A stretch of 64,000 nt of DNA from Elusimicrobiota bacterium (lineage in GTDB: Bacteria; Elusimicrobiota; UBA8919). A program made the position numbers and the translations under genes. The notes below the pieces were generated by a model. That model saw only the letters and a list, made by a program, of their open reading frames with translations. It was not told where the DNA came from and made no database searches. Each line of letters begins with the position of its first letter. The stretch's first letter is position 1. The stretch spans positions 1 to 64,000 of the forward strand of contig JBFLWK010000007.1 of assembly GCA_040757695.1 (NCBI GenBank). Direction: 5' to 3'. Positions 1-64,000 of the stretch are shown in pieces.

Positions 1-94
1 GCTTTATGAGGAAGTGTTATTGAAGAGCCGTGTGTGGGCAATCTGCAAGCACGGTTCTGCGAGGGGCACGACAGCCCGATAGGGCTGTCACCAC
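1..94 (+). mobile_element. Group II intron 3' end (domains V and VI)
   Basis: Positions 25-57 fold as a group II intron domain V. GAGCCGTG (25-32) pairs with CACGGTTC (50-57), including the conserved G-U pair and the AGC catalytic triad. A two-base AG bulge follows the distal helix, and a short CAA-containing loop caps it. The GAGGGG linker that usually follows domain V is at 61-66. Positions 70-89 form a perfect eight-pair hairpin (GACAGCCC, GATA loop, GGGCTGTC) at the place of domain VI. The intron probably ends near 94, just before the ribosome binding site of the next gene. The body and any reverse transcriptase lie upstream of the window. Domain V is 33 nt here against the usual 34. Confidence 0.75.
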
Positions 95-109
95 AAGGAG
101 GTTATAAAG

Positions 110-1537
110 ATGTCTACTCAACAAAAGACTTTTATCTGTGTAATCTGTGGAGTGATTTTATCTGCGGTAATCTGCGTTTCTCAAGAAATTGACCTGACTG
201 TGTATAACCAAAATCTTGGGTTAGTGAAGGATAGGCGGACAATAAAGATTGATAAAGGTGTACAGAAAATTGAGTTCACTGATGTTGCGGTACAGATTGA
301 CCCGACGAGCGTGCATTTTAAGTCAATTTCATTTCCAAACAAATGTTCGGTTTTGGAACAGAATTTTGAATATGATTTAATTTCACGCGATAAACTTCTA
401 CAGAAATATATTGGTAAAGAGATAGAACTTGAGCGACGCTTTGGTAAAGATGGCGAAAAAAAAGAAGTTATCAGAGGGACGCTGCTTTCAATAACAGGCG
501 GGCTTACAATAAAATCTGGTGATAAGATTCTTGTTAATCCGTCTGGCGAGGTTTTACTTTCGAAACTGCCTGAGGGCCTAATACTTAAGCCAACACTTTC
601 CTGGCTTTTAGAGAATGAAATTCCTGGTGAGCATAAAATAGAGGTTGATTATCTAACAAATGGTATAAACTGGTCTGCTGATTATGTGATTGTTTCAGAT
701 AAAGATGATAAAAATCTGGATTTGACCGGCTGGGTGACGATTAATAATAAATCCGGTGCAACATACAAAGACGCAAAACTGAAACTAATTGCGGGTGATA
801 TTCATCGTGCTGCACCACCGGAAGTTGCGATGGAAGAGCGAGTAATGTATGATAAGAGGGCAAAGGCAGCACCACAATTTGAAGAGAAAGCGTTTTTTGA
901 ATACCATCTTTACACATTACAACGCCGAACAAATGTTCGGGATAATGAAACAAAACAGATTGAATTTGCTTCCGCAGCAAATGTTCCTGTAAAAAAACTT
1001 TATATCTATGAAGGCGCTTTACAGAAATTCTGGGGTTATCAAGAATGGTCAAGAGCGGATAGAAATTATGGAACACAATGTAACAAAAAGGTTTATGTTA
1101 TGCTTGAGTTTAAAAACTCAAAAGAAAACAATCTCGGTATTCCGCTACCAAAAGGAAAGATGCGTGTGTATAAAGAGGACTCAGACAAATCATTAGAATT
1201 TATTGGCGAAGATTTTATAGAGCATACACCAAAAGATGAACAGATAAGAATATATCTCGGTGATGCATTTGATATTGTTGGTGAAAGAGTACAGACAGAT
1301 TTTAAGTGTGGTGATGACTTCTGCGATGAGACATTCAAAATCACTTTAAGAAATCATAAAGAAGAACAGGTTGAGGTTCGTGTTGTTGAAAAACTTTACC
1401 GGTGGTCAAACTGGAAAATTACACAGAAATCGCAGGATTATGAAAAAAAAGATTCACGAACAATAGAATATAAATTAAAAATTGCGAAAGATGGCGAAAA
1501 CACAATTACTTACACAGTCCATTATTGGTGGGACTAA
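110..1537 (+). CDS. DUF4139-family secreted protein
   Basis: A 475-residue protein preceded by a strong AAGGAGG site (95-101), which fixes the start. Residues 1-24 are a hydrophobic signal sequence; the following segment, with NQNLGLVKDRR and a DPTSV motif, matches the N-terminal part of DUF4139/MucoidyInhibitA-like proteins. The C-terminal half has the family's pattern of beta-rich segments (LEFKNSKENNLGIPLPKG, IRIYLGDAFDIVGER). Function is unknown in this family; location is probably periplasmic or surface. It starts about 15 bases after the intron 3' end, so intron-borne RNA may form its leader. The signal segment is encoded by the ATCTGTGTAATCTGTGG repeat words found in spacers elsewhere, and a 16-bp palindrome lies in frame at 925-940. 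Confidence 0.8.
   Translation: MSTQQKTFICVICGVILSAVICVSQEIDLTVYNQNLGLVKDRRTIKIDKGVQKIEFTDVAVQIDPTSVHFKSISFPNKCSVLEQNFEYDLISRDKLLQKYIGKEIELERRFGKDGEKKEVIRGTLLSITGGLTIKSGDKILVNPSGEVLLSKLPEGLILKPTLSWLLENEIPGEHKIEVDYLTNGINWSADYVIVSDKDDKNLDLTGWVTINNKSGATYKDAKLKLIAGDIHRAAPPEVAMEERVMYDKRAKAAPQFEEKAFFEYHLYTLQRRTNVRDNETKQIEFASAANVPVKKLYIYEGALQKFWGYQEWSRADRNYGTQCNKKVYVMLEFKNSKENNLGIPLPKGKMRVYKEDSDKSLEFIGEDFIEHTPKDEQIRIYLGDAFDIVGERVQTDFKCGDDFCDETFKITLRNHKEEQVEVRVVEKLYRWSNWKITQKSQDYEKKDSRTIEYKLKIAKDGENTITYTVHYWWD
925..940. repeat. In-frame palindrome CCGAACAAATGTTCGG
   Basis: Seven-base arms around a two-base centre, inside the DUF4139 coding region. Related sequences occur at 22284-22305 inside deoB and, in degenerate form, near 345 and 31627. 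It belongs to a set of palindromes in this window centred on CAAATG. Confidence 0.7.
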
Positions 1538-1590
1538 TAAAGACAGAGATTGAGAGATTAAGAGATTGAGAGATTATGGAGATGTAAAAT

Positions 1591-2700
1591 ATGGATAAAG
1601 AACTGGTAGAAAAAATTGTGAAAGAAGTTATGGAACGGTATCTAAAAGAAAAAGAAAAAGAAAAAAAACCGAAAGTTACAGTTTCAACTGCTGGTAAAGT
1701 ATTTAATGGTCAGGCAGGTCCTACGCTTGAGACATCAAAATCGTCATATAAAGTTTCTCAGCCGACTATGCCATCAGCACCTAAAAAGGATGTAAAAGTC
1801 ACTTGGTCAACTGCTGGAAAAGTATTTGATGGTCAGGCAGGTCCTACATTAGAGACATCAAAATCGTCGTATAAATTAAACATACCATTCACTGATATCT
1901 GTCCTGCGTTCACGAAGCCGGATATAGAATGTGCAGAATGCGGGAAATGTGTAGAAAAAAAATCCGGTTCAGTTCAGACAATTGTTGCAGCGGGTGCTGA
2001 TAGAATTTCTGCAAAAGATACGAAAAATATCGGCGAACAACTTGCACCGTTTATAGACCATACATTATTGAAAGCAAATGCAACACAGGAAGAGATTGGT
2101 AAATTATGCGAAGAAGCGAGAAAATACGGGTTTGCTTCCGTCTGTGTTAATCCCGCGTATGTCCAACTTGCGAGTAAACTTCTTGCAGGTTCAGCCGTCA
2201 AAGTTTGTACAGTGATAGGATTCCCATTAGGTGCTACAACACCAACGGTAAAAGCGATTGAGGCAAGAGATGCGATAGCTAGTGGTGCTGATGAAATTGA
2301 TATGGTTATCAATGTTGGTGCGTTAAAAAGTGGGAATTACCAACTTGTGTTAGATGATATAAAAGCGGCTAGAGAAGCAACTCGTGGCAAAATATTGAAG
2401 GTAATTTTAGAAACCGCGTATCTCACAAAAGATGAAAAAATAAAAGGCTGTCAGTTAGCAAAAGAAGCAGGTGCTGACTTTGTTAAAACATCTACTGGTT
2501 TTGGTCCGTCAGGTGCAACGGTTGAGGATATACAACTTATGAGAGAAACAGTCGGACCGTTAATGGGTATCAAAGCATCCGGCGGGATAAGAACCACCGA
2601 GGATGCCAGAAAAATGGTTGAAGCAGGTGCGACAAGAATCGGCGCCAGTGCATCTGTTGCAATTGTTATTGGTAAAGAACCGGGAAAAATAAAATATTAA
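1591..2700 (+). CDS. deoC: Deoxyribose-phosphate aldolase with BMC-targeting N-terminal extension
   Basis: Catalyses 2-deoxyribose 5-phosphate to glyceraldehyde 3-phosphate plus acetaldehyde. The aldolase core (about 150-369) is intact: IDHTLLK, the DEIDMVIN segment with D237, the Schiff-base lysine K299 in [11 protein letters not shown], and K328 in [10 protein letters not shown]. The first 150 residues are an extension not found in ordinary DeoC. Residues 1-18 ([18 protein letters not shown]) form an amphipathic helix typical of BMC encapsulation peptides. Two near-identical segments containing [21 protein letters not shown] follow (about 29-54 and 69-95), then four cysteines (C104, and C114/C117/C120 in ECAECGKC) that could bind a metal or Fe-S cluster. 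The next gene is a BMC shell protein, so encapsulation is likely. The GGAGATG before the ATG acts as ribosome binding site. Confidence 0.93.
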
Positions 2701-2701
2701 C

Positions 2702-2790
2702 TCACGAATAACTGCACCGAATGGAAACACCGAATAAACCCGGATAATTATTCGGTTGTATTCGGGTTGTTATTCGGGAGACATTCGTGA
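2702..2790. repeat. CGAATA-type inverted repeat
   Basis: Begins TCACGAAT and ends ATTCGTGA, with internal ACCGAATA, ATTATTCGG and ATTCGGG words pairing across the centre. A closely similar copy is at 11141-11220 and an opposite-orientation copy at 42017-42102. It fills the spacer between deoC and the shell gene. Confidence 0.8.
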
Positions 2791-2805
2791 TTTTAGGGGG
2801 AGAAG

Positions 2806-3099
2806 ATGGCGGAGACAAAAGAAGCGTTGGGGATGATTGAGACGCGTGGGCTGATTGGAATGATTGAAGCGAGTGATGCGATGGTGAAGGCGGCGAAAGT
2901 TCGGCTGATTGGTTTTGAGAAAATCGGGACGGGGCTTGTGACAACGATGGTTCGTGGCGAGGTCGGTGCTGTGCGTGCCGCGGTTGAAGCAGGTGCTGCA
3001 GCAGCGCAAAAAGTCGGCGAACTGGTAGCAATACATGTCATACCGCGTCCCGACGAGCAGTTAGAAAAAGTACTCAAAAAAATAGAATCTAATTTTTAA
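2806..3099 (+). CDS. BMC-H shell protein, PduA/EutM type
   Basis: A 97-residue single BMC domain, the hexamer-forming tile of microcompartment shells. Diagnostic segments are [20 protein letters not shown] at the N-terminus, [18 protein letters not shown] at the pore and conserved core, and VIPRP near the C-terminus, all very close to PduA/EutM. Length is normal for the family. The start follows a GGGGAG site. Its position right after the extended DeoC indicates that the two act together, the shell retaining acetaldehyde produced by the aldolase. No pentameric (BMC-P) or trimeric shell gene is seen in this window, so the rest of the shell must be encoded elsewhere. Confidence 0.95.
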
Positions 3100-3205
3100 C
3101 ACGAATTAAATACAAATAACGGCAAACATCACGAACAAGGCACGAATAACAGCATTGATTTTATTCGTAAAAATTCGTGATAACATTTGTGATTAGTTAT
3201 TCGTG
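3100..3205. repeat. CGAATA-type inverted repeat, degenerate
   Basis: Opens CACGAATTAA right after the shell gene stop and closes TTATTCGTGATT just before the next ATG. Internal CACGAACA, CACGAATAA, TTATTCG and ATTCGTGATAA words are mutually complementary. It leaves no Shine-Dalgarno sequence before 3211. Confidence 0.7.
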
Positions 3206-3210
3206 ATTAT

Positions 3211-3504
3211 ATGGTTACCGAGCAAGATATTGTTGATATAGTATCTGGTGAAATATCTGACAGGAAGATAATGGCTAAAAAATCGCCATCATACAAAACA
3301 GGTTTTTTTACAAAAGACAAATGGATAAAATCCTACACGACACTTGAAACCAAAAAAAGATTGGTTACTGAAATTGAGATAAAAAAACTAATTGCAGAGG
3401 GTAGTAAAACATTAAAAATTTCTAAGGATACAATCCTGACGCCATTTGCGTTAGAGATTATTCAAGAAAAAGGGATAAAAATAATTAGTGAGGGGAGCGA
3501 ATAA
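3211..3504 (+). CDS. Small protein with BMC-accessory-type domain
   Basis: 97 residues, soluble. Residues about 50-95 (VTEIEIKKLIAEGSKTLKIS, then ILTPFALEIIQEKGIKI) resemble a short segment seen in proteins of BMC loci, such as the N-terminal part of EutT-type cobalamin adenosyltransferases, where an acidic helix precedes a TP-A-A-EKGI motif. The N-terminal 45 residues, with MVTEQDIVDIVSGEI, are not recognised. Placed one base pair group after the shell gene spacer and directly before pilT, so it could belong to either operon. No Shine-Dalgarno is visible because a repeat abuts the start. Function is unknown; a scaffold or accessory role in the compartment is inference. Confidence 0.6.
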   Translation: MVTEQDIVDIVSGEISDRKIMAKKSPSYKTGFFTKDKWIKSYTTLETKKRLVTEIEIKKLIAEGSKTLKISKDTILTPFALEIIQEKGIKIISEGSE

Positions 3505-3505
3505 T

Positions 3506-4582
3506 ATGAACATTTCAGAACTTTTACAAGCAATGATAAAAAAAGGGATTTCGGATATTCATTTTAAGGCAGGCACACCACCTGTGATAAGAATCAACGG
3601 CAAACTTGTCTCTACCGGGTTTGAAAGTTTTACACCCAAACATATAGAAGAAATTGCATTCGGGCTTTTAACAAAAGAACAAAAAGAAAAATTTGCTACA
3701 GAAGACGAAATAGATTTATCATATGGTGTAGAAGGGCTATCAAGATTCAGGGTTAATATCTACAAACAACGCGGGACAGTTGCGCTTACTTTACGGGTTG
3801 TACCGTTACAGGTAAAACCCTTTGAAGAACTCAATTTACCTGATGCAATACTAAAAAAACTTGCTGCGGAGCCGCGTGGGCTTATCTTATTTGCCGGCAT
3901 AACAGGTGCCGGGAAAACAACAACTATGAATGCGATGATTGACTACATAAATGAGAATTTCGCATACAAAATTGTATCCATAGAAGACCCGATAGAGTAT
4001 TTTCATAAAGACAAAAAATCGTTTATGAGTCAACGAGAAGTTGGTTCCGATACGAAATCGTTTGGCAAAGGGTTAAAATATGTTTTAAGACAGGACCCTG
4101 ATGTGGTCTGTATTGGTGAGATGCGTGATTTTGAAGCAATCGCTGCTGGTATTACTGCCGCAGAAACAGGACATCTGGTTTTGTCTACGATACATACGAT
4201 GGATGCGGTTCAGACGATAGACCGAATTGTAGATGCATATCCACCACACCAGCAGCATCAGGTAAGAATCGCACTGTCAAATGTAGTCAAAGGTATCATT
4301 GCACAGCGGCTAGTTCCAACTGTAAAAGGTGACGAGCGGATTCCTGCGACTGAAATTCTTATTGGGACTTCGCTTATCCGAAAAAATATCGCAGAAGGTA
4401 AGTCAGCCGAGATTTACAAACTAATGGAGCAAGGCGAGTATTACGGTATGTGGACATTTGACCAGTGTATAATCCAGTTCTACAAAGAAAAGAAAATTAT
4501 TCTTGAGGATGCATTAGAGAATGCGACAAACCCTGACGACCTGATGCTGAAAATTAAAGGGATAGAACGAGATGAGAAATAA
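3506..4582 (+). CDS. pilT: PilT-type secretion/retraction ATPase
   Basis: A 358-residue hexameric motor ATPase of the type II/IV secretion superfamily. Visible motifs: Walker A GITGAGKTTT, Asp box IVSIEDPIEY, Walker B DPDVVCIGEMRD, and the His box ETGHLVLSTIHT. The N-terminal domain begins MNISELLQAMIKKGISDIHF as in PilT. In known systems PilT depolymerises type IV pili. The ATG at 3506 is chosen over an upstream in-frame GTG because GAGGGGAG lies at the right distance. It heads an operon of overlapping genes with a DnaA-like ATPase and a two-component system rather than the usual pilus genes, so its substrate filament is uncertain. Confidence 0.93.
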   Translation: MNISELLQAMIKKGISDIHFKAGTPPVIRINGKLVSTGFESFTPKHIEEIAFGLLTKEQKEKFATEDEIDLSYGVEGLSRFRVNIYKQRGTVALTLRVVPLQVKPFEELNLPDAILKKLAAEPRGLILFAGITGAGKTTTMNAMIDYINENFAYKIVSIEDPIEYFHKDKKSFMSQREVGSDTKSFGKGLKYVLRQDPDVVCIGEMRDFEAIAAGITAAETGHLVLSTIHTMDAVQTIDRIVDAYPPHQQHQVRIALSNVVKGIIAQRLVPTVKGDERIPATEILIGTSLIRKNIAEGKSAEIYKLMEQGEYYGMWTFDQCIIQFYKEKKIILEDALENATNPDDLMLKIKGIERDEK

Positions 4583-5501
4583 TTGGACAATGCTGCCTGA
4601 GTTTGATAACGAACATCAAAACAGATATATTGTTATGGTGACAACCCGTGAAGAAGCTGATAATCTGATAAAAAGATTTCCGAATCTGTGTTCTCAACCA
4701 ATTGAAATAAAAGGTGAAATAGACGAAAAATACAAGTGGGGCGTGTATGTTGACGATTCAACCAGAGAAGACCGAAAAAATATTTACAAGTATTTTTTGG
4801 GTGAACTTGAAGATGTGGTAAATCAGGAACTGAAAAAAGAAACAGAAGTAAACGAGGTAATTTCTGCGTTGACAGATATTTTTTCAGCATTGACAGTTGA
4901 AGAGCAAAGATATATTGAACAAAAGATTCCTGAAAAGATAGAGGTGCTAGAGAAACTTACTGAAAAAAAAGAAGCAGAAAAAACACAGGCAATACCAGAA
5001 CCACAAAAAAGTCCTGTTGCACCTCCAACCACACCCACACATCCCGTGTCTCCCACACCAATAGTAACAGAGGAAGTTAGTCCTCAACAGGGAATCCAAC
5101 TTTCACCTGCTAAGACAACAGGCGAATCACTTAATGCGTGTTATCTTTATCCATCAACCTTTCCCCAATCAGTTGAAAAGTTCATAAACCAATTAACCAC
5201 AGTAACAGAAAAACTGATGAAAGAACCAATCCATCTTGAGAAAATAGCATCAATAGGTTATAGTTCCAATACACCTAACGAATTTATCTCGCTGGTTCAT
5301 GAGGCAAAACAAAAATCTGCCGAAATTATTTTTGTAGTTATTCCAGACGGGATAGATGATATCCGACTTTTTATAGATACAGCATGCAGAATGAATGATA
5401 TGCTTTATATGGTTGCCCAGATTAGTCAACTTGACAAAAGGTTTGTATTTGTTGATATGGCAATAGAACTCTTACTGGTTAAGAAAAAACTGAGAACATA
5501 A
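4572..5501 (+). CDS. Unknown protein, paralogue A of a three-gene set
   Basis: 309 residues, overlapping the end of pilT by 11 bases. Three parts can be seen. Residues 1-90 form a small domain (NWTMLPEFDN, then NRYIVMV) similar in layout to the N-termini of the next two proteins. Residues about 115-185 are a charged then Pro/Thr-rich linker. Residues about 186-309 are an alpha/beta domain beginning LNACYLYPSTFPQSVEKF. The C-terminal domain resembles a Rossmann-like or receiver-like fold with alternating hydrophobic strands (IIFVVIPDGIDD) but no phospho-acceptor pattern is clear. It lacks the ATPase domain of the third paralogue. Not recognised as any named family. Confidence 0.6.
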   Translation: MRNNWTMLPEFDNEHQNRYIVMVTTREEADNLIKRFPNLCSQPIEIKGEIDEKYKWGVYVDDSTREDRKNIYKYFLGELEDVVNQELKKETEVNEVISALTDIFSALTVEEQRYIEQKIPEKIEVLEKLTEKKEAEKTQAIPEPQKSPVAPPTTPTHPVSPTPIVTEEVSPQQGIQLSPAKTTGESLNACYLYPSTFPQSVEKFINQLTTVTEKLMKEPIHLEKIASIGYSSNTPNEFISLVHEAKQKSAEIIFVVIPDGIDDIRLFIDTACRMNDMLYMVAQISQLDKRFVFVDMAIELLLVKKKLRT

Positions 5502-5512
5502 AAAAGAAGCAA

Positions 5513-6346
5513 ATGATAGAAAAATGGGAAATAATTCCATATCCGTCTGAAAGATATCCGGATAGATACAAGGTGAGTATTAAATGCGATTATAACACCC
5601 TGAAAAAAATTACTGATTTTTATGGAAAAAAATGCGGGTTACCGTGGAAACCTAAAAATTCAGAGTTCAACTTTTCGTTTTATCTGTATCAAATAACACC
5701 ACAAGATGTAGAAAAACTGGAAGCCCAAATGAATGAGTTACAACATTTACCGACAAAAACAGAACCAGCCGTTTTTCATCCTGAACCACGTTCTAATATA
5801 TTCCCGCCAAGAGCGTCTACAAAACAGCCGACAACCGAAGAAGTAAAAGTAGCAAAAGAGATGTCGGATATTATTGATTTTGATATTTTTGAACCTGAAA
5901 AGCTTAACAGCATAGAACTACCGAAAGAAACCAAACAACAAAAAATTGTTGAGACAGAGAGAAGCACCATATCTGTCGGTATAATTTTCAGGAGCGGTCA
6001 GGAAGAATATGCTAATACAATTGAAAAAAATCTGCTACAAAGTGTTTCTGGCAGAAAACTTAAATTCCAAATCAAAATTGTATTCAAGCAAGGTTATCTT
6101 GTTTTTTCAGATGAAGATATTGAAAATGCGATCTCACTTTGTAAGAAACAAAATGTTACAGCAGTTGTGGTCAATGGTGAATCCAAACTTGCCGAGATAT
6201 TACAGAAACCATTTCAGTCAGCAGGGATATACATAGAACATATAAAACCAACTGATGTAGATAAAAAGTCTATTTATTTTAATATCGCGACAAATATTAT
6301 ATTAGCAGAAACAGAGAAATCGCGAATAGAGGCACGCGAATTATGA
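5513..6346 (+). CDS. Unknown protein, paralogue B of a three-gene set
   Basis: 277 residues. The N-terminal domain (1-75) begins MIEKWEIIPYPSERYPDRYK and lines up with MIKKWDLVFSPCDRDKNRYK of the next gene, including the aromatic, proline and RYK positions. A flexible Pro/Ser/Thr linker follows (about 80-150). The C-terminal domain (about 153-277, from SVGIIFRSGQEEY) lines up with the C-terminal domains of both neighbours. Its stop overlaps the next start by four bases (ATGA), implying translational coupling. No ATPase or enzymatic motif is visible; an adaptor or sensor role next to the DnaA-like ATPase is inference. Confidence 0.6.
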   Translation: MIEKWEIIPYPSERYPDRYKVSIKCDYNTLKKITDFYGKKCGLPWKPKNSEFNFSFYLYQITPQDVEKLEAQMNELQHLPTKTEPAVFHPEPRSNIFPPRASTKQPTTEEVKVAKEMSDIIDFDIFEPEKLNSIELPKETKQQKIVETERSTISVGIIFRSGQEEYANTIEKNLLQSVSGRKLKFQIKIVFKQGYLVFSDEDIENAISLCKKQNVTAVVVNGESKLAEILQKPFQSAGIYIEHIKPTDVDKKSIYFNIATNIILAETEKSRIEAREL

Positions 6347-8172
6347 TTAAAAAATGGGATTTAGTTTTTTCGCCTTGTGATAGGGATAAAAACAGATATA
6401 AACTTCTGATATCGGCACTACAAGATGACCTTACCGAAACAATAAAGTTTTTTGGGTCAGATGCGGGCAAACCGTTCACTCCGCTTTCACAGGAATATAA
6501 TTATGCGGTTTATATTTACAATGTATCAGACGACAAAAAACTTGCAGCTGAAAAGTTTCTTAAAAGTAAATGTTCAGAAGGCAAAATTGAAGATACTCAA
6601 GGTGGTGTTGGGCTTGAAGAAATTTTTCAGAAAGTAGCAGGGATTGAAGAAGCACCGATTGAGAAACCTGAAATACCGACTGTACCACCAATACAGCAGA
6701 CGCCGCCTGCTACTCCGCCACCTCTTACCACTCCCACCACTTCTACTGCTGAAACAAAAAAAGGAATAGAGGACGAAAAAAAAGCTGAGGGGGGGGGAGA
6801 AACCGTTTTAGTAAAACCTAAATTGAACTTAAGATATATTTTTGATGAATTTGTTGTCGGCGCTAACAACCGTTTTGTTCATGCAGCCGCTTGGGCGGTT
6901 TCTCAAAGCCCGGGCAAAACATATAATCCGCTTTTTATCTACGGTGGTGTTGGTTTAGGAAAAACACATATTATGCAAGCGATTGGAAATACAGTCAAAG
7001 ACAGGAATCTGTCGGCTAATATCCTTTATATTACTACTGAAAAGTTCACATCTGAAGTTATAGAAGCGATAAAAGACGGCACACTTTTAGAGTTCAGACA
7101 GCAGTACAGGAATCTTGATTTATTGCTTGTTGATGATATCCAGTTTCTGTCAGAAGCGGAGTCAACACAGGAAGAATTTTTTCATACTTTTAATATCTTA
7201 CATGAAAACCAGAAACAGATTGTGATTACATCCGACAAGCCACCCAAAAAACTGGCAGGGATAGAAGACCGTTTGAAATCCCGATTTGAATGGGGGCTGA
7301 TTGCTGATATAAAACCACCGGATTTAGAGACACGGGTTGCAATTTTAAAGAAAAAAGCACAGAACGAAAAAATGGAATTAGACGATAAGATGCTGATATA
7401 TATCGCCAGCAAACTGAAATCCAACATCAGGGAATTAGAAGGTTTCTTGAAACGACTGAAAGCATATTCTACAATGACTAACCTGCCTATAAATATGGAT
7501 CGCGCAAAAGAATTGATAGGCGAGTTGTTACCGGAAACAGAAATAGAAGAAATGGTTGAAAAAGCGGTGGCTACTGTTACACCTGTGTCTGTAGCGCCAC
7601 TTGTAGCCCCAGCCCCACCCTCTCCACCACCACCTCTACCAGCACCTGAAAAACAGGTTGTTGAACCGGTAAAAGAAACAAAAGCACCTGCTCAACCTGT
7701 AATACCAGTTGTTGAGAAAAAAGGGGGGGAAGAGGTTATCAGCCCGCTACCACCTGCAAAAAGTGAATATGACCTGTTAAAACCGGTTGAAGTCGCTTAT
7801 TTTTATCCTGCTGGTTATGAAAAAGAGTTGGAAAAAGTAAAACAGTTATTCATAGAGACGATAAAAAAACATAAATTAAAATTCAGGCTGGTTGGCGTTT
7901 TTGATAGAGGTTACGAATTTGACAAAAAAATAAATTATACGCTTTTTGTCCAGTTATGCAATACAAACAACATACATATCGCTATTTTTTTATGCCCGCC
8001 GTCTTCTTCAATAATTACGGAAGAGGATTTTATAAATATGGTTACAAATGCATGCGAGTCAGGTAATGTTTCTGCTGAAATAATCCCATTTGCGGATTTA
8101 ACAAAACAGTACAAATATCTGAATATCGCACTGGATATAACATTGCTTGGTCATAAGGATTTTACAAAATGA
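6343..8172 (+). CDS. DnaA-type AAA+ ATPase embedded in paralogous domains
   Basis: 609 residues. Residues 1-85 and 480-609 match the N- and C-terminal domains of the two preceding proteins. Between two Pro-rich linkers sits a full DnaA domain III (about 161-400): YIFDEFVVGANNRFVHAA, Walker A GGVGLGKTH, Walker B LLLVDDIQFL, sensor segment VITSDKPP, and an arginine-finger region RLKSRFEWGL, followed by the DnaA-type lid (IRELEGFLKRLKAY). The DNA-binding domain IV of true DnaA is absent, so it is not a replication initiator of the usual kind. A run of nine G residues at 6789-6797 lies in the first linker, just before the ATPase domain. Coupled by ATGA overlaps to genes on both sides. Confidence 0.85.
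   Translation: MIKKWDLVFSPCDRDKNRYKLLISALQDDLTETIKFFGSDAGKPFTPLSQEYNYAVYIYNVSDDKKLAAEKFLKSKCSEGKIEDTQGGVGLEEIFQKVAGIEEAPIEKPEIPTVPPIQQTPPATPPPLTTPTTSTAETKKGIEDEKKAEGGGETVLVKPKLNLRYIFDEFVVGANNRFVHAAAWAVSQSPGKTYNPLFIYGGVGLGKTHIMQAIGNTVKDRNLSANILYITTEKFTSEVIEAIKDGTLLEFRQQYRNLDLLLVDDIQFLSEAESTQEEFFHTFNILHENQKQIVITSDKPPKKLAGIEDRLKSRFEWGLIADIKPPDLETRVAILKKKAQNEKMELDDKMLIYIASKLKSNIRELEGFLKRLKAYSTMTNLPINMDRAKELIGELLPETEIEEMVEKAVATVTPVSVAPLVAPAPPSPPPPLPAPEKQVVEPVKETKAPAQPVIPVVEKKGGEEVISPLPPAKSEYDLLKPVEVAYFYPAGYEKELEKVKQLFIETIKKHKLKFRLVGVFDRGYEFDKKINYTLFVQLCNTNNIHIAIFLCPPSSSIITEEDFINMVTNACESGNVSAEIIPFADLTKQYKYLNIALDITLLGHKDFTK
6789..6797 (+). repeat. G9 homopolymer tract
   Basis: Nine consecutive G within the linker coding for EGGGE in an AT-rich gene. 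Gain or loss of one base would shift the frame before the AAA+ domain. A G7 run occurs in the second linker of the same gene at 7723-7729. Confidence 0.9.
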
Positions 8173-10802
8173 GAAAGTTAAATTTATATTTAAGTTTCAG
8201 GTTTTTGTTGTTTTTAGTGATACTGGTACTCGTTTTGATATTTGCATACTGTATTCGTAATGCTGGTAATTCATATCTGATTTTTGTAGCAGGTGGAATA
8301 GTTTTAATCGTTGGATATATTTGGATTTTTCAACCACTGAGATTGTTAGAACAACTATTTGTTAAATCCAGAGAAGGTAACTACTATGATTATCAGCCCA
8401 AAATAACCGGGCTTGGTAAGTTTGGTGCGGATTTAGAACTGCTTTTTAAGCGGCTGCTGGTTTTTGAAGGTTCGCTTAATATCCTGTTTGCAGCCTCTAA
8501 AACGATTACTTCCAGAATAGAAATTAACGAAGTAATAGAAATGCTTTTAGATTTGGTCTACGAAAAAATGATGATACCATCAACCTGTGTTGTTTTTTTA
8601 GATGACGATGGTTTTTTACGAATAAAGGCATCCCGCGGATTATCCGACAATTTTGTCAAAAATATGCACCCCAGACCTGATGAAGGATTCGTCGGTAAAG
8701 CATTCTCAACAAAGGCAACAATAATAGTAAATGACGCAACTAAAGAAAGACATCCGGTGACTGAAAAACTGGTTGACCAGGAAGGGCTTATGTCGTTTGT
8801 CCATATCCCAATCATTGTTAATGATAAAGCAGTTGGTGTTTTTAATGTCAATTCAGATATCAAAAGTTTCTTTGACGCTAATATAGTAAAAACATTAACC
8901 ACACTTACCGATTATCTGGCAATCGCGATAAGTAATTCAAAAATGTATCAGGATATCCAGGAGTTTAATAAACGGTTAGAGTTAGAGGTTGAAGCAACAA
9001 CAGAAGAATTAACAAAAACGAACCTGCGGCTCATAGCGAAAGTGAAAGAAATGAAAACCTTGAATGATATAATTTTTTCTGCAACCGGTAAGGTTGATAT
9101 GAATGAAATGTTTTCTACAGTAGCAGAACGGCTAAAACTTGTTACAAATGTCGCTAACGCCGGGTTTGTTATCTATGATGAGCAAACTAAACTGCTCGTC
9201 GGGAATTGCGATTTTGACACATTTAATCTGGCAGCTGAGACCACAGATAATATGCTTTCTAAATCTTACAGAAATGCTACAACATTTATCTCTAACGAAC
9301 TGTTTATGGAGAATGCATCTGATTTGCAAAATCTCTATAAAAAATATAGAATCACTTCGTTGATTGCATTACCGTTAATTGAAAAAAAGGTGTTAGGACT
9401 GCTTCTGCTCGGTAATAAAGCAACAGGCAAATTTTCACAGGATGATATGAGATTTTTGTCCGTTGTTGCATCACAGATTGCAGAACTCATAGTAAGAATA
9501 AAACTTTATGAGCAGTTAAATCACCGTCTCAATGACCTGATGACTTTGAGAGATATATCCAATACAATCAAAACAGAACCGCAGTTAGAAGAAACTGTAG
9601 AAGTACTGGCTGAAAAAAGTATCAGAGCGTTAGAATCTGACTATGTATTATGCTGGCTTCTGGACGAACCCAGTGGCGCACTTATGCTAAAATTTCCGCC
9701 AGAAATGATTCCGCAACACGAGTTGCAAATACCTAAGACATCAACATCTATTATTGCTGAAATATTCCAGAAAGGTAATATCCAGTATTTAGACGAGTTA
9801 GAACTACCGGATGGACCGTATCAAGAATTACAAAAAACACTGCAGCTAAAATCACATCTTTTTGTACCACTCAAAGTTGAAGATAAAAGTATAGGGCTGT
9901 TTTGTTTCTGTTCCAAATCGCAGAAATTTTTTAATGATGAAAAAAGCCGGCTTGCTGAATTGATTGCCGGGCAGACCGCGGTTATTGTAGAAAATGCAAG
10001 AATCCATAACCGCTTGAAAGAAATCAATATAGAACTGGAACGGCTGAATAAAATTAAAGACGATTTCGTCTCTATGGTTTCACATGAACTCCGAACACCA
10101 CTTACCGCAATCAAAGGGTTTGTTCATGTTGTGTTAGACGAAGAAGCAGGCAAAATTAACGACCAGCAGAAAAAATTCTTACGAATTGTTGAACAATCCA
10201 GTAACCATCTAACACGGCTGATAAGCGATTTGCTGGATTTGTCAAAAATAGAAAAAGGTTTGATAATACTGCGGATAGAAAAACTTAACCTTTCAGATGT
10301 TGTGAAAAAATCAATAGAAACAAACATAAACCAGATAAAACATAAAAATATCAATATAAAACTTGAAATTGATAAAGAAATCCCGAATATAGATGGCGAT
10401 TTCTCAAGGTTGCTTCAAGTGTATGATAATCTCGTCTCAAATGCGGTTAAATTTACACCCAATGGTGGAGATATTTCAATCATTGTAAAAAATAAAGGCG
10501 ACTTCGTGCTCTCCGCTATCACAGATACCGGTATCGGTATTCCTAAAGAAGAACACGAAAAAATATTTGATAAGTTTTATCAGATAGATTCTTCATACAC
10601 AAGAATTGCCACCGGAACAGGGTTAGGACTGTATATTGCAAAATCAATTATTGAACTGCACGGCGGCAATATCTGGATAGATTCAGCACCTGCTAAAGGT
10701 TCAACTTTTTCATTCTTACTACCGAAAATAAAAAAAACAGACATAATAGATAAAAAAAAACAGGAGGTAGAAAATGCCCAGAATACTAGCGATAGACGAT
10801 GA
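8169..10802 (+). CDS. Membrane-anchored multi-GAF sensor histidine kinase
   Basis: 877 residues. Two transmembrane helices occupy about 10-30 and 35-57. Three GAF-like domains follow (about 95-240, 295-420 and 455-600), separated by coiled-coil linkers (EFNKRLELEVEATTEELTKT). The HisKA H-box is SHELRTPLTAIKG near residue 637, and the HATPase domain has N-, G1- and G2-box segments (LVSNAVKFTPNGG, DTGIGIPKEE, GTGLGLYIAKSI). Starts with an ATGA overlap with the DnaA-like gene and overlaps the response regulator, so it is the sensor of this operon. Ligands of the GAF domains cannot be told from sequence. It would phosphorylate the following single-domain regulator. Confidence 0.93.
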   Translation: MRKLNLYLSFRFLLFLVILVLVLIFAYCIRNAGNSYLIFVAGGIVLIVGYIWIFQPLRLLEQLFVKSREGNYYDYQPKITGLGKFGADLELLFKRLLVFEGSLNILFAASKTITSRIEINEVIEMLLDLVYEKMMIPSTCVVFLDDDGFLRIKASRGLSDNFVKNMHPRPDEGFVGKAFSTKATIIVNDATKERHPVTEKLVDQEGLMSFVHIPIIVNDKAVGVFNVNSDIKSFFDANIVKTLTTLTDYLAIAISNSKMYQDIQEFNKRLELEVEATTEELTKTNLRLIAKVKEMKTLNDIIFSATGKVDMNEMFSTVAERLKLVTNVANAGFVIYDEQTKLLVGNCDFDTFNLAAETTDNMLSKSYRNATTFISNELFMENASDLQNLYKKYRITSLIALPLIEKKVLGLLLLGNKATGKFSQDDMRFLSVVASQIAELIVRIKLYEQLNHRLNDLMTLRDISNTIKTEPQLEETVEVLAEKSIRALESDYVLCWLLDEPSGALMLKFPPEMIPQHELQIPKTSTSIIAEIFQKGNIQYLDELELPDGPYQELQKTLQLKSHLFVPLKVEDKSIGLFCFCSKSQKFFNDEKSRLAELIAGQTAVIVENARIHNRLKEINIELERLNKIKDDFVSMVSHELRTPLTAIKGFVHVVLDEEAGKINDQQKKFLRIVEQSSNHLTRLISDLLDLSKIEKGLIILRIEKLNLSDVVKKSIETNINQIKHKNINIKLEIDKEIPNIDGDFSRLLQVYDNLVSNAVKFTPNGGDISIIVKNKGDFVLSAITDTGIGIPKEEHEKIFDKFYQIDSSYTRIATGTGLGLYIAKSIIELHGGNIWIDSAPAKGSTFSFLLPKIKKTDIIDKKKQEVENAQNTSDRR

Positions 10803-11154
10803 TGCTATCACATTGGAACTGTTAGAGTTTTTTCTGACACGACATAAGTATGAGGTAACCACAGCAACTAATGGACCTGACGGTATTAAAAAAGCACAAG
10901 CATTACAGCCCAATTTGATTCTGCTGGATGTAATGATGCCAATGATGGATGGGATTGAGGTCTGCAAAAAATTAAGAGCAGATGAAAAAACAGCAAAAAT
11001 ACCAATACTGTTTTTGTCTGCACTCGGGCAGGATATAGAGGTTATGAAAGGGTTGATGGCGGGTAGCGATGGCTATATCGTGAAACCGTTTGAACCGGAT
11101 GATTTATTAAACCAGATACAAAAACTAATAAGTCCGAATAAAGGCACCGAATAG
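10774..11154 (+). CDS. Single-domain response regulator
   Basis: 126 residues forming only a CheY-like receiver. Acidic pocket D8-D9-D10 (AIDDDA), phospho-acceptor aspartate in LILLDVMMPMMDG, the Ser/Thr switch in FLSALG, and the lysine in IVKPFEP. A CAGGAGG site precedes the ATG, and the start overlaps the kinase gene. There is no output domain, so signalling must be through protein contact, plausibly with the PilT or DnaA-like ATPase in the same operon (inference). The last five residues are encoded by the 5' edge of an intergenic repeat. Confidence 0.95.
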   Translation: MPRILAIDDDAITLELLEFFLTRHKYEVTTATNGPDGIKKAQALQPNLILLDVMMPMMDGIEVCKKLRADEKTAKIPILFLSALGQDIEVMKGLMAGSDGYIVKPFEPDDLLNQIQKLISPNKGTE

Positions 11155-11220
11155 AAACACTGAATTAACCCGAATAATTATTCGGTTGTATTCGGGTTGA
11201 ACATTCGGGCGATATTCGTG
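11141..11220. repeat. CGAATA-type inverted repeat
   Basis: Close copy of the unit at 2702-2790 in the same orientation (CCGAATAGAAACACTGAATT, then ATTATTCGGTTGTATTCGGG and ATATTCGTGA). Its left end encodes the C-terminus of the response regulator, and its right end is followed by AAAAGGAG for the next gene. Confidence 0.8.
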
Positions 11221-11240
11221 AGAAAAGGAGCATAGCGATT

Positions 11241-12407
11241 ATGAGAACTGCAATCAGAATGGCACGGTTAGGTACAGAAACAGCATTTGAAGTGCTGGCA
11301 AAAGCGAGACTACTGGAGGCAAAAGGGAAAGAAATTATTCATCTGGAAATAGGTGAGCCGGATTTTGATACTCCACAAAATATCAAGGAAGCCGCAAAAA
11401 AAGCGATTGACAACGGCTATACACATTACGGTCCTTCAGCAGGACTACCTGAACTTCGTAAAACTATTGCAGAATATATCTCAAAAACAAGAAATATAAA
11501 AGTTGACCCGGAGGAAGTGGTTGTAACACCCGGTGCCAAGCCAATTATATTTTTTATAATTTTAACATGGTTGAGACCTGGCGACGAAGTGATATTGCCA
11601 TCACCTGGATTCCCAATCTATGAATCAATGGTTAACTTCGTCGGTGCGAAACCGGTTCTTTTGCCATTACGGGAAGAAAACGATTTCTCATTCACAATAG
11701 ATGAGTTCAAAAAACTGGTCTCACCATTAACAAAAATGGTAATACTGAACTCACCACAGAATCCAACAGGCGGCGTAATTGACGAAGAAATACTCAAAGG
11801 TATCGCTGAAATTATTGGTGGCGACGAGGATATACTTATTCTGTCAGACGAGGTTTATTCCGAAATAATTTATGAAGGTATGCATCACTCCATCGCATCA
11901 GTTCCGGGAATAAGAGAACAGACAGTAATCTTGGATGGTTTTTCTAAAACCTTTGCAATGACCGGCTGGCGAGCTGGATACGGTATTATGAGTAAAGAAC
12001 TTGCAGTACATATAGCACGGCTTCAAACAAATTCTAACTCCTGTACCGCAACATTTACACAGATTGCCTGTATTGAAGCGTTAAAAGGCCAACAGGATGA
12101 TGTCAAAAAAATGGTCGCAGAATTCAAAAAAAGACGGGATGTGATTGTTGACGGATTAAATAAGATACCAGGTTTTTCATGTAAAAAACCACACGGCGCA
12201 TTCTATGTATTCCCGAATATAAAAGAAACAAAAAAAACATCTAAAGAACTCGCAGACTATCTGCTTAACGAAGCCGGTGTCGCCGCACTTTCAGGCACAG
12301 CTTTCGGCGCCTACGGAAAAGGATATTTGAGATTTTCATACGCCAATTCCATTGAAAACATAAAAAAAGCACTGAAAAAAATAGACGATGCAATGAAGAA
12401 GTTGTAA
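11241..12407 (+). CDS. Class I/II aminotransferase (aspartate/aromatic type)
   Basis: 388-residue PLP-dependent fold type I aminotransferase. Typical segments are LEIGEPDFDTP near the N-terminus, HYGPSAGLPELR, NSPQNPTGG, LSDEVYSEI, and the PLP lysine in DGFSKTFAMTGWRAGY; the substrate-carboxylate arginine is in YLRFSYANS. These features fit the AspC/Ia-gamma group that transfers amino groups between aspartate, alanine or aromatic amino acids and 2-oxoglutarate. The precise substrate cannot be set from sequence. The start follows AAAAGGAG. It appears to be a single-gene unit, separated from the preceding two-component system by an inverted repeat. Confidence 0.92.
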   Translation: MRTAIRMARLGTETAFEVLAKARLLEAKGKEIIHLEIGEPDFDTPQNIKEAAKKAIDNGYTHYGPSAGLPELRKTIAEYISKTRNIKVDPEEVVVTPGAKPIIFFIILTWLRPGDEVILPSPGFPIYESMVNFVGAKPVLLPLREENDFSFTIDEFKKLVSPLTKMVILNSPQNPTGGVIDEEILKGIAEIIGGDEDILILSDEVYSEIIYEGMHHSIASVPGIREQTVILDGFSKTFAMTGWRAGYGIMSKELAVHIARLQTNSNSCTATFTQIACIEALKGQQDDVKKMVAEFKKRRDVIVDGLNKIPGFSCKKPHGAFYVFPNIKETKKTSKELADYLLNEAGVAALSGTAFGAYGKGYLRFSYANSIENIKKALKKIDDAMKKL

Positions 12408-12586
12408 AAAAACAGGTATAAAAAAACAGGTACAAGATAGCCCGAACAAGTTCGAGATTCCGCAGAGACCGCAGAAATACCGCAGAAACCGCAGAAAAAT
12501 AGGAATCTTTCTGCGTAATCTGTGATTTTTTTGCGTAATCCGCGGATAATATTGAAATTCCGATACTGTGAAATAGTAGATGTATG
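12408..12586. repeat. CCGCAGA / TCTGCGTAATCTGTG repeat spacer
   Basis: Contains GACCGCAGAAATACCGCAGA words on the left and TTCTGCGTAATCTGTG and TTGCGTAATCCGCGG words on the right, giving an inverted repeat around 12455-12545. AAAAACAGGTA is duplicated at 12410-12433. No credible gene in this stretch apart from the short remnant at its right edge. Confidence 0.7.
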
Positions 12587-12589
12587 CAT
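12546..12589 (-). pseudogene. 5' remnant of a minus-strand gene
   Basis: An ATG at 12589 sits eight bases after GGAGG (12598-12602) and behind a good promoter, and encodes about 14 plausible residues (MHTSTISQYRNFNI). It then runs into the TCTGCG repeat words, where the reading frame continues only as repeat translation. This looks like the start of a gene whose body was lost to repeat insertion or deletion. The original family is not recognised. Confidence 0.4.
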
Positions 12590-12608
12590 AACTTTCACCT
12601 CCGGAATA

Positions 12609-12637
12609 ATTATAACAGAAATAACAAGTTTTGTCGA
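12609..12637 (-). promoter_or_regulatory. Sigma-70 promoter, minus strand
   Basis: Read on the minus strand: TCGACA at 12637-12632, a 17-base spacer, and TATAAT at 12614-12609, followed by a GGAGG site. The arrangement matches the promoter at 48746-48774, including the sequence TTATAATTATT. Confidence 0.7.
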
Positions 12638-12697
12638 GGACTTTTTTTAAGACGAAGATTTTTAGGAAAGAAAATTGGCGCAAAAAACAGGTAGCGA

Positions 12698-12745
12698 GCG
12701 AATTGTAATTCGCCAAATTATCTGTAGCGGTTGATGTAAATCAAC
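12698..12745. repeat. Two REP-like hairpins
   Basis: GCGAATT-GT-AATTCGC at 12698-12713 and GTTGAT-GTAA-ATCAAC at 12730-12745. The second, with flanking GCGG and CGAT, resembles the GCGGTTGGAT hairpin near 13541-13562. The text that follows (GTGAAACGTCCCCATTTTCC) resembles sequence seen near REP-associated transposase relics; no transposase is present. Confidence 0.5.
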
Positions 12746-12826
12746 GATTAAAAAAATGTGAAACGTCCCCATTTTCCCATTCTGCGAATATTCTGGGAAG
12801 TAGTTTGAAGTAAAGGGTAAGATAAA

Positions 12827-13144
12827 ATGAATAACCAAGTGAATGAGTATACAAAATTGATTAAGTCCAATACAAAAGTATTGAGAAGTAATTACAAAGT
12901 AAAAAACTTAGGGATATTTGGTTCAGTTGTAAGAAACGAACAGACTGAAAAAAGTGATGTAGATATTCTTATTGAATTTAGTGAAAGTGTTGGTCTATTT
13001 CATTTTATAAAGTTGAAAAATTTTTTGAGTACTATCCTAAATCATAAAGTTGATTTAATTCAGAAAGGAGCTTTAGACAGGAACCAGAAAAAAAGACCGG
13101 GCATGAAAGAAAGAGTATTAAAAGAAATGATACCGATACTATGA
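12827..13144 (+). CDS. mntA: MntA-type nucleotidyltransferase antitoxin
   Basis: 105 residues of minimal nucleotidyltransferase fold. The signature GS-x10-DxD is present as GSVVRNEQTEKSDVD, with a further acidic strand downstream (HKVDLIQ). In characterised HepT-MntA systems this protein neutralises the partner by adding AMP to a tyrosine next to the HEPN active site. Stop and downstream start overlap by four bases, the normal arrangement for the pair. A weak AAGGGTAAG site precedes the ATG. Confidence 0.85.
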   Translation: MNNQVNEYTKLIKSNTKVLRSNYKVKNLGIFGSVVRNEQTEKSDVDILIEFSESVGLFHFIKLKNFLSTILNHKVDLIQKGALDRNQKKRPGMKERVLKEMIPIL

Positions 13145-13479
13145 AAAGAGAAGACAAATCGTATATTGAAGATATAAAAAACTGTATTGAAAACATTGAG
13201 GAATATACCAAAGAAAAGACAATACAGGATTTTCTTAAGGATAAAAAAACTATTGATGCAGTAGAAAGAAATTTCATAACAATTGGAGAAGCAGCAAATA
13301 TGATTTCTAAAGAATTTCAAGAAAAACATATTGACATTCCCTGGCGGGATATGAATGATATGCGGAATATTGTGGCACATGAATATTATGAGATTGACTA
13401 TGATATTATCTGGCATACTATAAAAGAAGATTTACCCACATTAAAAATAAAAATTGAAAAACTTCACAAGGATTTATAA
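13141..13479 (+). CDS. hepT: HepT-type HEPN ribonuclease toxin
   Basis: 112-residue all-helical HEPN protein (DUF86). The RX4HXY active-site motif is intact as RNIVAHEY; in the family the Arg and His form the RNase site and the Tyr is the AMPylation target of MntA. Length is typical. Translationally coupled to the upstream antitoxin gene. Identity as a complete toxin-antitoxin module is well supported by motif and order; activity is not proven. Confidence 0.87.
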   Translation: MKREDKSYIEDIKNCIENIEEYTKEKTIQDFLKDKKTIDAVERNFITIGEAANMISKEFQEKHIDIPWRDMNDMRNIVAHEYYEIDYDIIWHTIKEDLPTLKIKIEKLHKDL

Positions 13480-13724
13480 AAGATGAAAGGAAAATGGAAT
13501 TACATAGCAGAAGTAGTAGCGGGGTTACCCCGCAAAGTAATGCAGCGGTTGGATTGTTATCCAACGATATGAAAAGAAAAAAATTAAAGGTCGGATAGAG
13601 AAAATGTGAATGGTGATAGGGGAAAGATAAAATCAACCAATTCAACCCCGTCCCCTAAACTCACTTATGCTTAAGAAAAGTAATTTTTCGTTGGCGTGGT
13701 ACAAAATAAACGAAAACAAAATTT
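13480..13724. other. Spacer with hairpins, no gene seen
   Basis: Contains the perfect hairpin GCGGGG-TTA-CCCCGC region at about 13518-13532 and GGTTGGAT-TGT-TATCCAACG near 13541-13562, without a T-run that would make either a classical terminator. A GGGGAAAG and CCCCGTCCCC pair surrounds 13618-13657. These resemble REP-type elements. No supported coding sequence. Confidence 0.5.
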
Positions 13725-13822
13725 ATGAAAAATATTGGTATTTTTGGTTTTACCTCATTAGAAAGCCCTATCACTTGTGGTGTTGATGAATCAACAAAAA
13801 ATTTGAAAATTTCAAGTCTGGC

Positions 13823-13957
13823 ACAGTTTTCACAGTTTTCACAGTTTTCACAGTTTTCAGTTTTGCAGTTTTCAGTTTTCGCAGTTTTCGTTCAGTTTTC
13901 GTTGCTGGCACAGTTTTCAGTTTTTTCAGTTTTCGCAGCAGTTTTCGCAGTTTTCAG
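13823..13957. repeat. CAGTTTTC word tract
   Basis: About fifteen copies of CAGTTTTC-like words in irregular spacing (CACAGTTTTCACAGTTTTCA, later CGCAGTTTTCG). All three forward frames are largely open and give Phe/Ser/Gln-rich nonsense. It lies exactly where the 5' half of the following PorV-like gene should be. Confidence 0.85.
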
Positions 13958-13999
13958 TGGTTTTTTATAGGTAGCAATGCAAAAATTGTAAATAGCACT

Positions 14000-15307
14000 T
14001 TGGGCGAGAATTATTCTGCAAATACGGTTGCATTTGATTTCGGCATAATTTTCAGAACCTTTAATGATAGATTTTCTTTTGGTTTTTCAATGGTAAATAT
14101 GGGTGACGGCTTAAAATATAAAGATGTTGTTGATGATTTACCGACTGTTTTGCGAACTGGATTACAATATAAACCGCTTGATTTACAGAAACATAATCTG
14201 ACTATTGCCGAAGATGTTTTACTGCTTACAGAAGATTACATAGATCTTAGAAAAACACATTTTGGGTTTGAGTATTGGTTTCAGAAACTTATCGCGTTAA
14301 GGGTTGGCTACAAAATTGGCTATGAGCCGAATATCTTTACCGCAGGTGTTGGCGTAAAAGCGTTCAATGGTCAACTTGATTACGGTTATGTCTCCACACT
14401 TGATGAACTGACGCATAAAATTTCGTTCACGCTGGAATTCGGCTCTGACAAGCCGTATAATATTGGCGAGAAGTATTATGCGAAGAAGATGCCAAACAGG
14501 GCAGTGTATTATTATTCACAAGTTGATAAAACCAGCCCTGAATACAGAGATGCAGCAGACAGGACAGCGACAGTAAGAAAAAGTGCCGAAGAAGTAAGAA
14601 AGGAACGAGAACGATTGAGAAACGAAATTGCTCAACGAAACCAGAAATTGAGGCAGGAACGAGAATTAAAACGGCAGCAGGAACAGGAAATAAAAAATCA
14701 AATTACAGAGGTTAAAAAGATACTGGATATTGTGGTCGGCAAAGGTGTAGATACATCATCACCTGAAAAACTGCTCAAAGATGCGCAAGTATTTCTTTCA
14801 GTAGGGAAATACGAACCAGCAAAAAACAATTTAGACATTGCAAAACAACAATTAGAACAGATACAACAGCAGGTAGCAGAAAAAGAAGTCAAAGCAGAAA
14901 TAAAAAAGCCAGTGATGTTAACAAATCTTGCAGTGGCTGATTTTGTAGGAAAAAATGTTTCTGCTGCGGATGCGTCTATTGTTGCAGGTTTTTTGAGGAC
15001 TGAAATAGTAAAACTTCAAGTATGTAATGTTATTGAGAAAGCGAATATGGATAAGATATTAGCGGAAGCGGCATTTCAACAGACAGGCTGCACAACATCG
15101 GAATGCGCAGTCCAGATTGGTAAACTCTTGAATGTAAAACAGATGGTTGTTGGCGACCTTTCTAAACTTATGGATACATATTTTATAACGGTAAATCTTG
15201 TAGAGGTTGAAACCGGCAAGATACTTAAATCAGAAACAGTAAAAGCATATTCGGCAGAAGAACTTCAGCGTGTCTGTGTAGAACTTGCTAAAAAAATTAC
15301 TCAATAG
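14000..15307 (+). CDS. N-terminally truncated PorV-like barrel with CsgG-like C-terminus
   Basis: At least 435 residues. The first 150 residues match the C-terminal half of a PorV/UPF0164-type outer-membrane barrel (compare the intact gene at 47347). A coiled-coil or TPR-like middle (about 155-300, rich in Arg/Glu/Gln) follows. The last 130 residues form a CsgG/FlgO-like domain (LTNLAVADFVGKNVSAADAS, then VIEKANMDKIL and MVVGDLSKLMDTYFITVNLV). The signal peptide and first strands are missing. The frame stays open upstream through the CAGTTTTC tract to a stop at 13787-13789 with no ATG; the TTG at 14000 is only a formal start. Probably a decaying gene. Confidence 0.65.
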   Translation: MGENYSANTVAFDFGIIFRTFNDRFSFGFSMVNMGDGLKYKDVVDDLPTVLRTGLQYKPLDLQKHNLTIAEDVLLLTEDYIDLRKTHFGFEYWFQKLIALRVGYKIGYEPNIFTAGVGVKAFNGQLDYGYVSTLDELTHKISFTLEFGSDKPYNIGEKYYAKKMPNRAVYYYSQVDKTSPEYRDAADRTATVRKSAEEVRKERERLRNEIAQRNQKLRQERELKRQQEQEIKNQITEVKKILDIVVGKGVDTSSPEKLLKDAQVFLSVGKYEPAKNNLDIAKQQLEQIQQQVAEKEVKAEIKKPVMLTNLAVADFVGKNVSAADASIVAGFLRTEIVKLQVCNVIEKANMDKILAEAAFQQTGCTTSECAVQIGKLLNVKQMVVGDLSKLMDTYFITVNLVEVETGKILKSETVKAYSAEELQRVCVELAKKITQ

Positions 15308-15331
15308 CACATAAATAAGAAAGTATAAAAT

Positions 15332-15416
15332 TAACCACAGATGGACACAGATTAACACAGAAAAAATTTAGAATTAAGAATTAAAATCTGTGCAAATCTG
15401 TGTTAATCTGTGGTTA
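15332..15416. repeat. AACCACAG / CTGTGGTT inverted repeat
   Basis: TAACCACAGATGGACACAG on the left and ATCTGTGTTAATCTGTGG on the right form a long imperfect hairpin. The same words occur at 12500-12545, 51890-51950 and in the signal sequence of the gene at 110. Confidence 0.85.
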
Positions 15417-15450
15417 CTCGCCTAGGCGAGTTTTCTGGAACGGGGGAAGA

Positions 15451-17760
15451 ATGGACGAAAAAAAATTGATAAAGTCATCAATGTTACTTGATGAAAAAGA
15501 AAAATATGCAGAACAGGACCTGCAAATAATGGACCGACTTTTTATTGCCTATCGGGCAATCGTTATACTATTGTTTAATTTTGCGCAGTCAGGTCATCCT
15601 GGCGGCTCTATTTCAGTCGGCAGGATTCTCTTGAATCTTATCTTTAATAAAAATACAAAAATGGATATTACAAACTTGAATAGACCTGATTCTGATATTA
15701 TCGGCATGGCAGCAGGACATAAAGCACTCGGGTTGTATTCGTTTCTTGGGCTTTTATTTGAACTTGTAAAACTTAAAGATGAAAAACTTTACAATTCTAT
15801 TGAACATAAATTACGGTTTGAAGATTTGCTCGGATTCCGAAAAAATCCAGCAACTGTGTTGCCATTGCTGAAAAAATTTAGCTCTAAACGGCTTGATGGT
15901 CATCCAACACCTGAAACACCGGGCGTTATGCTCGCAACAGGCGCATCCGGTGTTGGCTTCGGTGGCTTCGGTGGTTATGCATTTGCAAAAAAAGAATACT
16001 ACGAGAATCCGCCAATAATAAATATCGTAGAAGGTGAAGGTGGAATGACACCGGGCAGAGTACACGAAAATCTGGCACATTTCTGGTCGGCTAATATCTG
16101 GAATCTGATTATCCATGTGGATTGGAACAATACCAGTATTGATGCGGATAATGTCTGTACCGACGAGCATAACAAAGGGCAGTATGTTAATTGGACACCT
16201 TACGAACTCGGGCTTCTACACGGGCATAATGTCGTGTATGTGGAAAACGGTAAGGATAATAATCAAATAAAAGTTTCACAGGATTATGCATTTAACAATT
16301 TTATCACTCAAAAAAATGCACCAAATATGCTTGTGTATCGCACTATAAAAGGCGAGGGCTATTGGGAAGGTAGAAAATCACACGGTGCCGGCTATAAACT
16401 GGATTCCGACGACTATTTCAATGCGCAAAAAATTTTTGAGACAACTTTTAATGTCCAATTCAGCAAAACACCGCAGCCGGCAACACCAGAAATAAAAGAA
16501 GAATATTTTTACAAGAATCTGTTGGTTGTTGAAACTGCACTTAGAGCCGACGATAAACTGCTTGAGTTTGGATTTAATAAACTGATTTCAAACAGGAATG
16601 CACTGAATAAAGAAAACCGCAAGCCTAAAAAAGATAGTGCCGCTATTTCCGTTTTGTTTGAAAATTCTGAGTCGCTTGATATAAAAAAACCACCTACAGA
16701 AATTTGGAATAAACCAGGCAGTTCTGTGACATTGCGGGAATCACTCGGTAGAACATTGAGTTATCTTAACCATATCACAAAAGGCAGCTTGTATGGTTTT
16801 GCCGCAGACCTTGTTGGCTCAACAAGTTTGAACCTGATGAGCGATGGTTTCCCTGAGGGGTTTATTTCCTGTGAGAAACCACTTGCCAAAATTATTCCAA
16901 CCGGTATCTGTGAAGACGGCGGTTCTGGTTTGATGTCAGGCATTTCTGCAACCGGGCATTATATCGGCGTAGGCAGTTCATATGCTACATTTATCAGCCC
17001 GATGGGATTCACTGCTGCACGGCTTTTCTGTATCGCATATCAGTCCAAACATGGTGAAAACATAGCACCGGTGATTTTGGTTAATGCACACGCAGGACTA
17101 AAAACAGGCGAAGATGGTCCCACACATGCGTGCCCGCAAACGCTTTCATTCTGGAAAAGTTTTAATAAACTTAAATGGAAAATAATTACACTTACACCTT
17201 GGGATGCAAACGAAATATGGCCGCTTGTCCTTACATCATTAAGACAAAAACCTGCTGTGATTGTCCCATTTGTTTCACGACCAAGTGAAACAGTAATTGA
17301 TAGAAAAAAGTATGGTTTTGCCGATGTATCAGAAACTGTTAATGGAATATACTCTATCCGTCGGGCAAAAAAATCAAAAGCAACTATCCTGTATCAAGGC
17401 GCCGAAGTTGGGATTGAACTGCCTAATGTCGTTGAGATTTTAGACAGAGAAAAAATAGATGTGAATATTTTATATATCTCAAGCACGGAATTGTTTTCAT
17501 ATCTGTCGAAAAAAAAGCAAGATGAGATTTTACCGATAGAATTCAAGCAAAACGCAATGGCAGTAACAGGTTTTACAATAGATACGATGTACGAACATCT
17601 GCTGTCCGAAAAAGGGCGTGAGTTTTCGTTGCATCCATTCAAGAAAGGAATCTTTTTGGGCTCAGGTCCCGGCGGTGAAGTGCTGAAACAAGCAGGTTTG
17701 GATGTCAAGAGTCAGATTCAGGCAATAAAAAAATTTGTTATAGAATTAAAAAAAGAATAA
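15451..17760 (+). CDS. Transketolase-superfamily enzyme, divergent
   Basis: 769 residues from the ATG at 15451, preceded by GGGGGAAG; an upstream in-frame start at 15400 would translate repeat sequence. Thiamine diphosphate binding is indicated by the GHPGG motif (SGHPGGSISVG), an EGEGGMTPGRVHE segment in place of the usual GDG motif, and a central domain with GEDGPTHACPQTL close to the transketolase GEDGPTHQP motif. All three transketolase domains are represented, but identity to common TktA looks low. Likely acts on pentose phosphates, consistent with the nucleoside salvage genes downstream. Related ThDP enzymes such as dihydroxyacetone synthase-like proteins are alternatives. Confidence 0.75.
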   Translation: MDEKKLIKSSMLLDEKEKYAEQDLQIMDRLFIAYRAIVILLFNFAQSGHPGGSISVGRILLNLIFNKNTKMDITNLNRPDSDIIGMAAGHKALGLYSFLGLLFELVKLKDEKLYNSIEHKLRFEDLLGFRKNPATVLPLLKKFSSKRLDGHPTPETPGVMLATGASGVGFGGFGGYAFAKKEYYENPPIINIVEGEGGMTPGRVHENLAHFWSANIWNLIIHVDWNNTSIDADNVCTDEHNKGQYVNWTPYELGLLHGHNVVYVENGKDNNQIKVSQDYAFNNFITQKNAPNMLVYRTIKGEGYWEGRKSHGAGYKLDSDDYFNAQKIFETTFNVQFSKTPQPATPEIKEEYFYKNLLVVETALRADDKLLEFGFNKLISNRNALNKENRKPKKDSAAISVLFENSESLDIKKPPTEIWNKPGSSVTLRESLGRTLSYLNHITKGSLYGFAADLVGSTSLNLMSDGFPEGFISCEKPLAKIIPTGICEDGGSGLMSGISATGHYIGVGSSYATFISPMGFTAARLFCIAYQSKHGENIAPVILVNAHAGLKTGEDGPTHACPQTLSFWKSFNKLKWKIITLTPWDANEIWPLVLTSLRQKPAVIVPFVSRPSETVIDRKKYGFADVSETVNGIYSIRRAKKSKATILYQGAEVGIELPNVVEILDREKIDVNILYISSTELFSYLSKKKQDEILPIEFKQNAMAVTGFTIDTMYEHLLSEKGREFSLHPFKKGIFLGSGPGGEVLKQAGLDVKSQIQAIKKFVIELKKE

Positions 17761-17763
17761 GGA

Positions 17764-17814
17764 CAGTGATTGATTTTTACTTAATCGCTTAATTACATAA
17801 TCACTTAATCACTG
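17764..17814. repeat. CAGTGAT / ATCACTG inverted repeat
   Basis: CAGTGATTGATT pairs with AATCACTG through TTAATCGCTTAATTA words. It ends eight bases before the ATG of the adenine deaminase gene, leaving no Shine-Dalgarno. A longer relative is at 57353-57455. Confidence 0.8.
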
Positions 17815-17822
17815 ATGTTATT

Positions 17823-19529
17823 ATGGATATCAGAGAAATTATTAAAGCGGCAAATGGCGAAATAGTGGTTGACCTGTTGTTAAAAAATGGTAAATTGGTG
17901 AATGTCTTTTCAGGCGAAGTTTATCCTGAAAATGTGGCAATCCATAAAGGTTTTATCGTCGGGTTCGGAAATTACAAGGCAAAAAAAGTACTGAATATCA
18001 ATGGCAGATATATCTCGCCAGGTTTTATAGACGGGCATGTCCATATTGAATCATCAATGATGTCCGTTTCAGAGTTTGCAAGAGCAGTTGTGCCTAAAGG
18101 TGTAACATCCGTTATTACTGATGCACACGAGATTGCAAATGTTTTAGGGATTGATGGTATAAAATATATGCTGGAGTCGTCAAAAAACCAGCCACTGAAT
18201 GTCTTCTTTATGCTGCCATCCTGTGTGCCTGCAACGAATATGGAAACAGCAGGTGCGAAACTGACCGGTTTTGATTTGTATCCGTTTCTGACTGAAAAAT
18301 GGGTTGTTGGAATTGGTGAGGTGATGAATTATCCAGGGCTTGTAGGTATTGATGAAAACCTTATTGATAAAATAAAAATTGCAAGAGGAAAAAGAATTGA
18401 TGGCCATTCACCGGGGCTTTCAGGTAAACCACTATCTGCATATATTTCTGCAGGCATCGCTTCTGACCACGAATCAACAACCTATAAAGAGGCAAAAGAA
18501 AAACTGGATAAAGGTATGTATGTGATGATAAGAGAAGGCACTTCAGAACGAAACCTTAAGGAATTAATTCCACTCGTGAATGAAAAAAATTATTCTCGGT
18601 TCTTTTTTGTTACCGACGATAGACATCCGCCAGATTTGGTGAACGAAGGCTCTATTGATTTCGTAATAAGAAAAGCAGTCTCACTCGGGCTTGACGGTGT
18701 TGTAGCAATCAAGATGGCAACATTGAATACTGCGGAGTATTTTCATTTATCAAGAATCGGTGCGGTTGCGCCGGGTTATCAGGCGGATATTGTGATTTTA
18801 GATAACCTGAAAAATATCAAGCCGAAAATGGTTTTTAGGCGTGGTGAGTTGGTAGCGGTTGACGGCAAGTATGTCGGCAAAAAGGTCAAACTTGCTGATG
18901 TGTCGCTTCGTAGTTCAATAAATGTCAAATGGCTTGCTGAAACTGATTTCAGAATCCCGGCAGTTAAAAAAAATGTCAGAGTAATAGAAATTGTGCCATA
19001 CCAGATTATCACGAAAAACAAAATTTATCCTGTGGGTATAAAAAATAAACTTGCGGTTTCTGATACAAAAAAAGATGTTTTGAAGTTGGTTGTTGTAGAA
19101 CGGCATCTTGCATCAGGAAATATCGGCAAGGGTTTTGTAAAGGGTTTTGGTTTAAAAAAAGGTGCGATTGCTTCATCGGTAGCGCATGATTCGCACAATG
19201 TAATCTGCGTCGGTGTTAACGATAAATCCATATTTACCGCCTGTGTAGAAATAGTAAAAATGGGTGGTGGATTATGTATCGCTGATAGCGAAAAAATTCT
19301 AGGTAAACTGCCGCTTCCAATTGCAGGGCTTATGACAGACAAACCACTTGAAACGGTTGTAAAAGAACTTGAAAAACTTGTTATAGTTTCCCAAAAACTT
19401 GGCTGTGTTCTGGACGACCCGTTTATGACGCTTTCGTTTCTTGCACTGCCTGTAATTCCAGAATTAAAACTGACCGACAGAGGTCTCGTGGATGTTAATA
19501 AAATGAAAATAGTAGGACTATTTGTATGA
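17823..19529 (+). CDS. ade: Adenine deaminase
   Basis: 568-residue amidohydrolase converting adenine to hypoxanthine and ammonia. The metal-binding HVHIESSMM motif (GHVHIESSMMS), DAHEIANVLG, the carboxylated or bridging residue region GIGEVMNYPG, DGHSPG, and the late-domain VAHDSHNVICVG segment are all as in bacterial Ade. Length fits the family. It supplies hypoxanthine to purine salvage next to phosphopentomutase and purine nucleoside phosphorylase. The stop overlaps the next start (ATGA). Confidence 0.93.
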   Translation: MDIREIIKAANGEIVVDLLLKNGKLVNVFSGEVYPENVAIHKGFIVGFGNYKAKKVLNINGRYISPGFIDGHVHIESSMMSVSEFARAVVPKGVTSVITDAHEIANVLGIDGIKYMLESSKNQPLNVFFMLPSCVPATNMETAGAKLTGFDLYPFLTEKWVVGIGEVMNYPGLVGIDENLIDKIKIARGKRIDGHSPGLSGKPLSAYISAGIASDHESTTYKEAKEKLDKGMYVMIREGTSERNLKELIPLVNEKNYSRFFFVTDDRHPPDLVNEGSIDFVIRKAVSLGLDGVVAIKMATLNTAEYFHLSRIGAVAPGYQADIVILDNLKNIKPKMVFRRGELVAVDGKYVGKKVKLADVSLRSSINVKWLAETDFRIPAVKKNVRVIEIVPYQIITKNKIYPVGIKNKLAVSDTKKDVLKLVVVERHLASGNIGKGFVKGFGLKKGAIASSVAHDSHNVICVGVNDKSIFTACVEIVKMGGGLCIADSEKILGKLPLPIAGLMTDKPLETVVKELEKLVIVSQKLGCVLDDPFMTLSFLALPVIPELKLTDRGLVDVNKMKIVGLFV

Positions 19530-20488
19530 AAAATAAAAAAAGCAAAAAACAAAAATATTTAATAAAAGAGAATACTGTTACTTACTCCGCTAAAAATAAA
19601 TCAATAAATAATTTTATAAATCAGGTTATTGAAAGTGATTGTATTGAGTTAATGAAGAATATTCCAGGCCAAAGTGTTGATTTAACTTTTTTAGATCCGC
19701 CTTTCAATCAAGATAAAGAATATAATTCATGGAATGATAATTTGCCAGAACAGGAATACTGGCAGATTATGGAACAGGTTTGCAAAAATATTTATAAAAT
19801 AACTTCTAATGGTGGAGCAATTTATTTTATGCAAAGAGAAAAAAACACAGAATATATTTTGCAGTGCCTGCGTAAAGCAGAATGGGTTTTACAAAATCTT
19901 ATTATTTGGAAGAAAAAAAGTTCAGCAGTTCCATGTTTAAACAAATTTGGCAAACATTATCAGATTATAGCATTTGCAACGAAAGGAAAAAAACCTCGAG
20001 TATTCAATCGTCTCAGAATTAATCCACCCTTACCGCCAGTTTATAAATATGAGCGTGAAAACGGTATGTATATTACAGATATATGGGACGATATTCGCGA
20101 GTTGACATCTGGATATTTTGCAGGTGATGAGGCAATTAGAAAAGAAAATGGAGAAAGATTCCATAAACAGCAATCACCAGTTGCACTTTTGTTAAGAATA
20201 ATTCTATCTTCCACAAAAATTGGAGATATCGTATTAGACCCATTTGCAGGCACAGGAACAACACTCATCGTTGCTAAACAACTTGGAAGAAAATATATTG
20301 GGATTGAGATTGATTCAGAAAATATAAGGTGTATTAATAATCGTTTAGAACATATCAGCAGAGAAGACAGTGTAATACGATTTTATAAGGACTATATTTA
20401 TACTAAAAATCTGAAAACGGTATGGGATGTTGATTTTGCTCCCATCGTCGGTAAAAAAGAAAAAGTATTAGAATTGTTCAGAGAATAA
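19526..20488 (+). CDS. DNA adenine/cytosine-N4 methyltransferase, type II, beta-like order
   Basis: 320 residues. Catalytic motif IV is DPPF at residues 57-60 (LDPPFNQ) and precedes the AdoMet-binding motif I (LDPFAGTGTTLIVAKQLGRK), the order of the beta class of amino-methyltransferases. DPPF is used by both N6-adenine and N4-cytosine enzymes, so the modified base is not settled. The following gene is a probable endonuclease, making a type II restriction-modification pair. Lower GC than its neighbours suggests transfer, yet its start overlaps ade by four bases. Confidence 0.88.
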   Translation: MKNKKSKKQKYLIKENTVTYSAKNKSINNFINQVIESDCIELMKNIPGQSVDLTFLDPPFNQDKEYNSWNDNLPEQEYWQIMEQVCKNIYKITSNGGAIYFMQREKNTEYILQCLRKAEWVLQNLIIWKKKSSAVPCLNKFGKHYQIIAFATKGKKPRVFNRLRINPPLPPVYKYERENGMYITDIWDDIRELTSGYFAGDEAIRKENGERFHKQQSPVALLLRIILSSTKIGDIVLDPFAGTGTTLIVAKQLGRKYIGIEIDSENIRCINNRLEHISREDSVIRFYKDYIYTKNLKTVWDVDFAPIVGKKEKVLELFRE

Positions 20489-21318
20489 TGTATTCCATTT
20501 ATCATTTCTTTTATTCGTTGGTTCAGCAAAAACATCTTTTAAAAAAGGTCAAAAGATTGGATAAATTTCCATTTGATAAAAATCTACTGTCTTGTAGAAA
20601 TGATGGAATTTTTCCTGATATGGCGATTCGGCTCAACAAAGATAAAAAAATATTTACAGGCGGTGAATTGATAGAATTAAAAGATAGCGATTCTTATACT
20701 GTTTCATCTTTCAATTCAACTATACCTTCCCGGAGTAAAAATATTGAGGAGATTATTATTGGAGAGAATAGCATAATTAAACAACAGATGGAAAAGGTAG
20801 GTAATGATATTTTCTTATTGCCTGTAAGAGATGTATATTATCTTGTCAGGGGAAGGAAAGAAAGTTATGTAAAAATTTGCCTCGTTTATGGTAGTTTTTT
20901 TGAGACGATTAGTATAGAAAATCTGATAAGCCAGTCATTTTCACAGGTTTTAGAAGAGCGATTAAAGGAAAGTGGTAAAAAAATTTCAGAAGAGTTTAAG
21001 CAAACTCTCTTAACCATTTTTTCTCAACAACAAAATTTCAGTAAAGTTAGAAATGTAGAAAAAGCATCTGTGAAACTTCGTTTCCGGATAATGACTGAAA
21101 TTAAAGCCGAAGGGAACATTTTGAATCCCAAAAAGTACCAAGAAATTAAAGATGACACTTTGAATTTTGTTTTGCCTTGCCATACTGATGAAGAAGAAAA
21201 AAATATCTTAAGAAAAACAGAAATAGTATCTGGTAAATCAGGATTAGAAAAATTCAGTATTTTCAAAATCAAACATCATTTCAACGGTTATTTTCTTGTA
21301 TTACAAATACCATTATGA
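20488..21318 (+). CDS. Probable type II restriction endonuclease
   Basis: 276 residues, overlapping the methyltransferase stop (TAATG) and the next gene (ATGA). A PD-(D/E)xK-like core is suggested by CRNDGIFPDMAIR followed by GGELIELKDSDSY and SSFNSTIPSR. These segments remind me of the HindVP family (cleaves GRCGYC), but this is an impression, not a verified match. Very AT-rich coding. The strongest evidence for an endonuclease is the position next to a solitary type II methyltransferase. Confidence 0.65.
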   Translation: MYSIYHFFYSLVQQKHLLKKVKRLDKFPFDKNLLSCRNDGIFPDMAIRLNKDKKIFTGGELIELKDSDSYTVSSFNSTIPSRSKNIEEIIIGENSIIKQQMEKVGNDIFLLPVRDVYYLVRGRKESYVKICLVYGSFFETISIENLISQSFSQVLEERLKESGKKISEEFKQTLLTIFSQQQNFSKVRNVEKASVKLRFRIMTEIKAEGNILNPKKYQEIKDDTLNFVLPCHTDEEEKNILRKTEIVSGKSGLEKFSIFKIKHHFNGYFLVLQIPL

Positions 21319-22538
21319 AAATTATTTTAATTGTTTTGGATTCTGTCGGAGTTGGAGCATTGCCAGATGCAGAAAAATATAATGATGTTGGAACAGACAC
21401 ACTTGGTAATATCGCAAAATCAGTGAAAGATTTCAATCTCCCAAATCTTGCAAAACTTGGTCTTTACCATCTCGTATCCTCGTCCCTCGTCCCTCGTCCC
21501 TCGTCCCTCGGTGGTTGTTACGGCGAAATGGCTGAGGCTTCTAATGCTAAAGACACAATTATTGGACATTGGGAGATAGCAGGAATAATTACAGAAAAAC
21601 CGCTTCCGACTTATCCTGATGGATTCCCTAAGGAATTGATTGCCGAATATGAAAAAAAAATCGGGACGAAAACGCTCGGAAATTATGCATCTTCTGGGAC
21701 TGAAATAATAAAACAACTTGGCAAACAACATTACAAAACCGGTTATCCGATTGTCTATACTTCTGCTGACAGTGTTTTTCAAGTTGCCGCACACGAGGAT
21801 GAAAAAATTTTCGGCTTGAATCGGCTTTATGAAATTTGTGAAATCGCCAGAAAGATGCTCGTTGCACCGCATAATATCGGCAGAGTAATCGCAAGACCAT
21901 TTATTGGGACTCCTGGAAATTTCAAGCGAACTTCAAATAGGCACGATTATGCAATTGACCCGCCTGAAGAGACATTGCTTGATAAATTAAAAAATTCCGG
22001 TGTAGAAGTAATAAGCATCGGAAAGATTTCCGATATTTTTAACGGTCACGGGATTACAAAAGCGATTCATACTGAAAACAACAAAGATGGTATGCAAAAA
22101 ACACTTGAAGCAGTTCATAAGTTCTCAAGTTCTCAAGTTCTTAAGTTAACACAAGAACATAAGAACATAAGAACACAAGAACGCCTTTTAGTTTTTACAA
22201 ATCTCGTTGATTTTGATATGCTATGGGGCCACCGTCGGGATGTTGTGGCGTATTACAACGGACTTAAAGAGTTTGATGAGTTCTTACCGAACATATGTTC
22301 GGTAATGGCTGATGACGATATTTTATTCATTACTGCTGACCATGGCTGCGACCCGACGCATAAAATACACACTGACCATACACGAGAATATGTGCCACTT
22401 CTCGTATTCGGCAAAAGACTGAAAAACAATGTCAATCTCGGTATCAGAAAAACATTCGCAGATTTAGGCCAGACAATTGCAGAATTATTTGATATAAAAC
22501 TTAAGCGTGGAACAAGTTTCTTAAAAGAAATTAAATGA
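21315..22538 (+). CDS. deoB: Phosphopentomutase with in-frame repeat insertions
   Basis: 407 residues of the alkaline-phosphatase-like superfamily, interconverting (deoxy)ribose 1- and 5-phosphates. Metal and catalytic segments are visible: ILIVLDSVGVGALPDA near the N-terminus, DTIIGHWEI with the phosphorylated threonine region, FTNLVDFDMLWGHRRD, and TADHGCDPTH. Its product feeds the DeoC aldolase. Two low-complexity insertions sit in variable loops: a CGTCCCT heptamer run at 21473-21512 coding Ser/Pro/Leu residues, and a self-complementary GTTCTCAA / AAGAACA array at 22121-22182. A 22-bp palindrome is at 22284-22305. Reading frame is intact, so the enzyme is probably functional. Confidence 0.92.
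   Translation: MKIILIVLDSVGVGALPDAEKYNDVGTDTLGNIAKSVKDFNLPNLAKLGLYHLVSSSLVPRPSSLGGCYGEMAEASNAKDTIIGHWEIAGIITEKPLPTYPDGFPKELIAEYEKKIGTKTLGNYASSGTEIIKQLGKQHYKTGYPIVYTSADSVFQVAAHEDEKIFGLNRLYEICEIARKMLVAPHNIGRVIARPFIGTPGNFKRTSNRHDYAIDPPEETLLDKLKNSGVEVISIGKISDIFNGHGITKAIHTENNKDGMQKTLEAVHKFSSSQVLKLTQEHKNIRTQERLLVFTNLVDFDMLWGHRRDVVAYYNGLKEFDEFLPNICSVMADDDILFITADHGCDPTHKIHTDHTREYVPLLVFGKRLKNNVNLGIRKTFADLGQTIAELFDIKLKRGTSFLKEIK
21473..21512 (+). repeat. CGTCCCT heptamer tandem repeat inside deoB
   Basis: Four consecutive TCGTCCC units with degenerate edges. Translates to SSLVPRPSSLG where typical DeoB proteins have a short loop before the conserved KMAE-like segment. Confidence 0.85.
22121..22182. 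repeat. GTTCTCAA / AAGAACA inverted array inside deoB
   Basis: GTTCTCAAGTTCTCAAGTTC is followed, after AAGTTAACAC, by three AAGAACAT-like words on the complementary sense, so the coding strand can form a long hairpin. It encodes roughly twenty residues between the NKDGM and FTNLVDFDM segments of DeoB. Confidence 0.85.
22284..22305. repeat. Perfect 22-bp palindrome inside deoB
   Basis: Core CCGAACATATGTTCGG extended by TTA and TAA on the two sides. In frame, coding around LPNICSVM. Related to the palindrome at 925-940. Confidence 0.8.
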
Positions 22539-22876
22539 TAATTTTTGAAGTTAAATCAATAACTGGAAAAACAATAAGACTTACAGCGATTCAATGGGTT
22601 CATATTAGAAAAAGACATCCCGAGATGGATAATCAATTATCAAAACTAACCATAACAATACAACAACCGGATTTGATATACTACTGTCCTGAGGAAGACA
22701 ATGTGCATTACTACAAACATTTTAAGGAAACTCCTGTGAGTGAAAAATACTTACTTTTGATTGCCCAACATACTAATGGCGATGGCTTTGTTATTACTGC
22801 GTTTTTTGTTAAAAAAATTAGGAAAGAAAAAAAGGAGGTTGTCTATGGAGAAAAAAATCTCAATAAGTTACGATAA
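22535..22876 (+). CDS. PBECR-like small nuclease toxin candidate
   Basis: 113 residues. The segment WVHIRKRHPEM, then TIQQPDLIYY, YYKHF, YLLLIAQ and GFVITAFFVKKI reproduces the layout of the phage-Barnase-EndoU-ColicinE5/D-RelE-like nuclease (PBECR) domains, small RNase-like toxins. The start overlaps the deoB stop (ATGA). The following DUF2283 gene begins inside its 3' end, as antitoxins commonly do. Family assignment is by pattern only. Confidence 0.6.
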   Translation: MIIFEVKSITGKTIRLTAIQWVHIRKRHPEMDNQLSKLTITIQQPDLIYYCPEEDNVHYYKHFKETPVSEKYLLLIAQHTNGDGFVITAFFVKKIRKEKKEVVYGEKNLNKLR

Positions 22877-23060
22877 GATGGCAGATGTAATGTATTTGAG
22901 TTTCGGTTTGCCGCAGAAAGCTGTTGGGGAAGAGATTGAAGATGGAATTTTCGCAAGATATGACTCTGTAACCGAAGAGCTGATAGGATTGACGGTGCTG
23001 AATTTTTCAAAGAAATTTGATATAGAACCAAAAGAAGTAGCAGTGCCTTTATATAAGTAA
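22845..23060 (+). CDS. DUF2283 small protein, possible antitoxin
   Basis: 71 residues from the ATG at 22845, chosen because AGGAGG lies just upstream; longer in-frame starts would translate the previous gene in another frame. The pattern ISYDKMADVMYLSF, then EEIEDGIFARYD and GLTVLNFSKK is that of DUF2283. Overlaps the candidate toxin by 32 bases, which supports a two-gene module. Confidence 0.8.
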   Translation: MEKKISISYDKMADVMYLSFGLPQKAVGEEIEDGIFARYDSVTEELIGLTVLNFSKKFDIEPKEVAVPLYK

Positions 23061-23086
23061 AAAGTTTTAAAAAGGAGATATCATAA

Positions 23087-24118
23087 ATGGATACGACACT
23101 TTTAATTGGTATTTTGGTTGTAGTGCTGGCGTTGGTATTTGATTTTTCCAACGGGTTCAATGACTCCGCAAATATTGTTGCAACTGTTATCGGAACAAGA
23201 GCGCTTACACCGGCAAAAGCGATTTTTTTCGCGAGTATTTTTGAGTTTATCGGCGCATATTTTTTAGGAACTGCAGTTGCTAAAACAATCGGGAAAGGTA
23301 TTATAGACCCGACGATAATTACCGGCGATAAATATGGAATAGTGATAATTTTTGCTACTGTTATATCTGCTGCAGGCTGGAATGTAATCTGCACGATTTT
23401 TGGATTCCCTATTTCCGCCTCGCATGCTTTAATCGGTGGATTTATTGGTGCCGGTATTGTTGCTGCAGGATTAGATATTGTCCAGTGGAATAATGTATTA
23501 ACGATATTTATTGTGCTTATAGCAGCACCGATAATGGGTCTTATTGGCGCATTTATTGTTACAAAATTGGCATATTTTTTGTCACGGTCCACAACACCTA
23601 AAATTAACAAACTTTACAAATATTTGCAAATCTGTTCTTCTATGTGTTTTGCATTATCTCATGGAACAAATGATGCTCAAAAGACAATGGGGATTATTAC
23701 CTTCTCACTTATTGTGCTTGGATTGTACAAACCGACAGGTGAAGTTTTTATACCTAAATGGGTTATAGTTGCTTGTGCTCTTGCGATTACACTTGGTATC
23801 GCGTTAGGCGGGAAAGCAGTTATACAAACCGTTGGGATGCATCTTTATAGAATTAGACCTATAAATGGATTTTGTGCTGAAGGTTCTGGGGCAGGTGTGA
23901 TTTATTTAGCAAGTATTTTCGGACTTCCTGTTTCAACTACACATATAATATCCGGCGCTGTTATGGGAACGGGTGCAGCAGAACGAGTCAAAGCGGTAAG
24001 ATGGGGTAGTTCGTTTGATATTTTTATTGTCTGGCTTGTTACTATGCCGGCAACCGCGTGTGTTTCAGCTGGTATTTATTTTCTGTTGATAAATGGGATT
24101 AAACTGTTAGGCTGGTAA
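23087..24118 (+). CDS. pit: PiT-family inorganic phosphate transporter
   Basis: 343-residue inner-membrane protein with about ten hydrophobic helices. Both PiT signature repeats are seen: FSNGFNDSANIVATVIGTRA near the N-terminus and ALSHGTNDAQKTMGII in the middle, plus the paired SASHALIGG and STTHIISGA segments. Imports phosphate with H+ or Na+. A strong AGGAG site precedes the ATG. The next gene is the usual partner DUF47, and the following phosphorylase consumes phosphate. Confidence 0.95.
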   Translation: MDTTLLIGILVVVLALVFDFSNGFNDSANIVATVIGTRALTPAKAIFFASIFEFIGAYFLGTAVAKTIGKGIIDPTIITGDKYGIVIIFATVISAAGWNVICTIFGFPISASHALIGGFIGAGIVAAGLDIVQWNNVLTIFIVLIAAPIMGLIGAFIVTKLAYFLSRSTTPKINKLYKYLQICSSMCFALSHGTNDAQKTMGIITFSLIVLGLYKPTGEVFIPKWVIVACALAITLGIALGGKAVIQTVGMHLYRIRPINGFCAEGSGAGVIYLASIFGLPVSTTHIISGAVMGTGAAERVKAVRWGSSFDIFIVWLVTMPATACVSAGIYFLLINGIKLLGW

Positions 24119-24143
24119 AAAAAATGAAAAGGAGGGATGTGTT

Positions 24144-24767
24144 ATGGGGAAGATGAATTTGGTAGAAAAACTTTTTCCCAAGCGAAAGGATTTCTATAAG
24201 ATGATGAATGAGCAGTTAGCAGAGGTAGAAAAAGGACTTGCTCTGTTTGAGGAGTTTATCAATAATCCGACGACAGAGAACGGGAAAAAGGTGAATGAAG
24301 CAGAAGAGAATGCGGATGAGGTCCGCAGAATCCTGGTAGATGAATTGAACCGTTCGTTTGTTACACCGATAGACCGCGAGGATATTTTTGCGTTATCTCG
24401 TGCAGTTGATGATATGATGGACTATGCGAAATCAACTGTTGAAGAGATGACGCTTTTTGAAATTCAGCCTGATACCTATATTAAAAAAATGGTTGAGGCG
24501 ATACATAGTGCAACAAAAGATATTGTCTGTGCGGTTAAACAGTTAAAAGAGCATCCAGGTGTATGTGCGGAGCATCTGGTTCGTGCAAGGAAGGCAGAAA
24601 ATTTTGTAGAGCATCGGTATCGGGAAGGCTTGGTAGAACTTTTTAAGACAAACGATGTAATAAATATTCTGAAAAAACGGGAAATCTACAGACATCTATC
24701 AAACGCAGCCGATCGCGCCGCCGAGGCTGCTGATGTTATTAATGATATTTTAGTAAAAATTACATAA
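24144..24767 (+). CDS. DUF47 PhoU-like regulator of Pit
   Basis: 207 residues, all-helical, with the DUF47/PhoU-like features EENADEVRRILVDELN, TPIDREDIFALSRAVDDMMD and HLSNAADRAAEAADVI. Family members sit next to pit genes and are thought to modulate phosphate uptake. AAAAGGAGGG upstream gives a clear start. Ends ten bases before the purine nucleoside phosphorylase. Confidence 0.93.
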   Translation: MGKMNLVEKLFPKRKDFYKMMNEQLAEVEKGLALFEEFINNPTTENGKKVNEAEENADEVRRILVDELNRSFVTPIDREDIFALSRAVDDMMDYAKSTVEEMTLFEIQPDTYIKKMVEAIHSATKDIVCAVKQLKEHPGVCAEHLVRARKAENFVEHRYREGLVELFKTNDVINILKKREIYRHLSNAADRAAEAADVINDILVKIT

Positions 24768-24776
24768 AGGGGTAAT

Positions 24777-25595
24777 ATGGAACTTATTGAAAAATTGGAC
24801 GAATCAAAAAGGTTTATTGAGAGTAAATCAAAATTAAAACCGGAAGTCGCTTTAATTCTCGGTTCGGGTTTGTCATCTGTCGCTGATGCGGGTTTGGATA
24901 TTGTTTGCATTCCGTTTAGCGAAATTCCGTATTTTGCAAAATCCACTGTTGAAGGACACAAAGGCGAAGTTGTTATCGGTAAATTATCAGGCAAAAAGGT
25001 TTTTATTATGGCAGGTCGGCTGCATTTCTATGAAGGACATACGCTGGAAGATGTGACATATCCTGTGCGGTTAATGAAATATCTTGGTGTAGAAAAACTT
25101 ATTATCACTTCCGCGGTCGGTGCAGTCAATAAAAATTTCAAACCCGGTGATATTATGCTCATTACCGACCATATCAATTTTATGGGCGATAATCCATTGA
25201 TGGGACCCAATGATGATAAATTAGGCCCGCGATTCCCTGATATGTCAGTGGTTTATAATAAAGAGTTGATAAAAAAGGCAGAAGTAGTTGCTAAAAAACT
25301 TAAAATTAAAATCCAGAAAGGTGTATATCTCGCAGGTAGAGGACCTTCATATGAGACACCAGCGGAAATAAAAATGGCACGAGTTCTTGGTACGGATGTT
25401 GTTGGGATGTCAACCGTGCCAGAAGCGATTGTTGCTAATCACTGCGGGATAAAGGTTCTTGGTATTTCATACATTTCAAATATGGCAGCAGGAATTCTGA
25501 AACAGCCGTTAAACCATCAGGAAGTTATAGAAACGGGTAGAAAAGTTGGAAAACAGTTGTGTCGCTATATTAAAGAGATTGTAAAAGAAATGTAA
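24777..25595 (+). CDS. punA: Purine-nucleoside phosphorylase (trimeric type)
   Basis: 272 residues. Converts inosine, guanosine and deoxy forms plus phosphate to base and (deoxy)ribose 1-phosphate. Motifs: ILGSGLSSVAD phosphate loop, EGHKGEVVIG, GRLHFYEGHT, TSAVGAVN, DHINFMGDNPL, GRGPSYETPAEI and GMSTVPEAIVANH, all typical of the trimeric PNP family. GGGG site eight bases upstream. Its product goes to DeoB. The TAA stop lies within a 22-bp palindrome at 25589-25610. Confidence 0.95.
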   Translation: MELIEKLDESKRFIESKSKLKPEVALILGSGLSSVADAGLDIVCIPFSEIPYFAKSTVEGHKGEVVIGKLSGKKVFIMAGRLHFYEGHTLEDVTYPVRLMKYLGVEKLIITSAVGAVNKNFKPGDIMLITDHINFMGDNPLMGPNDDKLGPRFPDMSVVYNKELIKKAEVVAKKLKIKIQKGVYLAGRGPSYETPAEIKMARVLGTDVVGMSTVPEAIVANHCGIKVLGISYISNMAAGILKQPLNHQEVIETGRKVGKQLCRYIKEIVKEM

Positions 25596-25610
25596 GCAAA
25601 TGCTTACATT
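25589..25610. repeat. Palindrome containing TGTAAGCAAATGCTTACA
   Basis: Ten-base arms around AA; the stop codon of the preceding gene is inside it. The same sequence with longer arms recurs at 38850-38873, about 13 kb away. Confidence 0.85.
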
Positions 25611-25625
25611 GTTAGACGATAAAAA

Positions 25626-27845
25626 ATGAAAAAATGGGAAATTAAATCAGTTGATAAATTACTTATTGATGAACTTGCACAAAAAACAGGCTATTCAAAA
25701 ATACTCATCTCAATACTTGTCCAGAAAGGTATAAAAACCGTTTCAGAACTAAAAAAGTTTATCAAGCCACATCTTACCGACCTCTATAATCCGTTTTTGT
25801 TCAAGGATATGGAAAAAGCAGTCAACAGAATAAGAAAAGCGATAGACAGCAGAGAAAAAATTCTTATCTACGGAGACCGTGATGTTGATGGAATTACATC
25901 TACAAATATCGCAGTTTCATATCTTACGGAATTAAACGCAGATGTCCGATGGTATATCCCATCTGAAGAGGGGTATGGACTCCATAAAGAGATAATTGAA
26001 AAATATCGCAATGAAAATGTTAGTTTAATAATAACTGTTGATTGCGGAATTTCTGGTGTTAGCGAAGTTGAGTTTGCAAAATCTATAGGTATTGATGTGA
26101 TAATTACCGACCATCACGAGCCCCCCCCATCGTCTGAACTACCGAATGCATTTTGTGTAATTGACCCGAAATCGGCAAACGAACAATATCCATTCAAGGA
26201 ACTCGCCGGCTGCGGTGTCTCATTCAAACTTTTTCAGGCACTTGCTTTTTCGTACTCAAGATATTTTGCCAAAGATATAGTTGTGCTGGATATAGAAACC
26301 ACAGGGCTTTCACCGCTGATGGATGAGATAGTTGAAATCGGTGCGGTTAAAATAAGAAATTTTGTTCAGATAGGAACATTTTCAACATTGGTGAAGCCAC
26401 ATTCCCATATCCCAAAAAGTATAAGTGCAATTCACGGGATAACAGATGAAGATTGTAAAGATGCGCCGGATATAACAGAAGTTATAAAAAAGTTTTTAGT
26501 ATTTCTTGGTGATGCAATTATTGTTGCCCATAATGCGAATTTTGATACCGCATTTTTATATCTGGCTGCCCGAAAAATAAAAGAAGAGATTCCTAACGAA
26601 GTTATAGATACACTTGAGATATCGCGTGCCTTGTTTCCGTTTAGATCGCACGGGCTTGATGCACTGGCGAAGGACTTAGATGTTGAAATTAAAAATTATC
26701 ATAGAGCGTTAAGTGATGCGATTGTTACTGCTGAAATTTTTGAACATCTTGTTTTAATGCAAGAGAAAAAACAACAGAGATTTATTGAAAATTACATATA
26801 TCTTGTTGCTTTAGGCACAATTGCAGATATAGTTCCACTGGTCAACGAGAATAGAGTTTTTGTTAAATATGGTATCCCCATGCTGTATAATTCCCAAAAA
26901 CCCGGAATTTATACTATTGTTAAGAATCTTCAGATTGAAAAAAAATCGTTTACTGCCAAAAAAATTTCATGGTCTATAGTTCCATTTTTGAACGCCGCCG
27001 GGCGTTATGGCAAAGCCGATTTATCTTTTGAACTACTTAACACTGCCGATAAAAACCGTGCCAATAAGTTATTTGATGAAATTCTTGATATTAATAATAA
27101 AAGAAAAAACTTACAGAAAATCAATATAAGAAGTTTTATTGATGAGACGATTAAACAAAACGATATTGAAACTGATAAAATTTTTGTGACTGTGGTAGAT
27201 AATTTACAGCATGGTGTTACAGGGATTGCTGCAAACCAAATACTAAGAGAATTCGGCAAGCCGGTAATCCTTCTTATACTTGAAAATAACGAGGCTATAG
27301 GCGCTGCCAGAAGTATTGAAGGATTTGATATAGTGTCTGCGATAGAAAAATGTAAAGACATAGTTGTAAAGTACGGTGGACATAAAAAAGCTGCAGGACT
27401 GACAGTAGTTAAAAATAATCTTGATGAGTTTATCAGACGGATAAAGTTTATTGCGAATAGTTTAATTACAGACGAAATACTTGTTCCTAAACTTTTAATT
27501 GACTGTGAAATATCAGCATCTGAGATTTCAGTTGAACTTATTAAAGAACTTGAATTGTTAGAACCCTGTGGATTTGGGAATGATTACCCTGTTTTTATAC
27601 TCAATGATATTGTATTAAGCGAGTTTTCAAGTGTTGGGATTGATGGAGCGCATTTAAGAACGCGGTTCAAGGATGATAAAATAGGTATAGGCGGTATTGG
27701 CTGGCAGTTGGGCCGGCGAGCCGCTGATTTCAAAAAAGGACAAAAAGTAAATGTCGCGTTCCAACTTGAAATAAATGTATGGCAGACAAAAGAATCAGCA
27801 CAACTGAAAATTTTGGATTTGAAACCATCGGACGGTATTTTCTAA
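25626..27845 (+). CDS. recJ: RecJ-type exonuclease with nested DnaQ-family exonuclease domain
   Basis: 739 residues. RecJ (5'-3' ssDNA exonuclease) motifs: IYGDRDVDGITS (motif I, with R where Y is usual), TVDCGISG, ITDHHEPPP, and ALGTIADIVPL, then DHHA1 with GGHKKAAGLTV. Between the third and fourth motifs, residues about 216-383 hold a complete DEDDh 3'-5' exonuclease: VLDIETTGLSP (Exo I), VAHNANFDTAFL (Exo II) and NYHRALSDAIVTAEI (Exo III, with H and D). The two nucleases are thus nested, not simply fused. A C8 run at 26121-26128 follows the DHH motif. Likely acts in DNA repair in the cytoplasm. Confidence 0.92.
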   Translation: MKKWEIKSVDKLLIDELAQKTGYSKILISILVQKGIKTVSELKKFIKPHLTDLYNPFLFKDMEKAVNRIRKAIDSREKILIYGDRDVDGITSTNIAVSYLTELNADVRWYIPSEEGYGLHKEIIEKYRNENVSLIITVDCGISGVSEVEFAKSIGIDVIITDHHEPPPSSELPNAFCVIDPKSANEQYPFKELAGCGVSFKLFQALAFSYSRYFAKDIVVLDIETTGLSPLMDEIVEIGAVKIRNFVQIGTFSTLVKPHSHIPKSISAIHGITDEDCKDAPDITEVIKKFLVFLGDAIIVAHNANFDTAFLYLAARKIKEEIPNEVIDTLEISRALFPFRSHGLDALAKDLDVEIKNYHRALSDAIVTAEIFEHLVLMQEKKQQRFIENYIYLVALGTIADIVPLVNENRVFVKYGIPMLYNSQKPGIYTIVKNLQIEKKSFTAKKISWSIVPFLNAAGRYGKADLSFELLNTADKNRANKLFDEILDINNKRKNLQKINIRSFIDETIKQNDIETDKIFVTVVDNLQHGVTGIAANQILREFGKPVILLILENNEAIGAARSIEGFDIVSAIEKCKDIVVKYGGHKKAAGLTVVKNNLDEFIRRIKFIANSLITDEILVPKLLIDCEISASEISVELIKELELLEPCGFGNDYPVFILNDIVLSEFSSVGIDGAHLRTRFKDDKIGIGGIGWQLGRRAADFKKGQKVNVAFQLEINVWQTKESAQLKILDLKPSDGIF

Positions 27846-27901
27846 AAAATAGCGATGGTAATTTAGTACAAATGGACTAATTTACAGACGGCAAAGCTTT
27901 T

Positions 27902-29233
27902 ATGAGAATGTATGATTTAATTTACAAAAAGAGAAATGGCGCAGAATTGTCAAAAGAGGAAATCAATTTTGTTATTCAGGGTTTTACAAAAGGCGAAATC
28001 CCTGACTATCAAATGGCAGCGTTTTTGATGACGGTTTTTTTTCGTGGTATGTCCGCAAGAGAATCTACTGATTTAACAATGGCAATGGTTGATTCAGGTG
28101 AACGAGTAGATTTATCGGGTATAAAGGGTTTCAAGGTTGATAAACATTCAACCGGCGGTGTCGGAGATACGACAACACTCGTTTTAGGTCCGATTGTCGC
28201 TGCCTGTGGTGGAAAGGTTGCGAAGATGACAGGGAGAGGATTGGGGCATACAGGTGGAACGATTGATAAACTGGAATCAATCCCAGGTGTTACCTGTTCG
28301 CTTACCAAAGAAAAATTTATTCAGAATGTGAATACTATTGGGCTTGCTTTGATGGGACAGACCGCACAACTTGCACCCGCTGACAAAGTAATCTATGCAC
28401 TCCGTGATGTAACAGCGACGGTTGATTCTATTCCTTTGATTGCCGGAAGTATTATGTCAAAAAAATTAGCGGCTGGCTCCGACGGAATCGTGCTTGATGT
28501 AAAAACCGGCTCCGGCGCATTTATGGAAAAATATGAAGATGCATTAAAACTCGCAAAAGCGATGGTTGATATCGGCGAAGGTGCAGGTAAAAAAATGGTA
28601 GCGTTTATCACCAGTATGGAAGAGCCGCTCGGGTATGCAATTGGTAATTCAATAGAGGTTAAAGAGGCAATAGATACTTTAAATGGCGTTGGTCCAAGAG
28701 ACCTAACAGATTTATGTATTGAGTTAGGAAGTAATATGCTTTTGATTTCTGGAATTGTTAAGACAACTGACGAAGGTAAGAAAAAATTGAGAGAGATAAT
28801 TGCTAATAGAAAAGGGCTTGAAAAACTTAAAGCAATGGTAAAGGCACAAAGCGGGAATCCAGAAGCGATTGATAATCCGTCACTTTTGCCACAATGTAAA
28901 AAGCAGATAACAATATGCAGTCGGCAATCGGGCTATGTTGAAAACATAAATGCACTTGAAGTTGGACTTTCATCACTCATTTTAGGCGCTGGCAGAACGA
29001 AAAAAGAGGATATCGTTGACCCATCCGTTGGGATTTACTTAAAGAAAAAGGTTGGCGACAAAGTGGAAAAAGATGAACCACTTGCAATTTTCCATACTGA
29101 CGGAAACGAAAAGAAATTCAACGAGGCAAAAGAAAAATTCCTGAACGCTTATACAATCGGAAATAAAAAAACAAAACCACCAAAATTCTTCTATGCAAGA
29201 GTAACAAAGGATAAAGTAGAGAAATACAAATGA
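27902..29233 (+). CDS. pdp: Pyrimidine-nucleoside phosphorylase
   Basis: 443 residues. Cleaves uridine, thymidine and deoxyuridine with phosphate to base and (deoxy)ribose 1-phosphate. The signature KHSTGGVGDTTTLVLGPI, GRGLGHTGGTIDKLESIPG and VKTGSGAFM are intact. The C-terminal domain (about 340-443) has the expected lysine/tyrosine-rich phosphorylase fold. Length is typical of Pdp/DeoA. Together with DeoB and DeoC it makes a complete deoxynucleoside degradation route. A repeat-free spacer precedes it; no clear SD is seen. Confidence 0.95.
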   Translation: MRMYDLIYKKRNGAELSKEEINFVIQGFTKGEIPDYQMAAFLMTVFFRGMSARESTDLTMAMVDSGERVDLSGIKGFKVDKHSTGGVGDTTTLVLGPIVAACGGKVAKMTGRGLGHTGGTIDKLESIPGVTCSLTKEKFIQNVNTIGLALMGQTAQLAPADKVIYALRDVTATVDSIPLIAGSIMSKKLAAGSDGIVLDVKTGSGAFMEKYEDALKLAKAMVDIGEGAGKKMVAFITSMEEPLGYAIGNSIEVKEAIDTLNGVGPRDLTDLCIELGSNMLLISGIVKTTDEGKKKLREIIANRKGLEKLKAMVKAQSGNPEAIDNPSLLPQCKKQITICSRQSGYVENINALEVGLSSLILGAGRTKKEDIVDPSVGIYLKKKVGDKVEKDEPLAIFHTDGNEKKFNEAKEKFLNAYTIGNKKTKPPKFFYARVTKDKVEKYK

Positions 29234-29448
29234 AGAAAGTGAATAGAGATATAAAAACTTGGATTGAGGATTTTGAGGCAGCTTCTAAACGAACATTAAA
29301 ACAACGACTGAACTATTCGTTTATTCATACATATAAGCCAGTTTTAGATGACGAACCGTATTTTCGTGCTTTCAAGACCATGAAAGAATATCGTCAATGG
29401 TGTGAAAAAAAATTACCATCCTGGCTTGGCTATGGAAAAAAGATTTGA
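29230..29448 (+). CDS. Small protein next to nucleotidyltransferase remnant
   Basis: 72 residues (KTWIEDFEAASKRTLKQRLN, then FKTMKEYRQWCEKKLPSWLGYG). The start overlaps the pdp stop. Small proteins of this appearance commonly precede AbiEii/MNT-type nucleotidyltransferase genes, and a remnant of such a gene overlaps its 3' end. Function is unknown; an antitoxin-like role is inference. Confidence 0.55.
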   Translation: MKKVNRDIKTWIEDFEAASKRTLKQRLNYSFIHTYKPVLDDEPYFRAFKTMKEYRQWCEKKLPSWLGYGKKI

Positions 29449-29588
29449 TTATAAACAGGCAAAATTACTTGCAAAGGTTTTTAATAAACATAAAGTAAAG
29501 AGTCAGCAAAACGATTAAGAGATAGAGAATCACTTCCTCGTCTTAAAGCATTTCGTGAATGGCTTATAAGAAAAAAGGAGAACAGATG
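29432..29588 (+). pseudogene. Internally deleted AbiEii/MNT-type nucleotidyltransferase
   Basis: An ATG at 29432 encodes 28 residues (EKRFDYKQAKLLAKVFNKHK) like the start of a nucleotidyltransferase of the AbiEii group, then hits TAA at 29516. Immediately after, another frame encodes RDRESLPRLKAFREWLIRKK, which looks like the extreme C-terminus of the same kind of protein, ending with a TGA that overlaps the next ATG. The whole catalytic middle is missing, so this is a deletion remnant. Confidence 0.55.
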
Positions 29589-30554
29589 AAACTTGGACGG
29601 GATTTTACAAACACTTTTGTATTTGATGTCTTGGAAAAGGATATTCAGGAAAAAATTCTTAATGAAACCCTGACGCTTTTTTCTATGAATGCACTCGGGC
29701 TTATTAAGTTCAAAGAAAGTGTTGAGTTCCAGATAAAAAAAGCGAAAGAATTAGGACTTGACCATCTGGAACTTGATTGCGATGTGCCCAATCCATATCC
29801 TGAGTTTTCTAAATTGCAACGAAAAAAAATTAAAAAACTGGCAGAAACAAACGGAATTTCACTCTCCGTCCATCTATCCTACTCCAATGCCGGTTCTTCT
29901 ATTTCAAGTTTGCAGGAACTTGACCGCTCGTTTGCTGTAAAACTTCAGAAGGTATATGTTGATTTTGCAGCTGATATTGGCGCAAAATATCTTATTATGC
30001 ATCCAGGCACTGCACCGTTTTATATGGTTTCTGATATTTATATGAAACAATTTTTTAATCAGATTGTGAAATCATTCACCGAGGTTGGTAAATACGCAGA
30101 AAGTAAAGGACTGAAACTCCATATAGAAAACAATGTTGCATTTGATAATATCTTTGCCGAACCGGAAGATTGTATTGAAGTTGTAAAAGCAGTTCGTGCA
30201 AACGGTGTAAAACTTTATTTCAATTTTGATATTGGGCACTGGTTCACAAGAGCCGAAAAAGGCAAAGAGATACCATTGAATCCAGAAGAGAAATTAAAAA
30301 TTATACCTGACGAGTTTATCTGCGAGATGCATCTTAACGATTATATACCGAAAGAAATAATTTTTCATCCACCGCTACATACAACCCGCGGTCCTTTACA
30401 AAAAGCGAATCTTGAAAATTATTGGAAAATACTAAAAGAGAAAAATCCGGAAGTGATTGTTTTAGAAACCGCATTCAAAACACTTGAACAGGTAAAAAAC
30501 AGAGACGATATTATTCAGCAGGAAACAGCATACATAAAGGGAATATTTAAATAA
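29586..30554 (+). CDS. Sugar-phosphate isomerase/epimerase-type TIM barrel, copy 1
   Basis: 322 residues from ATG 29586, which follows AAGGAG; the longer in-frame start at 29559 lies in the upstream remnant. AP-endonuclease-2/xylose-isomerase-like TIM barrel features: DHLELDCDVPNPYPEF, SVHLSYSN, LIMHPGTAPFY, LHIENNVAFDNI, FDIGHWFTRAE, MHLNDYIP and VLETAF, supplying Glu, His and Asp metal ligands. Paralogous to the protein at 34102, both followed by a small P-loop kinase. Substrate is unknown; a pentose or nucleoside-derived sugar is inferred from context. Confidence 0.82.
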   Translation: MKLGRDFTNTFVFDVLEKDIQEKILNETLTLFSMNALGLIKFKESVEFQIKKAKELGLDHLELDCDVPNPYPEFSKLQRKKIKKLAETNGISLSVHLSYSNAGSSISSLQELDRSFAVKLQKVYVDFAADIGAKYLIMHPGTAPFYMVSDIYMKQFFNQIVKSFTEVGKYAESKGLKLHIENNVAFDNIFAEPEDCIEVVKAVRANGVKLYFNFDIGHWFTRAEKGKEIPLNPEEKLKIIPDEFICEMHLNDYIPKEIIFHPPLHTTRGPLQKANLENYWKILKEKNPEVIVLETAFKTLEQVKNRDDIIQQETAYIKGIFK

Positions 30555-30561
30555 TCATTCT

Positions 30562-30579
30562 CACGTTAGCGAGAACGTG
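30562..30579. repeat. Hairpin CACGTTAGCGAGAACGTG
   Basis: CACGTT and AACGTG arms around AGCGAG in the spacer before the kinase gene. Similar TTCTCACGTTAGCGAGAA text has the look of a dispersed REP. No T-run, so not a classical terminator. Confidence 0.6.
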
Positions 30580-30589
30580 GGAACAAGGA

Positions 30590-31279
30590 ATGAAACATTT
30601 TGTATTTTTGTTAGGCAGACCCGGTTGTGGGAAATCAGTCGTCTATAAAATCTTGAAAGAAATAGTTGAGAAAAAAAAGATTTTTTGTCCACGGCGAGAT
30701 GATTTCCTGACATTAAAAGAGATACTTGCGAGAGATAGTGACTTCAAAAGGCACATTTTAAAAGATGGCGGCTTCGCTGTTACTGACTGGTCTGTTGTTG
30801 ATGAGGCACTGAAGGAGTTATGCCAACTTGTAAAAAAAGAAAGAGCAGACAACAAAATTATTTTTATAGAGTTTGCTCGTGATAATTACTGCCATGCATT
30901 TGAAAATTTTACAAAAGATGTTCTGAATGATTCACTAATTCTATACATTTACAGTACTTTTGAAGAATGTTATAAAAGAAATGTTGCAAGATTTCAGAAA
31001 TCACAATGTAGCCCCCGAATTCATTCAGAGGTGAGCCATGCATCGCAGTACGAGGTAGACTTTGCGAACAGGCACGACGACCATATCGTCCCGCTTGATT
31101 TGATGAAGACATATTATAAAACTGATGATTATGAAGAGGCATATATTAGGTCAGAAAAAGAACTTATGAAATTAGTGCCGACTAAAACGGTTGTTTTAGA
31201 CAGTACTGTATCAGGTAAAGCAGGACTTGCAAGTTTAAGAAAACAAATTGACGAAAAGGTAATTAATGAGTTATTCTGA
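30590..31279 (+). CDS. P-loop kinase, copy 1, with repeat insertion
   Basis: 229 residues. Walker A is LLGRPGCGKSVVYKIL at the N-terminus; DWSVVDEAL, FIEFARDNYCHAFENF and the lid region KRNVARF resemble adenylate-kinase-like nucleoside or nucleotide kinases. Compared with copy 2 at 35147, alignment is continuous except for about twenty extra residues (QCSPRIHSEVSHASQYEV) after RNVARF. These are encoded by a repeat that is intergenic at 35091. A substrate related to the neighbouring TIM barrel or to nucleosides is inference. Confidence 0.75.
   Translation: MKHFVFLLGRPGCGKSVVYKILKEIVEKKKIFCPRRDDFLTLKEILARDSDFKRHILKDGGFAVTDWSVVDEALKELCQLVKKERADNKIIFIEFARDNYCHAFENFTKDVLNDSLILYIYSTFEECYKRNVARFQKSQCSPRIHSEVSHASQYEVDFANRHDDHIVPLDLMKTYYKTDDYEEAYIRSEKELMKLVPTKTVVLDSTVSGKAGLASLRKQIDEKVINELF
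31006..31037 (+). repeat. TGTAGCCCCCGAATT element, in-frame copy
   Basis: TGTAGCCCCCGAATT, then CATTC and GGTGAGC, matches the intergenic element at 35091-35124 except for a few bases in the right arm. It lies inside the kinase copy 1 coding region and keeps the frame open. Confidence 0.85.
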
Positions 31280-32567
31280 ATTTGTAAAAGAGCAGTTAGA
31301 AAAACCAGACGGATTTAAGAGAATAGTTGAATTATTGAAAAATATAAAAGGCAAAAAGTGTCTTGTGTTTTTTCACGATGACCCTGATGGTTTGACTTCG
31401 GGCGCTATAATTTACAGAATATTAAAAAAACTTGGTGCTGAAATTATATATCGTATTCCTGAGACGATGGAACTTGAAAAACATCGGATTCAATCCGAAT
31501 TACGAATTACAAATTACGAATTACTGATTATAGTTGATAAAGCGACAATGGGTTATTACAATGAGTATCCTGATTTAATAAAAGATGTTGTAATTATTGA
31601 CCATCACCCGCTTGTCGGTGAATATCCGAACAAATGTTTAGTTTTTAATCCATCTATCCCGCAATATACACTTTCGTCTGCTGCTATTTTGTGTAATATG
31701 GTTTCACAGGCAATGGGTTTGCGTGACGAACTTGATGATTTCTTGACTTTGATTGGGCTTAAAGGCGACTGGGCAATTGAGCCCGCAACTGATTTTGTCG
31801 CACCATTTGTCAAACCGTTTTACGACGATGCAATTAAAAAATTTCCGAACCTTGTCAAGAAAATATCTTCCCGTCCGACGATGTTTGAAGTCAACCAGCG
31901 AGAAAAAACAACAGTATTAAACCAAATTGCTGAATTTTATTTCGCACTTTCCGGCGGTGGGTTTCAGTATTTTTATAATGATAGAATTCCAGAACTTAAA
32001 AATAGAAGACAGGTTGAGTTTGCATTTGACACTCTGCTTAATCTGAAAGCGAAAGATTACAGTTCGCCCGACGACTTTATAGAGCAAATGCTCTATATTC
32101 CGACGGCAAAACATATAGAGCAAATGCTCTATAAAAATATTGCCAGAAAAATATATCAGTGTTTTTTAGACGACTGGAATAAATCCAAAAATATGTTTGA
32201 TAATGTTGCCTTGTTCAATAAACTTGATGGAGTAAATATCTACCTGTTTGTCGGAAACAATGTTGCATTGATGCCGATGGTTGGTTCTGTGAAACTCTAC
32301 GAATTGGGTAATCCTTGTGTGCTTGTTATGTTCAACTGGCTTGGCGAAAAAAACGGTGTTCATATTTCATTCAGAGCGAATACTGATAAAATTCACTGTG
32401 GCAACATTGCAACACAACTTGTAGAAAAGTTGGTTTCAAAATTTGGGCACCGAGGCGAGATTTCAGGCGGTGGTCATCCAAAGGCAGCAGAGTTCAAAAC
32501 AAGAAGTTCGGGTGTTTCATTATATGAGATTATGAAAGAATTTCTTATTATTCTGGGGGAAGAATGA
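31266..32567 (+). CDS. DHH/DHHA1-family phosphoesterase with repeat insertions
   Basis: 433 residues. DHH motifs: CLVFFHDDPDGLTSGAI (motif I), IIVDKATMG, VVIIDHHPLVGE (DHH) and LKGDWAIEP. The C-terminal DHHA1 motif is SGGGHPKAAEF. This is the fold of oligoribonuclease/pAp-phosphatase (NrnA) and RecJ-like enzymes; the exact substrate is not determinable. Two in-frame repeats are present: an ATTACGAATTAC array at 31484-31525, and a duplicated palindrome at 32078-32133 that gives IEQMLY twice, 12 residues apart. Start overlaps the kinase stop by 14 bases. Confidence 0.87.
   Translation: MSYSEFVKEQLEKPDGFKRIVELLKNIKGKKCLVFFHDDPDGLTSGAIIYRILKKLGAEIIYRIPETMELEKHRIQSELRITNYELLIIVDKATMGYYNEYPDLIKDVVIIDHHPLVGEYPNKCLVFNPSIPQYTLSSAAILCNMVSQAMGLRDELDDFLTLIGLKGDWAIEPATDFVAPFVKPFYDDAIKKFPNLVKKISSRPTMFEVNQREKTTVLNQIAEFYFALSGGGFQYFYNDRIPELKNRRQVEFAFDTLLNLKAKDYSSPDDFIEQMLYIPTAKHIEQMLYKNIARKIYQCFLDDWNKSKNMFDNVALFNKLDGVNIYLFVGNNVALMPMVGSVKLYELGNPCVLVMFNWLGEKNGVHISFRANTDKIHCGNIATQLVEKLVSKFGHRGEISGGGHPKAAEFKTRSSGVSLYEIMKEFLIILGEE
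31484..31525. repeat. ATTACGAATTAC word array in DHH gene
   Basis: CGGATT-C-AATCCG mini-palindrome followed by GAATTACGAATTACAAATTA words, translating to IQSELRITNYELL between two conserved DHH segments. Confidence 0.8.
32078..32133. repeat. Duplicated palindrome TATAGAGCAAATGCTCTATA
   Basis: Two identical 20-bp copies at 32078-32097 and 32114-32133, a period of 36 bases (12 codons), in frame in the DHH gene. Arms are TATAGAGCA and TGCTCTATA around AA. Confidence 0.9.
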
Positions 32568-33424
32568 ATGATGTAAAAGTTGGGATTATTGGTGGTAGCG
32601 GTGTTTATGAAATTGATGGAATCAAAGATATTAAAGAGGTAAAGCTAAAAACGCCGTTTGGGAAGCCATCAGACAGTATTGTTATAGGCACACTTGAAGG
32701 GATAAAATGTGCATTTTTACCACGACATGGAAAAGGTCACCGATTTTTACCGACGGAAGTAAACTCACAAGCGAATATCTATGCGCTTAAAACACTTGGG
32801 GTTGAAAGAATAATTGCTGCATCTGCCTGTGGTTCTCTGAAAGAAGAGATAAAACCCAGAGATTTTTTTATTCCTGACCAGTTGTTTGACAGAACACGGC
32901 TAAGACCGAATACATTTTTTGGGAATGGTGTCGTCGGTCATATCGCATTTGACGAGCCGTATTGTCCTGTTCTCTCAGAGATTGTTTATAATAAGGCGAA
33001 AGAACTTGGTATCTCCGTGCATAGAGGTGGAACATATGTCTGTATAGAAGGACCGCAATTTTCAACGAAGGTGGAATCAGAGGTGAACAGAAAACTTGGT
33101 TTTTCTATTGTTGGTATGACGGCACTGCCCGAGGTAAAATTGGCCCGCGAGGCAGAAATATGTTATGTTACAATCGGGCTTGTCACCGACTATGATGTCT
33201 GGAAGGAAGGCGAGGAAGTAACGATAGAAAAAGTTATTGAAAATCTTATTGCGAATTCAAATAATGTCAAGCGGTTAGTTAAGGCGATTTTGCCCGAATT
33301 GAAAAAAGAAAGAAAATGTAGATGTGCGACAGCCGTAAAAAATGCGATTTTCACACAACCGAAAGCACTTAACAAGACAACACTAAAAAAACTAAAACCA
33401 TTAGTTGGGAGGTATATAAAATGA
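32564..33424 (+). CDS. mtnP: S-methyl-5'-thioadenosine/purine-nucleoside phosphorylase (MtnP type)
   Basis: 286 residues. Phosphate loop GIIGGSGVYEI, PRHGKGHRFLPTEVN, AASACGSLKEEIKP, YVCIEGPQFSTKVES, and GMTALPEVKLAREAE are the MTA phosphorylase family motifs. MTA is cleaved to adenine and 5-methylthioribose 1-phosphate; some members act on inosine or guanosine. Overlaps the DHH gene start-to-stop by four bases. Adenine produced here can be used by the adenine deaminase at 17823. Confidence 0.92.
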   Translation: MNDVKVGIIGGSGVYEIDGIKDIKEVKLKTPFGKPSDSIVIGTLEGIKCAFLPRHGKGHRFLPTEVNSQANIYALKTLGVERIIAASACGSLKEEIKPRDFFIPDQLFDRTRLRPNTFFGNGVVGHIAFDEPYCPVLSEIVYNKAKELGISVHRGGTYVCIEGPQFSTKVESEVNRKLGFSIVGMTALPEVKLAREAEICYVTIGLVTDYDVWKEGEEVTIEKVIENLIANSNNVKRLVKAILPELKKERKCRCATAVKNAIFTQPKALNKTTLKKLKPLVGRYIK

Positions 33425-33756
33425 GAGCAAAAAAACTTACAGATAAAGCAATTTTGGGAACATTGAAAAAACACAAAAAAGTGTTGAAAAAATATAATAT
33501 TAAAAAAATAGGACTGTTTGGTTCTTTTGTCAGAGGAGAACAGAAAAAAAATAGTGATATAGATTTTCTTGTTGAATTTGAATTAAACAAATTTGGTGAA
33601 AATTTTAAAGGACTTTATGACACATTTATAGATTTATCAAATTATCTTGAAAATCTATTTAACAGAAAAGTTGAAATACTGACTCCTATAAGTATAGAAA
33701 CCATAAGAATAAAAGAGGTTAAAGACGAAATTAAAAGGAGTGTTATTTATGTTTAA
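33421..33756 (+). CDS. mntA: MntA-type nucleotidyltransferase antitoxin, second copy
   Basis: 111 residues with GS-x10-DxD as GSFVRGEQKKNSDID and a preceding strand KKIGLFG. Start overlaps the mtnP stop. Pairs with the following HepT gene, which it overlaps by 17 bases. Much more AT-rich than mtnP, suggesting acquisition into the operon end. Confidence 0.87.
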   Translation: MRAKKLTDKAILGTLKKHKKVLKKYNIKKIGLFGSFVRGEQKKNSDIDFLVEFELNKFGENFKGLYDTFIDLSNYLENLFNRKVEILTPISIETIRIKEVKDEIKRSVIYV

Positions 33757-34084
33757 AAGAAGTGAAAAAGAATTTTTAAAAGATATCATTGAGGCTATTG
33801 AGAAAATTAAAAGTTATACAGAAAATAAAGAATATGATGAATTTCTACGGGACATGAAAACACAAGATGCAGTTGTTCGTAATATTGAAATTATCGGAGA
33901 AGCCACAAAAAATATTTCAACTGATTTTAAAAAGAAATATAAAAATATTGAATGGAAAAATATGGCAGGTATGCGAGATAAAATTATTCATTTTTATTTT
34001 GGTGTGAAATGGGAAATCGTTTGGAGTGTTATAAAAAATGAAATTCCATTGCTGAAAGAAAAAATAGAAAAAATTATTAAATAA
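33740..34084 (+). CDS. hepT: HepT-type HEPN ribonuclease toxin, second copy
   Basis: 114 residues of DUF86. RX4HXY motif is RDKIIHFY and the EIIGEATKNIS helix is typical. An AAAGGAG site precedes the start. Similar in size but clearly diverged from the copy at 13141, so the two modules are not a recent duplication. Confidence 0.87.
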   Translation: MLFMFKRSEKEFLKDIIEAIEKIKSYTENKEYDEFLRDMKTQDAVVRNIEIIGEATKNISTDFKKKYKNIEWKNMAGMRDKIIHFYFGVKWEIVWSVIKNEIPLLKEKIEKIIK

Positions 34085-34101
34085 TTTAGAAAGGAGTGGA
34101 T

Positions 34102-35073
34102 ATGCGAATAGGTAGGGATTTTACGAATTTGTTAAACACTACTTTTCTGTCAGACGATGAAAAGAGAAAACTAAAAGAAGGGACTCTCACAGTTGCGGAT
34201 ATGGACGCAAAAGTACAGATTGAATCAAAGCGGGATATTGTAAATCAGATAAATGTTGCCGCTGATGTATTGCTTGACCATGTTGAACTTGATGGCGGGA
34301 TACCCAATCCATTTTTACAGATATCGTCGTCGGCGGTACTAAAAGCAAAAAAAACTGCCTATAAAAAAAATATTACACTTTCACTTCATCTGCCCTACAC
34401 ATATATCTGTGCTGCTGTGTGTGCATTTCAAAAAGAGGACAGGGAACTTGCGGTTGGATTATTGAAACTGTATATTGATTTTGCTGCCAAACTGAACTGT
34501 ATAAATATTGTGATGCATCCCGGCAGTGTGCCGTTTTATCAGGCAGTTGGGCTGTATAGAAAACAGGTTACAGAAAACCTGTTGAAGTCGCTGAGAGACC
34601 TGGTGCCGTATACTTACAGAAAAGGGATAATGTTCCATCTTGAAAACAATACGGCGTTTGATTCTATACTTGTTGATATTGAAGAATGTCTTGAGATTCT
34701 TGAGATGATTGATTCCCGCGGTAAAACGATAAAATTTTGTTTTGATATCGGGCACTGGTTCACAAGGGCTGATGCAGGCTGCCAGGTTCCCAACCCGCCT
34801 GAAAACATTATGAATACAATCCCTGAAAAATATATCTCGCAGGTTCATCTCAACGATTATATTCCGGTTGTAAAAAAATTTCATCCGCCGTTACATTATC
34901 AATCCGGGTTTCTAAAAAAAGAGAATCTGAAAAATCTTTTTGAAGTATTCAGAAAGAAAAAAGTAGAAATTGTTGTGTTAGAAACAGCGGTTAGAGAAGT
35001 AGATGAACTTTTGAATACAAGCGAGATAATGAAAAAAGAGGCAGAATATGTAAAGGATATAATGACGACATAA
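34102..35073 (+). CDS. Sugar-phosphate isomerase/epimerase-type TIM barrel, copy 2
   Basis: 323 residues from ATG 34102 (AGGAG five bases upstream; a GTG two codons earlier is less likely). It shares with copy 1 the N-terminal GRDFTN, DHVELDGGIPNPF, LSLHLPYTY, IVMHPGSVPFYQ, FHLENNTAFDSI, FDIGHWFTRADAG, VHLNDYIP and VLETAVRE. The conserved Glu, His and Asp positions indicate a metal-dependent isomerase, epimerase or endonuclease-like active site. Followed, like copy 1, by a P-loop kinase. Confidence 0.82.
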   Translation: MRIGRDFTNLLNTTFLSDDEKRKLKEGTLTVADMDAKVQIESKRDIVNQINVAADVLLDHVELDGGIPNPFLQISSSAVLKAKKTAYKKNITLSLHLPYTYICAAVCAFQKEDRELAVGLLKLYIDFAAKLNCINIVMHPGSVPFYQAVGLYRKQVTENLLKSLRDLVPYTYRKGIMFHLENNTAFDSILVDIEECLEILEMIDSRGKTIKFCFDIGHWFTRADAGCQVPNPPENIMNTIPEKYISQVHLNDYIPVVKKFHPPLHYQSGFLKKENLKNLFEVFRKKKVEIVVLETAVREVDELLNTSEIMKKEAEYVKDIMTT

Positions 35074-35090
35074 ATTGGAATACTAAGTCA

Positions 35091-35130
35091 GATGTAGCCC
35101 CCGAATTTATTCGGGGGTGAGCGTAGCGAA
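35091..35130. repeat. TGTAGCCCCCGAATT palindromic element, intergenic copy
   Basis: CCCCCGAATTTATTCGGGGG is a near-perfect hairpin flanked by TGTAG and TGAGCG. The in-frame relative is at 31006-31037 in the paralogous kinase gene. Confidence 0.85.
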
Positions 35131-35146
35131 TGGAGGTTATGGGTTA

Positions 35147-35821
35147 ATGAAGTGCTTAAACATTTTCTTGTTAGGCAGACCAGGCTGTGGCAAATCCGAA
35201 ATTTTCAGACGGATCTCTGCCCAACTGAAAGAAGAAAAGTTTTTTGACGATTTTGTCAGGGTTGATGACTTTCCAAAATTATGGGCTATTTTTCAGGCAG
35301 ATGAAAAAACGGGCAATTGGGTACATTGTAAAAAAACAGCTGACGGCGGCTATCTGGTTACTGACGACAATGTTTGGAATGACATTCTGAAACAGGTTGA
35401 TAAAGATGTTCTCGCATTACAAAAAGATAACTGTGCAGTATTTATAGAATTCTCAAGGCAGAACTATTTTAAAGCACTAACAAATTTTTCAGAACAGGTT
35501 TTGAATAATTCAATAATCCTCTATATTGATTGCTCGTTTGAAACCTGCTGGGCAAGAAATGTAGCAAGACATAAAGCAGCACTTGCTAAAGGCACCGACG
35601 ACCATCTGGTATCCCGTGAAGAGATGGAGAAAACATATCTGTATGATGACAGAGATAGATTATTGCGAGAATCTAAAATACCGGTTTTGGTTATTGATAC
35701 TGATGTGCCGGGTATAGACCATCTTATTCCCAAAATAGACAAAGTTATGGTTGAAATAAAACAAATAATTACAAAAAATAAAATCCTGTTAATCCAGTCA
35801 AAAGAAATTTCTAATTTTTAA
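35147..35821 (+). CDS. P-loop kinase, copy 2
   Basis: 224 residues from ATG 35147, ten bases after GGAGG; a GTG at 35117 lies inside the repeat. Walker A FLLGRPGCGKSEIFRR, then FIEFSRQNYFKALTNF, ARNVARHKAALAK and DDHLVSREEMEKTY. Collinear with copy 1 but without its repeat-encoded insertion. The last eighteen residues, from about KNKILLIQSK, are encoded by AAAATCCTGTTAATCC words also present at 48388-48410, so the C-terminus is repeat-derived. An unknown small-molecule kinase associated with the preceding TIM barrel. Confidence 0.75.
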   Translation: MKCLNIFLLGRPGCGKSEIFRRISAQLKEEKFFDDFVRVDDFPKLWAIFQADEKTGNWVHCKKTADGGYLVTDDNVWNDILKQVDKDVLALQKDNCAVFIEFSRQNYFKALTNFSEQVLNNSIILYIDCSFETCWARNVARHKAALAKGTDDHLVSREEMEKTYLYDDRDRLLRESKIPVLVIDTDVPGIDHLIPKIDKVMVEIKQIITKNKILLIQSKEISNF

Positions 35822-35841
35822 TTTCCGTTCAAGGGGGGATT

Positions 35842-36492
35842 ATGAAAAAGTTTTTTGTTGGCTTGGTGTTGGCAGTTTTTTGTTGTGGGTTTCTGTTTTC
35901 TGAGAAGGAGGAAATAGATTTGTTCAAAAAAGCAAAAACACTCCAAAAAGGGAAACAGTATGAGGATGCGATTAAATCCTACAGGAATTTTCTAAAAGAA
36001 TTTCCAGAGACAAAAGAATCAGCCGATGCCCAATACAACATCGGTACTTGCTATTTGAAACTGAAACAATACGAGGAAGCATTAAAAGAATTCCAGGCGG
36101 TAATTGATAAATTTCCTGAACGAAAGAAAGCAGTTGATGCATATTTGCAGATAGGTTCTATCTATCAAAAAAAGCAAGAAAAATATGAAACAGCAATCAA
36201 AACATATCAGGAACTATTAGAAAAATATCCTGACTCAAAAAAAGCGGTCAATGCCCAGTTTGAGTTAGCAGTTTGTTATGAAAAAATAGATAATAGCAAG
36301 AAAGCGATAGAAGAATATCAGAAGGTTATAGATACCTTCCCGGATTCTAAAAAAGCAGAAAAAGCAAAAGAAAAAATCGCCAAATTAAAAGGTCAAAAAA
36401 CAAAAAAACCCAAAAAACAAGAGCCTATAAAAAAAACGAAGAAGCCGATAAAATCAGAAGAACAATTACCACCACAAGATGCTAATGAATAA
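35842..36492 (+). CDS. Secreted TPR protein (YbgF/BamD-like repeats)
   Basis: 216 residues. Residues 1-20 form a signal peptide (MKKFFVGLVLAVFCCGFLFS). Four to five TPR units follow, with the spacing of YbgF/CpoB-type repeats (YEDAIKSYRNFLKEFPETKE, YEEALKEFQAVIDKFPE, YETAIKTYQELLEKYPDSKK, AIEEYQKVIDTFPDS). A Lys/Pro-rich tail ends the protein. Probably a periplasmic scaffold; no BamD lipobox is clear, although a CC pair is in the signal region. GGGGG upstream acts as ribosome binding site. Confidence 0.85.
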   Translation: MKKFFVGLVLAVFCCGFLFSEKEEIDLFKKAKTLQKGKQYEDAIKSYRNFLKEFPETKESADAQYNIGTCYLKLKQYEEALKEFQAVIDKFPERKKAVDAYLQIGSIYQKKQEKYETAIKTYQELLEKYPDSKKAVNAQFELAVCYEKIDNSKKAIEEYQKVIDTFPDSKKAEKAKEKIAKLKGQKTKKPKKQEPIKKTKKPIKSEEQLPPQDANE

Positions 36493-36502
36493 ATATCGCT
36501 AA

Positions 36503-37561
36503 ATGGATATAAAAGAATTGCTTAAGAAAATACCGAAAGTTGACCTGCACTGTCATCTTGATGGCTCTGTAAGGGCTGAAACAATTTTAGAACTTGCCAA
36601 AAAACAGAATATAAAATTGCCAACTCCAAATCCTGACGAACTCAAAAAATATGTTCAGGTTTCCAAAAACTGTCGGTCTCTTGCTGAATTTCTGAAGGTC
36701 TTTAATTTTTTTTATCCGCTATTAAAAAACCCGGAAGCGGTTGAAAAGATTGCCTATCAGTTATGTGAAGATTGTAAAGCAGAAAATATAAAATACTTTG
36801 AAACCAGGTTTGCGCCTGCACTTCAGTCAACAGCAGATTTTCCAATGGACGAGGTTGTAAAAAAAGCATTATTCGGCTTACAGCAGGGTTCAAGAGATTT
36901 CAAGATAAAAGCAAACGCAATACTGTGTTGCTATCGGATGATTACAGACGACGAAAACTGGCAGACGGTTGAACTTGCCAGAAAATATTCAGATAAAGGT
37001 GTTGTCGGAGTTGACCTTGCGGGTGATGAGGTAAATTATCCAACTGAAAAGTTTATCAAATTTCTTAAAAAAGCAAAAAGTTACAAAATACCGCTTACCT
37101 GTCATATTGGTGAAACACCGATGGGGAGTGGGATGAAAAAAATTTTTGATATACCAGTTGACAGAATAGGTCACGGGGTTCATCTTTCTAAAAGCAGCGA
37201 GAAACTTATTGATATAGTTAAAGAAAAAAAAATACCAATTGAAATGTGTATTACATCAAATATCCAGACGCAGGTTGTAGAAAGTTTAGAAGCACATCCA
37301 ATCAAAGAGTTTTACAATCAGGGCTTAAAAGTAACGGTGAATACTGACGATAGGTCGGTAAGCGGGATTGATTTAACACATGAATATGATATATTAGTTA
37401 ATCATCTCGGGTTTGAATTAGATGATTTAGTCAAAATCATATTTAATGGTGTTGATGCAGCATTTCTGCCGGAGCAGGACAAAAAAAATCTGGCACTTTT
37501 AATAAAGAAGGAGATAAACACAATTATTTATGGAACAGCAAAAATTCAAACGGCACAGTGA
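36503..37561 (+). CDS. add: Adenosine deaminase
   Basis: 352 residues. Converts (deoxy)adenosine to (deoxy)inosine. Zinc ligands and catalysis: KVDLHCHLDGSV (HxH), TCHIGE, DRIGHGVHL, and VNTDDRSVSG, all in the order of the adenosine/AMP deaminase family. Its product is the substrate of the purine-nucleoside phosphorylase at 24777. The gene overlaps the next by 32 bases. No strong SD is visible. Confidence 0.93.
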   Translation: MDIKELLKKIPKVDLHCHLDGSVRAETILELAKKQNIKLPTPNPDELKKYVQVSKNCRSLAEFLKVFNFFYPLLKNPEAVEKIAYQLCEDCKAENIKYFETRFAPALQSTADFPMDEVVKKALFGLQQGSRDFKIKANAILCCYRMITDDENWQTVELARKYSDKGVVGVDLAGDEVNYPTEKFIKFLKKAKSYKIPLTCHIGETPMGSGMKKIFDIPVDRIGHGVHLSKSSEKLIDIVKEKKIPIEMCITSNIQTQVVESLEAHPIKEFYNQGLKVTVNTDDRSVSGIDLTHEYDILVNHLGFELDDLVKIIFNGVDAAFLPEQDKKNLALLIKKEINTIIYGTAKIQTAQ

Positions 37562-38729
37562 GACACGGGATTTATTAAGAAAACTGGTTAATACATATGG
37601 GCTTGAAAAATTAGGCAAGATTATAGAAGATGACAATTCAGTTCTTTTTACAAAGGATGTTTATATTTCATTGCATAGTATTGTTGAAACAACACTTGCT
37701 AATGAAGACACACTGAAAGCGATGCGGTTAGCACGAAACATCTATGATATTCCTGTTTTTATAGTAAATTCCCGTCGTGGAATTTTTCGGATAAGAAACA
37801 AACCGAGTTTAGAGAAAGCGATTGAGACACTAAAAAATTTTTCTAACTGTTTCAGATTAAGTCCTTACAGTATTCTGAATACCTTTTTAGCAATTGTAGA
37901 ATCGCAAGTTACCGGTTTTGATTTACAGAAATTATACCAAACCGGTATTCAGCATATAGAATCATTCATTCAACACGCTTCAAAAAACAATCCGAACTGG
38001 GTCAACCAACCGCTTACAAACAAAAAGCCGGTTTTAATAATACCAATCGGTGCGGCTGGCAGTGGCAAGTCCACTTTCTATAAAGAACTGTCAAAAATAG
38101 AAAATGTTATAAATATCTCCTGTGACAATATCAGGTATTTGTTGTTTAAAGAGTTCGGTCCATGTTTTGCACCGTGGGAAAGTTGTCTTTCTTGGTGGCT
38201 CGTAAATCAACTTACAGATAGTTATATTAACAAAGGATACAGTATTTTTTATAATGGTGTCAACACGGATATAGAATACAGAACGCCGATGACAATGGAA
38301 CTCACAGATACGCTGTATGCTGGGATACCTTACAATCTAAAACTCGTTTATTTTGAACCGCCTGTAAAACTAACCGATGAGGAATTGGAAAAACTGAAAG
38401 AAATAGATTTATGGACGCTGCCGATTGACAAAGTAGAACTTCATTCCTTACCGCCAAATGTCGCAAAAATTATACAACTTATCAAAGATAATTTTCAGCG
38501 AACATTTAACAGAACCAAAGAAATTTCAGAAGGCAAAAAAGAACAAAACCCGTTTGATGTTCTCTACTCGGTACCTGCTGCAATTATCAAACTTTTTGTA
38601 GAGCAATCGTTTAATGTTCCTAAAGGCATGAATGTGCTCACAATCCCGCGGAAAGAAATAAAAAACAAGTCAGAACGTAGTTTATTTTATTATAAATACG
38701 CCCAATCGGCTTTAGAATCAGAAACTTGA
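37530..38729 (+). CDS. P-loop kinase of AAA_33/zeta-like type with N-terminal domain
   Basis: 399 residues. A 160-residue N-terminal domain without recognisable motifs precedes Walker A PIGAAGSGKSTFYKEL (near residue 178) and an ISCDNIRYLLFKEFG segment, in which the D-x-R pair resembles AAA_33 and polynucleotide-kinase-like enzymes. NGVNTDIEYRTP follows where the family has its lid and arginine regions. The substrate is unknown. Overlap with add suggests a link with nucleoside metabolism. The stop codon lies within the -35 region of the next promoter. Confidence 0.65.
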   Translation: MEQQKFKRHSETRDLLRKLVNTYGLEKLGKIIEDDNSVLFTKDVYISLHSIVETTLANEDTLKAMRLARNIYDIPVFIVNSRRGIFRIRNKPSLEKAIETLKNFSNCFRLSPYSILNTFLAIVESQVTGFDLQKLYQTGIQHIESFIQHASKNNPNWVNQPLTNKKPVLIIPIGAAGSGKSTFYKELSKIENVINISCDNIRYLLFKEFGPCFAPWESCLSWWLVNQLTDSYINKGYSIFYNGVNTDIEYRTPMTMELTDTLYAGIPYNLKLVYFEPPVKLTDEELEKLKEIDLWTLPIDKVELHSLPPNVAKIIQLIKDNFQRTFNRTKEISEGKKEQNPFDVLYSVPAAIIKLFVEQSFNVPKGMNVLTIPRKEIKNKSERSLFYYKYAQSALESET

Positions 38730-38754
38730 CAAATCTAAAAAATTCTTGTAAAAT
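38726..38754 (+). promoter_or_regulatory. Sigma-70 promoter of the cpa/tad operon
   Basis: TTGACA at 38726-38731, a 17-base spacer and TAAAAT at 38749-38754. It is the only strong forward promoter seen in this part of the window and starts a leader of about 200 nt before cpaB. Confidence 0.75.
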
Positions 38755-38793
38755 AAAAATAGGAACATAAAAACAGCGAGCCAGAGAGACAGA

Positions 38794-38910
38794 ATGCCGA
38801 ATGGACAACAGGTTCCGGTGGGGATCTATAACATTGGGATTCCCATACAAAATGTAAGCAAATGCTTACATTTAAAATACCACGTAAATTGCTGCGGGGA
38901 GTTTCATTGA
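38794..38910 (+). other. Leader region with small open frame
   Basis: Between the promoter and cpaB, a 38-codon frame starts MPNGQQVPVGIYNIGIPIQ and then runs through the palindrome at 38850-38873. A seven-pair hairpin can form between GGGGATC and GATTCCC (about 38818-38842). It may be a leader peptide, a structured RNA or a gene remnant. The consensus of c-di-GMP (GEMM) riboswitches is not present. No function assigned. Confidence 0.3.
38850..38873. repeat. Palindrome containing TGTAAGCAAATGCTTACA
   Basis: Eleven-base arms around AA; second copy of the palindrome that ends the gene at 25595. Confidence 0.88.
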
Positions 38911-38963
38911 AATTTCGGATTTCAGATTTAGGATTTAGAATTTGCCGTTAATGGAGGTGTTGA

Positions 38964-39716
38964 ATGAAGAGCAAAAGAATAATTTTGATTGCAGTCATTT
39001 TAGGACTTTTTGCTGTTATTTTATCGTTCGGGCTGATTCGTTCACTGGAGCAGAAATACCGTTATGGCGCCCAGATGACCGAGGTGCTTGTTGCAAGAGG
39101 CTATATTGCCGAAGGAACGCTTCTCAAGGACTATATGGTTGATACTATCAAAGTGCCTGCTGCCTACAAAATGCCAAAAGCACTTGAATCGGTCTCGCAA
39201 CTTGTGAATGAAGACGGCATGAACATCTATGCGACCGCAGTACCTATTGAACAAGGTGAGCAGGTCGTTACTACTAAACTATTAACACCCGGCAAAGATA
39301 CGGGGCTTGCTATAGTGATTCCCGAAGGCAAACGGGCTGTATCCGTTTCGGTAGATGTTGCCAGTGGCGTTGCAGAATTGATAAAACCCGGCAACTATGT
39401 AGATGTTTTATGCACATTAGACGAGCAGGAAAAAGCGGTAACAGTTCTGCAAAATGTACTTGTGCTTGCGTATAAACAAAATATTATCGGTGCGGCATCT
39501 ACCAGAACACAAACATCCGTAGGGTTCACAGGTGGTGATATATCAACACCGACGGAAGATGTACTGCCTACGGTAACACTTGCGGTAACACCTTTTGAGG
39601 CACAGGCGCTTGTCTTAGCTGCTGAGAAAGGTGTTTTGCGGTTAGCACTTCGCGGCTTAAATGACCACACAGTTGTTAATTTAGGTGCGACTACAGTGGG
39701 CGTATTTTCAAAATAA
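38964..39716 (+). CDS. cpaB: Flp pilus assembly protein CpaB/RcpC
   Basis: 250 residues: one N-terminal membrane helix (about 5-25), a SAF domain (VLVARGYIAEGTLL, with an IKVPAAYKMP segment) and the RcpC/CpaB C-terminal domain (GKRAVSVSVDVASGVAELIK, PGNYVDVLCTLDE, VTLAVTPFEAQALVLAAEKG). CpaB links the secretin to the inner-membrane Tad machinery in the periplasm. A TGGAGGTG site precedes the ATG. First gene of the Tad-like operon. Confidence 0.92.
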   Translation: MKSKRIILIAVILGLFAVILSFGLIRSLEQKYRYGAQMTEVLVARGYIAEGTLLKDYMVDTIKVPAAYKMPKALESVSQLVNEDGMNIYATAVPIEQGEQVVTTKLLTPGKDTGLAIVIPEGKRAVSVSVDVASGVAELIKPGNYVDVLCTLDEQEKAVTVLQNVLVLAYKQNIIGAASTRTQTSVGFTGGDISTPTEDVLPTVTLAVTPFEAQALVLAAEKGVLRLALRGLNDHTVVNLGATTVGVFSK

Positions 39717-39873
39717 GGCAATTAAAAATGCAAAATGAAAAATTAAAAATTGATATTGATAAAAGAACTTATAAATTTGCATTAGATGTTATTAAATTTA
39801 AAAAGATACTTGGCAAAATAGTTAAAACATCCAAAGGTATTTAATTTTTAATTTTTAATTTTTAATTGATTTT
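39717..39873. repeat. AATTAAAAAT-type inverted repeat unit around a gene fragment
   Basis: Left end GGCAATTAAAAAT and right end ATTTTTAATTGATTTT are complementary for about eleven bases and enclose the four-helix-bundle fragment at 39728-39844. The same termini flank the fragment-free units at 49688-49769 and 55456-55527. The right end abuts the ATG of the next gene. Confidence 0.8.
39728..39844 (+). pseudogene. Four-helix-bundle (S23/IVS) protein fragment
   Basis: 38 codons; residues IDIDKRTYKFALDVIKF, then KKILGKIVKTSKGI, resemble the first and an inner helix of the four-helix-bundle proteins first known from 23S rRNA intervening sequences (about 115-120 residues when complete). The middle is missing. 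It lies wholly inside the inverted-repeat unit. Confidence 0.5.
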
Positions 39874-42012
39874 ATGGGCAAAGTAATTGCTGTGATGGGT
39901 TCTAAAGGCGGTGTTGGACAGACACTGGTTGCGATAAATGTTGCGATTGCGTTAAAATCACAGACAAAAAAACGGGTTGCACTGGTTGATTTTAATTTTG
40001 CAATGGCAGGCGAGATTGCACTACTGTTGGCTGTTCCACAGACGAAATCACTGCTGGATTTGTTGCCTGTTATTGATAAACTATCTGCCCAGATGCTGAA
40101 GGGCTATGTGGTAGAACATTCTTCCGGGATTGATTTCCTGGCTGCGGTTGCTGAATCAACCGATGCTACAAAAATACTGCCGCGTTATGCTGAAAAAACA
40201 ATCAATTTTTTTGCGACCGTCTATGACTATGTAATAGTTAATATAGGCCGTAGTTTTACAGAGTTACAAATCGCAATTTTAGACAATGTTGATATAGTTG
40301 TTCTGGTTACTACACCTGAACTTGCAGCACTCTATCATACCAAAAAAGTCTGGCAACAGTTTTTGATAAATCACTATCCAACACAGATGTTAAAAATTGT
40401 ATTAAACAAAGCAGATATCGCTGGTGGGTTAAGTGTTGACCAAATCACCGAGTATCTCAAACAGCGCCCGACATGGCTTATCCCGTTTGACCCGGATACC
40501 GCAGTGCTTTCTATAAACCGAGGGGTTCCTGCTGTGACAGCATCAAGCCGGTCTGGTTTTTCTAAAGGTGTATTTTCAATAGTCAGTACTATTGTTGAAG
40601 AAACCAATTCTGCCGAACAAGGTGCTGGGTTATTTGTCGGGTTAAAAATTGCGATGGAACAGGCGCGAAAAGAACACCGACTGACCCGCAAAGAAAAAGA
40701 AATAGAAATTACAAAAACTACCACTTCTGCACTTCTGCCACCATCAGAAGAAGTCAAAATGCGGGTTTATAACAAACTTGTTGAAGAAATGAAAGAACGA
40801 AGGATTGAACTCGCACCGAGCGGTGATAAACAGAAACAGATAGAAACCAGACAGATTGTTCAGGAAGCAATAGAACGAATCCTCAATACAGAAGGCGAAA
40901 AACTTACCGCACGAGTTGACAGGGTTCGGCTTGTGATGGAGGTTTTAGACCAGGCGTTAGGTTTAGGTCCACTTGAAGATTTTTTGAGAGACCCGACAAT
41001 CACAGAAGTAATGGTCAACGGTCGGGATAGAATCTATGTAGAACGTGCAGGCAAGATATTTTTGACCACTAAAAAATTTACAACAGACCAGCAACTGATG
41101 AATGTGATAGAACGAATTGTTACACCATTAGGCAGACGAATTGATGAATCCTCACCACTTGTAGATGCACGGCTGAAAGACGGCTCCCGTGTGAATGCCA
41201 CTATTCCGCCATTATCACTTGTAGGACCCTGCCTTACAATTCGCAAGTTTTCTAAAGAACGGCTCACATTCAAAGATTTATTAAATTTTGGTTCACTTAC
41301 GCCGGAAATGATTGAGTTTTTGAGAATCTGTGTTCAGTTAAGAAAAAATATAATTATATCCGGCGGTACCGGTAGTGGCAAAACAACACTGCTGAATATT
41401 TTTTCCAGTTTTATTCCATCAACAGAACGGATTGTAACAATTGAAGATGCGGCTGAATTACAACTTCCACAGGAACACTGGGTTCGGCTTGAATCCAGAC
41501 CGCCTAATATTGAAGGTGCAGGCGAGATAACTATCAGACGGCTTGTGATAAATGCGCTCCGTATGCGACCTGATAGAATCGTTGTTGGTGAATGCCGTGG
41601 TGGCGAGGCGTTAGATATGCTTCAGGCAATGAATACCGGGCACGATGGCTCGTTAACGACTATCCACGCGAACTCCCCACGGGACTGTCTGTCACGGTTA
41701 GAAACACTTGTATTAATGGCGGGAATGGATTTACCAACCTCAGCAATCAGAAGCCAGGTTGCATCTGCAATCAATGTAATTGTTCAGATAGCAAGATTTG
41801 CCGACGGAACACGAAAAATTACACATATCACTGAAATAACAGGAACCGAACGGGATACAATTACGCTTGCTGATATTTTTGTGTATAAACAAACAGAAAT
41901 TGATACTACAGGTCGTGTGCTTGGCGAGTTCAACACAACAGGTGTTATCCCATCATTCATCAGTGAAGTAAAATCACACGGGCTTACATTTGATATGGGG
42001 ATATTCAGATAA
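39874..42012 (+). CDS. cpaF: CpaE-like MinD domain fused to CpaF/TadA secretion ATPase
   Basis: 712 residues. Residues 1-245 are a MinD/ParA-like CpaE domain with VMGSKGGVGQTLVAINVA; the signature lysine is kept but the Walker A lysine is Q. Residues about 290-712 are CpaF/TadA: LTFKDLLNFGSL, Walker A ISGGTGSGKTTLLN, TIEDAAELQLPQ, Walker B DRIVVGECRGGEALDMLQAM, and the His box NTGHDGSLTTIHANSPRD. CpaE and CpaF are usually separate neighbouring genes. The ATPase powers Tad pilus assembly or secretion. No SD is present because a repeat ends at the ATG. Confidence 0.93.
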   Translation: MGKVIAVMGSKGGVGQTLVAINVAIALKSQTKKRVALVDFNFAMAGEIALLLAVPQTKSLLDLLPVIDKLSAQMLKGYVVEHSSGIDFLAAVAESTDATKILPRYAEKTINFFATVYDYVIVNIGRSFTELQIAILDNVDIVVLVTTPELAALYHTKKVWQQFLINHYPTQMLKIVLNKADIAGGLSVDQITEYLKQRPTWLIPFDPDTAVLSINRGVPAVTASSRSGFSKGVFSIVSTIVEETNSAEQGAGLFVGLKIAMEQARKEHRLTRKEKEIEITKTTTSALLPPSEEVKMRVYNKLVEEMKERRIELAPSGDKQKQIETRQIVQEAIERILNTEGEKLTARVDRVRLVMEVLDQALGLGPLEDFLRDPTITEVMVNGRDRIYVERAGKIFLTTKKFTTDQQLMNVIERIVTPLGRRIDESSPLVDARLKDGSRVNATIPPLSLVGPCLTIRKFSKERLTFKDLLNFGSLTPEMIEFLRICVQLRKNIIISGGTGSGKTTLLNIFSSFIPSTERIVTIEDAAELQLPQEHWVRLESRPPNIEGAGEITIRRLVINALRMRPDRIVVGECRGGEALDMLQAMNTGHDGSLTTIHANSPRDCLSRLETLVLMAGMDLPTSAIRSQVASAINVIVQIARFADGTRKITHITEITGTERDTITLADIFVYKQTEIDTTGRVLGEFNTTGVIPSFISEVKSHGLTFDMGIFR

Positions 42013-42016
42013 TATC

Positions 42017-42102
42017 GCGAATAACAACTCCCGAATATCTCCCGAATACCAACCCGAATACAACCGAATACTTATTCGGGAACATTCGTGATGATATTCG
42101 TG
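42017..42102. repeat. CGAATA-type inverted repeat, opposite orientation
   Basis: CGCGAATAACAACTCCCGAA, then ACCCGAATACAACCGAATA and TTATTCGGG, is close to the reverse complement of the units at 2702 and 11141. Confidence 0.8.
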
Positions 42103-42124
42103 ATGTGTTATTTGTGATTTTCAA

Positions 42125-42152
42125 TTGACAATTATAATTTTTTTGTTAAAAT
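42125..42152 (+). promoter_or_regulatory. Probable sigma-70 promoter of the lipoprotein gene
   Basis: TTGACA at 42125-42130 and TAAAAT at 42147-42152 with a 16-base spacer; AAAGGGA ribosome binding site follows before the ATG at 42168. Confidence 0.6.
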
Positions 42153-42167
42153 AGTTAAAGGGAAACT

Positions 42168-42602
42168 ATGAAAAAAATTTTTTACCTTTTCCTACTTCCT
42201 ACTTCCTACTTCCTACTTCCTGTCTTTTTTGCCGGCTGCGAACGCAGTCCATTTGAAGATACAGTAGAATTTGTTGGGAAGGTGTATTACGGGACAGAAA
42301 CATCTGACGGCAAAATTAGAGTTTTAGGCGCACTTTCAAACGCCAGAGTTATCGCACTCGGATATTCCGGCTCTGATACAACCGATCCTAATGGAAAATA
42401 TACGCTAACTATCAAAGCAGTCAGGACATTCAAAGGCGACCCATTAGCAGAAGCATACACATTAGAAGCATCAGGTTCGTCAGCACCGAGTGTTTATCCG
42501 CAAGGTAATTATATAAGCGAGCAGATAACCGTCTACGGCAGACCCGGCGATACAATACAGGTGCGTGATTTTATTCTGTATAAACATAAAGAGGCAGGTT
42601 AA
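42168..42602 (+). CDS. Lipoprotein with carboxypeptidase-regulatory-like domain
   Basis: 144 residues. Signal peptide ends with the lipobox FAGC (Cys24), followed by ERSPF. The mature part has a beta-sandwich pattern (GALSNARVIALGYSGSDTT, DPNGKYTLTIK) like carboxypeptidase-regulatory or transthyretin-like domains. The hydrophobic core of the signal is encoded by tandem CTACTTC words (CTACTTCCTACTTCCTACTT), which are spacer repeat vocabulary. Probably outer-membrane anchored. Function is unknown. Confidence 0.8.
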   Translation: MKKIFYLFLLPTSYFLLPVFFAGCERSPFEDTVEFVGKVYYGTETSDGKIRVLGALSNARVIALGYSGSDTTDPNGKYTLTIKAVRTFKGDPLAEAYTLEASGSSAPSVYPQGNYISEQITVYGRPGDTIQVRDFILYKHKEAG

Positions 42603-42722
42603 AGGTTAAAATAAAAGGTATAAATAAGAGGTTAAAGGTTTAAGGTTAAAGGGTAAAATTCTGGATTTTATTTTAATTTTAACCTGTCATTTAAACCTTT
42701 AACCTGACTTTATGGTTAAAAT
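42603..42722. repeat. AGGTTAAAGG inverted repeat
   Basis: CAGGTTAAAGGTTAAA words at 42594-42655 pair with TTTAACCTGTCATTTAAACC and ACCTTTAACCTGAC at 42680-42711. Relatives are at 50655-50745 and 58607-58708, and the same words encode part of the next protein's signal sequence. Confidence 0.85.
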
Positions 42723-42824
42723 ATGCAAGACCTAAAAGAACGAACATATAAATTTGCCTTGCAAATAATCAAACTGGTACAGAAATTACCACAAAACCAA
42801 ATAGCCCGAATTATTGCAGAACAG
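42723..42824 (+). pseudogene. Four-helix-bundle fragment fused in frame to the next gene
   Basis: Encodes MQDLKERTYKFALQIIKLVQ and IARIIAEQ, like helix 1 of the four-helix-bundle protein at 47105 (FKERIYQYILKLIKFIDNLP). It is in frame with the surface protein that follows and would add 34 residues ahead of its signal sequence. Best read as a remnant. Confidence 0.55.
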
Positions 42825-45800
42825 ATGTTCAAAAAAATTCGTTCTATCTTGATTTTAATTTTAATTTTAACCTTTAATTTTAACCTTTTACCTTTAACCT
42901 GCCTCTCTGCTGCTGAAATAGAAGATATCGTCTACGAGCCCGAAACATACAGCAATGTGATTACAATCCATCCTGAAGTGCCACCAGCAGAAAATACAGA
43001 TGTAATAATTGTATATAGAGTTTGGTATTCTTCAGGTACACTTGCATCAAGAAACTACTGGGAGGTACTTCCTGAAACCACACAGACAGAAGTCAGACAT
43101 TATATTGGCAACCGGCTTGGTGATTTCAGGTATTTTGCTCAACATCGGTTTGATATAGTAACTGATACCGAAACAATTATTGGGGATTGGACACCTGACG
43201 ATACCTGGACTGGTAATACATCTACCGCACCCGGACAGGTAGTTTTAAGTCCATATATCCACGATTTGAAACGGGGTAGTTATGGTATGGAAAATGAAGA
43301 AGAAGAGCAACAACTTGGGATGGGTCCCGGCTGGTTTTTTAAGTATCAACTTTTTGATGATTCATATGTAACAATAAGAATCTATCCACCCTGTACACAG
43401 GTTAGTTCAACAACATACTTTGGATATCCACTTGTAATATCTTCAGCACCAATAAGAACGATAATCCATAAAACACCACGAAGTATGGAATTGATTGACT
43501 CATCATGGTGGAATACCGACGAATGGGATTGCAGGGATGATTCCGGCACAATAGTAAATAATGGGATTTATATTGTTTCAATAGATGCGTATAACAGGCA
43601 CTATATCACATTTGACCCTACGGATAATGCCGCGGAATCTCCAGGACCTGCTACTGTTACTATCTCTACAACTACACGCGGTAGAAGAGGTCACTGGTGG
43701 GGCTCTATTCCTGTAGATATTTTAAGGATAATGAAACTTCAAAGTAATACAATATCAGATTATGCTAATCAATCAAACGCATTTTCATACCGGCTCACAG
43801 GCGCTGCTAATGTTACTATAAAAGTTTATCAAGGTGGTGCGACATTCACAGGAATAGATACTAATCCCAATAGCGATACATATGGAGAAGCCATTCCATC
43901 AGCAGGCGCTACACTGGTTAAAACGATAAAATACTACCGTGCTGCCGGTAACTATGAAGAGGGCTGGAATGGTTACGATGATAATGGGCTTCCGCTTGCT
44001 AATGGTATCTATACATATTCTATCTCTGCAGTAAATGATTACAAACGTATCGCAACTGATGAATACGGGAACGACCACCCTATCTGGGGCAATATCACAA
44101 TAATGCGAACACTGAAATTGACAGAGTTTTCAGCTAACCAGGTGAGCGATTATGTTGATGAAAATATATTCAAATACACTTTGAGTGGTACTGCAAAAGT
44201 TACTATCAAGGTTTATCAAAGTAGTGTAACATTTACAGGTGTTGATACCAATTCTACCAGTGCTACTTACGGTGAGCCGATACCTTCGGCAGGTTTCACA
44301 CCATTAAAAACACTGAAATTTTACCGTGCTGCCGGTAGCTATGAAGAAAGTTGGAATGGTTTTGATGATAATGGTACTCCACTGCCTAATGGCATATACA
44401 CATATACAATTTCTGCGGTCAGTGATTACAGCGGGATACTGACAGATGCCTACGGAAACGTTCAGCCGATGTGGGGCAATGTTACCATTACAAGAAGCGT
44501 AAAGTTGACAGAGTTTTCAGCTAACCAGGTGAGCGATTATGTTGATGAAAATATATTCAAATACACTTTGAGTGGTACTGCAAAAGTTACTATCAAGGTT
44601 TATCAAAGTAGTGTAACATTTACAGGCGTTGATACCAGTTCCACCAGTGCAACTTACGGTGAGCCGATACCTTCGGCAGGTTTTACACCGTTAAAAACAC
44701 TGAAATTCTACCGTGCTGCCGGTAGCTATGAAGAAAGTTGGAATGGTTTTGACGATAATGGCACCCCACTGCCCAATGGCATATACACATATACAATCTC
44801 TGGAGTTAGCGAGTATAAGGGAATCTTGACCGATGCATCTGGTAGCATTCAGCAAATGTGGGGGAGTGTCGCAATAATGACACCAGCGCAGTCTACAATT
44901 TCTACAGGTAAATCTGTCCAAGTTGAAAGTTTAGTTTTTGACCCGAAGACAGCCAGCAATGTCATTACAATCAAGGCCGAAGAATCAGTTAATAATATTA
45001 CGCCAATATATAAATTTTGGTATTCTTCCGGCACTCTTTTATCGTCAAACAACTGGGAACCGTTTGCCGAGACAACTCAAACGGAAGCGAGACATTATAT
45101 CGGCGACCGGCTTGGTGATTTCAGGTATTGCGTTCAGGTCAGTTTTGACGGCGGGCAAACTTGGACGCCGAATTGGGGACCGACATGGACAGGTACCAAT
45201 CCTTCACCAGCCGACCAGCATTTAAGTCCGTACATTCATGATTTGAAAAGGGGCTCCTACACTGATAATTCGGAAGAAGAAGAGCAACTCGGGATGGGGC
45301 CCGGCTGGTTTTTTAAGTATCAACTTTTCGATGATTCATATGTCACAATGAAAATCTATCCGAGTTCAACTACTCCAAGTTATTCCGCCGTGCATAATTC
45401 TTCATATACATATTTTGGTTTTCCAGCCGCAATAAATAAAAATCCAATCAGAACTATAATCCATAAAACACCAAGAAGCCAACAGATGGGTGACTCATCC
45501 TGGTGGAATACTGATGAATGGGATTGCAGGGATGATAATGGTAATATCGTAGATAACGATGTTTATATAGTTGTTATAGATGCATATGATAAACACTGGG
45601 TAGTATTTGACCCGACGGATACAGACCCGCCAGTCAGCGATCCTAGCGACCCGATGCCCAGAACAGGTCGCCGTGGAACCAGGTGGCTCTCAATCCCTGT
45701 AGATATTTTAAGGATAATGAAACTTCAAGCAAATACAATCACTAATTATGAGAATCAAGAAGATGCGTTTTCATACCGGCTCACAGGCGCTGCTAATGTT

Positions 45801-47078
45801 ACTATAAAAGTTTATCAAGGTGGTGCGACATTCACAGGAATAGATACTAATCCCAATAGCGATACATATGGAGAAGCCATTCCATCAGCAGGCGCTAAAC
45901 TGTATAAAACGATAAAATACTACCGTGCCGCAGGTAACTATGAAGAAGGCTGGAATGGTTACGATGAGAATGGTGTACCACTCGCTAATGGTATCTATAC
46001 ATATTCTATATCTGCAGTGAATGATTACAAACGTATCGCAACTGATGCATACGGGAATGACCACCCTATCTGGGGCAATATCACAATAATGCGAACACTG
46101 AAATTAACAGAATTTTCAGCAAACCCTATTGTTGATTATATTGGTGAGAAAACATTCAAGTACACTCTTACCGGTGCCGCATATGTTACAATCAATGTGT
46201 ATCAAAAAGGGGTGACATTTACGGGTGTGTATGATAGTTCTGGGATTCCTGCGCCATCTGATGGATATACACCACTTGCAACACTCGGTTTCTACCGTGC
46301 TGCGGGCAGTTGGGAAGAATCATGGGATGGTAGAACTGACGATGAAGAATTATTGCCTGACAGTATTTACACATATACAATCTCGGCTATAAGTGATTAC
46401 GGCGGAATTGCAACTGATGCCTACGGAAATACCCAGCCGATGTGGGGTAATATTACAATAATGCGTGAAGAACCGCCTGCTAATGCTGAAGAAGAAACCG
46501 GCACAACAGCCACAGGAACAGGGAACATTGTGGTTGGCACTTATTCACCACCTAAAAATAAAACCGTCTCTGCCGGTGTCTCATCTGTTGTTGTTTCAGT
46601 CGTAGATAAAGATGTTATCGTAGATACCTCAAAATCAGCAATTGCTTTAACTGACCCGCTTGGCAGACAAATAAAAACCACACCTGTAGTCAACGGCAAA
46701 ACTTTTGGAATAAATGTCCCGCCGTTAACCGTGACTGGCGAGTATAAAGTTAATTTACAACTTGTCGCTAAAAACAGTAAACATTGGACTGAAACATACA
46801 AATTTAGTGTTGAGAAATCAAACACATTTAACGATACCGTTTATGCCTGTCCAAACCCGGCAAAATCTAATAGCATAAAAATTGCGTTTCAATACTCAAC
46901 TGGTGAAAAAGCAAATATAAAAATATTCAGTATTGCTGGTAATTTAATCAAAGATGAAAATGTTGATACCTCACCATATGAGTGGAACTTATCGGATGTC
47001 GGTAATGGATTGTATTTCTATAAAGTTGAAATCGGGCACGATAAAAGCAAACTCAAAACAATAATGGTGGCAAGATGA
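42825..47078 (+). CDS. FlgD-Ig repeat surface protein with C-terminal sorting-like domain
   Basis: 1417 residues from ATG 42825 (1451 if begun at 42723); the later start places a KK-x-R then hydrophobic signal (ILILILILTF) at the N-terminus. The mature protein has two large modules 1986 bases apart, each with a GPGWFFKYQLFDDSYVT segment and FlgD-type Ig repeats (FKYTLSGTAKVTIKVYQ, YEESWNGFDDNG, NGIYTYTISAV). Two central repeats are almost identical DNA with a 387-base period. The C-terminal 85 residues (VYACPNPAKSNSIKIAFQYS, then GLYFYKVEI) resemble a type IX secretion-type sorting domain. Surface location inferred; no enzyme motif. Confidence 0.82.
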   Translation: MFKKIRSILILILILTFNFNLLPLTCLSAAEIEDIVYEPETYSNVITIHPEVPPAENTDVIIVYRVWYSSGTLASRNYWEVLPETTQTEVRHYIGNRLGDFRYFAQHRFDIVTDTETIIGDWTPDDTWTGNTSTAPGQVVLSPYIHDLKRGSYGMENEEEEQQLGMGPGWFFKYQLFDDSYVTIRIYPPCTQVSSTTYFGYPLVISSAPIRTIIHKTPRSMELIDSSWWNTDEWDCRDDSGTIVNNGIYIVSIDAYNRHYITFDPTDNAAESPGPATVTISTTTRGRRGHWWGSIPVDILRIMKLQSNTISDYANQSNAFSYRLTGAANVTIKVYQGGATFTGIDTNPNSDTYGEAIPSAGATLVKTIKYYRAAGNYEEGWNGYDDNGLPLANGIYTYSISAVNDYKRIATDEYGNDHPIWGNITIMRTLKLTEFSANQVSDYVDENIFKYTLSGTAKVTIKVYQSSVTFTGVDTNSTSATYGEPIPSAGFTPLKTLKFYRAAGSYEESWNGFDDNGTPLPNGIYTYTISAVSDYSGILTDAYGNVQPMWGNVTITRSVKLTEFSANQVSDYVDENIFKYTLSGTAKVTIKVYQSSVTFTGVDTSSTSATYGEPIPSAGFTPLKTLKFYRAAGSYEESWNGFDDNGTPLPNGIYTYTISGVSEYKGILTDASGSIQQMWGSVAIMTPAQSTISTGKSVQVESLVFDPKTASNVITIKAEESVNNITPIYKFWYSSGTLLSSNNWEPFAETTQTEARHYIGDRLGDFRYCVQVSFDGGQTWTPNWGPTWTGTNPSPADQHLSPYIHDLKRGSYTDNSEEEEQLGMGPGWFFKYQLFDDSYVTMKIYPSSTTPSYSAVHNSSYTYFGFPAAINKNPIRTIIHKTPRSQQMGDSSWWNTDEWDCRDDNGNIVDNDVYIVVIDAYDKHWVVFDPTDTDPPVSDPSDPMPRTGRRGTRWLSIPVDILRIMKLQANTITNYENQEDAFSYRLTGAANVTIKVYQGGATFTGIDTNPNSDTYGEAIPSAGAKLYKTIKYYRAAGNYEEGWNGYDENGVPLANGIYTYSISAVNDYKRIATDAYGNDHPIWGNITIMRTLKLTEFSANPIVDYIGEKTFKYTLTGAAYVTINVYQKGVTFTGVYDSSGIPAPSDGYTPLATLGFYRAAGSWEESWDGRTDDEELLPDSIYTYTISAISDYGGIATDAYGNTQPMWGNITIMREEPPANAEEETGTTATGTGNIVVGTYSPPKNKTVSAGVSSVVVSVVDKDVIVDTSKSAIALTDPLGRQIKTTPVVNGKTFGINVPPLTVTGEYKVNLQLVAKNSKHWTETYKFSVEKSNTFNDTVYACPNPAKSNSIKIAFQYSTGEKANIKIFSIAGNLIKDENVDTSPYEWNLSDVGNGLYFYKVEIGHDKSKLKTIMVAR
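44118..44860 (+). repeat. 387-bp near-identical tandem repeat
   Basis: Unit 1 starts at 44118 and unit 2 at 44505 (TTGACAGAGTTTTCAGCTAA in both). The copies differ at few positions, so unit number could change by recombination or be collapsed in an assembly. Confidence 0.85.
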
Positions 47079-47104
47079 ATAAAAATTAAAATTAAAAAAT
47101 AAAA

Positions 47105-47350
47105 ATGGAAAATGACAAAGCAAAATTCAAAAAAGAGTTCAAAGAACGGATTTATCAGTATATTCTAAAATTGATAAAGTTTATAGATAATCTGCCTAAA
47201 GATAGAACTTGCGATGTAATTGGCAAACAATTATTACGGAGTGGAACAAGTATTGGAGCAAATTATATTGAAGCACAAGCATCAAGTTCCAGAAAAGATT
47301 TTACCAATTTTTTAGCGAGTAGTATTTTAACATTAAAAGGCCGAAAATGA
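47105..47350 (+). CDS. Four-helix-bundle (S23/IVS-type) protein, truncated
   Basis: 81 residues. The N-terminal two thirds match the family well: FKKEFKERIYQYILKLIKF, LLRSGTSIGANYIEAQ and SSRKDFTNFL. The family normally continues for another 35-40 residues (a fourth helix); here the frame ends with LTLKGRK and the next gene starts in the overlap. Its 5' flank has AAAATTAAAATTAAAAAATA words. In other bacteria such genes occur in rRNA intervening sequences or near retroelements; the role here is unknown. Confidence 0.7.
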   Translation: MENDKAKFKKEFKERIYQYILKLIKFIDNLPKDRTCDVIGKQLLRSGTSIGANYIEAQASSSRKDFTNFLASSILTLKGRK

Positions 47351-48285
47351 AACATTTTAGATTTTGGATTTTCATTTTTCATTTTTCATTTTTCATTTTT
47401 CATTGCCTTTATGCTACAGAACCGACTGCTGAATTTTTGCGGATAAACCCAGCTGCTACTGCTTCTGCAATTGGTGGTGCTGATGTAGCTTATAGCGGTA
47501 AAGTTGACTCTATATATTCTAATCCGTCAGGGCTGGGAACTCTTGCAAAACCACAACTTCTAACTGCGTATTCTTCATATATTCAGAATATAAAATTAGC
47601 AGGGCTGGCGTTTGCGAAACCTATCGGCAAAAAAGGCGAAAATGTAGTCGGATTAGCTGTCCTGTATCTCGGGCTTACAGGTCTGGAAGTATATAACGAC
47701 GATTCAGGTGCGACTGGCGAAACCGCATCCAGCAGTAATTTTGGTTTTACACTTTCCTGGGCAAGAAATATCAGAAATAATTTGACAGCCGGTCTCTCTA
47801 TAAAACAGGTTCATCAGAATTATGATGAGGTTACAAGCGATGGCTTCTGTGCTGATGTTGGAGTACTTTATAAATCTAACAATCTCTCGCTTGGTCTTTC
47901 ATTCCAGAATTTCGGTCCTGAAATAGATAATCAGAAACTGCCATCAACAATCCGGTTAGGGACAAATTATACAGATTATATATTCAATAACATACCAATA
48001 GAAACATCTGTTGAAATAGAAAAACCGATTTATTCTGATATAAAATTTAAAGCAGGTGCAGAGTACTGGATAACCCCGAATGTAAATCTGCGGTGTGGGT
48101 ATGAGGATCTAAAGGCTGCCGGTACATTTTCAGGTATATCCGGCGGGCTCGGGCTTAAAACATTCTATCAGCAAAGTTATATTGAAGAAAATATGAAAAA
48201 AATAGACGTGAACCTGGATTACGCATTTACATATTTTGGTGAACTCGGCAATATTCATAAAGTTTCTATAGGTTTTGAATTCTGA
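47347..48285 (+). CDS. PorV/PorQ-type outer-membrane barrel protein
   Basis: 312 residues. A signal sequence encoded by TTTTTCATTTTTCATTTTTC words precedes EFLRINPAATASAIGGADVA and IYSNPSGLG, the N-terminal hallmarks of the UPF0164/PorV family. Alternating beta-strands continue to a terminal aromatic residue (VSIGFEF), typical for outer-membrane barrels. In Bacteroidota PorV is a type IX secretion shuttle; whether that holds here is inference, though proteins with sorting-like C-termini are nearby. An intact relative of the truncated gene at 14000. Confidence 0.85.
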   Translation: MKHFRFWIFIFHFSFFIFHCLYATEPTAEFLRINPAATASAIGGADVAYSGKVDSIYSNPSGLGTLAKPQLLTAYSSYIQNIKLAGLAFAKPIGKKGENVVGLAVLYLGLTGLEVYNDDSGATGETASSSNFGFTLSWARNIRNNLTAGLSIKQVHQNYDEVTSDGFCADVGVLYKSNNLSLGLSFQNFGPEIDNQKLPSTIRLGTNYTDYIFNNIPIETSVEIEKPIYSDIKFKAGAEYWITPNVNLRCGYEDLKAAGTFSGISGGLGLKTFYQQSYIEENMKKIDVNLDYAFTYFGELGNIHKVSIGFEF

Positions 48286-48461
48286 AACACAAACAAACAA
48301 GCCCACTAAAGTGGGGAGTAAAAATTTATACCTGACTTCAGTCGGTAAAAGAAAACTCTGACAGAATTTACAGGATAAAAGAATAAAATCCTGTTAATCA
48401 TGTCAAATAAAAATTCAGTGAGTTCAGTGTATTCAGTAGTTAAAAGAAAAAAGATGAAAAA
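48286..48461. other. Spacer with short hairpins
   Basis: CCCACT-AA-AGTGGG near 48302-48315, CTGACT-TC-AGTCGG near 48343, and ACAGGAT with ATCCTGT near 48371-48395. AAAATCCTGTTAATCATGTC here matches the 3' end of the kinase gene at 35147. The first hairpin may terminate transcription from porV but has no T-run. Confidence 0.5.
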
Positions 48462-48725
48462 TTATCGTGAACTGGCAGCGGTTAATGCAGCAACTTTAGC
48501 TTCAAGTGCAGCAAAGCGGTCGCGGAATTCAAGATTGATTTCAATCTTTTCATCCAGTCGTTTGAAATCAGAGTGCATTTCAACATCCAACCGTGCTAAT
48601 CCTGAATCAATCTTTTCATCCAGCCGTCTGATTTCTACTTTTATTTCTCGGATATCGGCTTTAATCTCTTGTAATTCAGGGACGACCAATTCCTGTAAAA
48701 GTCTTTTTACATTAACATTTGGCAT
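48462..48725 (-). CDS. Small coiled-coil protein on the minus strand
   Basis: 87 residues: LLQELVVPELQEIKADIREI, then VEIRRLDEKIDSGLARLDVE and KRLDEKIEINLEFRDRF, heptad-like Leu/Ile spacing through residues 8-80. This is one of very few minus-strand genes. It is supported by a perfect promoter (48746-48774) and AGGAGG (48733-48738) in front of the ATG at 48725; the overlapping forward open frame has neither. Function is unknown. Similar small coils are often partners of toxins, but no toxin is adjacent. Confidence 0.8.
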   Translation of the reverse strand: MPNVNVKRLLQELVVPELQEIKADIREIKVEIRRLDEKIDSGLARLDVEMHSDFKRLDEKIEINLEFRDRFAALEAKVAALTAASSR

Positions 48726-48745
48726 AACATTACCTCCTGAAAATA

Positions 48746-48774
48746 ATTATAACAAAAAATATGAATTTTGTCAA
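48746..48774 (-). promoter_or_regulatory. Consensus sigma-70 promoter, minus strand
   Basis: On the minus strand TTGACA (48774-48769), 17-base spacer, TATAAT (48751-48746), then AGGAGG before the ATG at 48725. Matches all twelve consensus bases. Confidence 0.9.
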
Positions 48775-48811
48775 GTGGAAAAAAAAGCAAGTTAAATAGC
48801 CATTTATTTGT

Positions 48812-49687
48812 ATGTTAATAGTTATTCTTACATTTCTGATTGTTGCGTGTGTTTTTGGGTTTTTCGTTTTGATTGTTATACGACTTCTATCAGGTGCAGA
48901 AATTAAAGAAGCAAGTACTTTTGCCGGCGACCAAGTTAAAAAAGTACCGTCAATAAAACAGCTTTTTGCACAATTCGCAGAGAATCCTAAATCCCGCCAA
49001 GCACAAAAATTCCGACTGATTTCTTTAGCAATTTTTTTGTTTGTTGGCTATGTTTCTACAAATAATCTATTTTTTACAATTTTATTCGCTATTTTTGGTT
49101 TTTTTCTGCCTATAATTATACTGAAACGCGCTGAAACCAGACGAATGGCACTCATAGATAAACAACTATCAGATGGGCTGGTTCTAATCTCTAATTCATT
49201 GCGTAGTGGGTTGTCATTTGCACAGGGATTAGAAGTAATTGCACAGCAAGGTCAACCACCATTATCAGAAGAGTTTCAGACGGTAACGCAGGAGTTGAAA
49301 TTAGGTATCTCTATGGAGCAGGCATTGAACAATATTGCACAGCGGCTCAAAAAATCCAAAGAAATGCGTATCGCAATGACTGCAATCAATATCGCCCGAG
49401 AAACCGGCGGGAATATGTCAGAAGCGCTTACAACACTCTCGGAAACCATGCGGAAACGAAACGAGATGCAGGGTAAAATAGATGCGTTAACCGCACAAGG
49501 TAAACTATCAGGGCTTATCACAGCGCTGCTACCATTTGTGATGGCATTCTTTATATATCTGATAAGCCCGGAAATTATGATACCGATGTTCACAACTGTT
49601 TACGGATACCTCATATTGCTTGTTGTCCTTATGATGATTTCTATCGGCGGCTTATTCATAAAAAAAATTGTAACTATAGATATATAA
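48812..49687 (+). CDS. tadB: Tad secretion system inner-membrane protein TadB
   Basis: 291 residues with membrane segments near 3-28, 73-105, 235-257 and 262-285 and a T2SSF domain between (LSDGLVLISNSLRSGLSFAQ, GISMEQALNNIAQRL, NIARETGGNMSEALTTLSET). TadB and TadC form the inner-membrane platform on which the CpaF ATPase acts. Separated from cpaF by the surface protein genes, so the Tad locus is interrupted here. Start chosen as the only ATG before the first helix. Confidence 0.9.
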   Translation: MLIVILTFLIVACVFGFFVLIVIRLLSGAEIKEASTFAGDQVKKVPSIKQLFAQFAENPKSRQAQKFRLISLAIFLFVGYVSTNNLFFTILFAIFGFFLPIIILKRAETRRMALIDKQLSDGLVLISNSLRSGLSFAQGLEVIAQQGQPPLSEEFQTVTQELKLGISMEQALNNIAQRLKKSKEMRIAMTAINIARETGGNMSEALTTLSETMRKRNEMQGKIDALTAQGKLSGLITALLPFVMAFFIYLISPEIMIPMFTTVYGYLILLVVLMMISIGGLFIKKIVTIDI

Positions 49688-49769
49688 AAAGGCAATTAAA
49701 AATTCAAAATTAAAAATTAAAAATGCTTTCTACCACAATTTTACATTTTACATTTTGCATTTTTAATTG
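49688..49769. repeat. AATTAAAAAT-type inverted repeat
   Basis: GGCAATTAAAAATT on the left and CATTTTTAATTGATTTT on the right, centre TGCTTTCTACCACAATTTTA. Nearly identical to 55456-55527. Ends eight bases before the tadC ATG. Confidence 0.9.
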
Positions 49770-49777
49770 ATTTTATT

Positions 49778-50653
49778 ATGGCTTACATCATCTCATTATT
49801 TATTGGTGGATTTGTTTTTTTAGCGGTACTTTATTTCTGGCCTAAAAGCGAGATTGTTGATTTAAGTAAACGGTTTGGGCAGAAAAAAGAAACCAGCCGG
49901 CTGCTTACCAAATTCTCAAACGCTGTTATAGAAACTACTGTAAAACAGATATCTAAAATAAAATGGACTTGGATTAACAATCAACGGCGTGTGATAAAAA
50001 AACAGTTGGATATGGCGGGTAATCCAGCAAATATAACACCTGATGGTTTTATCGCATTCACGATTATATGCGCTTTAGGTGTTTTGATGATGGAGTTGAT
50101 GTTCATTAAAAAAACCGAAATTATCGTTATGCTTGTTGCTCTATCTGTTGGCGGGTTGCTGCCGAAATTGTTCCTGTCCGATATGATTAAAAAAAGACAC
50201 CGTTTAATAGTCAGAATACTGCCGGATGTGCTGGATTTGGTTACATTATCAATGGAAGCAGGGATTGATTTTACCGCTGCGTTAGGTAAAGTAATTTCTA
50301 AATCTGAAAAATCACCATTGATAGAAGAACTGATAATTATGCAGCAGGGTATCCGATTGGGACAGTCCCGAATGAATGCAATGAAAGATATGATATCGCG
50401 AGTGCAGGAACCTAATTTTTCAACCGTGATTACCGCGCTTATTCAAGCGGAACAGTTAGGTTCTTCGCTGGGTCCTGTATTGCGAGTTCAATCAGAACAG
50501 ATGCGAATAAAAAGGTTTCAACTTGCCGAAAAACTGGCACAACAGGCACCTATAAAAATGCTTTTTCCATTGATATTTTTTGTGTTACCATCAATATTTT
50601 TAATGCTGTTCGGTCCTATCGCCCTGCAGTATTTTGGCGGCGCCTTTAAATAA
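49778..50653 (+). CDS. tadC: Tad secretion system inner-membrane protein TadC
   Basis: 291 residues; membrane segments near 1-20, 85-125 and 265-288, with a T2SSF domain (LPDVLDLVTLSMEAGIDFTA, VQEPNFSTVITALIQAEQLG, EQMRIKRFQLAEKLAQQAP). The usual partner of TadB. Its start is directly preceded by a repeat and lacks a Shine-Dalgarno. Confidence 0.9.
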   Translation: MAYIISLFIGGFVFLAVLYFWPKSEIVDLSKRFGQKKETSRLLTKFSNAVIETTVKQISKIKWTWINNQRRVIKKQLDMAGNPANITPDGFIAFTIICALGVLMMELMFIKKTEIIVMLVALSVGGLLPKLFLSDMIKKRHRLIVRILPDVLDLVTLSMEAGIDFTAALGKVISKSEKSPLIEELIIMQQGIRLGQSRMNAMKDMISRVQEPNFSTVITALIQAEQLGSSLGPVLRVQSEQMRIKRFQLAEKLAQQAPIKMLFPLIFFVLPSIFLMLFGPIALQYFGGAFK

Positions 50654-50654
50654 A

Positions 50655-50745
50655 AGGCAGGTTAAAGGTTAAAGGTTAAAATTTTGGGCTTTTATTTTAA
50701 TTTATACCTTTAATTTTAACTTTTGATTTATCCCTTTAACCTGAA
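50655..50745. repeat. AGGTTAAAGG inverted repeat
   Basis: AGGCAGGTTAAAGGTTAAAG on the left and TACCTTTAATTTTAAC plus CCTTTAACCTG on the right. Same family as 42603 and 58607. Confidence 0.88.
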
Positions 50746-50750
50746 GTAAG

Positions 50751-51851
50751 ATGGATAAAACATTACATCCTAAAATCGGTATTGTGCTGAAATTAGTAGT
50801 TGCACAACTGGCATTCTTCTTTGTGCTGGTTGTTATACTCGGTACAATTATGTATTTCTATCAGAAAGATGTCTTGATGGAACAGTTTTTTGCGAATGCT
50901 AAAACAATTGTCCAGAGTTATGCATATGCCTGTGGTGATGCGAAAGAAGCCAAAGATGACCTGCAACTTCTTGCATATATTGACAGGATAAAAAAACTAC
51001 CGGATGTTATACAGTCGGCTATTTTAGACCCGGAAATGAAAGTCCAAATTCATACTGAAAAAGCAGAAATAGGTAAAATTATGCAAGGTGACCCTATATC
51101 AGTCAAAATTGTTACATCAAACGATTTCCTTGTCCAGACATATCCCGGTGTTGGCGGTGAGATATATGTTTTTTCAATGCCGATATTTGTAAATATGAAA
51201 AAAGTAGCATTTCTGCGAATAGATTTTGCATCACAAACTATAGGACATATCATGGATGCTTACAGTGAGCGGGCAGTTTTAGTAATAATTCTGATGCTGG
51301 CACTTGTCGCAGTCGGTGTTTATGCTGTCTCGTTTAATGTTGGCAAAGGTATTACCGGATTAACAGCGCTTTCAGAAGCGATTGCGACTGAAAAGTTTGA
51401 TGAAACAGTGTTAAAGAATACAGGCAAAAGGAAGGATGAAATCGGTGCATTAGCAAATACACTAGCCCGAATGATGGAAACAGTCAGAACTAATTATGCT
51501 ACCTATAAGGAGAAACTTTCATATACACAGCTAAGATTCTACCATTTTTTGCAATCTATCGGCAGATATTTTACAAAAGGTGTTATATTCTTAGACCAGG
51601 ATAATAAAATCATCTACATAAATACACCAGCATGTGCAATACTTTCTACAACTGCCGATGATAATATAGGCAGACATATCTTAGAAATTAACAAAAATGC
51701 TGAACTGATGGAAATGCTTTCTGCCTCGCTAACAAAACCCAACCAGATAATGAAAACAGAACTTGTCAGTTTGAAAACTTCTGCCGCAGTTACAACTGTT
51801 CAAGAAGAAACCACAAATGAAGTTATCGGTATTATTATCGTGTTTTATTAG
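50751..51851 (+). CDS. Membrane sensor-like protein with HAMP and PAS domains
   Basis: 366 residues. Transmembrane helices near 17-40 and 175-198 flank an extracytoplasmic domain of about 130 residues. A HAMP-like segment follows (GLTALSEAIATEKFD, KRKDEIGALANTLARMMETV), then a PAS-like domain (GVIFLDQDNKIIYINTPACA). No kinase, cyclase or methyl-accepting output is present, so it is a sensor without its own output or a regulator of the Tad machinery. Ends by overlapping the next gene by 35 bases. Confidence 0.75.
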   Translation: MDKTLHPKIGIVLKLVVAQLAFFFVLVVILGTIMYFYQKDVLMEQFFANAKTIVQSYAYACGDAKEAKDDLQLLAYIDRIKKLPDVIQSAILDPEMKVQIHTEKAEIGKIMQGDPISVKIVTSNDFLVQTYPGVGGEIYVFSMPIFVNMKKVAFLRIDFASQTIGHIMDAYSERAVLVIILMLALVAVGVYAVSFNVGKGITGLTALSEAIATEKFDETVLKNTGKRKDEIGALANTLARMMETVRTNYATYKEKLSYTQLRFYHFLQSIGRYFTKGVIFLDQDNKIIYINTPACAILSTTADDNIGRHILEINKNAELMEMLSASLTKPNQIMKTELVSLKTSAAVTTVQEETTNEVIGIIIVFY

Positions 51852-52776
51852 AAACGCGAAACAGACACAAAACATTACGCAGAACAGACACAGAACTATA
51901 ACGCTGATTTTTATCTGCGTAATCTGTGTTTTCATCTGTGTTTATCTGTGGTCTGACGAAAATGTGGCTATTTACGACGAATCAGACGAATCTCAACAGG
52001 TTCAAAAAACCAATTCTATAAAAAAAGAGATAAAGAATCTTTATAGAAGTGCAGAACGATTCAAGAAAAAGAAAAAAATACTATCCGCAGTTGAGAAGTA
52101 CAAAAAAATACTTGAAATAGAACCTGAACATAAAAAAGCACAATTACGATTGTCGGATATTTATACAGAACTTAAATATAAACTTGATGAAAAGATTTTA
52201 TACAAAAGCGAAGATGTATATTACAATCAGAGTATACTGTATTTTATAAATGATGATTTGACAGCTGCTATCAACGAGTGGGGCAAATGTCTGGCAATCA
52301 CACCCGGAAATGATGAAGTAAAGAAATTTTTGAACAAGACAAAAGAGTTACTCGCACAGGAATATCAACTTAAAAAACAACAGGATAAAGAAGCGAAAAT
52401 AAAAAAACTGCTTGAAGAAGGTATAGAACTGTTTAATGCTGAAAAATACGATGAATCAGCAGAAAAATTTCAAGCGATAATAAAACTTACACCAAGACAT
52501 ATCCTGGCAACATTCTATCTTGAAGAAATCAATGATATAAAAAGCACACCTGCTAAAGCCCAGGTTAGAAAAAAAACTGTACGCAAAGAGCCGGAAGTAA
52601 TTAAAATTGATTATGAAAAAGCAGACGAATTCTATAACCAGGGCTTGAAAGAATACGCCGCAGGGCATCTCTCGGAAGCGATTGAATTATGGAAAGTATG
52701 TCTGAAGTATAACCCTGCACACGAGAAAGCAAGAGTAAATATAGAAAAAGCAAAATCAGCAATAAGGAAAGAATGA
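51817..52776 (+). CDS. Membrane-anchored TPR protein with repeat-encoded N-terminus
   Basis: 319 residues. The N-terminal helix (about 28-44, TLIFICVICVFICVYLW) is encoded by ATCTGCGTAATCTGTG spacer words that also form a hairpin with the preceding ACAGACACAAAAC words. The rest is coiled coil and TPR units (KILEIEPEHKKAQLRLSDIY, ECLAITPGN-like WGKCLAITPGND, EGIELFNAEKYDESAEKFQ). The last 50 residues (KADEFYNQGLKEYAAGHLSE) match the end of the following protein. Role in the Tad cluster is unknown; such TPR proteins often aid pilotin or secretin assembly. Confidence 0.78.
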   Translation: MKLSVLLSCFIRNAKQTQNITQNRHRTITLIFICVICVFICVYLWSDENVAIYDESDESQQVQKTNSIKKEIKNLYRSAERFKKKKKILSAVEKYKKILEIEPEHKKAQLRLSDIYTELKYKLDEKILYKSEDVYYNQSILYFINDDLTAAINEWGKCLAITPGNDEVKKFLNKTKELLAQEYQLKKQQDKEAKIKKLLEEGIELFNAEKYDESAEKFQAIIKLTPRHILATFYLEEINDIKSTPAKAQVRKKTVRKEPEVIKIDYEKADEFYNQGLKEYAAGHLSEAIELWKVCLKYNPAHEKARVNIEKAKSAIRKE

Positions 52777-54113
52777 GAAAAGCAATTAAAAATGACGCTA
52801 CGCTAAAATTAAAAGTTAAAAATTATGGATTGTTTTTAGCATTCATTTTTCATTTTATATTTTTAATTTTTAATTACATTTACGGCGTTTGGGCAGACCA
52901 TATCGTTATATCTGAACTGGCAACAGGCAGTACACATTCGCCTAAAGATGAATTTATAGAACTCTATAACCCTACTGGCAAAACAATAGATATTTCAGAA
53001 TGGCGGATTCAGTATAAAGGTACCGGTGAAAAACAAAACTGGGTATCCAAAGCAGTAATACCTTCGGATACAAAAATCGCTGCTTATAGTTTTTATCTTA
53101 TCGCAAATACAGAACCTAATTATTCAGGTTGTAAAGCGGATTTAACAAGAGATTATCCCTGGGGATTGCTTACTGAAGAGGGCTCAATCCGTATAATTGA
53201 TTATAATGGGCAGGAAATTGATAAAATCGGCTATGGAATAAACGCAATAGAGTGTGAAAATGCACCTGTAGAAAATGATGGTGTAAGTTTAGCAAGACAA
53301 AATTATGGGGTTGATACTGACGATAATAAGAATGATTTTGTCGCAACCAAAAAACGAACACCTCAAAACTCTGCATCAATTCCACAGATGCCTGAATCAA
53401 CTGTCTATTCCGATTCTGCTATCGCCCGACATCCATCCGGTTCCAAAATACATCAAATAAAACAGGAAAAAGAATTAGAATGCGAGTCGTTATACAGGGA
53501 TGCAAAAGCAGACTGGCGTGATAATAAAATTTTTGATTGTATAGAAAAGTTAAAAAAAATTGGAGAACTAGACCCTAAAAACAATTCTGCTAAAAATGAA
53601 TTACAGGGAATCCCAAAAAAAATTAAAGAAGATCTTGAAAAAAAGAATTTGGTCGGTCGCGACCAGTTTTATGGCGAGGCAGTATTGTATTATCTTAATA
53701 ACGATTATAAATCGGCTGCTACAAACCTGAAAAAAATTTTGATACTAACACCTGAAAATGCTGAAATCAAACAATGGTATGAAAAAATAAGCGCCCTAAT
53801 CCCACCTGAAAAAAATATACCACTTTCACCACCTCCACCAGTAGTTGAAAAACCACAAGCCCAACCACACCCCACCCAACCTAAACCAGCAAAAGTCAAA
53901 AAACCTTCTACAACACCTGTTATCTCTCAACCAACCTCTGCCAAAAAGGATATTGAAAAAGCAGAAGAGTACTATAATAACGGCTTGAAAGAATACTCGG
54001 CAGGATATATATCAAAAGCGATTGAACTCTGGGAAATGTGTCTGAAATATGCACCCAACCACGAACGAGCAAAAAACGCATTAGCTAAAGCAAAAAAAAC
54101 ATTAAAAAAATGA
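52773..54113 (+). CDS. Lamin-tail-domain and TPR protein
   Basis: 446 residues. After a signal-like segment encoded by CATTTTTCATTTTATATTTT words comes a lamin-tail (LTD) domain (about 45-165: ISELATGSTHSPKDEFIELY, NPTGKTIDISEWRIQYKG). TPR and coiled-coil segments follow (235-340), then a Pro-rich linker and a C-terminal TPR pair (KAEEYYNNGLKEYSAGYISK) homologous to the end of the previous gene. Probably exported to the periplasm or surface. The start overlaps the upstream stop (ATGA). Confidence 0.8.
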   Translation: MRKAIKNDATLKLKVKNYGLFLAFIFHFIFLIFNYIYGVWADHIVISELATGSTHSPKDEFIELYNPTGKTIDISEWRIQYKGTGEKQNWVSKAVIPSDTKIAAYSFYLIANTEPNYSGCKADLTRDYPWGLLTEEGSIRIIDYNGQEIDKIGYGINAIECENAPVENDGVSLARQNYGVDTDDNKNDFVATKKRTPQNSASIPQMPESTVYSDSAIARHPSGSKIHQIKQEKELECESLYRDAKADWRDNKIFDCIEKLKKIGELDPKNNSAKNELQGIPKKIKEDLEKKNLVGRDQFYGEAVLYYLNNDYKSAATNLKKILILTPENAEIKQWYEKISALIPPEKNIPLSPPPPVVEKPQAQPHPTQPKPAKVKKPSTTPVISQPTSAKKDIEKAEEYYNNGLKEYSAGYISKAIELWEMCLKYAPNHERAKNALAKAKKTLKK

Positions 54114-54505
54114 AACTATACAATCTGACAAAAAACAGAATTGTTATTGATAACTTGAAAATTGCTGAAAAGTTTTCAGAACGATTAAAAGGGCTTTTAG
54201 GCAAGCAGAATATAGAACTAACTGAAGGGCTTCTGATAAAAAACTGTAACTGTATCCATATGTTTTTTATGAAGTTCCCGATAGATGCAGTTTTCTTGAG
54301 AACGGAACGCAGAACAGACACGGAACATAACACGGAACAGACGCAGAACAAAACTATTTACAAAACGGTAAAAATTCTGTATAATATAAAACCATGGCAG
54401 ATATGTCTGCCTGTAAGGACTGCGGATTCGGTTTTAGAAATTCAAGCACAGCATTCTAAAAACATAGTTTCAGTCACCGATAAACTAAAAATTATGGAGG
54501 AATAG
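54110..54505 (+). CDS. DUF192 protein with repeat insertion
   Basis: 131 residues. DUF192 features: TKNRIVIDNLKIAEKFSERL, KGLLGK, the CIHMFFMKFPIDAVFL core, and NIKPWQICLPVRTADSVLEI. Between the VFL and KILYNIKPW segments, where the family has a short turn, about sixteen residues (RTERRTDTEHNTEQTQ) are encoded by CGGAACACAGACAC-type repeat words at 54301-54350. Four-base overlap with the upstream gene. Family function is not known. Confidence 0.82.
   Translation: MKLYNLTKNRIVIDNLKIAEKFSERLKGLLGKQNIELTEGLLIKNCNCIHMFFMKFPIDAVFLRTERRTDTEHNTEQTQNKTIYKTVKILYNIKPWQICLPVRTADSVLEIQAQHSKNIVSVTDKLKIMEE
54301..54350 (+). repeat. CAGAACAGACACGGAA word array inside DUF192 gene
   Basis: ACGCAGAACAGACACGGAAC, ACACGGAACAGACGCAGAAC; the same words (ACGCAGAACAGACACAGAAC) precede the membrane helix of the gene at 51817. 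Confidence 0.8.
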
Positions 54506-55455
54506 TGAATACAAAAAGGTGGTTATGTGATTATGTGATTAAGTGGTTAGTAAACTTCAGGTGGTTAAGTGGCTATGTGGTTAAGTGGTTTGTATTTACT
54601 ATTCACTTATCCACTTATCCACTTATTCAATGTCTTTACTGCGAAGGCACACCAACAGTTGTAAAAACAATTACTGACGAATCATCGTCTGACGATTTAT
54701 CTGCACTTAATGAAATCAATAAAAAGAAAGATAAACTTGTCCATATTGCAGTTGAAGTAGTTGAGATAAAAAATGAACAGGCAAGATTGCTTGGTGTAAA
54801 ATGGGTTGATACTGTTCGGGTAGGCGAAGTGGCACATACTGAAGAAGGACGAGTGCCTGCTACACTACCGGATATCCCGGCGCTTTTTAAAGTTGGTGAA
54901 TTTGCACGCTGGACATCGCTTTCTGCGGATATAAGACTGTTGATTGGTAAAGGTGCCGCACGATTATTAGCAAAACCTAAACTGATTGCAAAATCAGAAA
55001 CAAATGCCTCATTCACCGTCGGTGGTGAAGTGCCATATGCTGTGATGACGCAGGATGGTGGTGTGGATATAGAATGGAAAGAATACGGCACCCGTGTTAA
55101 TCTCGTTCCGACAGTGCTTGATAATAACCAGATAGGGCTTTCTATCTTTACAGATGTGTCTGATTTAGACGAAACACGCGGTGTAACAGTTTCCGGTATA
55201 GACCTGCCTGCAATAATTACACGGAAAGCATCCTCGTCAGTAATTTTGCGAGATGGCGAAACGCTCGCACTCGCAGGTTTAGAGAAAAATTTTAAAGAAG
55301 AAATAACCATGGGAATACCGCTTCTATCGGATATACCTGTTTTAGGACATCTGTTTTCACATAAGTATTTTAATGATATAAAAACAACCGTTGTTATATT
55401 CATAACACCAACAATTGTTAAAGAAGGTACACCAATAGAAAAAACACCATACTGA
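54505..55455 (+). CDS. Secretin-domain protein (CpaC/RcpA or GspD type), short
   Basis: 316 residues from a GTG overlapping the upstream TAG. The secretin core (about 90-305) is clear: VAVEVVEIKNEQARLLGVKW-like start, LAKPKLIAKSETNASFTVGG, GTRVNLVPTVLDNNQIGL, SSVILRDGETLALAGL and IPLLSDIPVLGHLFSHKYF. The N-terminal N-domains of a normal secretin are absent. The first 45 residues come from GGTTATGTGATTATGTGATT words, giving Trp/Val/Tyr-rich membrane sequence ending LIQCLYC. It should form the outer-membrane pore of the Tad system. Confidence 0.83.
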   Translation: MNTKRWLCDYVIKWLVNFRWLSGYVVKWFVFTIHLSTYPLIQCLYCEGTPTVVKTITDESSSDDLSALNEINKKKDKLVHIAVEVVEIKNEQARLLGVKWVDTVRVGEVAHTEEGRVPATLPDIPALFKVGEFARWTSLSADIRLLIGKGAARLLAKPKLIAKSETNASFTVGGEVPYAVMTQDGGVDIEWKEYGTRVNLVPTVLDNNQIGLSIFTDVSDLDETRGVTVSGIDLPAIITRKASSSVILRDGETLALAGLEKNFKEEITMGIPLLSDIPVLGHLFSHKYFNDIKTTVVIFITPTIVKEGTPIEKTPY

Positions 55456-55527
55456 GAGAGGCAATTAAAAATTAAAAATGCTTTCTACCACAATTTTACA
55501 TTTTACATTTTACATTTTTAATTGATT
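55456..55527. repeat. AATTAAAAAT-type inverted repeat
   Basis: GGCAATTAAAAATTAAAAAT, central TGCTTTCTACCACAATTTTA and CATTTTTAATTGATTCT; near-identical to 49688-49769. Confidence 0.9.
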
Positions 55528-55533
55528 CTATTT

Positions 55534-57351
55534 ATGGCACAGGTAATTGGCAAGAAAAAATCATGTAAAGAGATTTTGGTAGATAAAAAGATTCTAACCG
55601 AAGAACAACTATCACAAACTGATGCAGAGTTAAAAAAGAGTGGTGTGCTTTTTCAGCAGGCAGTTGTAGATTTGAAACTGGTTGACAAAGGGCAGGTGCT
55701 GAAACTGCTATCATCTGAATGGGCGGTTAAAGCGATTGATTTATCAGTGATGGATATAGACCCGGATGTTGTTAAAATTATACCGAAACAATCCGCAAAA
55801 AGATATAATGCAGTCCCGTTTGCAAAAGAAGAAAATATCCTGTTTGTCGCAATGGCAGAACCACGTGATTTGTTCGCAATTGAAGATATAAACTTGAGAA
55901 CCGGTTTCCAGGTTCAGCCCTATTTAGCACTGCCTGAAGATATAAAAAATGTGCTTGATAAAGTCTATGGGGTTGAAGAAGCAGTTGCAATACCTGAAGT
56001 TGAAGAAGAAAGCGAAAAAGTAGAATCTGTTTCTGCCGCAGACCTCGGCGAGGATGCCAAAGAACTTACCGCAGAACTTTTAGCAGGCTTAGAAACTGGC
56101 GACGAAGTCCAGGTTGATAAGGGTATGGAAGAGGCAACCGATATTATGCAGGTAGATACTTCAGCGCCTGAAGTTGAAAAATTAGTGAATGCGATAATTC
56201 TGGAAGCAATCCGGCTGAAAGCGTCTGATATACATATTGAGCCGTTTGAGAAACGGCTGCTTGTAAGATTCCGCGTGGATGGTCTATTACGGCGTGCATC
56301 GTTTAAGATACCTTTATCGTTCAAGCAGGCACTTATCGCGAAAATAAAAATTATGACTGGTTCTATGAACCTTACAGAACGACGCATCCCACAGGATGGC
56401 AGAATTCAGGTAAAAGCCAAAGGTAAGCCGTTAGAATTCCGTGTGAATATAGTGCCGACTGTTTACGGTGAAAGCGCAGTAATGCGAATCCTTGACCGCT
56501 CCGGCTCGTCTGCAAAACTGGAACAACTTGGTTTCTTGCCGGATACAATGGAGAAATTTCTGGCAGCGCTTGAAGTGCCTTACGGGCTGATACTTGTTTG
56601 CGGTCCCACAGGCAGTGGGAAATCATACACGCTATCCGCTGCACTTGCCGCTGTAAAAGATCCGGCAGAAAAAATACTGACTGCTGAAAACCCAGTTGAA
56701 TACAATCTTGATGGCGTTATGCAGGTGCCGGTCAACCCTGACTTAAAAATGGGCGATAAGGTGTTTGATTTCGCAATGGCGCTGCGCGCATTCTTACGAC
56801 AGGATCCTGATGTAATTATGGTTGGCGAAATCCGCGACCAGGAAACTGCACAGATAGCGATGGAAGCCGCAATGACCGGGCATTTGGTGCTGTCAACACT
56901 CCATACAAATGATGCACCATCAGCAATTTCGCGTCTATCAGAAATGGGTGTTCATACATATCTTACTGCGAATACTGTTGAGGCGATTCTTGCGCAGCGG
57001 CTTATCGGGACACTCTGCAAAAATTGTAAAGAACCTGAGCCGAGTCCACCTGATGATTTAAAGAAAGCACTGGATGACCATAAAATTGATTATTCAAATG
57101 CGACATTTATGAAACCACATCAAGGTGGCTGTCCCAAATGCGGCTCTCGAGGTATGAAAGGTAGAACCGCAATCCACGAACTATTAAAAATGGACGATGA
57201 GTTGCGTCGGTTCTGTATAAAAGAGGTATCAGTCGGGCCTATCAGAGATATGGCAAAAAAACACGGGATGCGAACACTGGTTGAAGATGGGCTTGTAAAG
57301 GTTACAATGGGAATTACAACATATGAAGAAATAATGGCAGCCGCCACATAG
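55534..57351 (+). CDS. PilB/GspE-type assembly ATPase
   Basis: 605 residues from ATG 55534. An MshEN-type N-terminal domain (about 1-150: SCKEILVDKKILTEEQLSQT, VPFAKEENILFVAMAEP) is followed by the ATPase: ASDIHIEPFEKRLLVRFRVD, Walker A VCGPTGSGKSYTLSA, ENPVEYNLDGVMQVPVN, Walker B DPDVIMVGEIRDQETAQIAM, and MTGHLVLSTLHTNDAPSA. A zinc module with CKNCKEP and CPKCGSRG is near the C-terminus. It powers pilus or type II secretion assembly. The co-occurrence with CpaF gives two assembly ATPases in one cluster. Confidence 0.92.
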   Translation: MAQVIGKKKSCKEILVDKKILTEEQLSQTDAELKKSGVLFQQAVVDLKLVDKGQVLKLLSSEWAVKAIDLSVMDIDPDVVKIIPKQSAKRYNAVPFAKEENILFVAMAEPRDLFAIEDINLRTGFQVQPYLALPEDIKNVLDKVYGVEEAVAIPEVEEESEKVESVSAADLGEDAKELTAELLAGLETGDEVQVDKGMEEATDIMQVDTSAPEVEKLVNAIILEAIRLKASDIHIEPFEKRLLVRFRVDGLLRRASFKIPLSFKQALIAKIKIMTGSMNLTERRIPQDGRIQVKAKGKPLEFRVNIVPTVYGESAVMRILDRSGSSAKLEQLGFLPDTMEKFLAALEVPYGLILVCGPTGSGKSYTLSAALAAVKDPAEKILTAENPVEYNLDGVMQVPVNPDLKMGDKVFDFAMALRAFLRQDPDVIMVGEIRDQETAQIAMEAAMTGHLVLSTLHTNDAPSAISRLSEMGVHTYLTANTVEAILAQRLIGTLCKNCKEPEPSPPDDLKKALDDHKIDYSNATFMKPHQGGCPKCGSRGMKGRTAIHELLKMDDELRRFCIKEVSVGPIRDMAKKHGMRTLVEDGLVKVTMGITTYEEIMAAAT

Positions 57352-57352
57352 A

Positions 57353-57455
57353 GGCAGTGATAAACAAGTGGATAAGTGGTTAGTGGTTAGTAATGTCATT
57401 GCGAGAGCAATCCATCACTTAATCACCTAATCACTTAATCACTTAATCACTGATG
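57353..57455. repeat. AAGTGGTTAG / AATCACTTA inverted repeat
   Basis: CAGTGATAAACAAGTGGATAA on the left, TCACTTAATCACTTAATCAC and ACTGATG on the right, with an AATGTCATTGCGAGAGCAAT insert in the centre. Ends six bases before the next ATG. Confidence 0.85.
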
Positions 57456-57460
57456 TTAAA

Positions 57461-58606
57461 ATGCCCAAATGCCCTAAATGCGGGTTCATATTCAGGTCTG
57501 ATAAATGTCCCCGCTGTGGAATAACTGCGGATACCAAAATTGAACCGCTTGTAGAGAAAAAACCGGAACCAGCTGCGGTTTCTATGAAAGATTCCGAGTA
57601 TACTGACTTTTTTGAAATAGCCAAAACAATCGCGTCTACATCAGATGTTGATGCGATACTCAAGAAAATAGGTGCAGCTGCAGAAAAATTTACAAATACA
57701 ATGGCATCTTCTATTATGCTGTTAGATGATGACAAAAAAAATCTGTATTTCAAAATAGCCAGTGGCGATAAAGGTGCGATACTGACAAAATTAAAAGTGC
57801 CCGTTGGCGAAGGTATTGCAGGCTGGGTTGCCCAGCATTGTGAGCCACTTATTGTGCAGGATGTAGCAAAAGATACGCGATTCACCGGCAAAATTGATTC
57901 AGAAAGCGGGTTTGTAACAAAATCAATACTATGTGTACCGCTGATTGTCAATACTGAACTCGTCGGTATCGCAGAGGTGCTTAATAAAATTGATGGTTCG
58001 CCTTTTACAGAAACGGATAAATCAATACTGATAGGGCTGGCTAATTTCGCTGCAGTCGCTATTGTGAATGCAAGAAATATATCAGACCAGCAGAATTTTT
58101 TTGCGAATGTTTTTGAAATACTCATAAATGCGTTTGAATCAAAAGACCGACGGTTTTCAGGACATTCATTCAAAGTGGCACAAATCTCTACCGCAATTGC
58201 CCGAGAACTTAAAATAGAAGGTTCACAGTATAAAGATATCTATTACGCAGCAATCCTGCACGATGTCGGCTTCATAATTCAACCTGAGTATTCTATTGTA
58301 GAACACCGCACTGATAAACTCCATCCTGTCAATGGCTACGAGATGATAAAAAATATAAATCTGCTGAAGAATTCTGCAGATTTAATAAAATATCATCACC
58401 TGAACTATGATGGTTCCGGTTTTCCAGAAGGGCTCAAGAAAGACGAAATCCCACTCGGTAGCCGTATCATTTCGCTTGTAGAATCAGTTGAAGATATGCA
58501 TCTCGCTGGGATATCAGACGCCAAAATCAGACAGAATATAGAAACACAAAAAGATATCAAATATGACCCCGTCATAGCGGATATCTATTTGAAAATCAGT
58601 GAATAA
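57461..58606 (+). CDS. Zinc-ribbon, GAF and HD-GYP-like phosphodiesterase
   Basis: 381 residues. Residues 1-27 form a zinc ribbon (CPKCGF and CPRCGI). A GAF domain covers about 50-205 (GEGIAGWVAQHCEPLIVQDV, CVPLIVNTELVG). The C-terminal HD domain has GHSFKVAQIS, LHDVGF, HPVNGYEMIK and HHLNYDGSGFPEG, close to HD-GYP with GYP changed to GFP. HD-GYP enzymes hydrolyse c-di-GMP, which often controls pili; activity here is inferred. No SD; a repeat abuts the start. Confidence 0.87.
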   Translation: MPKCPKCGFIFRSDKCPRCGITADTKIEPLVEKKPEPAAVSMKDSEYTDFFEIAKTIASTSDVDAILKKIGAAAEKFTNTMASSIMLLDDDKKNLYFKIASGDKGAILTKLKVPVGEGIAGWVAQHCEPLIVQDVAKDTRFTGKIDSESGFVTKSILCVPLIVNTELVGIAEVLNKIDGSPFTETDKSILIGLANFAAVAIVNARNISDQQNFFANVFEILINAFESKDRRFSGHSFKVAQISTAIARELKIEGSQYKDIYYAAILHDVGFIIQPEYSIVEHRTDKLHPVNGYEMIKNINLLKNSADLIKYHHLNYDGSGFPEGLKKDEIPLGSRIISLVESVEDMHLAGISDAKIRQNIETQKDIKYDPVIADIYLKISE

Positions 58607-58708
58607 AAGCAGGTTAAAGGTTAAAGGTTAAAGGTTAAAGGTTAAAATGTTCTGCTGTAATTTTAATTTTAACCTTTAATTTTAACCTGTCATTTATACC
58701 TTTAACCT
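58607..58708. repeat. AGGTTAAAGG inverted repeat
   Basis: Four tandem GGTTAAA words after CAGGTTAAA on the left; AATTTTAACC, TTTAACCTGTC and ACCTTTAACCTG on the right. Ends eleven bases before nadA. Confidence 0.9.
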
Positions 58709-58718
58709 GATTTTTTTT

Positions 58719-59633
58719 ATGGATTTAATTGAAGAAATCAATCGGCTTAAAGTAGAAAAAAAAGCGGTAATCCTATCACATAATTATCAACTACCGGAGA
58801 TTCAGGATATCGCTGATTTCGTTGGTGATTCGCTAGAATTATCACGAACCGCAGCCGCTACAAACGCAAAAATTATTGTATTTTGTGGTGTTCATTTTAT
58901 GGCTGAAACCGCCAAGATATTATCACCAATGAAAACAGTGATTCTGCCTGATTTAAGAAGCGGCTGCCCGCTTGCCAATATGGTTAGCACAGAAGATGTC
59001 CAAAAACTGCGTCAGCAACATCCGAATGCTACATTTGTCTGTTATATAAATACTTCCGCAGATGTCAAAGCAGAATGTGATATATGCTGTACATCCAGTA
59101 ATGCAGTAGATGTTGTCAATAGTGTCAACACGGAAAAAGTGGTGTTTCTGCCCGACCGAAATCTCGGTAATTATGTTGCTAAACAGACCACTAAGAAGAT
59201 GATAATCTACAATGGCTTCTGCCCAATACACGAGAATCTCAAAAAAGAAGATGTTGTTGGACTAAAAAACCAGTATCCTGATGCTAAATTTGTTGCACAT
59301 CCGGAATGCACTGCGGATATTTTAGAACTTGCAGATAAGGTTGCATCAACCAGTGGAATAATAAATTATGTAAAAACTAACCTGGCAAAACATTTTATTA
59401 TTGGTACTGAAACAGGTATTCTGCATCGGCTCAAAAAAGAGAATCCAGATAAGAATTTTATTCCCGCAGCCCCCACAATGTTCTGTCAGAATATGAAATA
59501 CAATAACATTGAATCGCTTTATAGTGCACTTGATAACGAGCAACCTGAAATAGAAGTGCCTGAACAAATCAGAGAAAAAGCATTCTTAACAATAGACAGA
59601 ATGCTCAAAAAGAGTTTAGAGTTTAGAGTTTAG
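58719..59633 (+). CDS. nadA: Quinolinate synthase
   Basis: 304 residues. Condenses iminoaspartate with dihydroxyacetone phosphate to quinolinate in NAD synthesis, using a [4Fe-4S] cluster. Motifs: ILSHNYQLPEIQDIADFVGD, VFCGVHFMAETAKIL, DLRSGCPLANM, VCYINTSADVKAE, SSNAVDVVNS, FLPDRNLG, HPECTADIL and an ETGILHRL segment. The three cluster cysteines are in SGCPLA, HPEC and the MFCQNM segment. Length matches the family. No nadB or nadC is nearby. The last residues come from AGAGTTT words. Confidence 0.95.
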   Translation: MDLIEEINRLKVEKKAVILSHNYQLPEIQDIADFVGDSLELSRTAAATNAKIIVFCGVHFMAETAKILSPMKTVILPDLRSGCPLANMVSTEDVQKLRQQHPNATFVCYINTSADVKAECDICCTSSNAVDVVNSVNTEKVVFLPDRNLGNYVAKQTTKKMIIYNGFCPIHENLKKEDVVGLKNQYPDAKFVAHPECTADILELADKVASTSGIINYVKTNLAKHFIIGTETGILHRLKKENPDKNFIPAAPTMFCQNMKYNNIESLYSALDNEQPEIEVPEQIREKAFLTIDRMLKKSLEFRV

Positions 59634-59648
59634 AATTTGTAGTATCCC

Positions 59649-59721
59649 GGGCTGTTAGCTCAACCGGTAGAGCAGGTCCCTCTTAAGGACAAGGTTACAG
59701 GTCCGACTCCTGTACAGCCCA
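59649..59721 (+). tRNA. tRNA-Lys (anticodon CTT)
   Basis: Cloverleaf: acceptor GGGCTGT with ACAGCCC, D-arm GCTC/GAGC, anticodon stem GGTCC/GGACA with loop CTCTTAA (one G-A mismatch at 27-43), T-arm ACAGG/CCTGT with loop TCCGACT, discriminator A. CCA is not encoded. Anticodon CTT reads AAG. Confidence 0.95.
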
Positions 59722-59834
59722 ATAAATATTGTAGTTTCACGCCCTTGGCGTGCTTGGCGTGATTGTATTGAAATTCCTCGTACATTTAAGCCTACCCCTT
59801 AAGGGGTAGGCTACAGAGCTAAATTGAATAGAAA
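59722..59834. repeat. Two palindromes downstream of the tRNA
   Basis: TCACGCC with GGCGTGA at 59737-59762, and a perfect 24-bp palindrome at 59789-59812 with core CTACCCCTTAAGGGGTAG. Either could fold in RNA, but no T-run follows, so terminator status is doubtful. Confidence 0.6.
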
Positions 59835-62800
59835 ATGAAAAATTACAAATTAAAAATTAAAAATGTAATGTTGAATTTATTCCAGTTAGGTAGATGTGCC
59901 CTTAAGGCCACACTACTATTTGCTATTTGCTATTTGCTATTCTCTGTCGTTTATGCGGGCAATCTTTTAACAAATCCAGGGTTTGAAGCAGCTGTAAGCA
60001 ATTGGGTTGTTAGCCCGGAATGGTTAGCATCAGAGACAAATGCATATGGTGCTGAGACCTCAACAAGACATGCAGGTGGTTATTCGCTTTTTGTAACTAC
60101 AGAACCTGCTATCAGTGACAACTACGGATTGTATCAAAATGTCGCAGTTACACCAAATGTCAGATACAATCTTGCCGGTTGGGTTTGGAATAATTCTATT
60201 ACTGATATTCATACTGGCTTGGGCTTGTGTTCAGGTGGCGGTGGGTTCTACAATGTTGCACCGGATGTCTCTAATTCTACAACTACTACCAAAAACTCTA
60301 CACAATGGCAATTCCTGAATATGTCAACCCAAATCCCGCAAGGTGTCGCAAATGTTGGTGTGAATGCATATATCAGGATGAACCCAGCGCTAACGACAAG
60401 TTATTTTGACGATCTCTATTTTGGTATCCCAAGCACGCCGTCTGTACTTAGCCAGTTTACAACCAGTAGCGAAATTACAACAATGCAATGGACAAATTCA
60501 GCAGTGATAATTACCTCGTTTACACAATCAGGTTCTGCAGCGGGTAATTTAAAGTTTCATCTACAGGTCTCGTCTGTAACTACCGCTGATAACCCTGACT
60601 GGTCTATAGTATTTCTAAACTATACTTCCGCATTTATACCAGAAGGAACAACAAACTATCAATTGCCTGGTTTGACAGATAATGGGACATATTGGTGGCG
60701 TGTCTGGAGCGAGGATATCAATGGTGTTACCAGCTCTACTTCAACAATACTTCATACCGGCAGTGTTGCCAAGTTCGGGTTTGATAATAAAAAACCAGCA
60801 GGTATTTCAGATTTGACAACTTCAATCTCAGGTGTGCTCCCTGACGGCGCAATAAAATTGAGTTGGACTGCACCAGGCGATGATGAAAACACAGGGCAAA
60901 TAATAAATGGTAGATGGGAGATAAAATACAGTTCAATCGGGATTATTACGAATACAAATTATGACAATCCACCAAACCCAACTTATACAGTAAGTATAGA
61001 TACTACTAACATCAACCCGCTATTCACTATCTCATATCTCATTACCGGGCTTATCCCGGCTACTACATATTGGTTTGCAATTAAGACAAGCGATAAAGCA
61101 GGCAACTGGTCTGTATGGAACTCATCAGCGGATGTGCCAACAGTCAATACTTCTGCATATGCTCGTGCGAAAGATGCGACACTTCCAACCGTAAAAATAA
61201 CATATCCTACTAATAACTTAATCACTAACAACTTAACCACTATTTCCGGAACCGCTAATGATAATATCAGTGTATCAGATGTTCAAATAACAATTCGGAA
61301 CCTGGCTAAACCTTCAACATATTGGAACGGTGCTACATGGGTATCATCAGCAGTATGGTTGCCTTGCACACTTCATCCATCCTCGTGGACATATACTGCA
61401 CCTGATTGGGTTAGCGGCTCGTCTTATACCATCGTAGCAAAATCAAAAGATTCATTTGATAACTGGTCTACCGCATACTCAACCGCTACATTTACATATG
61501 ATAATACCCTGCCAGGTTCTGTAGTTGTCTACCCAGCAAATGGTTCAGAAATCAGTTCATTATCCGTAATTTCAGGCACTGCATCCGATAATGTTGGTAT
61601 CGCCAATGTCCAAATTACAATCCAGCGAGTAGATAATTCACAATACTGGACTGGTGGTGGCTGGAGTTATTCTGAAACCTGGCTGACTGTTTCCAGCACC
61701 TGTCAATGGCAATACTGGCAGTATACAGGGCTTACAACTGTTAATCTGCTACATAGCGCTTCATATCTGGTGGTCTCGCGTGCCCAAGATACCGCAGGTA
61801 ATACTGAGGTATCTACTACCGGACAAAGCCAGTTCACATATAGAGATACTATACTGCCTGCTGCTATCAGTGATTTAACAGCGCTTACAGGACCTAACGA
61901 AGGCGAGATTATTCTGAAATGGACTGCGCCGGGGGATGATGGCACACTTTATGGGATTAGTAATGGACAATACATAATCAAATACTCGCCAACAGCAATA
62001 ATTAAAAGAACTAATTTTGAAATTGCACCAAATGAACTTCTAATATCTACATCCTATCCAACAGCACTTGTTCTCCATACGCGAACACTGACAGGATTGA
62101 CAGGTGGCACGTCATACTGGTTTGCAATAAAGACAACTGACGAAGCAAATAATACTTCAGTTTGGAACTCGTCTGCGGATGTGAGTGGTGTAAATACAGG
62201 CGCATACAGAAATGCACAGGTGGATTTTACAGCACCTGCAAAAATTACTACTTTGAAATCACAACCAGGCACAAAAGAAGGTGAAGTGCTGCTTACATGG
62301 ACCGCGACAGGCGACGATGGAACCGTCAACACAGTTTATGGTCAGTATCAGGTTATCTATTCTACTCATATTACTATGCCTTGGTATAATTCTAGACATT
62401 ATTCTACTTACTGGTCAACTACTACACAAGCAATGGAAAAACAAAGTAGAATAATGACAGGGCTGGTCCCTAATTTAACATATGTTTTCTGGGTTCGGCT
62501 CTACGATGATAGAAATAATGTGAACGGTGAGGTAGACCAGAAATCAACCACCTGCCAGCCACAGATAGATAATATCCAACCTGCACAAACAACCGATTTA
62601 ACTGCATTAGGTGGGCCAAACGAAGGTGAAATTATTCTCCGCTGGACTGCACCCGGTGATGATGGTACCGTTGGGACAATAACAAATGGCAAGTTTGAAA
62701 TCAGATATTCCGCTTCCGACCCTAACCTTTCTACATTTCTACCTATCTACCTTTCTACCTCCTCTGTCATTCCACTCACTACTCGCTATTATACAATTAC

Positions 62801-64000
62801 TGGTTTAGTACCCGGAACTACTTACTGGTTTGCACTCAAAACACAAGATGATATACCTAATACTTCATCAATTTCTAATACAGCATCTGCGAGTGCGACC
62901 GATTTTGTACCATCCGCACCACAAACGCTTGTAGCAGTTGCCGGGAATTACCGAATCATACTAAACTGGCAAGCCAATCCTGAAATAGATATTTCAGGCT
63001 ATAATGTGTATCGGGCTAAAAACCCAGGCGGACCTTACTCAATAATTATAAAAAATGTTAGTAATAATCAATATGACGATGTCCTCACAGGCGTCGGAAA
63101 GTATTATTATGTTGTTACTGCATTAGATTTAACAGGACATGAAAGCAGTTATTCTAATGAAACAAGCACAATATCGTTTGCACGGCTGCCTTTAGCACCT
63201 GCCGGAGTAAAAGGTACCCTGAATAATAACGGTAGTTTTACGATCACATGGAGTTCTGTTACCAAAAATATAGATGGAACTAATTGTGATGACATAATTG
63301 GCTACAATATCTATTCAGCAAGAGCATTATCAGGTCCGTGGGTTAAACAAACAATGGTTGATAAAAATACTTTGAACTGGACAGATACACAAATAAACTC
63401 AGGCTTGATGTATTATTTGCTCCGAACAGTTATTGCCGCAGGTGTTGAAAGCGAGAACGCTATTATTATCAATACTTTGGCAGGCAACGATTTTGTGATG
63501 TTGGAAACAGATGAGCAGAATAATTCAGTAGTTGAGTTGAATATACCTCAAGCAGTTAGTAAAATTTTAATCAAAGCCGAAAATCAATATAACGAAGATA
63601 TCATAATAGATATAGATAGAAAAGAATATGAAGAAAACACTACAGACATATATGTGTATGAGTTCAGAGCAATAAAAGCAGAAACAAATGAGCCGATAGA
63701 CAATTTTGTATTCCCAGAACCTGTAGAATTAGCATTTTATTATACACCTGATAAATTGGCAAAATTAAATATCTCAACAGCAACCGCAAAAAACCAACTT
63801 GCATTATACTGGCATAACAGTGTCGCATGGACACAAATAGGCGGTACTGTAGATACTACACTACAGAAAGTAAGTATCCATATTACACATTTGAGTAAGT
63901 ACAAACTTGCACAGGCACAGCGAACAACATCGTTTGGGAGTTTGCAAATTGTACCACCTAAAATTTTTACACCAAATAACGACGATAAATGGAATATAAT
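59835..64000 (+). CDS. Giant fibronectin-type surface protein, 3' truncated by window end
   Basis: Open from ATG 59835 to the last base: 1388 codons and two extra bases. I read the frame throughout and saw no stop. A signal sequence (LLFAICYLLFSVVYAG) is encoded by CTATTTGCTATTTGCTATTT words, preceded by a near-palindrome coding RCALKATL. A carbohydrate-binding-like domain follows (NLLTNPGFEAAVSNW, YFDDLYFG), then many FN3 and Ig-like units with the recurrent ILKWTAPGDDG-type motif (four copies) and TYWFAIKT. The visible end (KIFTPNNDDKWNI) is the start of a gliding-motility or FlgD-like C-terminal module. Probably secreted and surface-bound. Confidence 0.87.
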   Translation, partial: MKNYKLKIKNVMLNLFQLGRCALKATLLFAICYLLFSVVYAGNLLTNPGFEAAVSNWVVSPEWLASETNAYGAETSTRHAGGYSLFVTTEPAISDNYGLYQNVAVTPNVRYNLAGWVWNNSITDIHTGLGLCSGGGGFYNVAPDVSNSTTTTKNSTQWQFLNMSTQIPQGVANVGVNAYIRMNPALTTSYFDDLYFGIPSTPSVLSQFTTSSEITTMQWTNSAVIITSFTQSGSAAGNLKFHLQVSSVTTADNPDWSIVFLNYTSAFIPEGTTNYQLPGLTDNGTYWWRVWSEDINGVTSSTSTILHTGSVAKFGFDNKKPAGISDLTTSISGVLPDGAIKLSWTAPGDDENTGQIINGRWEIKYSSIGIITNTNYDNPPNPTYTVSIDTTNINPLFTISYLITGLIPATTYWFAIKTSDKAGNWSVWNSSADVPTVNTSAYARAKDATLPTVKITYPTNNLITNNLTTISGTANDNISVSDVQITIRNLAKPSTYWNGATWVSSAVWLPCTLHPSSWTYTAPDWVSGSSYTIVAKSKDSFDNWSTAYSTATFTYDNTLPGSVVVYPANGSEISSLSVISGTASDNVGIANVQITIQRVDNSQYWTGGGWSYSETWLTVSSTCQWQYWQYTGLTTVNLLHSASYLVVSRAQDTAGNTEVSTTGQSQFTYRDTILPAAISDLTALTGPNEGEIILKWTAPGDDGTLYGISNGQYIIKYSPTAIIKRTNFEIAPNELLISTSYPTALVLHTRTLTGLTGGTSYWFAIKTTDEANNTSVWNSSADVSGVNTGAYRNAQVDFTAPAKITTLKSQPGTKEGEVLLTWTATGDDGTVNTVYGQYQVIYSTHITMPWYNSRHYSTYWSTTTQAMEKQSRIMTGLVPNLTYVFWVRLYDDRNNVNGEVDQKSTTCQPQIDNIQPAQTTDLTALGGPNEGEIILRWTAPGDDGTVGTITNGKFEIRYSASDPNLSTFLPIYLSTSSVIPLTTRYYTITGLVPGTTYWFALKTQDDIPNTSSISNTASASATDFVPSAPQTLVAVAGNYRIILNWQANPEIDISGYNVYRAKNPGGPYSIIIKNVSNNQYDDVLTGVGKYYYVVTALDLTGHESSYSNETSTISFARLPLAPAGVKGTLNNNGSFTITWSSVTKNIDGTNCDDIIGYNIYSARALSGPWVKQTMVDKNTLNWTDTQINSGLMYYLLRTVIAAGVESENAIIINTLAGNDFVMLETDEQNNSVVELNIPQAVSKILIKAENQYNEDIIIDIDRKEYEENTTDIYVYEFRAIKAETNEPIDNFVFPEPVELAFYYTPDKLAKLNISTATAKNQLALYWHNSVAWTQIGGTVDTTLQKVSIHITHLSKYKLAQAQRTTSFGSLQIVPPKIFTPNNDDKWNI

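Follow-up and report, generated by a model that had tools for sequence, protein, structure and literature searches.

Between positions 3506 and 11154 of the window (the whole stretch of 64,000 nucleotides that was analysed), six genes lie on the forward strand in the order PilT, P1, P2, P3, histidine kinase (HK) and lone receiver (REC). In this order, the gaps between neighbours are -11, +11, -4, -4 and -29 bp, so the coordinates of the open reading frames agree with an earlier reading made from the sequence only, in which the genes overlapped or nearly abutted. Such spacing, with no overlap longer than 29 bp, is what one operon would show. The first gene (3506-4582, + strand; longest open reading frame from 3488) encodes a PilT-family retraction ATPase of 358 amino acids (TIGR01420, 453 bits against a cut-off of 319). 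According to our profiles, P1 (4572-5501, +) is composed of an N-domain, a helical and Pro-rich linker and a C-domain (approximately 5115-5495), and P2 (5513-6346, +) of an N-domain, a short linker and a C-domain (approximately 5957-6322; profile match 5.5e-31). P3 (6343-8172, +) is a protein of 609 amino acids with a novel N-domain (6343-6600), the AAA+ domain III of DnaA (approximately 6814-7563), a Pro-rich linker and a novel C-domain (7768-8160; 2.3e-55). HK (8169-10802, +) is a membrane histidine kinase with three GAF domains, HisKA and HATPase (Pfam), and REC (10774-11154, +) is a response regulator consisting of a receiver and no other domain (Response_reg 2.4e-28). PilT at the start and a multi-GAF kinase plus a receiver-only regulator at the end were thus recovered with Pfam and NCBIfam as previously described, and the last two proteins make up a two-component system, with HisKA and HATPase in the kinase and a receiver as its partner. 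Outside the window's family, a gene for such a lone receiver was encountered only in L033, a metagenome-assembled genome of the Elusimicrobiota. Directly upstream of PilT, a gene for a 97-amino-acid protein of unknown family (3211-3504, +) follows a shell protein gene; it has no Pfam match, and homologues are located upstream of PilT or P3 in several families.

P1, P2 and P3 are connected by their terminal domains. The N-domains of P2 and P3 match each other in BLAST at about 1e-11, and a profile made from P3 C-domains alone retrieved P2 (iE 1e-9) and P1 (iE 0.0014), while the orthologues of both scored far better. When this genome was searched with the C-domain profile, exactly three copies were found, all inside the operon. 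The sequence-only reading had assigned a shared N-domain, a Pro-rich linker and a C-domain to all three proteins; the two domains were supported by BLAST and profiles, and the linker is Pro-rich in P1 and P3, but not in P2, where it is short. Searches with P1 and P2 returned no match in NCBIfam or PHROGs and none above the family cut-off in Pfam. Neither shared domain falls in any described family according to these profile searches, a test that had been named beforehand, and the two orphan domains define new protein families. In other families, P1 orthologues precede P3 and mostly lack the N-domain; P2 was encountered outside the window's family only in genome G008. Stand-alone P1/P2-like or N-domain proteins also occur away from P3 or upstream of PilT (L158:9137-9898, L182:1812-2678 and L180:5051-6484). 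Two neighbours of 148 and 369 amino acids in family f4 are unrelated to the N- or C-domain.

Structures were predicted with window and L033 sequences only, resulting in shallow alignments of four rows. The N-domain model (pLDDT 87, shallow alignment) has a small beta-beta-alpha-beta-alpha-beta fold, and no significant match was obtained in a fold search. The C-domain model (pLDDT 86, four-row alignment) shows a beta-alpha repeat fold of the flavodoxin-like alpha/beta type, and Foldseek also placed it near folds that bind ligands, among them those of lumazine synthase and PTS IIB. P489, Y524, P552 and Y592 are conserved, as is the acidic nature of position 598. By TM score, the best matches were the MID domains of PIWI/Argonaute proteins (MIWI, 4p1z, TM 0.69/0.73-0.76, rmsd 2.9), with lumazine synthase equal by E-value and other Rossmann-like folds matching similarly. 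Argonaute kinship, suggested by eye and by Foldseek, was not supported by the Pfam scan (no Argonaute family), by a PDB profile search or by hhalign (probability 0.9%), and the C-domain proteins have no PIWI domain. The position that, in an alignment made by eye, corresponds to the 5'-phosphate-binding lysine in helix 4 of AGO2 is acidic in 51 of 51 P3s. Since the sequence comparison with the AGO2 MID domain shows nothing, we claim a resemblance of folds only.

DnaA is one of the most universal proteins of bacteria. In P3, its domain III was recognized by Bac_DnaA at 2.6e-69, and the PDB search returned residues 108-357 of B. subtilis DnaA (2.7e-95). As had been noted, this domain is present only in the third paralogue and is not followed by domain IV; we found that domain I is missing as well. 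Neither DnaA_N (domain I) nor Bac_DnaA_C (domain IV) was detected in P3 with Pfam or NCBIfam, the place of domain I being taken by the unrelated N-domain, and the helix-turn-helix of domain IV is missing from the window P3 and eight further P3s. The true DnaA of this genome, encoded on contig 21, has both DnaA_N and Bac_DnaA_C. It should be noted that P3 domain III passes the NCBIfam DnaA model TIGR00362 (369 vs 343.9 bits). Automatic annotation will label P3 a second replication initiator, although recognition of DnaA boxes via domain IV is impossible, and the family needs to be renamed. The P3s form one clade apart from the DnaAs of the phylum; it includes DnaA_L031, which has the same P3 sequence as P3_L137. 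Domain III of P3 is 58-59% identical to that of Bacillota DnaAs and only about 50% identical to that of the genome's own DnaA. A viral origin was considered and rejected, as P3 matches nothing in PHROGs but generic ATPases of the helicase or clamp-loader type. Likewise, for a defence system PADLOC returned generic kinase matches and one weak P1 match only.

The Walker A and B motifs, the box VII arginine, the arginine finger R264 and sensor II are kept in 17 of 17 core P3s, just as in DnaA. For B. subtilis DnaA, the roles of I190, I193, R202, E228, N187 and R264 have been described, and E223 contacts DNA there as well (PMC10721633). At the ISM positions for contact with single-stranded DNA (B. 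subtilis numbering), I190, R202, E223 and E228 are found in all 17 core P3s and I193 is replaced conservatively; small residues stand in place of the DNA-contacting N187 and K222. Judged by its residues, core P3 appears built to assemble with ATP, possibly on single-stranded DNA, without the domain that recognizes double strands. In families f4 and f6, P3 is divergent: the Walker motifs are kept, whereas sensor II and most contact residues are lost, in f6 together with the arginine finger; the ATPase may therefore act differently in these families. Members of f4 (L113-L117, L119) encode P3 versions of 900-1600 amino acids with a very long disordered middle, next to DeoC, TIM, two small lipoprotein-like proteins, ComM, DprA, TopA and an XerD-like integrase. 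In the genome's own DnaA (L121:8158-9513), the contact residues R202 (H), K222 (G) and E228 (V), which are kept in P3 or most DnaAs, are lost.

The PilT of the operon has kept its catalytic motifs. Among 60 relatives, its orthologues in 14 other genomes reached 431-692 bits against this query, compared to at most 389 bits for the other PilTs of those genomes. In 15 genomes, including that of the window, the orthologue sits in the P3 cluster; in G007, PilT and P1 are on another contig than P3 because of contig breaks. As the PilT tree, made from few sequences, is weakly resolved, the assignment of orthology is based on the bit-score gap and synteny. P3 is present without an adjacent PilT in families f2, f4, f5, f6, f7, f16, f17 and f19, indicating that the constant core is P3, usually together with the kinase. 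This bears on the former proposal that a DnaA-like ATPase assembles and is sensed by a phosphorelay with PilT as effector. Its first part agrees with the sequences, in that every residue tested for nucleotide-dependent assembly is kept; for its second part, no support was obtained, and several families have retained P3 with no PilT next to it. We also evaluated single genes as discriminators. PilM and PilT failed, since both occur in genomes lacking P3, and ComEC failed, since it is present in 60 of 60 genomes.

The operon sits inside a cluster of genes for deoxynucleoside and DNA catabolism, which had gone unremarked in the sequence-only reading. Upstream, the window encodes the deoxyribose-phosphate aldolase DeoC with an N-terminal extension (1591-2700, +; DeoC 2.1e-21) and a BMC-H shell protein (2806-3099, +; PF00936 2.7e-28). 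The DeoC extension carries a near-identical peptide of about 30 residues twice, possibly a tag for targeting to the microcompartment. Downstream, there are a transketolase-like enzyme (15400-17760, +; Transket_pyr 1.6e-13), adenine deaminase (17823-19529, +; Adenine_deam_C 3.8e-67), a DNA methylase, a protein of the metalloenzyme superfamily that is probably phosphopentomutase-like, judging from its context (21315-22538, +; PF01676 1.2e-43), a PHO4-type phosphate transporter with a PhoU-like partner (23087-24767, +; PF01384 3.3e-91 and PF01865 3e-17) and an enzyme of the purine-nucleoside-phosphorylase superfamily, PNP (24777-25595, +; PNP_UDP_1 5e-58). They are followed by a RecJ-type DHH/DHHA1 nuclease with an inserted RNase_T (DEDDh) exonuclease (25626-27845, +; DHH 78-208, RNase_T 219-372, DHHA1 517-607, RecJ_OB 625-731), a fusion that could be a single-strand nuclease working in two directions, and by pyrimidine nucleoside phosphorylase, PyNP (27902-29233, +; Glycos_transf_3 1.1e-46, PYNP_C 1.5e-21). 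Taken together, the genes of the window make up most of the route from DNA to deoxyribose 5-phosphate and the cleavage of the latter. RpiB, TIM and PTAC were not found near the operon in the window; the contig starts at base 1. Given this catabolic context, the likely purpose of the operon shifts from pure control of pili to acquisition of DNA.

A few other features of the window were recorded. A nucleotidyltransferase and HepT-like pair of the toxin-antitoxin type (12827-13479) lies behind the operon, ahead of the downstream genes for catabolism, followed by a low-complexity reading frame with FSQF/FSVF repeats (13725-13970) that is probably no gene. A small protein (22535-22876) matches PBECR2, a phage-type nuclease fold, just above the cut-off, and a protein of 712 amino acids (39874-42012) joins a ParA/MinD-like domain to a secretion ATPase of the T2SS/T4P type.

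In an even sample of the phylum, probably the Elusimicrobiota, 190 of the 295 genomes encode the C-domain, and it is present in 63 of the 90 genera. Among 508 sampled genomes of three other phyla (285 from that of an Omnitrophota record, 74 from that of a Saganbacteria record and 149 from that of an Acidobacteriota record), there was none, apart from one chance match of 56 residues full of stops. The fusion of N- and C-domain with DnaA is present in many families of the phylum besides that of the window. In L033, a frame break divides P3, and kinase and receiver are encoded as well. The module is absent from every member seen of the large family f3, and family f14 also lacks P3. The unusual composition of the six-gene set, pointed out from this one sequence, is real and conserved across families, and the survey of genomes for co-occurrence, likewise named beforehand, showed that PilT and the kinase recur next to P3 and that the arrangement is not unique to the contig. 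The DnaA-derived module with its dedicated PilT and kinase is conserved and specific to the phylum.

The neighbours of P3 were recounted in 47 loci from 22 families; the loci were chosen to represent families, and many are shortened by contig ends. The kinase was found near P3 in 16 of the 22 families, RpiB in 15, TIM in 14, DeoC in 13, PilT in 11, BMC shell proteins in 8, the phosphopentomutase-like enzyme in 7, the RecJ fusion and PTAC in 6 each, PNP, PyNP and ComM in 5 each, and DprA in 3. Unbiased clustering of neighbours in 50 loci also put the kinase on top (in 16 families, and at position +1 in 29 of the 30 loci), ahead of PilT (11) and DeoC (10); RpiB, TIM and transketolase came next, and almost without exception the neighbours lay on the strand of P3. 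With a wider window for clustering, TIM was found in 14 families, RpiB in 12, DeoC in 11, nucleoside phosphorylase in 9, and the phosphopentomutase-like metalloenzyme, PTAC and RecJ-exonuclease in 6, 6 and 5, respectively. Most P3 loci without catabolic genes carry the natural-transformation gene ComM and some DprA; in families f4 and f27, both kinds of genes are present. The P3 module is thus nearly always located amid genes for breakdown or uptake of DNA, which suggests an undescribed system that captures DNA as food.

The explanation we favour, although we give it somewhat less than an even chance, is that DNA captured by pili feeds the catabolic pathway and that P3 is an ATP-dependent filament former on the incoming single strands. 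The six genes would be the part of a DNA-feeding locus responsible for capture and control. The dedicated PilT would retract type IV pili and thereby bring in extracellular DNA, the putative substrate. P3 in its ATP form would assemble on the resulting single strands, without specificity for an origin because domain IV, by which DnaA recognizes double strands, is lost, and its N- and C-domains would link it to P1 and P2. The process would be switched by the membrane GAF kinase in response to a presumed signal, plus the lone receiver in the window's family. Nucleases such as the RecJ-exonuclease fusion would degrade the imported strand, PNP and PyNP would cleave the nucleosides, and the DeoC microcompartment would burn the deoxyribose phosphate. 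This explanation is favoured by the recurrence of catabolic genes near P3 in the loci surveyed, with most of the pathway in the window itself, by ComM and often DprA in most loci without them, by the distinct PilT orthologue found with P3, and by the assembly residues plus I190, R202, E223 and E228 kept in core P3s. Furthermore, microcompartments with DeoC, RpiB and TIM, named SPU for sugar-phosphate-utilising, have already been proposed to serve DNA catabolism (PMC4207490; PMC8156839), and competence-linked catabolism of DNA is known in Burkholderia (PMC5734746). It is weakened by the replacement of N187 and K222, by the loss of sensor II and most contact residues in the ComM/DprA-linked P3s of f4 and f6, by the families holding P3 without an adjacent PilT, and by the lack of RpiB, TIM and PTAC near the operon in the window. 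Moreover, the common neighbours of P3 loci could in part reflect conserved synteny rather than common function. In its strongest form, which we regard as doubtful, the model describes a foraging machine specific to the phylum, in which a repurposed initiator ATPase polymerizes on single strands pulled in by a dedicated retraction motor and passes them on to a bipolar nuclease and to a microcompartment that feeds on DNA, with the kinase in control.

The same data were weighed against explanations that do not involve feeding on DNA. In an alternative that resembles the sequence-only proposal, kinase and receiver might act on assemblies of P3, P1 and P2 that gate retraction by PilT in adhesion or twitching, the catabolic neighbours merely sharing an ancestral chromosomal region. 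PilT adjoins P3 in 11 families, always on the same strand, the kinase does so in 16, a receiver without DNA-binding output fits control by protein contact, and all P3 genomes with PilM scored over the cut-off have PilT. We nevertheless consider such pilus control unlikely, as it leaves the conserved DeoC/RpiB/TIM/PNP or ComM/DprA neighbours unexplained, P3 lacks an adjacent PilT in the eight families listed above, and type IV pilus genes occur without P3 in some genomes (f3, G052). Quite unlikely is a sensor-regulator of nucleoside catabolism, without DNA uptake, whose C-domains would bind a nucleotide or sugar phosphate, shift the assembly of P3 and so tune the microcompartment locus or the kinase. 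The likeness of the flavodoxin-like C-domain model to the ligand-binding folds of lumazine synthase and PTS IIB is consistent with it, as are the near-universal adjacency of the kinase and the catabolic context; however, PilT and ComM/DprA would remain unexplained, P1-P3 and REC have no DNA-binding output domain, and the kept ssDNA-contact residues would require another reason.

Finally, P3 could be an antagonist that co-assembles with the real DnaA via near-identical AAA+ surfaces and blocks or times replication on a cue from the kinase, somewhat like Hda. All assembly residues are kept, domain III scores as DnaA, and P3 lacks binding to DNA boxes, as does Hda. Against this stand the score of the Hda model, far under its cut-off, the identity of only about 50% to domain III of the own DnaA, the catabolic and uptake context, and the absence of P3 from whole families that still need regulation of DnaA (f3), so that we judge it very unlikely. 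If the capture of DNA as food is true, the ability of DnaA to form filaments on single-stranded DNA has been put to use in DNA uptake and linked to a microcompartment in which deoxyribose is burned, the predicted SPU microcompartments gain a route of supply, and the long-standing idea of DNA uptake for food becomes directly testable in a little-studied phylum.

No described counterpart of a DnaA-derived motor or chaperone for DNA uptake was found in the searches made, and in the open-access literature no paper joined DnaA and PilT in Elusimicrobiota, or a microcompartment with PilT, DnaA and DeoC. Several known systems share parts of the locus. Like the PilT/PilU retraction ATPases, the first gene product is a true member of its family, but it belongs to a distinct orthologous group tied to P3, and the other PilTs of the genome are only 43-49% identical to it. 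P3 has the complete AAA+ domain III of DnaA with Walker A/B, arginine finger, sensor II and most ISM residues; it differs in lacking domains I and IV, in its novel flanking domains, and in the presence of a separate DnaA with all domains in the same genome. With Hda it shares a DnaA-type AAA+ domain without domain IV, whereas its score of 115 bits (TIGR03420) is below the cut-off of 194.8, it is a 609-amino-acid protein with two extra domains, and its neighbours are different. Burkholderia resembles the system proposed here in its purpose, the use of extracellular DNA as a carbon source, but, as far as the available part of the paper goes, differs in gene content (PMC5734746). With the SPU loci, the window shares DeoC and a shell protein, and relatives share RpiB, TIM, PTAC and an EutN shell protein; PilT, a DnaA-like ATPase, nucleoside phosphorylase and the RecJ fusion are not mentioned for SPU in the available part of that study (PMC4207490).
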